A stretch of 22,135 bases of DNA. Origin: a virus. The notes beneath the pieces are model-generated. The model was not told the DNA's origin and searched no databases. It saw only the letters and a list, made by a program, of their open reading frames with translations. Positions 1-22,135 of this stretch are shown here, piece by piece. The position numbers and the translations under genes were made by a program. How positions within the stretch are numbered: position 1 is the stretch's first letter; each line of letters opens with the position of its first letter. The DNA lies in IMG/VR virus record IMGVR_UViG_3300020267_000342, positions 1 to 22,135 of that record, one strand, 5' to 3'.

Positions 1-93
1 ACCAATTCCAGTCATCAAGGCAGGAACAAGTTTACTTCCTCCCTTGACAGCTGCTGCAGCAACACTTTCTTGGAACTGATTAAATGTTTTCAT
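1..93 (-). CDS. 5' end of an unidentified phage gene (MKTFNQFQES... N-terminus), truncated by window edge
   Basis: Only the first 31 codons are visible, reading MKTFNQFQESVAAAAVKGGS and continuing to a Gly codon at the window edge. The start is fixed by the TAATG junction: the last A of the preceding gene's TAA stop is the first A of this ATG, a one-base overlap typical of translational coupling. A short purine run (AGGG) lies about 15 nt upstream, too far for a convincing ribosome-binding site, so coupled re-initiation is the likelier mode. N-termini of the form MK-[ST]-F-x-x-F-x-E recur, as I recall, at the start of several unrelated structural proteins in marine T4-like phages; their role is unknown to me. 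The Ala/Gly-rich stretch after residue 10 could be an amphipathic or membrane-active helix, but too little is visible. No function is assigned. Confidence 0.75.
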   Translation of the reverse strand, partial: MKTFNQFQESVAAAAVKGGSKLVPALMTGIG

Positions 94-3000
94 TATGCTA
101 ATGCGATTGCCCTATAGTCTTTGATTTTCACTGGAGTAGACTCATTAGTCGAACTCATTACAATCTTAATAGCAAAACCATCAAATTCTGGCAAATTATC
201 AACAGTAAATTGATATTCAGAAAATTCATTTATTCTATTAGGTTTGACAGGAGCATCTGCTCTTCCATTATTCAATCCAGCATCAATAATTTCATCACCA
301 AAACCATCACCATCAATATCTTTCATATTATTAAAACCAGGAAATGCTCTGTATGTAGTTGAAACTTCAGATGAATCAGAACTATACAAACGATAATATA
401 CTCTAAAATCTGCTTCTGGTTGTACACTTGCTCCAACTAAAACTTTTAATGAAGTTGCTGGTTGTTCAAGGAATACAGGATTTGAAACAAACACTGATCC
501 ATGAGGATCGTTTTTAATTTGTGTGCTTCGTGTATCAGATGCATAATTATCTTTACCGATAGGATCGTTAATTTTATTACGTCCTAAAATAAATGTTGCA
601 TTTTTGGTATCAAGCACAGGTGATAAGTTAGCATCCCCAGAAACCATATCAACTGCTAATGTTAATGATTTATTCTTAGGAAGTTCTGTTAAATGAATGT
701 TTTCATTTTCTTTTGATGCAACTAATCTTGGTGATGGGAAGAATGTTGTACCATTAAGTGTAGTCGGTTCAAATCCCTGATCAATAAATGGAACCTCATT
801 ACCTCCTGCACTTGTTCCACTAACTGTTCTTACACTAGTATTAACTTTTGTTGTTTTGCCTGGTGTGATACAGTTAAATTGTGGTTTAAATGTACTAAAC
901 TGATGGTTTTGAGATATTTGAATATTCGCTCCACCAAATGCTTTTTCGCCAGTAAAGCATATTTGTTGCTCATTTTCACGAACAGGATCTGTAAATGACT
1001 CAACATCCACTGTAACAAAATATGAGTCTATGGTATTTGGATTAGGTGAAATTCTAAATGTAGTATTGATACCAACTAATGAAATACCACTTGCTTCATA
1101 AACTTGCACATCGGTTCCTGCAGGATGAGGAAGTGCAAGTGAGTCAAATTTAGCTCTCTCAACTGTAAGAATACCTTCACCAATGGTATAAGAAACTATT
1201 TCTGAACCAAGCAATGCTTCACCCTTATGTGTTGTTATACCATTATATGAGGTGAATGGTGTAGTATCAGCGATTGAAACAACTGTAGCATCTGCTGCAA
1301 TCGCTTGTGTTGTCTGTGTGATAGTTGTATCTGGTTGAACATTCTGTAACCTAACAGAGTTAATACCTGAATGATGAGCATGATTAAATTGTGTGATTTC
1401 AATTGTTTTACCGTCAAATTCAATACCACCGATAGAAATTGGAGTAGAATTTCCAAATGCTAATACATCTGGTACAGGTGTTCTTGTATTATTAGATGCA
1501 CCATATTGAATTAATTGTTGATTATCAATAAAATGTTTACCTTGAACATCAGTTAAGAATAAAGAATCGAATCGACTATTAATCGCTTTTACTACAAGTT
1601 TAAATCCTTGCCCACTTAAAACATTTGCATTACTGTTATCAATTGTTAAAACTTCACCAACCTGATAATTTTTTCCTACAGTTAAATTAGAAATACCATT
1701 AGTATTAACAACACCATTAGTAACAGCTACGGTACACTGTGCTTCGTCACCACTTCCTGTTAATGAAACTAGTGGTATATTATTGGGATTACTAAATTCA
1801 TATCCTGTTCCACGAGATACAATTTCAAATCCTGTTGATCCATTAGTATCAATAGGTGCACCTTGTCCTTCAATAATACCAGTAATATTATTATCGTCTG
1901 ATGCTTGTCCAGAATTTGTACTTATTTTTCTTCCTATTGGGAAATTAGCATTCGTTCTCGCTCCAGATCCATCTATATTAAGTTTTTCTTTTCTAGGTAA
2001 AGAACGTAAAGCGTTAACAGGTAAGAGAGACGTATTTAAATTACCTGGTTCGATAGATGAATTATAGAATGTTGCAGTTCCAGATGGTACAAATGATGCT
2101 TTACGTAATTTGAAGCATAAGTCTTGATATTGACTTGCAGTCCAAATAGTTCCATTTTGAGATTTAAATAAACTACCTCCAATATATTGTTTACTTACAA
2201 CAACATTTTCAACATCTGGTAAGTTAGATGTTCTTATAGTTTTTTCACCCATCGTTGCACACCACATCTCATACTTATCAGAAGCAGGTGCTAAGAATAC
2301 AAGTGCATATTCTTTTTCAGGTTCAAGATAAATTGGTGATGGGAAACTAATTGTAGTTGCAACTGATGCATCATCAGAGACATTGATTTGACTTGGATTC
2401 AATGCAACTTGAGAATATTCTGCTACTAAGAATCTAGTTGGTGTTCCTAATTCAACATGCCTCAATTCTACAAATAATTTTGCTAAAGGATCTTTTGATG
2501 CAAAGAAAACATCAAAGGATGTAAGGAAAGCACCAGTTTCATCTACAGTGAATGATTGTGCAAGAGGATCTCTATGAGGAGAAGGAATAAATTGTACATC
2601 TACATCTGTCCTTTGCGTTATATTAAATGTGATTTCATTTTGCCTCTGAGGAGGTGCGGGTGGATTTCTTACTTGAACAGTTGATGTATTCTGTGTTAGT
2701 ATTGTACCAGTGCCTGTAAAGGTGCCAGAAGCGTCACTAGCGAGTGCTGTTTCGCCTGGTAATGGAATTACACCTTCAGGTGCTGCAGTTACTCTGAACG
2801 TCTTTGTACCAGATTTAAATACAACTGGTGGTAATGGTTCAGTATTAGGATCTCTAAAGAAGAATGATCCAATTAAGTCACCCCAATTATCAGAAAATAA
2901 ACCAATGTTTGTTACTGTCGCAACAGCACCACTTGTTTCTCCCACTATTCTTGCACCTTTAACAACATAACCAAAATAATTTTCTAAACTTGCTAAAGAA

Positions 3001-6000
3001 CTAACGTCAATATTCAATAACTGAGAAGTTGCTGAATATGTGTCCGATGGTGCAGGTCTTGAACGATCATAGATATCGATTTCATATTTTTCAACAAAAA
3101 CTGAAGGAGATCCTAATCCAGCACCAACATCAGGACGATTAGTATCACCATATTTGTGATTTGGTGCTTGTAGTTTTACATATCCTATTTGCACACCATC
3201 CTGTATGATACGAGCATTTTCATAAATTATAAATGCACCTGATGACATACTTATTTCAACTAATTTAGGAACAATATCTGGAGTACCGTTATCTAGATAA
3301 TGATAATGTCTAGTTGTTGCTTTTAATCCATTTGCAGCAAAATAAACATTCCTAGATCTCATATAAGGATCCGCTTCACCAGTTATCTTAACATCTTCAA
3401 TGTAATCATACTCTCTTGCACTACCTTCAAGAACATTAGTAAACGCTGTTTCAATACGAGTAGTATTTGTTGTAGTGGTTGTAGTGATTATTTCTCTGTC
3501 TGACAAATCGTTCCAGAATTGTCCCCTTCTTTCAACATCAACATCAGTTTCAGTTGTTGTTTCTCTTGAAACAACATTTGCTTGCTCTACCCACCTATTA
3601 CCAGTTGACTCTGTTCTTACATTATCAATATAAATTGTTCTTGCCCAGTTATCAGAAGGGGGATCAATTATCACTTGACCAGCAAAGGCAATAACCTCAA
3701 ATGGGTTTACATTCTCTTTTGTTGTTGCTTGTGGTTGATCTAACCAATCTACCTCAGTATAATTAAGAGTAATAAGATCTCCAGTTTTTTTACAATTCGT
3801 ATCTAATAATTGTAGATTTGAATTTATATCAGCAAGATCAGTATCAATCGCAGGATTAACTGCAAGTTCTGCTCTCATTGACCAAAAATCAACCGCACTA
3901 ATTAATTCACGATGAAATACATCTACATCACACCTTGAACCACCATCTGTATCAAAATTGATAAAGTCTCTATTTTTAAAATTGTTTACAGCAAAACCTG
4001 ATTTAAATCTATCTAATCCGTCAGCATCTCTTACTTGGAATGATTTAGTATCAAGTTCAAGGGCATTTAATGTTGTTACTGTTTCTAAGTTTATAATTCT
4101 TTTCTCAAGTGCACCAATATCTCTCATCGTAAATCTACGATTATCTTTCATAATAATTGATGGTTGAGTATCAACATTATAGAGATATGGAGGTAGTATT
4201 ATCTCTGCAATCTCCATAGATGGTCCTAACTCTGTAGGTGCAGAAGGGTCATCAGATGATTCACCTTTAATTAATTTTACTTCCTCAAATTGGTTGATGA
4301 CTAACTTATCAATTCTTGGTAGATAGTAACTAAATCCTAATATAGAACTTTCATTTGGTGTTATGATATATGGATTTTCATATACAAATGATCGATTTGA
4401 AAATGCAAATGGTGATCCAGTATCAGAGGCAGGATCATAGTCATTAACAATTGGTCTAAAATCTAAAAGATCTGATGCCCTATCAGACACCACAGATGGA
4501 ACATCTTTTTCAAATCTGTCTGCACTATAAGAGTTGACTGTAAATACATCACCATTATCAGATGATGGCACTGAATATTTGTTATAAATTACAAGAAGTT
4601 TTTTACCTGGTATTGGAGAATTATCTTTTCTGATTAATTTTGAAATACCAGTGTATTGACGTTTATGATTTTTATCTAATGTATAATTTGTGGTTCTATT
4701 AACATAATTACCTGTTGTTATATTTTGTAGATTTGTTTGTATATTTGACTCTTTAAATTGAATTTGTTCACCAATAACAAATTTATTTGCATTTAAATAT
4801 ACAAATTCAATTTCATTAGATGTTCTTGAAACAATTTGTCCTACTGCACGACTTTCTTGCCCAACTAATTGTTCACCTATAATTGCATTAGTATTAAGAT
4901 TTAAACCGTTAATGAAAGTAAGTTTATCTAAAACTGCTTTGGATGTAGTTTTAGATTCATAAATTGCTATAATATTAACAACATCGGGTGTATTTAATGA
5001 TATCTCTTCATCTTCAACTCTTAAACCATAACGAACATCTTGTGTAAGACCTCCTGAAGTAGATATTCCAGCGGTTCTAGTCACCTCTAATTGTTCACTT
5101 CTTACAAATGATTTTTGTTTACTCTTAATGCCTACTTTTTTAAGTGTAACGTTAATAGTTACAGGACCAGCAGATAATCCACTAAATTCAATATCATTAT
5201 TTCCATTTGATAAAGTTACTTGATCTGAAGTTAATGGTTCTATAGATCCATCTGAATAATGTATAGAATATTTTTCTGCATCAAATGGTTCAAAGAATGC
5301 ACTTGTAATACCAGAGTTAGCAATAGCATCACCACTTGATAGTGTTGCTTTAGTATTAGTTACAGCAACATTTTTTACCTGTTTACTAATTATTAAATTA
5401 GAATTAGAAGTATCAACAATTGAAATATTCTTCTTTGGAAGTCTTGCAAATATACCAGTTTGATTTGCTTTAACTATTTTTGGAACTTTAATTGTGAAAT
5501 TTGTATTTAAAGTCGGTTGTCCAGATTGTATCGGAGTGCCATTCATGACACCACCAATATTTTGAGGAATACCTTGTAATTTAATTGTTGTTGCGTTAGT
5601 TATTTCTTCAACTCTTAAAAATACAGGATCAGCTGATGTATGTTTATATCCAATAATTGTTTCTGTTTTAATACCAACTTTACCAACAAATCTACGACCA
5701 GCAACTGTAGCTGTGTTTGTAGCAGTATTTCCAGATCCAGCGTCATATGTTAAAGATAATTCATCATTTATAGAAAAATTAGGTAAGATACGATCATAGA
5801 GTACAGCATCAGCACTAAAATCTTTTGCCAAACTACCTAAAGTAGTTGAATCTTGGAAGACTGACTTAATGTCATCAATCCCAAAAACATTTACTTCAGT
5901 AATTGATGCTCTTACGGTATGTAATTGCTCATCAAAAACAATTTCCTCACCTTCTATAAATTCTCCAGTGGTTTCACCAAGTGTAAGATGACCTGTTGCA

Positions 6001-7532
6001 GGTTGATTTGCTGCTTCTGCACAAAAAGCAACAGCACCACTTGTAAGACCTCTTACTCTTGTTCCCTTGATTGCATTATTAGTTGCTGTAACTTTTAAAA
6101 TTGTAAATGTTTGGATGTCATATAAATGAAGATCAAATTCTGTTGCATCATTCTCATAGGGAGCATCTGAAACTCCGAAAGAATATACTCTCGCTTGTCC
6201 AATCTTTAAACCTCTTCCTGTTTTAGAATAATTGGCAGGAGATCTTCTATTATATAAATCAATAACATTTGTTGATGCACCCCCAATGTTTATAAATGGA
6301 GTACCATAAGCACGATTAACTTTGAGTAAACTTCCCATTCTAAATGGAACAGAAGCAGATAAAACAGATTTTGTATCTCTTGGTTTTTCAACATCTACCA
6401 CTGTGGTTCCTGGTAGATAAACATCAAAACCTCTTACGTACGCTTTACCTGGTGACAGTTTCACACACATCAAATCATTTGATGGAGTATTTCCTTGATC
6501 TGTAAGTTGATTAGATGTGTATAATCCTCTTGAATTAACTTCATCATTTAGTGAGTTTTGAATATTAACACGGAATGGTTCTACAGCATAATTTCCAGAT
6601 TCATCAAAAGTTCTCTTTGCAAAATATTTTTTGATCTCTGAATATACTGTTGTATTTTGTAATCTCTTTGTTTGACCATCTCTTACCCTGAATAATTCTA
6701 CAAAATTAGTATCATTTGTGTCAGTTAAAGATTTTTTTGCTAATTTGGTTGTTATTTTAAATCTATCTGCACCTGGTGCTGCAAAATTAGTAAATCCTTT
6801 TGCATTATCATATAGTGAAGAATCATCATTTGCATTTACGACTTCTTCAATTATCTCTAAACCAACTCTGTAAGATGGACTATTTGAATATGGATCAAGA
6901 ACTATTAGTTGAGTTTCTACATCTACAAATATTCCACGCACAAAATATACACCCTTACTGATACCAAAGGCAGATCCGACTGCAGTTGCATCTTCAGGAA
7001 CCAATGTAAGAATGGTTTCCTCTGTGTTCAAAGTTGTATTTCCGTAAGTGAGATTTTCTTCAAGTATAAGAACTTCTCCGTTTGGAAATGCTACACTCTC
7101 TCCATCATTACCTGATTGTACGTACTTAACAAAAATTGTAATTTCATCAACACCTTCACTTGGAGGTAAAATGAAATTTTTGATTGTTGCGACAATACCT
7201 GAATTTTGACCTCTTACTCTTGTTCCCTTGCCATTATTATTTGATATGATATTACTTAAATAAACAGACACATCAATGCCAAGATGTGTTGAGTTTATTT
7301 TGACAGCAAAATAAGCAGGATCATATTCTATACCACCAGGTATAACCATTGATCCTTCTTTAAATATGTGTTTACCGAAAGATTCGACTTGATTCTGCAA
7401 TATGGATTGCAATCCAGTTAATTCTCTTGCCTGTACTGGATGACCTGGTCGGAATAAAACTTTATAAAAGTTTTTTGCCTTATCAAAATCATCATAGTAA
7501 GGACTGATATTTAAGTTTGTCTTTTGTGGCAT
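93..7532 (-). CDS. DUF4815-type giant virion structural protein (2479 aa), probable baseplate/tail component
   Basis: A virion structural protein of roughly 270 kDa by length; exact position in the particle is unknown. Residues 9-70 (YYDDFD..K.FYKVLFRPG.PVQARELTGLQSILQNQVE) and about 355-383 (SPGKAYVRGFDVYLPGTT) are the conserved features I associate with DUF4815. Residues ~1132-1200 hold a heptad-like helix (LEKRIINLETVTTLNALELD) followed by DADGLDRFKSGF, common in T4-like cyanophage tail proteins. Residues ~1655-1815 hold the DPLAQSF...GSLFKSQNGTIWTASQ block, also recurrent in phage tails. The C-terminus (NEFSEYQFTVDNLPEFDGFAIKI...RAIALA) is another familiar ending. Between these are beta-type modules: three SG(A/I)-type copies (near residues 102, 488 and 1530), a GxGY module at ~1895-1970, a DDEI-like module at ~2077-2149 and an acidic DIDGDGFGD loop at 2405-2417. 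The ATG is two bases after the gp8-like stop with no clear Shine-Dalgarno, so translation is probably coupled. Family assignment is firm; role inferred. Confidence 0.9.
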   Translation of the reverse strand: MPQKTNLNISPYYDDFDKAKNFYKVLFRPGHPVQARELTGLQSILQNQVESFGKHIFKEGSMVIPGGIEYDPAYFAVKINSTHLGIDVSVYLSNIISNNNGKGTRVRGQNSGIVATIKNFILPPSEGVDEITIFVKYVQSGNDGESVAFPNGEVLILEENLTYGNTTLNTEETILTLVPEDATAVGSAFGISKGVYFVRGIFVDVETQLIVLDPYSNSPSYRVGLEIIEEVVNANDDSSLYDNAKGFTNFAAPGADRFKITTKLAKKSLTDTNDTNFVELFRVRDGQTKRLQNTTVYSEIKKYFAKRTFDESGNYAVEPFRVNIQNSLNDEVNSRGLYTSNQLTDQGNTPSNDLMCVKLSPGKAYVRGFDVYLPGTTVVDVEKPRDTKSVLSASVPFRMGSLLKVNRAYGTPFINIGGASTNVIDLYNRRSPANYSKTGRGLKIGQARVYSFGVSDAPYENDATEFDLHLYDIQTFTILKVTATNNAIKGTRVRGLTSGAVAFCAEAANQPATGHLTLGETTGEFIEGEEIVFDEQLHTVRASITEVNVFGIDDIKSVFQDSTTLGSLAKDFSADAVLYDRILPNFSINDELSLTYDAGSGNTATNTATVAGRRFVGKVGIKTETIIGYKHTSADPVFLRVEEITNATTIKLQGIPQNIGGVMNGTPIQSGQPTLNTNFTIKVPKIVKANQTGIFARLPKKNISIVDTSNSNLIISKQVKNVAVTNTKATLSSGDAIANSGITSAFFEPFDAEKYSIHYSDGSIEPLTSDQVTLSNGNNDIEFSGLSAGPVTINVTLKKVGIKSKQKSFVRSEQLEVTRTAGISTSGGLTQDVRYGLRVEDEEISLNTPDVVNIIAIYESKTTSKAVLDKLTFINGLNLNTNAIIGEQLVGQESRAVGQIVSRTSNEIEFVYLNANKFVIGEQIQFKESNIQTNLQNITTGNYVNRTTNYTLDKNHKRQYTGISKLIRKDNSPIPGKKLLVIYNKYSVPSSDNGDVFTVNSYSADRFEKDVPSVVSDRASDLLDFRPIVNDYDPASDTGSPFAFSNRSFVYENPYIITPNESSILGFSYYLPRIDKLVINQFEEVKLIKGESSDDPSAPTELGPSMEIAEIILPPYLYNVDTQPSIIMKDNRRFTMRDIGALEKRIINLETVTTLNALELDTKSFQVRDADGLDRFKSGFAVNNFKNRDFINFDTDGGSRCDVDVFHRELISAVDFWSMRAELAVNPAIDTDLADINSNLQLLDTNCKKTGDLITLNYTEVDWLDQPQATTKENVNPFEVIAFAGQVIIDPPSDNWARTIYIDNVRTESTGNRWVEQANVVSRETTTETDVDVERRGQFWNDLSDREIITTTTTTNTTRIETAFTNVLEGSAREYDYIEDVKITGEADPYMRSRNVYFAANGLKATTRHYHYLDNGTPDIVPKLVEISMSSGAFIIYENARIIQDGVQIGYVKLQAPNHKYGDTNRPDVGAGLGSPSVFVEKYEIDIYDRSRPAPSDTYSATSQLLNIDVSSLASLENYFGYVVKGARIVGETSGAVATVTNIGLFSDNWGDLIGSFFFRDPNTEPLPPVVFKSGTKTFRVTAAPEGVIPLPGETALASDASGTFTGTGTILTQNTSTVQVRNPPAPPQRQNEITFNITQRTDVDVQFIPSPHRDPLAQSFTVDETGAFLTSFDVFFASKDPLAKLFVELRHVELGTPTRFLVAEYSQVALNPSQINVSDDASVATTISFPSPIYLEPEKEYALVFLAPASDKYEMWCATMGEKTIRTSNLPDVENVVVSKQYIGGSLFKSQNGTIWTASQYQDLCFKLRKASFVPSGTATFYNSSIEPGNLNTSLLPVNALRSLPRKEKLNIDGSGARTNANFPIGRKISTNSGQASDDNNITGIIEGQGAPIDTNGSTGFEIVSRGTGYEFSNPNNIPLVSLTGSGDEAQCTVAVTNGVVNTNGISNLTVGKNYQVGEVLTIDNSNANVLSGQGFKLVVKAINSRFDSLFLTDVQGKHFIDNQQLIQYGASNNTRTPVPDVLAFGNSTPISIGGIEFDGKTIEITQFNHAHHSGINSVRLQNVQPDTTITQTTQAIAADATVVSIADTTPFTSYNGITTHKGEALLGSEIVSYTIGEGILTVERAKFDSLALPHPAGTDVQVYEASGISLVGINTTFRISPNPNTIDSYFVTVDVESFTDPVRENEQQICFTGEKAFGGANIQISQNHQFSTFKPQFNCITPGKTTKVNTSVRTVSGTSAGGNEVPFIDQGFEPTTLNGTTFFPSPRLVASKENENIHLTELPKNKSLTLAVDMVSGDANLSPVLDTKNATFILGRNKINDPIGKDNYASDTRSTQIKNDPHGSVFVSNPVFLEQPATSLKVLVGASVQPEADFRVYYRLYSSDSSEVSTTYRAFPGFNNMKDIDGDGFGDEIIDAGLNNGRADAPVKPNRINEFSEYQFTVDNLPEFDGFAIKIVMSSTNESTPVKIKDYRAIALA
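6047..6069 (-). repeat. Perfect 23-bp direct repeat, copy 1 (codes for KGTRVRG)
   Basis: These 23 bases are identical to 7208-7230, 1,161 bp away in the same gene and reading frame. They code for KGTRVRG at the start of a SG(A)-type beta module (residue ~488), followed here by LTSGAVAF. Flanking bases differ on both sides. Confidence 0.9.
7208..7230 (-). repeat. Perfect 23-bp direct repeat, copy 2 (codes for KGTRVRG)
   Basis: Identical to 6047-6069. Codes for KGTRVRG at residue ~102, followed by QNSGIVAT. Identity extends through synonymous positions, while the surrounding module sequences have diverged, which points to recent copying, gene conversion or constraint on the DNA. Confidence 0.9.
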
Positions 7533-7534
7533 TG

Positions 7535-9139
7535 TTAGAATTCGAGTATGATTTTAATGTCTTCCTTCTGTCGAGAATTTCTGACAATTATTGGTCGATT
7601 ATCCAAGTATACAATTTCTCCCGACCCTTTATTTATCTCAGGTTGAGATAATCCTCCAGTGAACTGAACTCCTAGATTAACGAGTTTACCTCCAGTTGGA
7701 GTTACAGAGGAGTCATTAAATGTGGTATCAACCGTTCCAGAGAACGCTGATGCTCCTGCAACTTTCTGTTCAATTAATTGAGATGATGACTCAAATTCAT
7801 ATATTCTACCGACTGTAGATATACCAAGAGCATCTGTGTGATCTTTTGTATTAGGAAAATTTAAAGATCTATCTCTAAAATATTTAAGTACTTTTGTATC
7901 CTTATCGAAAGAAGCGATATATCCATTCGCTACTTGACCAACATTTGGTGAAATAGAAAGTGTTTGAACTAATTCCTCTCCAATTTCAGGTGTGCCTGTT
8001 ACAGTATTACTAAATTTTATCGCTTGTAATGAAGAAAATGTTTGTTCTGTGTAAATGTTAGAAGTTCCAATTTTAGTTGGATTTTTTACAACACCTATTT
8101 GAGAAAATTCAGTGTCAATTGGAAAATCATTTGTTGAGTCATCAAATCTTGCATATATTATAACTTTGTCAGTTCCTAATTCAGTATATACATCAGAACC
8201 ATGACCTAATTTTGGTGGAATAATAGGAATTAATTTTGCTCTTTCATTACTACCAACAAGATTACTTAAATTATCAAGATCAACTACACCATAAGAGTAA
8301 CCTTTACCACCAGAACTCACAGTTGCTTTTGTAATTTTTCCATCAACAACATCAATCCTCGCTTTACCACCAGTTCCATCACCTAATATATCTACTTCAA
8401 AATCTGTTTTATTTGTATAATTAGCTCCTGCATTATCAATGTAAATATGTTTTATTTGATTGTTATTTACACTTGAATCACCATTCTCTCTCACCGCTCT
8501 GATTTGACTATCTGTGCTGGTTGCCCAATTATTAGGAACTGTAATATACTCTGTTGAGTCAAATTTAACAATATCACTTGGGGAAATGGTAAATAAGTAT
8601 TTCCAAATAAATCCGTCACCACTATTACCTGCTTTTGACGGTTCTAAATCAGTAAATGTGGGTTCATCTTGTGATACATTTCCTAATGGATTTGTACCTG
8701 TTGATCCGTTATCAATACAAATATAAACTTTAAAATCAGAGTTTAAAACATAGTAGTTTGCGTCATATAATCTATTTGATTTTGATAAAGGACTTTGATT
8801 TGATGCACTATAATCATCTCTATAAATCTCATATCTCTGCCCCTGAACCCAATCAACTCTCCTTATTATCCTTCTTATATTTGCAGACGAAACTTTTTTA
8901 CCAAAACTCATTGTATCACCAACATGAGCACGATAAGAAAAACTATCTATTGGTGCAGGAGTTTCTCCCTCATCATTCCATCCAGTTGTTCTACCAAATC
9001 CTACTCTACTAGTTCTCTCTGTTCCTTTTGGATTTGCTAATCCTACAAAGACATAGTATGAATTATTTGTATTTTCAACTGACTCTACAAAATTATTTGC
9101 GTTTAGAATTCTAAACTGATCAGTAACTATTGCTGGCAT
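7535..9139 (-). CDS. gp8: gp8-type baseplate wedge subunit, enlarged (534 aa)
   Basis: Homologue of T4 gp8, a wedge subunit that in T4 dimerises and binds gp7, gp10 and gp6. Landmarks match T4 gp8 (334 aa, recalled) in order: AIVTDQFR near the N-terminus (T4 AIVTSKFR), IRRVDWVQGQRY (T4 IPRRDWGDTRY), GDGFIWKYLF...EYITVPNNW (T4 GDGYVWEYLF...EYIVVPWPE), FSQIGVVKNP at ~346-355 (T4 FRQISIITNP), and the ending GEIVYLDNRPIIV...IILEF (T4 GEMIYMENRPPII...ILFTF). The extra 200 residues sit mainly in two places: a GxGY repeat module at ~228-286 (DNAGANYTNK, GGKGYSYG), and a beta module at ~370-500 containing GEELVQTLS...ANGYIASFD, similar to modules in the downstream giant protein. The start at 9139 follows a late promoter; only a weak AAGAG (9143-9147), three bases from ATG, could serve as ribosome-binding site. 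Its position after a gp7-like gene repeats the T4 order 7-8. Confidence 0.93.
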   Translation of the reverse strand: MPAIVTDQFRILNANNFVESVENTNNSYYVFVGLANPKGTERTSRVGFGRTTGWNDEGETPAPIDSFSYRAHVGDTMSFGKKVSSANIRRIIRRVDWVQGQRYEIYRDDYSASNQSPLSKSNRLYDANYYVLNSDFKVYICIDNGSTGTNPLGNVSQDEPTFTDLEPSKAGNSGDGFIWKYLFTISPSDIVKFDSTEYITVPNNWATSTDSQIRAVRENGDSSVNNNQIKHIYIDNAGANYTNKTDFEVDILGDGTGGKARIDVVDGKITKATVSSGGKGYSYGVVDLDNLSNLVGSNERAKLIPIIPPKLGHGSDVYTELGTDKVIIYARFDDSTNDFPIDTEFSQIGVVKNPTKIGTSNIYTEQTFSSLQAIKFSNTVTGTPEIGEELVQTLSISPNVGQVANGYIASFDKDTKVLKYFRDRSLNFPNTKDHTDALGISTVGRIYEFESSSQLIEQKVAGASAFSGTVDTTFNDSSVTPTGGKLVNLGVQFTGGLSQPEINKGSGEIVYLDNRPIIVRNSRQKEDIKIILEF

Positions 9140-9159
9140 CGACTCTTAACTTTTCTTTT

Positions 9160-9167
9160 TATTTATA
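9160..9167 (-). promoter_or_regulatory. T4-type late promoter (TATAAATA) upstream of gp8-like gene
   Basis: The minus strand reads TATAAATA, a perfect match to the T4 late-promoter -10 element recognised by RNA polymerase carrying gp55. It lies in the only real intergenic gap of the window (9140-9176), 20 bases upstream of the gp8-like ATG. Initiation some 6-9 nt downstream would give a leader of about a dozen bases containing the weak AAGAG site. This would let gp8 and the DUF4815-type gene be expressed without reading through the 13-kb gene upstream. No terminator hairpin is visible in the same gap. Consensus and placement are seen; use as a promoter is inferred. Confidence 0.75.
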
Positions 9168-9176
9168 GTGGTTCAT

Positions 9177-12100
9177 CTATGAAAGTCCAAATACTCTAAG
9201 TGCACCTGTAGATCTAAGACCCCTTACTGAAGGATCTCCAAAGTATTTTCTTTGTATAGTTGGGAAGGTTGATAATCCCGCATCAACTGTTAATCCTGAT
9301 ACACCAATTGCAATTGGATTAGATGAACGTTTAAGATCATTTCCATATAATCTTCCCCAATGGAACTCACCAACAGAGGTTGTAAGTCCAATATTTCCAG
9401 GATCAAAGAAACCTTCTGTATTAATACCTGCTATTGAAGCATTACTATCTGTGTGGAGATGAACAGTTACTATACCGATTGCACCATTTTGATCTGGTGG
9501 GAATTGAACAATGTAAACATTATCAAGGAATTCAGTTCCAATACCGACTGTTCCACCTGCATTTGTACCAAATACTGATTTTGTTCCATTTCCTACTGAT
9601 GTTTTATTGACAAAAATTGGATATCCTTGCTTAAGAAGATTTGGTGTGTCTTGAATGGCATATTGGTTATTTTTATTTTTGGTAACTGCATAATAGAATA
9701 ATTTAAGTGCAGATGGATTAGAACCATTTCTATTTACCTGTTGAATGCCTGTAATTATACCAGTAAAACCTTGAACATTTTGAATACTTGTAATTTTTTC
9801 AGTTTCAAATATAGGATCTTCTATGATAACTTGTGGTGGATTTGATTGTGAATATCCAAAACCTGCATCAGTTATTGTTACAGTACTATCAATTGATCCA
9901 TTGACTACATTAATTGTTGCTGTTGCAGTTGTTCCAATACCGACTCCAACTTCAGGAGGACTGCTTATCTTAACACTAACTGTGCCACTATAACCTGATC
10001 CTGCCTCTGTAATATCTAAATCCGTAATAGTACCTGTAGCACTGACTATCGCTGTTGCTGCTGCACCTACATTAGTAGTCTCACCATTTGATATGAGTGC
10101 ATCAACTAGATTATCAGTTGATTGATTATACCTATCTTTTTCAAATAGGAATGATGTAGCATCATCAACGAAAATACCATCATCATTTCCTGTGCCTGGA
10201 CCATTTGTTGTTGTTAAATCACCAATTATTTTTGCAGTTGGGTAAATTTGTGGTTCAAGGGATGATCTTGTTTTTGGTATTATCTCTCCATTGATTATAA
10301 TATCTACCTTTTGTTTTTCAAATCTTACAGGTTTTTCATCATTCAGATTAATTCCACGACCTGTATATACGTCAGTTTCTACTTGATCTGCACCTAATAT
10401 TTGTTTGACAACACGATTGTTTTCTTGAGTTGAATTATCACCAAGAGTTGATATACCAATAGCATCATTTCTTAATACTCTAAATTGATCACCTGTTTTT
10501 ATTTCTTCTTGAATATCTTTAATTTCAACATCAACCCCATCTTGTCCTTTATAGAAGAAAATATCTACATGATCATGATCGTTTAGATCAGGACCTGACT
10601 CTGGACTTGGTGGTTCTTTAAATGTGAAAGTGGATCCACCCTCAAATTGATATGAAATGCCAGGTTGTTGTAATACACCATTTACAAAGATGAGTAAAAC
10701 AGCATCAAGATCAATTAATTGTGATTGAGTATTTGTGTCGTCTTTTTCAAAACTTAGAATTTGTCCGTTAAAGAATAATGGGAACCTAACTCTTGATCCA
10801 TCTTGTAAATTCTTAATATCATCAATATAATCAATTTCACCAAATTGCCAAGATGAGAATTTATCTCTAAAGGTATCAATTACTTCTAATTCAAATTCTT
10901 GTATTGGTTCAGTTAAATGTGCAGCAGTTACTAATCCTACTGGTCTGAATTTATCTCCCCTCTTAAATGAGTGACCTGGTCTAGAAATTTTGAATTTACT
11001 TATTTCAAATAATGTAGAACCAATACCAACTGTTGTAGATGATGCACCAACCTCAACATCAACAAGTAAGTTTACACCTGTATCAGTTGTAGTGCCAATA
11101 CCTATTCTTGATAATCCTTCAACCTCAAGATTTTCATAGATTGGTTCTGGAATAATCAGTTCAGGATTAACATAACTTGTACCAGCGGAGACAATATTGA
11201 ATGCTAAAGTTCCTCCAAGACCAACAGTTGCAGTTATATTTGCACCTGTTCCACCACCACCGCCTTGTCCAACAAAAATTGTTACTGTATTTGTTGTTGT
11301 AGATGTTATATCAGTAACGATACCAGCGATGGGATCTCCATTAGGATTACTTGTGATTGATACTGATCTTGGATATGGGTGGTTTCCAAAGAAATTATCC
11401 TTAGAGCATTTAAACACAATTCCGCCAGTATCAATACCAATTTTGTTACTGGTAGTTAAATTATGATTTGGTATTGTTAATATTAAATTACCTGTATGAG
11501 AAATATATTCTGCATTAGTTGCTGTATAGGAAGAACCGTTAAAATTACCTAATTTTATAGATCCAATACCTGCACTTACAAATCTATGTTCATAAGCAAT
11601 ATCTGTTACACCAATAGAAACTGTTGTTCCACGATATCCTGATCCAAAAGTATTATTTGAGAAGAACTCTATGGCATTACCACCACCCTCATAAGTATGG
11701 GCGATAGTGCTTGGTCCTGCTTGTACTTCAAATGATCTTTCAGAAACTATTCCTGTTAAGAATAACGGTCTTTCATGATCTTGGAATATTGTTGTGGTAA
11801 CACCACTGTATCCAACACAACTAAATTCCAGATCTTTTAAATGTACTGTGCTTGGTCTATTTGGTGCAAAACCGTGAACTTTCTCTGTTGTAACTGTTAT
11901 AATTCCAGTGATATTATCATAAGAAGCAGTTTGGATTCCTAAACTAATTCCAGATGTTGTCCCAATACCAACTACATCAGTAATTCCACCATCAGCATTC
12001 TTAAATAATGATGCCTTTGCACCAACCAGAGGAGCATATCCAAGACCTGGTGTTGATGCAAGTGATACAATGATACCACCTCTGGGCACTTGGTTTTGAT

Positions 12101-15100
12101 TTATATCAAATTCAGAGATAATAAATTGTCCATCTGCTGATGTAATTCCTGTAAATTGTACAGTCGAAATACCAGCAGTTGTATCTGCTATGATATTATA
12201 ATTACCATTTGGATTATTAGATGTTGATGGTTGTTGGAATATTCCATTAATGAATAACACACCATTACCTAAACCTATACCAGCGGAAGTATTAGCACCA
12301 CCTACTGTTAATGAATATGTTTTACCTATACCAGTAAAGTCATCAGAAACATCATCAAACAACATATTTGTTGTATAATTTGATCTTAAGAATGTTCTAC
12401 CACTAAAAGTTGCTTTGACAAATGGTAAATTTGTATCTGCTCTTCTTGATCTTTGGTTTCCTTTAGGTGGTTCTATAAAATGAACAGTGCTTCCGATAAT
12501 ATTGAATGAGCCTCTATGTATTCTCGCTTCATCATTTTGTGAATGTGAACTGGCAGGAATTCCTAGAACTCCTCTCTTAACTTTAACCACAGGTAATGTG
12601 CTAATTCCGAGAGAAACATCAGTTGCATCATTAATAGTGCCTTGAGGTAAACTTGCAAAACCAACACTTTCAATCGCCATAAATTCATCATTTACTTTTA
12701 AAATATCAGTAGGATTAATTGAACTTATACCACTTAAAACAAATTGTGAAGTTCCAGCACCAATATTTGCATCTAAATTATGAGCAATTTTTGTAAATGT
12801 TATCGGTTGTTGAACGACTCCATCTAATCCAATGATTGTTTTAGTGAGTGCTTTTGTCATTGTCAATTTGTGTGCATTTCCAGCACCAAATCCAGTCACG
12901 TTTATAGGTTGTCCAGATGCAACATATTCAGGTCGAGAAAATAGTTGAATATTATTTTCATCTGTTACTTTTGCATAAACTGTTGATGGTAATAAAGTTG
13001 TAACAACTCCTGCAACATTTGCTGTTGCACCAATTGATATCGCTGTAGCTGCTGTACCAATAAATGTTGAGTCTGGTGTATATGTTAATTGTTCATTTGT
13101 ACTAAAGAAATGATTTGGAATATTAAATGTTTCACTAACACCTAAACCTGTAGATGTTGTTGAAGATGGAACAAATGATTTTTCATAAATTGGTATATTT
13201 TTATACTTAAGATCAAATTTTGTTTTATTCGCTCTATTACCCTCTAGTCCATCAAATGTATCTAAGAAAAGTTTTTGAGTAACAGGTCCATATACAAGAT
13301 CATTTGGTGTATTGTCAAAATCACTTTGTGTGTAGAATATCTGATTAAATGCTTGAACTTCAATAAGTGATGTAAAATTAGAGTCTGGATAAAATTTAAG
13401 ATCAATATTATTACCATTAATTTCACCACCAAAAGTTCCAATACCAGAGGTTGATCCAATTGAAACAAATGGATACTGCACTGTCAATACATCATTATCA
13501 TCACGAATTGTTATAATTTGATGCACTGCTGATGTTTGACCAGAAGAAACTCTAACTAATGATTTTACACTTGTATCAAAATCTTTAAAGATAGATGCAT
13601 ATGTAATAACAGAATTAGTACCAGTATCATAATTTGATTGTAATCTAGCACTTCTTTCAGCACCTGCTGGTTGTCCTAATGCATTAAATCTATAAGTACC
13701 AATTCCAACAGTCGTTGTTCCAAGTCCAACTATATTTGAACGTGTCTCAAAATCATTTGCCCTATCGTTTATTATTTGTAATTTAATTAAATCATTTTCA
13801 AACTTTGCAGTTATGATACCAACCGCACTATTACTTGATGCTAAATTTTTATCAATATAAATTTGTGATAGTGAAGTGTTTGTTCCATCAAAATCAATAA
13901 TCACTTCATTATAATTTACATCTTTTGATACCGTATCTTCAACATACACTGTTGCAAAACAAGCATTAAAATCTGTTTTTGCAAATTCAGCGATTGTTGT
14001 AGTTACATTTCCAACTCCAGTAGGTGCTATCTTATTAATACCAAATAATTTTGTATTACCTATAATATTTGTTGCATTACTTGTTTTAGTAATATCAGGA
14101 TTTATTTTAAGAATTTTTAAATCATGATCTTTTGTAAATTTATCAACAGGTTCAAATAGTAAATTTTTAACATTTCCTGATGTTATGTCTGTTTTAAAAG
14201 ATCCGAGTCTTACGTTAGTAAAATCAGTTGATTTTTCAAATAATATGATTTTAGTTTGATCTGTTAATACAACTAATTCAGTGAATTGTGCATCATTAGT
14301 ATCTGGATCTATGATTTGTATCAAATAGTTTCCTAATTCTGCTGTTACTTGATCCAAAATTGTATCATCATTTGCAAAACCAACACTTGAAAATTTGTCA
14401 GAAATATCATCATGAACTAAAACACGATTAGATATACATCTTGTGAAATCTGTTAATGTTTTATTTGAAAATAATAATTGTTTAGATTTAAGATTACTAT
14501 TAGCATCTTCTAATACATTAAAATCTTTAACAAAATCAAAATTATTTGTAGCATCAACTCTTCTTGGATCATTGGTCAAATCAATTATTAAAGTTGATAC
14601 AGTGTTAATAGTTGTTCCGATTCCAACTTTTACATTATTTTTTACCTCAGTATCAGAAAAATTCTTCAATCCAGATGGGTGAACTAAACGATTTACAGGA
14701 TTTACTAATTGATCCCATACAATAGGACTTTTAATTGAATAAGATAAATTTTGATAGTAATCATTATCTGGTATTACCTGATAATCTTCACTTAATTTAC
14801 CAGTATCATCCAACCATCCATATTCTTGTCTACTTGAAAAATCAATATCGAATTTTGCTTTATTTTCATTTAAAGAAATAATTTCTGCGGAGGTTCCACT
14901 TATGTTACCAGTGATACGATCTGTTTTTTTAATTAATGTCAATCCATCAACTTTTACATAATCATCTCTTATTTCAACAATTGATAAGTCACTTTGTACA
15001 TTATTTACATTAAGATTTTCGCCTAAATCAAATTGACCTCTATTTTGAATGGGTCTGATATCTGGATACTTATCTTTATTGATTAAAATAGCAAAACCAG

Positions 15101-18100
15101 ATTGGAAAGTTTTTGCAATACCAGGATTAGTTGAGAGTCCAGCAATACTAAATTTAAGGACTCTAGGATTTGCATTTAAATAATCAACTACTTTAAAGAA
15201 CTGATAATTATAATTTTCTGAATTGAATCCATCTCCAAGTGTAGTTGTGCCTATACCAACACCACCTTGTGTTCCTATTCCTGCTTCACCTACTTGCAAT
15301 ATTCCCTCTACAAATACTTCATCATTTATTGCAAAAGGTTCAGTTGGAAAACCATTAGTTGGTGTTTCTAAGTAACAAGTAACAATTCCACTAAGACTGG
15401 TTTCAACAGAATTTATTCCAACTCCATTAGAATTATTGATTGCAACTACTCTATGTTGTATCGAGTCTAATCCATTAATGGGAGCAATTACTTCAACATC
15501 TGATATAGTTTGATTTGGTACAACAGCCTGTAATGAACTGTTATTTACGACAATGTTTTTAACAGGATTAAAAACTAATAAATCTGGAGCACTTGTATAA
15601 TCTAATCCACCACTGACAATATCTACTGATGTTACGACATCTAAATTATCAATATTAACAATCGGAGGTATAAATGCCTCTGGACTTAGTGTTTTGTCTG
15701 ATGAATATTCATAACCAATGTCTAAAATTCTACTTTTCTTAATCTTACCAATATCATTTGATAAAACTTTTATATTTGCATCTACACCAGTTTTACTTTT
15801 TATAGATTTAAATTTAGGAATTCTTTTGAAATTAAATCCAGAAGAAATAATTCTAAAATCTTTTATAGTTCCTGTAACATTTTTTGATGATGTTGAGTAT
15901 TCAATTTTATCACAATCGGTATCATCATATCTTAAAAACTCTGGTTCTAAAGGTGAAAAATCAAATGTTTCATCAGTAACATTAGAAATTTTAAATTTAC
16001 TATTATAAACACTATCAATAAATAAGATTTCATTATTATTTTCAACATCTGTATCAGTTGTGCTTATAAACCCACCCTTTGATATTCCATAATATAATTT
16101 TGTTGGTGTAGAATTAGTAAATTTTATACTTAATCTTGCACCCTCTGGATCAGTATTATTAGTACCAATACCAATTGTTCCAACTCCTACTACATTAAAA
16201 TCATTAGAGTCAACAGAACTATTATATTCATTAGTTAAATTTTGGTCATAGTATATTTTAAAATCAAATCCTGCTAAAGTAGTGCTTGAAATCCCAAATG
16301 TTAATTTTTGATTTTTTACAACTTTAATTTGTGGGTTTATTGGTGCAATAGATTGATTAGTACCAGTTCCAGCAGTGATAGGTAATAAGTTTACTGGAGT
16401 AACACTAACATCCTTCAGAGTTTTACCTAATTGGAAATATCTATCGTTAATTTTATATACAAAATACGATCCAGTTCCTAAACCAGTTGCATTACCGTCA
16501 TAAAAAACTTTATCACCAGTTTTAAATCCATGATCTTCAATATCAATACGATTAGTTTCTACATCACTTGAGGTAAAATCAATAGGGTTTATAATTAATT
16601 TTTCAAATTCTGAATTATATCTAACATCAATTGGTGTTGTTGTGCCTATACCTACAGATATGTTAGGTAGAACTGTCATATCTACAGTATCACCATTTTT
16701 AAGATTATGTGTAGTAGTTCCTGCAGCAGCAACTTTTGTTGTGACAGTGCTTATGATTTTATCAAAATCACCAGTTACTTGTACATTCTGTGCTGTAAGT
16801 TTATATAAATTTGTTCCAACACCTGTTACTCCTCCATTATTGAAGAAAAATAAACCTTCAGTTGTATTACCAACACCTGCAGATGTTGTAACAATACCTA
16901 TGTGATCTTCATCTTTTTTGATAATAAACACATCAGTTGTTGTTTCTCCTTGGAAAGGTAATGTAAATGTATCAGATGGAGAAGGAGTTGGTGAAACATT
17001 AAATTGTGAATTAGAACCAGCAATATCAGATGTTGATAAACCGACTTTTTGTCCTGTCTTAAATGGATGATTTGGAATGCGAATGGTTCTTGGTACAAGA
17101 CCTACTTCTGTTTTAAGATCTCCTATGAATGTATCTACTCTTTGACCAATACCTGTAGTGCCAACACCCACAGATTGTTTAGCGTTGAAGAATATAATAT
17201 CATTTTTACTAGACTCAAATTTCTTTGTTCTAACAGGTACAGTAAAACTATTAGTTAATGAATCAACACTAGAACCAAAAGTATGAGCAATTCCTGAATT
17301 TCTGAACACTCTTATCGCCTTATTTCTATTGAAAATATTAAGAACTTTTAGTGTTTCTCTATTATTTCCTTCACCAATTCTTAATGATCCACCAATTGAA
17401 ATGTTATTTGGTATTTCATTAACAAATATATCTTGTACAATACCATTTACATTACCAACTTCCATTGATTTTGCTAATCCAACAGATACTGTTGATAATC
17501 CAGCATTAAATGACCCTGTTAAATTAACTATGGTTGTACTTAGTCCAGAGATAACAACCGCATCTTGATTATCTATTTCTACAAATGGTAGATAATTAAC
17601 TTGAACTTCTTTATCAGAATTCCAAACAAATACTGCATTATTAAATGAACTTAATGAAGTTTCTATCTTAGATATTCCAATACCAACAATATCAGAAACC
17701 TCTGCATTAAATCCAGAACCTTCTGTTTCTGAATTATCAAATTCAGTAAGATCTCCAACTTTATAACCAGTACCACCATCTAATATTACAATATTATCAA
17801 TTATTCCACTATGAACTGATTCTACATTTGTAATTTGCTTTATTTCTTCATATGATTCAATAATAAAATCATTATCAGCAAATTTTTCACTTACATTATA
17901 AGGATATGTATTTCTAATCAAATTAGAATTATTAAAATCAAAATTTTGATCTAATGATATATTATCATTAATAAAAGGAGATCTATATGTATTACCTATA
18001 AAGTAAGGATAAATTGATTCTAATTTGTTAGATGAAGATCCTATTTCAACAGTTGCAAAATATGCATAGATACCATTTGGAAATTCAGGTGTTTTACAAA

Positions 18101-21100
18101 ATCTACCATTATGAATATCCAAATCACCACTATTATCATATATGTAATCATTTACAAAGAACCCTTCAGCAAACTGTGTAGGTCTGTTAAAAACCTTGGT
18201 TTGATCTTTTTTATAAGATGATTTAATGATAACGAGATCAGAATTAATATTACTTGGATCTTTATAACCAAATGGACCATATATTGGATTTCCATCATAC
18301 GCCCATCCAATTATTGGTGAATGTTTTTCTACTTTATCAAATTCATCATTTGGTTTCAAACTAAAGGTATCAGGTTCAAAGATTTTTACAGTATCCTGTG
18401 AGTAACCAAGTAAGTTGAATGCTAGTTTAGATGTTTTTTGCTCTAAATTAGTATCTCCATATCTTTGATTATTATTAACATTTAAACCACGTACTCTTGC
18501 CTGAAATTTAGCATTGATACCTGAAGATGTAACCTCTACTCTTGTAGTAAGACTACTGTATCCTATACCAGCATTAATTACGATTGCATCTGTTATCTGT
18601 CCATTCGTAATTACAGGTCTTACAATCGCTCCTGTACCCTCTCCAGTTGATATTACATTAATATCTGGTAGTGAATTATATTCAGACCCTTGGTTTGCTA
18701 CAATAACATCCGATATTTTTCCATTTACAATTATTGGTCTTAATTCTGCATTTTTACCATTAAGTATTTCAATCTTTGGATTAACTTGATGATTTAATAT
18801 AGTTGATCCATAATCAGTTCCTTTTTCATATAGGTATGAACCAATAATATTTCCAGTTACTAATGGTGTTATATTGATTGTTCCTGTAACATTAGTTCCA
18901 TAAGTTACCTGGACATTCACTTTAATTTCAGGATATGTAAATGTTTGATAACCTGTACCAGTTGATCCTAATCCAACAAATTCACCTCTGTTAAAATTAT
19001 CTTCACTTGATGCTAGTTTGAATGAATTATCGTCTATTTTCAAAACACGATAAGATGTGGTTGTAGATAATCCTTGAATATTTTTTGGTGTAGTTGATCC
19101 CAATCCTACAGTTGGAGAATATTCAATAACATCTCCATGATTAAATCCATGATTTTCAAAATTAATTGTATCATAGGTAGTTGATATTCCAGCTGGATTT
19201 ACTCTTAATTTTCGATGTTGATATCCAGAACCAGAATTTAAAACTTTGACATCTAATAAGGTGTTTACAGACTCAGTTCTAAATTTATGAATACCTGCAG
19301 ATTGTGTATCAGTTGCTATACCGATTGTATTGATACCTGCTATACCAGATAAAGCATCACTTTCTGTATTAAAAATTCTTATTGTTCTAGGATTAACTAC
19401 TCTAACAAAATAAGGGTCTCCATCAGATAATGTACCATTTATTTTATTAGTAACCTCATATGCAGTACCTATTCCTAATGAAGGATTTCCTTCATTTCTA
19501 TAAAATAATTTTTGACCATTTGCTAAATTATGATTATCATCAAAAGTTATTGTTTCATCATCTATATCTAAACTACCACCAAAAAATAAATTTCTACTAT
19601 CAAAAAATAAATCTCTAAATCTTGCACCTAAAATAGGTTTAAGCAAACAACCAGATCCATTACCACCTGTCAATGATATATTGGTAACTGACTCAATATC
19701 AAAGTCTTGAGGATCGACAAATATTTTTTTAACACTCCCCTCTATGATTGGTTCAACTAAAGCAGTTGTTCCAACACCTGTTTCTACCTGAATAACAGGA
19801 GGATTTACAACATCATAACCTGATCCACCATTTTGTAAATTAACTTGATCGATTGGTCCATAATAAATTATATCTTCTGAATATGGAGATTGTATTTGTA
19901 CACCATCAATTAATATACCAATATCATTAAATGGTCTCTCTTGTTTAGATGCTACAAATAAATTCTGTGATAATGGTATCTTACGTAATATTTTATTTGC
20001 ACTTAATTTTCTATTTGAGTGTTTTTGTAATATAAAATTATGATTAGTTGTATTTGATAACCCTACTTCTAACTGCACTGTGCTTGCAGTTCCAATTTGA
20101 CTTCTTGAATTATAAAATGCAAGACTTGTGACTTTTTGACCAGCAGGAACTGGTTGAGGATCAACAAAATAAACTCTACCCGAGTCTAATCCAACAATAG
20201 GATCTCCATCAGGTAAATAAACAACCGCATCACCCTGAATAAAATTAATATCTCTTGGTTGATTATTACTGTCTTTTGCAGTAACCGAAAAATTAATAAA
20301 ATTAAATCGATTTCCTGAAGATCCCTCTAAAACAGTTGTACCAACACCCAAGAAAGACTCTTTAATTATATTAGTGCTGATATCATAATCAGGTAATGAA
20401 TTAGAAGCAACATAACCATCTGTATCACCATCTGTATAAACGTTTAGTACGTTTGCTATGATTTTATCATCTCCCTCATCTAATTCTATACCACTACTAC
20501 TTGCCTTCTCTATTACACGACGAATATCATACTCTTGACCACTTATTAAACCTTGTTTTCCAGTAATAGTCGATAATCCAGTTATATTAATTGAATTATC
20601 ATTATTAACATCTTTAACTGTAAAGGTCGCTTGAACTTCCTGACTATTTCTTCTTAGAAGTTCAAATAAATCATCTTTTTTAATAGATGATTTATCAATT
20701 TTAGTTTTCAAAATGAATGGATCTGCGTCATTTTCAATCTTAAATCTTGAACTAGTATTGTATTTCCAAGAATTAGCAAATATTTGTTTATAGGTAAAAC
20801 CATTATTAAATATTTTTTCACCAACATTCTTAGAAAATATATTCTCACCCTCTGATACTAATTTAATATCAGACACTTCAACTAACTCGGATAATACTCC
20901 AGTGACTCTTAAATCAACTCTTTTCGATAAATCTCCATTTTCATAACCAAAAATAGTTTCATTTGCTCTTATATTATCTGCTTTTTTTATTTCTTGATTA
21001 ATACCAGTGCATCCAAAAAATTGATTAACAGATTTAGAAGTATAATTTATTGTATTTGATCCACTAATAATAGTTCCTGTAGTACCAAAACCTACTGTTG

Positions 21101-22106
21101 AGTCAACAGATATAACTGAGGAATTTACAGATGAGGCATCTAATGCTTTTGTTCTGCCTGGAATAGTAAATACACCTTGTATTAAATCCCTATCACTAAA
21201 TCCTACAAATAAGGACATTTTGAAGAAAGTTTTTCCATCTCTTGTAAATATTTCAACTTCAGAGACAGATGCATTTGTATTAAGATCGTCAGATTTAAAG
21301 ATTGTTTGACCAATTAAATTTTGTGGTAAACCACCAGGAGTTACGACATCTGCAACTATAACTTCTCTTCTTATAAATTCTGAACTTGATGGTTTAATTA
21401 AATTATTTTCTAAGTCTAATATTTTTGCTTCAACACCATATAATACTTTAAATAATATTCTTATTGATTCTTCAACACCTTTTGATTGGTAAAATGATCT
21501 TGCAAATTTAATAAAATTACCAACATCAAGTGTTTCTGTAAAATCATTTTTTTCTAAACCAGGCAAAAATGTTTTTTTGAGTTTTTTAAAAAATTCTTGT
21601 ATGAATAATACAGATAAATTTGTAACTGATGAATTATTATCGTGACTAGCCGCTGATGTTTCTTCAAATTTTAATTTTTCTTTATTAACCTCTAGTAATG
21701 ATGAAGACACACCAACATTATAACCTGTGATACCACTAAATCCACGAATACAACCAGTGAATGAATTTTCTGTTATTCCAGTATATGAAATTATTTCATC
21801 ATCAATTTTTAATAGTCCATATTCTTTAGGAAAACCCTTAGTGCTAGAAACATTAATGGTTTTATCGGTAACATCAACTGATGAAGTAATTGTAGTAACA
21901 CCAACTACAACTTCAGGAACAAGATTATCAACTTTAAGATATTGATCAAAATTATTAATTAAATCACCAGAACCTCCTTGAAATTCTTGTGAGATATAAT
22001 ATTGTTTGAAAAATTCTGAAACATTTGGAAAATCAGAGAGAACAAACTCAGGTAACTGATTTTCAATAATCGTGTTGACTTTTATTCTTTTGTCAATTTG
22101 TGACAT
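9177..22106 (-). CDS. Giant gp7-like baseplate wedge/tail structural protein (4309 aa) with YHYH-like domain
   Basis: A single uninterrupted frame encoding roughly 470 kDa. Residues 15-59 and 150-320 resemble the C-terminal third of T4 gp7: SKGVEESIRILFKVLYG against T4 TKGIEASYKFLFKVLYN, and NLIGQTIFK against DLVGQTIYT. A second gp7 block appears about 2,100 residues later at ~2445-2481 (DYYQNLSYSIKS..W..LV..V..LVHPSG; T4 has YYVMKIKS..PSSRW...I.FVHPVG). Between them are GxGY, HGFxxGD and GIGTT repeats and a YHYH-like domain (~1258-1356). After residue 2490 come a tandem beta-sandwich pair, NGxxQQP modules and conserved tail blocks such as FDDVSDDFTGIG and SEFDINQNQVPRGG, ending GEFHWGRLYG...LRVFGLS. 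The first ~750 residues of T4 gp7 have no recognisable equivalent. The ATG is preceded by GAGAGG nine bases upstream; the stop is TAG. By analogy it is the central wedge protein, probably with large outward arms; receptor contact is speculation. Confidence 0.88.
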   Translation of the reverse strand: MSQIDKRIKVNTIIENQLPEFVLSDFPNVSEFFKQYYISQEFQGGSGDLINNFDQYLKVDNLVPEVVVGVTTITSSVDVTDKTINVSSTKGFPKEYGLLKIDDEIISYTGITENSFTGCIRGFSGITGYNVGVSSSLLEVNKEKLKFEETSAASHDNNSSVTNLSVLFIQEFFKKLKKTFLPGLEKNDFTETLDVGNFIKFARSFYQSKGVEESIRILFKVLYGVEAKILDLENNLIKPSSSEFIRREVIVADVVTPGGLPQNLIGQTIFKSDDLNTNASVSEVEIFTRDGKTFFKMSLFVGFSDRDLIQGVFTIPGRTKALDASSVNSSVISVDSTVGFGTTGTIISGSNTINYTSKSVNQFFGCTGINQEIKKADNIRANETIFGYENGDLSKRVDLRVTGVLSELVEVSDIKLVSEGENIFSKNVGEKIFNNGFTYKQIFANSWKYNTSSRFKIENDADPFILKTKIDKSSIKKDDLFELLRRNSQEVQATFTVKDVNNDNSINITGLSTITGKQGLISGQEYDIRRVIEKASSSGIELDEGDDKIIANVLNVYTDGDTDGYVASNSLPDYDISTNIIKESFLGVGTTVLEGSSGNRFNFINFSVTAKDSNNQPRDINFIQGDAVVYLPDGDPIVGLDSGRVYFVDPQPVPAGQKVTSLAFYNSRSQIGTASTVQLEVGLSNTTNHNFILQKHSNRKLSANKILRKIPLSQNLFVASKQERPFNDIGILIDGVQIQSPYSEDIIYYGPIDQVNLQNGGSGYDVVNPPVIQVETGVGTTALVEPIIEGSVKKIFVDPQDFDIESVTNISLTGGNGSGCLLKPILGARFRDLFFDSRNLFFGGSLDIDDETITFDDNHNLANGQKLFYRNEGNPSLGIGTAYEVTNKINGTLSDGDPYFVRVVNPRTIRIFNTESDALSGIAGINTIGIATDTQSAGIHKFRTESVNTLLDVKVLNSGSGYQHRKLRVNPAGISTTYDTINFENHGFNHGDVIEYSPTVGLGSTTPKNIQGLSTTTSYRVLKIDDNSFKLASSEDNFNRGEFVGLGSTGTGYQTFTYPEIKVNVQVTYGTNVTGTINITPLVTGNIIGSYLYEKGTDYGSTILNHQVNPKIEILNGKNAELRPIIVNGKISDVIVANQGSEYNSLPDINVISTGEGTGAIVRPVITNGQITDAIVINAGIGYSSLTTRVEVTSSGINAKFQARVRGLNVNNNQRYGDTNLEQKTSKLAFNLLGYSQDTVKIFEPDTFSLKPNDEFDKVEKHSPIIGWAYDGNPIYGPFGYKDPSNINSDLVIIKSSYKKDQTKVFNRPTQFAEGFFVNDYIYDNSGDLDIHNGRFCKTPEFPNGIYAYFATVEIGSSSNKLESIYPYFIGNTYRSPFINDNISLDQNFDFNNSNLIRNTYPYNVSEKFADNDFIIESYEEIKQITNVESVHSGIIDNIVILDGGTGYKVGDLTEFDNSETEGSGFNAEVSDIVGIGISKIETSLSSFNNAVFVWNSDKEVQVNYLPFVEIDNQDAVVISGLSTTIVNLTGSFNAGLSTVSVGLAKSMEVGNVNGIVQDIFVNEIPNNISIGGSLRIGEGNNRETLKVLNIFNRNKAIRVFRNSGIAHTFGSSVDSLTNSFTVPVRTKKFESSKNDIIFFNAKQSVGVGTTGIGQRVDTFIGDLKTEVGLVPRTIRIPNHPFKTGQKVGLSTSDIAGSNSQFNVSPTPSPSDTFTLPFQGETTTDVFIIKKDEDHIGIVTTSAGVGNTTEGLFFFNNGGVTGVGTNLYKLTAQNVQVTGDFDKIISTVTTKVAAAGTTTHNLKNGDTVDMTVLPNISVGIGTTTPIDVRYNSEFEKLIINPIDFTSSDVETNRIDIEDHGFKTGDKVFYDGNATGLGTGSYFVYKINDRYFQLGKTLKDVSVTPVNLLPITAGTGTNQSIAPINPQIKVVKNQKLTFGISSTTLAGFDFKIYYDQNLTNEYNSSVDSNDFNVVGVGTIGIGTNNTDPEGARLSIKFTNSTPTKLYYGISKGGFISTTDTDVENNNEILFIDSVYNSKFKISNVTDETFDFSPLEPEFLRYDDTDCDKIEYSTSSKNVTGTIKDFRIISSGFNFKRIPKFKSIKSKTGVDANIKVLSNDIGKIKKSRILDIGYEYSSDKTLSPEAFIPPIVNIDNLDVVTSVDIVSGGLDYTSAPDLLVFNPVKNIVVNNSSLQAVVPNQTISDVEVIAPINGLDSIQHRVVAINNSNGVGINSVETSLSGIVTCYLETPTNGFPTEPFAINDEVFVEGILQVGEAGIGTQGGVGIGTTTLGDGFNSENYNYQFFKVVDYLNANPRVLKFSIAGLSTNPGIAKTFQSGFAILINKDKYPDIRPIQNRGQFDLGENLNVNNVQSDLSIVEIRDDYVKVDGLTLIKKTDRITGNISGTSAEIISLNENKAKFDIDFSSRQEYGWLDDTGKLSEDYQVIPDNDYYQNLSYSIKSPIVWDQLVNPVNRLVHPSGLKNFSDTEVKNNVKVGIGTTINTVSTLIIDLTNDPRRVDATNNFDFVKDFNVLEDANSNLKSKQLLFSNKTLTDFTRCISNRVLVHDDISDKFSSVGFANDDTILDQVTAELGNYLIQIIDPDTNDAQFTELVVLTDQTKIILFEKSTDFTNVRLGSFKTDITSGNVKNLLFEPVDKFTKDHDLKILKINPDITKTSNATNIIGNTKLFGINKIAPTGVGNVTTTIAEFAKTDFNACFATVYVEDTVSKDVNYNEVIIDFDGTNTSLSQIYIDKNLASSNSAVGIITAKFENDLIKLQIINDRANDFETRSNIVGLGTTTVGIGTYRFNALGQPAGAERSARLQSNYDTGTNSVITYASIFKDFDTSVKSLVRVSSGQTSAVHQIITIRDDNDVLTVQYPFVSIGSTSGIGTFGGEINGNNIDLKFYPDSNFTSLIEVQAFNQIFYTQSDFDNTPNDLVYGPVTQKLFLDTFDGLEGNRANKTKFDLKYKNIPIYEKSFVPSSTTSTGLGVSETFNIPNHFFSTNEQLTYTPDSTFIGTAATAISIGATANVAGVVTTLLPSTVYAKVTDENNIQLFSRPEYVASGQPINVTGFGAGNAHKLTMTKALTKTIIGLDGVVQQPITFTKIAHNLDANIGAGTSQFVLSGISSINPTDILKVNDEFMAIESVGFASLPQGTINDATDVSLGISTLPVVKVKRGVLGIPASSHSQNDEARIHRGSFNIIGSTVHFIEPPKGNQRSRRADTNLPFVKATFSGRTFLRSNYTTNMLFDDVSDDFTGIGKTYSLTVGGANTSAGIGLGNGVLFINGIFQQPSTSNNPNGNYNIIADTTAGISTVQFTGITSADGQFIISEFDINQNQVPRGGIIVSLASTPGLGYAPLVGAKASLFKNADGGITDVVGIGTTSGISLGIQTASYDNITGIITVTTEKVHGFAPNRPSTVHLKDLEFSCVGYSGVTTTIFQDHERPLFLTGIVSERSFEVQAGPSTIAHTYEGGGNAIEFFSNNTFGSGYRGTTVSIGVTDIAYEHRFVSAGIGSIKLGNFNGSSYTATNAEYISHTGNLILTIPNHNLTTSNKIGIDTGGIVFKCSKDNFFGNHPYPRSVSITSNPNGDPIAGIVTDITSTTTNTVTIFVGQGGGGGTGANITATVGLGGTLAFNIVSAGTSYVNPELIIPEPIYENLEVEGLSRIGIGTTTDTGVNLLVDVEVGASSTTVGIGSTLFEISKFKISRPGHSFKRGDKFRPVGLVTAAHLTEPIQEFELEVIDTFRDKFSSWQFGEIDYIDDIKNLQDGSRVRFPLFFNGQILSFEKDDTNTQSQLIDLDAVLLIFVNGVLQQPGISYQFEGGSTFTFKEPPSPESGPDLNDHDHVDIFFYKGQDGVDVEIKDIQEEIKTGDQFRVLRNDAIGISTLGDNSTQENNRVVKQILGADQVETDVYTGRGINLNDEKPVRFEKQKVDIIINGEIIPKTRSSLEPQIYPTAKIIGDLTTTNGPGTGNDDGIFVDDATSFLFEKDRYNQSTDNLVDALISNGETTNVGAAATAIVSATGTITDLDITEAGSGYSGTVSVKISSPPEVGVGIGTTATATINVVNGSIDSTVTITDAGFGYSQSNPPQVIIEDPIFETEKITSIQNVQGFTGIITGIQQVNRNGSNPSALKLFYYAVTKNKNNQYAIQDTPNLLKQGYPIFVNKTSVGNGTKSVFGTNAGGTVGIGTEFLDNVYIVQFPPDQNGAIGIVTVHLHTDSNASIAGINTEGFFDPGNIGLTTSVGEFHWGRLYGNDLKRSSNPIAIGVSGLTVDAGLSTFPTIQRKYFGDPSVRGLRSTGALRVFGLS
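9815..10025 (-). repeat. Pair of GxGY repeat units near the C-terminus of the giant protein (residues ~4028-4097)
   Basis: Two units: DLDITEAGSGYSGTVSVKIS followed by TATINVVNGSIDSTVTITDA and GFGYSQSNPPQVIIEDP. They match the unit described at 18490-18840, with a GVGIGTT motif at the step between them. Divergence at the DNA level is large, so this is an old duplication rather than a recent tandem repeat. Confidence 0.75.
13330..13960 (-). repeat. Tandem pair of beta-sandwich-like modules (residues ~2716-2926 of the giant protein)
   Basis: First copy: VYVEDTVSKDVNYNEVIIDF, IYIDKNLASSNSAVGIITAK, then LIKLQIINDRANDFE and VGLGTTTVGIGTYRF. Second copy: LVRVSSGQTSAVHQIITIRD, VQYPFVSIGSTSGIGTFGGE, then NIDLKFYPDSNFTSLIEVQA. 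Strand order and the SxxGI[IG]xxxAxF/GxI...L.. pattern repeat. Weak sequence identity; the pairing is by pattern. Confidence 0.5.
14652..14924 (-). other. gp7-like core, C-terminal block (residues ~2395-2485 of the giant protein)
   Basis: Contains DRITGNISGTSAEI, then GKLSEDYQ, DYYQNLSYSIKS, a Trp 15 residues after the second Tyr, and LVHPSGLKNF. The order Y-Y-x4-I-x-S, W, V-H-P-x-G is that of the last conserved part of T4 gp7, where it follows the LVGQTIYT segment after about 70 residues. Here the same two segments are about 2,150 residues apart. Related DNxYYQxFSY...HPaG motifs occur, as I recall, in many T4-like phage structural proteins, so homology to gp7 specifically is likely but not proven. 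Confidence 0.6.
18039..18335 (-). other. YHYH-like domain inside the giant protein (residues ~1258-1356)
   Basis: KHSPIIGWAYDGNPIYGPFG at the start and NGRFCKTPEFPNGIYAYFAT at the end are hallmark halves of the YHYH domain, otherwise found in secreted or surface proteins of bacteria and eukaryotes. The domain-naming Tyr-His-Tyr-His tetrapeptide, normally upstream of HSPI, is not seen: the preceding residues read NDEFDKVE. The function of the domain is unknown. Flanks are the GxGY cluster (~1090-1205) upstream and a FDFNNSN-rich Asn stretch downstream. Confidence 0.75.
18490..18840 (-). repeat. Tandem GxGY beta-repeat cluster (residues ~1090-1205 of the giant protein)
   Basis: Three successive units can be aligned by eye: KGTDYGSTILN..VNPKIEI, then ELRPIIVNGKISDVIVANQG, SEYNSLPDINVISTGEGTGA, then IVRPVITNGQITDAIVINAG and IGYSSLTTRVEVTSSGINA. 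The unit is about 38 residues: a small-GxGY turn, a Pro, a V-x-V/I strand, a Gly-Ala step, then (V/T)NGxIxDxxIxNxG. Similar units recur near residues 753, 950, 1435, 2080-2180, 3633 and 4028-4097. Confidence 0.8.
20666..20695 (-). repeat. Perfect inverted repeat, 11-bp arms and 8-base loop, inside the giant gene
   Basis: ATAAATCATCT (20666-20676) is followed after 8 bases by its exact complement AGATGATTTAT (20685-20695). Only two of the eleven pairs are G-C, so an RNA hairpin would be modest in stability. It falls in coding sequence for the segment SSIKKDDLF. No T-run follows in the direction of transcription, so it is not a standard terminator; it may be chance in AT-rich coding DNA. Confidence 0.45.
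21147..22064 (-). other. gp7-like core, N-terminal block (residues ~15-320 of the giant protein)
   Basis: Residues 15-59 (ENQLPEFVLSDFPNVSEFF...) parallel T4 gp7 PDSYLLQDSNFEAF; residues ~160-230 parallel the helical stretch up to FKVLYN; residues ~258-300 parallel the LVGQTIYT beta segment. A beta module with IDDEIISYTGI (about 66-150) interrupts the helices. In T4 this part of gp7 packs with gp6 in the wedge core. The match covers motifs and spacing by eye only; a profile search of residues 150-320 against gp7 would settle it. Confidence 0.7.
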
Positions 22107-22135
22107 AAATTATTTCCTCTCTAAAACTCCGTTTG
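22107..22135 (-). other. Possible extreme 3' end of an upstream gene (gene 6-like by position)
   Basis: Only 29 bases precede the gp7-like start. Two minus-strand frames close here: Gln-Thr-Glu-Phe-TAG (stop at 22121-22123) and Asn-Gly-Val-Leu-Glu-Arg-Lys-TAA (stop at 22110-22112). The third runs on to a TGA inside the gp7-like gene. Any could be the tail of the preceding gene, which in T4 order would be gene 6. There is too little sequence to choose, and no late promoter element is visible in this stretch. Confidence 0.3.
22116..22121 (-). promoter_or_regulatory. Ribosome-binding site of the gp7-like gene
   Basis: The minus strand reads GAGAGG, then nine bases (AAATAATTT), then ATG at 22106. 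This is the only strong Shine-Dalgarno in the window and supports the chosen start of the 4309-codon frame. The other two large genes lack a comparable site. Confidence 0.8.

Follow-up and report, generated by a model that had tools for sequence, protein, structure and literature searches.

The question raised by this locus is how a protein of 4,309 residues can belong to a phage baseplate wedge, and how such a chain would be laid out. The window, that is, the whole 22,135-nucleotide stretch analyzed, contains the open frame P0001 (9177..22106, minus strand, running from 22106 to 9177), residues 3-4287 of which match phrog_2885 'baseplate wedge subunit' and which is about 50% identical to P-SSM2 gp7. 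All features described below lie on the same strand. Directly downstream is the gp8 wedge protein (7535..9139, 534 aa; PF09215 E 9e-14, phrog_438 E 2.7e-159, 66.5% identical to P-SSM2 gp8), and then a DUF4815 structural-type protein of 2,479 aa (93..7532; PF16075 E 3.5e-50 and phrog_358, a family listed with no function) at the site of the genes annotated VrlC in relatives. The gene order gp25-gp6-gp7-gp8 is found, with gp8 in the window and the gp25/gp6 side, which lies beyond it, read from relatives: in a contig (L017) with 96% identity to the window protein over its N-terminal core segment (segment A), ORFs of 651 and 133 aa, the sizes of gp6 and gp25, lie upstream and match the baseplate-wedge PHROGs 219 and 261. 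P-SSM2 has the same order. The source of the window is a P-SSM2-like T4-type myophage, a virus of bacteria that is probably marine. From its sequence, the 4,309-residue ORF is identified as a P-SSM2-type gp7 (BW3) wedge protein, with a core split by about 2,100 residues; the name gp7 is already known from the GenBank entry of the P-SSM2 copy.

The sequence-only reading had proposed just such a split, between two segments that are neighbours in T4 gp7. In segment A, KGVEESIRILFK stands at residue 209 and LIGQTIF near 264; in segment B, YYQNLSYSIKS stands at 2450 and LVHPSG at 2474. The counterparts in T4 gp7 are KGIEASYKFLFK at 738, LVGQTIYT near 781-788, YYVMKIKS near 861 and VHPVG at 883. This puts the A-like and B-like parts about 70 residues apart there, in agreement with the earlier reading. 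Compared with a profile of eight natural insert-free gp7 cores (chosen by their single-stretch phmmer match, the near-copies L174 and L176 being left out), the window protein is colinear in three pieces, with a whole-protein E of 3.8e-18. Core piece A1 (residues 1-63; 21918..22106), with which the helical core of gp7 begins (about T4 647 onward), aligns at residues 8-63 to profile positions 5-60, with an iE of 0.0096 when taken alone, and is matched by blastp in P-SSM2, P-HM1, Syn1 and S-SSM5. Core piece A2 (residues ~169-315; 21162..21602) comprises the KG..LFK helices and the first half of gp7 domain V; profile positions 60-159 align to 169-271 (iE 7.7e-5), blastp against the T4 core gives E 5.9e-6 and hhalign reaches T4 727-813 at E 1.9e-11, and PF23786 Baseplate_wedge at residues 191-229 scores 16.4 bits, under its cut-off of 27. 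The return of domain V together with core piece B (YYQ..S..IKS...W...LVHPSG; residues ~2406-2495, 14622..14891) aligns at 2426-2490 to profile positions 221-284 (iE 2.9e-7) and by hhalign to T4 865-905 (E 1.6e-4), the probability being 50% for B alone.

The profile gaps define the remaining parts. Slot 1 (residues ~64-168; 21603..21917) is a small beta domain seen as a 106-residue gap, and slot 2 (residues ~316-2405; 14892..21161) holds beta modules and a YHYH domain in 2,093 residues by profile arithmetic, its ends being uncertain by tens of residues. The C-terminal extension (residues 2496-4309 plus the stop codon; 9177..14621) continues for about 1,815 residues past the core, close to the 1,800 first estimated. 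Slot 1 and the core status of residues 1-63 had not figured in the earlier account.

Several controls bear on these matches. A core profile of the T4 family was built from four named phages and from 24 loci, out of 30, that passed a motif filter. Aligned to it by hhalign, the slice 1-330 reached 97.3% and 1.9e-11 and the slice 2400-2500 reached 50.3% and 1.6e-4, whereas 37 control slices taken elsewhere in the protein gave 9.1% and 0.0036 at best, all E-values being those of single comparisons; the two segments, searched separately as had been suggested, match consecutive parts of gp7. Joining A and B of the window family by script gave 98.6%, 1.4e-15 and a score of 111.1, and lengthened the T4 gp7 match from 727-813 to 647-906, whereas 35 control joins, with another slice replacing B, scored 68.4-86.7 and every one ended at T4 813. 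The uninterrupted cores match the T4-family core over T4 644-901 (99.2%, 2.1e-19). With the eight-core profile, gp7 of the T4-group phages Milchi (619-871, 2.6e-13) and F86 (711-960, 8.2e-11) were matched in one stretch each and T4 gp7 at 646-758 (E 2.4e-7); in T4 and Aeh1 the profile falls short of the B block, with no convincing match there. None of 442 decoys, made by reversal or shuffling, was matched by this profile, and the pieces were out of order in 0 of 149 and 0 of 58 matching ORFs above 1,200 aa, some of which carry a single piece.

The homology to T4 gp7 that the sequence indicates rests on profile comparison and on intermediates. The Pfam models Gp7_helical, Gp7_5th and Gp7_6th (domains helical, V and VI) and phrog_964, the T4 gp7 profile, are unlisted for P0001 even at E 1. 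Since the three Pfam models are also unlisted at E 0.1 for the uninterrupted relatives OC and L171, they are narrow and do not define the wider family; PF23786 is over its cut-off in OC, L171, L182 and Melnitz. Phrog_964 and OC gp7 align in a single stretch (632-889, E 2.3e-5), and among eight phage records this profile was matched in four (T4, P-SSM2, S-SSM5 and OC), with no match in P-HM1, S-CRM01, Syn1 or Melnitz, and also in one of 14 control genomes. Besides the full-length phrog_2885 match, phrog_26741 (no function given) spans segment B at E 4.3e-17; the same family finds T4 gp7 (E 1.7e-5) as well as the gp7-type protein L182, so that B was not found closer to an unrelated family. Searching the PDB by phmmer with the complete ORF returned no gp7, the best match being 5wtr_A (E 0.0044, residues 1484-1567). 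As noted earlier from the sequence, the N-terminal half of T4 gp7 has no match: residues 1-640 gave none by blastp at E 1e-4. This front half (fn3, with a sub-threshold match at T4 7-89, and the following domains) is not common to the wider family, because the cores of OC and phage 7757 start N-terminally. A PF21379 profile search of the window record, without a control match, led nowhere.

Structure was predicted for the natural relative L182, which has a 228-residue insert, in place of a joined A+B chain, from an alignment of 45 of 50 non-redundant short relatives. All three Foldseek matches of this model at E <=0.001 are gp7 (5iv5 8.9e-7, 9f4a 2.0e-5, 5hx2 6.5e-4). The VIA comparison with 9f4a_A0 gives Z 9.7 and an rmsd of 1.5 over 77 residues, with model 135..452 lying on chain 768..845, and domain V of T4 gp7 extends by Pfam over 766-861. 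For 5iv5 and 5hx2 the whole-chain rmsd is ~25, and the tight match is therefore limited to domain V. In the model, the two halves of domain V join up on either side of the insert to give a single fold, which suggests a looped-out insert with its two feet on the same domain; slot 2 is thus indicated by modelling to sit inside gp7 domain V. The model of window residues 1-345 (85 relatives, L014 and L142 of 86 being omitted and S-CRM01 added) is of low confidence (pLDDT 62.5, pTM 0.36). Both of its Foldseek matches at E <=0.001 are gp7 (9f4a 2.7e-4, 5iv5 6.0e-4), and gp7 is absent among its 50 VIA rows, which the slot-1 domain fills.

The survey of relatives covered 167 ORFs from four queries and 48 from two more; as these are redundant, with many contigs cut and slot 1 placeable in all but 9 of the 167, the size classes should not be taken as frequencies. 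In some relatives slot 2 has no insert at all, and the longest inserts are of about 2,600 residues. A query of viral contigs with S-CRM01 brought back that phage and a single relative. P-SSM2 gp7 ('baseplate wedge initiator', AAX44489.1, 5,195 aa; phrog_2885) shares family, position and split with the window protein, its slots measuring 106 and 2,127 residues versus 106 and 2,093, whereas about 2,670 residues follow its last profile match versus about 1,820 here; the feature table of its record, which names it gp7, mentions no split. T4 gp7 (1,032 aa; PDB 5iv5, 5hx2; Klebsiella phage KP1 variant 9f4a) has in common with the window the core at ~647-906, which comprises the KG..LFK helices, domain V and the VHPxG block, but differs by ~640 extra N-terminal residues, by lacking both slots and by carrying domain VI after the core. 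In Ochrobactrum phage OC gp7 (631 aa) and the Desulfovibrio phage 7757 protein (586 aa), the same blocks form an N-terminal core that, unlike the window's, is uninterrupted, with slot 2 values of -5 and +4 residues.

A split at the window's site is shared by S-CREM2 gp122 (1,937 aa), S-CRM01 (1,454 aa), Melnitz (896 aa) and DLP6 (1,288 aa), and by Syn1, S-PM2d081, P-HM1 and S-SSM5, slot 2 spanning about 230 to 2,600 residues in this group. The pieces of S-CREM2 ORF122 lie at 163-236 and 1852-1921, and with just 16 residues after its B match, insert and C-terminal extension vary independently. This protein is reported in virions by MS with 91 unique peptides (Table 3 of PMC10665884). S-PM2d081, recognized here as a split gp7, is described as carrying a non-synonymous mutation during chemostat coexistence with Synechococcus in PMC9910659, an account that also places the early mutations, for the most part, already in the deposited genome.

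Inspection of the inserted parts points to beta-rich modules, in line with the beta repeats and YHYH-like domain first described. The slot 1 model (63-166) resembles chain 9in6_M of phage VP1 (Z 11.0) and chain 8vjh_A of the tail tip of phage Chi (Z 10.3). Inside slot 2, GxGY beta modules cluster at residues 733-1205 (18492..19910), where a module profile, made from the GxGY modules themselves, places five; the GxGY regex occurs 12 times across the whole ORF versus 3.6 in shuffles (maximum 9), and self-blastp of the ORF returned no repeats. The YHYH domain follows at residues 1256-1355 (18042..18341; PF14240 91.6 bits, cut-off 25). Compared with the canonical histidine motif, it reads NGR...YAYF where the name-giving histidines are expected, and R or K after NG together with YAYF, YAYY or YCYF occurs in 187 of 187 pattern matches (a redundant set of ORFs of at least 900 aa). 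A catalytic YHYH hydrolase is unsupported, the histidines being absent from the domain. In the part of PMC7824862 that deals with these histidines, metal binding is proposed for them. The C-terminal extension is also present in P-SSM2 at 48-51% identity and matches Syn1 VrlC over a single stretch of 77 residues (E 1.2e-4).

Wedge proteins of the gp7 class are the usual attachment point for receptor-binding proteins; the peripheral apparatus would therefore here be covalently part of the wedge. Taking the above into account, it is quite probable that the window encodes a split gp7 core with a looped-out slot 2, serving in the wedge and carrying peripheral arms that would contact the cell or dock adhesins. 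By its sequence, the ORF starts at the point where the conserved core of T4 gp7 starts (about T4 647) and runs through the core helices, the core being interrupted by the 106-residue beta domain and again by slot 2 before resuming with the YYQ...VHPSG block and the final ~1,815 residues. In the virion, core and two gp6 chains would form each of the six wedges, like gp7-type proteins elsewhere. Slot 2, which is probably an arm, and with it slot 1 and the C-terminal extension, would form peripheral arms whose building blocks are beta modules plus a degenerate YHYH domain, and these arms may touch the cell surface or serve other adhesins as docking sites. The host-contact role of the arm is what we infer. 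Comparable carriers are described elsewhere: in the Vibrio phage XM1 gp7 orthologue (gp17, 242 aa), as far as the account in PMC10457771 goes, loop 80-106 and the C-terminus hold the tail spikes, an arrangement of internal loop and C-terminus like that read here, except that XM1 binds separate spike proteins via short loops whereas the long chains of the window belong to the wedge protein itself. The XM1 loop may correspond to slot 1. For phage A-1(L), an insertion domain of a wedge protein is reported to hold the long tail fibre (PMC10966104).

It is possible, though on the unlikely side, that insert and C-terminal extension of the same split gp7 are internal struts tying neighbouring wedges and the periphery together. 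This would fit the near-constant slot 2 length in the window's clade (2,065-2,150 residues in 73 ORFs), the 50-residue conservation profile of slot 2, which has no single hypervariable tip, the YHYH domain without its histidines, and a statement in PMC10811340 that globular parts of gp6/gp7-type proteins also connect wedge peripheries. Profiles of the peripheral proteins are relevant as well: among the eight records, phrog_963 (gp11) was matched in T4 alone, phrog_967 (gp9) in T4, S-SSM5 and Melnitz, and phrog_958 (gp10) in four, at full length in T4, as an N-terminal piece of 42-43 residues in S-SSM5 and Melnitz, and as a weak piece (154-250, E 1.8e-4) remote from the baseplate genes in P-SSM2; P-HM1, S-CRM01, Syn1 and OC gave no match to any of the three. 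With no gp11 and no full-length gp10 in the seven non-T4 records, something else may frame the periphery. However, a slot that is empty in some lineages and reaches about 2,600 residues in others varies more than would be expected of a conserved frame, and conservation is lower in slot 2 (62%) and the C-terminal parts than in the core (75-86%; aligned positions only, in the 126 relatives left of 130 once four at >=90% identity were dropped). The same profile searches weaken a simple gp10/gp11 replacement, and with it the earlier suggestion that the insert stands in place of gp10-12-like parts, because OC, with an uninterrupted gp7, also has no gp9, gp10 or gp11 match.

A fusion of gp7 with separate peripheral baseplate genes, kept elsewhere between gp7 and gp8, is very improbable: S-CRM01, Melnitz, S-SSM5 and Syn1 do have extra gp7-gp8 ORFs that the window and P-SSM2 lack, but at E 0.01 the C-terminal extension matched none of eight such ORFs, what slot 2 has in common with one of them, S-SSM5_096, is limited to short modules of 45-66 aligned residues, and simple joining would not place 2,100 residues within domain V. 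The view of an unrelated giant structural protein, in which segments A and B would be motifs that are generic to phages or arose by convergence, as the missing direct Pfam gp7 match and a published comparison calling T4 gp7 absent from these phages (within the scope of PMC7029224) might suggest, is rejected as extremely improbable by the colinear three-piece match, the hhalign slices, the control joins and decoys, the graded intermediates, the gp25-gp6-gp7-gp8 position and gp7 as top fold match.

The split gp7 with peripheral arms thus bears on how marine T4-like phages are described, gp7 being placed in the non-cyanophage core in the relevant part of PMC3037559 and treated as replaced by VrlC in that of PMC7029224. 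The gp7 wedge is a core part of the T4 baseplate, and by these results the gp7 core is present here, interrupted mid-domain, and large ORFs called hypothetical or virion structural protein, such as S-PM2d081, are gp7. Proteins taking ~4 to 19 kb of these genomes thereby receive a named place in the baseplate, and the defined insertion slot makes its contents comparable with host range. More tentatively, and with considerable doubt, domain V of gp7 may be an evolutionary docking slot in which host-contact arms arise as looped-out wedge inserts, cyanomyophages having moved most of the peripheral host-sensing apparatus (the T4 gp10/gp11 side) onto six giant gp7 chains. If so, surface contact and the contraction-triggering wedge would be one polypeptide.

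The window holds three large ORFs in its 22,135 bases, all on the minus strand. The longest (9177-22106, 4,309 aa) aligns from residue 3 to 4287 with phrog_2885, labelled 'baseplate wedge subunit'; among the named phages compared, it comes closest to the 5,195-aa gp7 of P-SSM2 ('baseplate wedge initiator'; ~50% identity). The other two are gp8 (7535-9139, 534 aa; PF09215, E 9e-14; 66.5% identity to P-SSM2 gp8) and a 2,479-aa DUF4815 protein (93-7532), which occupies the place of genes annotated VrlC in relatives. In P-SSM2, gp25 and gp6 lie immediately upstream of gp7; on contig L017, 96% identical to the window over the N-terminal core segment, the 133- and 651-aa ORFs directly upstream match baseplate-wedge PHROGs. 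These matches and this gene order identify the window as a baseplate operon from a T4-type phage resembling P-SSM2. In P-HM1 a second ORF, PHM1_095 (30325-35001 of locus L004), lies downstream of VrlC and likewise bears the annotation gp7 baseplate wedge initiator. The label of phrog_460 (head closure Hc2) falls on both gp8 (residues 214-283) and gp7 (1116-1214), and probably reflects a shared module, since both stretches hold GxGY-type modules. PHROGs also places several giant gp7 relatives (phrog_4406, phrog_701, phrog_19630) under head and packaging 'virion structural protein'; on the present results, these relatives probably belong to the baseplate wedge.

Slices of the window protein were turned into profiles and compared with a core profile of the T4 family, built from 28 sequences (T4 640-930). 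Slice 1-330 aligns at T4 727-813 (97.3%, E 1.9e-11) and slice 2400-2500 at T4 865-905 (50.3%, E 1.6e-4), while the best of 37 control slices reaches 9.1% (E 0.0036). The two slices are thus consecutive in T4 gp7 and more than 2,100 residues apart in the window protein. The second match is weak by itself, and natural intermediates were therefore sought. Ochrobactrum phage OC (631 aa) and Desulfovibrio phage 7757 (586 aa) carry the same conserved blocks close together, and a profile was built from eight such uninterrupted cores (these two and six IMG/VR contigs). It matches T4-group gp7 in a single stretch in Milchi (619-871, E 2.6e-13) and F86 (711-960, E 8.2e-11); it also matches T4 gp7 at 646-758 (2.4e-7) and Aeh1 at 751-863 (4.1e-8), with a second Aeh1 piece at chance level only. 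On the window protein it finds three colinear pieces, at residues 8-63 (iE 0.0096), 169-271 (7.7e-5) and 2426-2490 (2.9e-7), with a whole-protein E of 3.8e-18; 442 decoys, reversed or shuffled, gave no match. Compared with the T4 core profile, the uninterrupted cores align at T4 644-901 (99.2%, E 2.1e-19), and the window-family core segments, joined by script, at T4 647-906 (98.6%, E 1.4e-15, score 111.1). In 35 control joins, with another slice replacing the second segment (~2406-2495), scores are 68.4-86.7 and the alignment stops at T4 813. Independently, phrog_964 (T4 gp7) matches OC in one stretch, 632-889 (E 2.3e-5), and T4 gp7 matches phrog_2885 (E 1.3e-4). The sequence-only observation of a gp7-like wedge core split by a large insert is confirmed, and the layout read into it is supported. 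It is refined in that there are two insertion slots, not one (slot 1, ~64-168; slot 2, ~316-2405), and slot 2 is predicted to lie inside domain V.

The location of slot 2 was predicted by folding a natural relative, L182 (692 aa, 228-residue insert), with 45 sequences. The model has a mean pLDDT of 71.7, mostly above 90 in the insert and about 55 in the helical front. Its three Foldseek matches at E ≤0.001 are 5iv5 (8.9e-7), 9f4a (2.0e-5) and 5hx2 (6.5e-4), all three being structures that include gp7 and have chains of its length. VIA places 77 residues within model positions 135-452 on 9f4a_A0 768-845 (rmsd 1.5, Z 9.7), with no unrelated chain above Z 6.5; T4 766-861 is gp7 domain V (Pfam). 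Because the residues flanking the insert align to this region, both sides of slot 2 are predicted to build one domain V, from which the insert is looped out. The model of window residues 1-345 is poor (pLDDT 62.5, pTM 0.36), and at this low confidence both its Foldseek matches at E ≤0.001 are gp7 (2.7e-4, 6.0e-4). Its VIA list, however, is taken up by matches of the slot-1 domain to domains of chains from phage VP1, the phage Chi tail tip and the JBD30 baseplate (Z 9.8-11.0). The same domain resembles S-SSM5 VrlC 2112-2231 (27% over 122 residues, E 1.7e-4).

Slot 2 sizes, taken from profile arithmetic (for DLP6 and S-CREM2, from piece positions), run from no insert (T4-group -21 to -25, OC -5, phage 7757 +4), through DLP6 (~229), Melnitz (283), S-CRM01 (977), Syn1 (1,476) and S-CREM2 (~1,535), to the giant inserts of the window (2,093), P-SSM2 (2,127), P-HM1 (2,231) and S-SSM5 (2,596). 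Among 167 IMG/VR ORFs with both halves, slot 2 measures ≤30 residues in 23 (15 T4-like), 74-78 in 3, 227-334 in 68 and 2,065-2,150 in 73; 48 further ORFs give 977 (S-CRM01 itself) or 1,327-1,488. The ORF sets are redundant and query-chosen, so these size classes give a range, not frequencies. Among ORFs above 1,200 aa with a match, pieces are out of order in 0 of 149 and 0 of 58, some showing a single piece. Slot 1 is found in the giant forms and Melnitz; its length is mostly 93-106 residues, with 205 in two contigs and 603 in S-SSM5 (residues 62-660, grown to ~600); it is absent from all 92 judgeable T4-like and short-insert ORFs, placement not being possible in 9 of the 167.

Over 126 relatives, the core pieces show identities of 86%, 80% and 75%; slot 1 stands at 76%, slot 2 at 62% and the C-terminal extension (2496-4309) at 65%. 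Slot 2 contains short GxGY beta modules (the count for the whole ORF is 12, against 3.6 in shuffles, maximum 9), with a cluster of five at 733-1205, followed by a YHYH domain at 1256-1355. The slot-2 regions of Syn1, P-HM1, S-SSM5 and S-CREM2 likewise carry YHYH; at E 0.1 none was found for S-CRM01 or Melnitz. A jumbo-phage survey predicted YHYH to be a metal-dependent hydrolase from its conserved histidines (PMC7824862). The window motif reads NGR and YAYF, and the histidines are missing in 187 of 187 motif-pattern matches, so that, judged from sequence, catalysis is unlikely. The P-HM1 slot-2 region gives a sub-threshold carbohydrate-binding module match (22.8 bits, cut-off 26.2). Two further Pfam matches of the window protein fall below threshold, at residues 1846-1887 and 3797-3826, to an endosialidase beta-barrel domain and DUF4183. 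S-CRM01 gp7 ends, soon after its second core segment, in a collagen-like GGQ repeat run (~1390-1436) matching tail fiber PHROGs.

In GenBank the P-SSM2 and P-HM1 copies are already named gp7 and the S-CRM01 copy gp7-like, and those of S-SSM5, Syn1 and S-PM2d081 are labelled 'hypothetical'. S-CREM2 ORF122, of the same split form, is reported in virions with 91 unique peptides as 'baseplate wedge protein, intermediate' (PMC10665884, Table 3). One account places gp7 in the non-cyanophage core (PMC3037559); another has it missing from pelagimyophages and cyanomyophages, with VrlC in its place (PMC7029224). No description of a split gp7 was found in the portions of the literature searched, mostly non-subscription, which is not proof of novelty.

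By analogy with T4, whose gp7 contacts are described in PMC3004832, the gp7 core would build the (gp6)2-gp7 wedge scaffold, which has been reported on the same analogy for XM1 and Milano (PMC10457771, PMC10811340). That the slot-2 and C-terminal arms contact the host is plausible but unproven. Indirect evidence comes from S-PM2d081, a split gp7 by profile (LN828717 19530-28676; pieces 161-280 and 1808-1870), reported as an 'exceptionally large' hypothetical protein that carried a non-synonymous mutation while the phage coexisted with Synechococcus; many other structural genes mutated besides, and most early mutations were, per the authors, also in the deposited genome (PMC9910659). The main rival is that the inserts form a structural strut. 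The further suggestion, that the arm may serve in place of gp10-12-like parts, was checked for gp9, gp10 and gp11 and is weakened: none of the three was found in P-HM1, S-CRM01 or Syn1, but none was found either in OC, whose gp7 is uninterrupted. In previously studied baseplates, receptor-binding proteins attach at gp7-type proteins (PMC10811340); the 242-residue XM1 orthologue holds the spikes by an internal loop and by its C-terminus (PMC10457771), and in A-1(L) a wedge protein carries a long tail fibre on an insertion domain (PMC10966104). On this analogy, the simplest reading would have both kinds of site, the C-terminus and internal loops, grown here into covalent arms.
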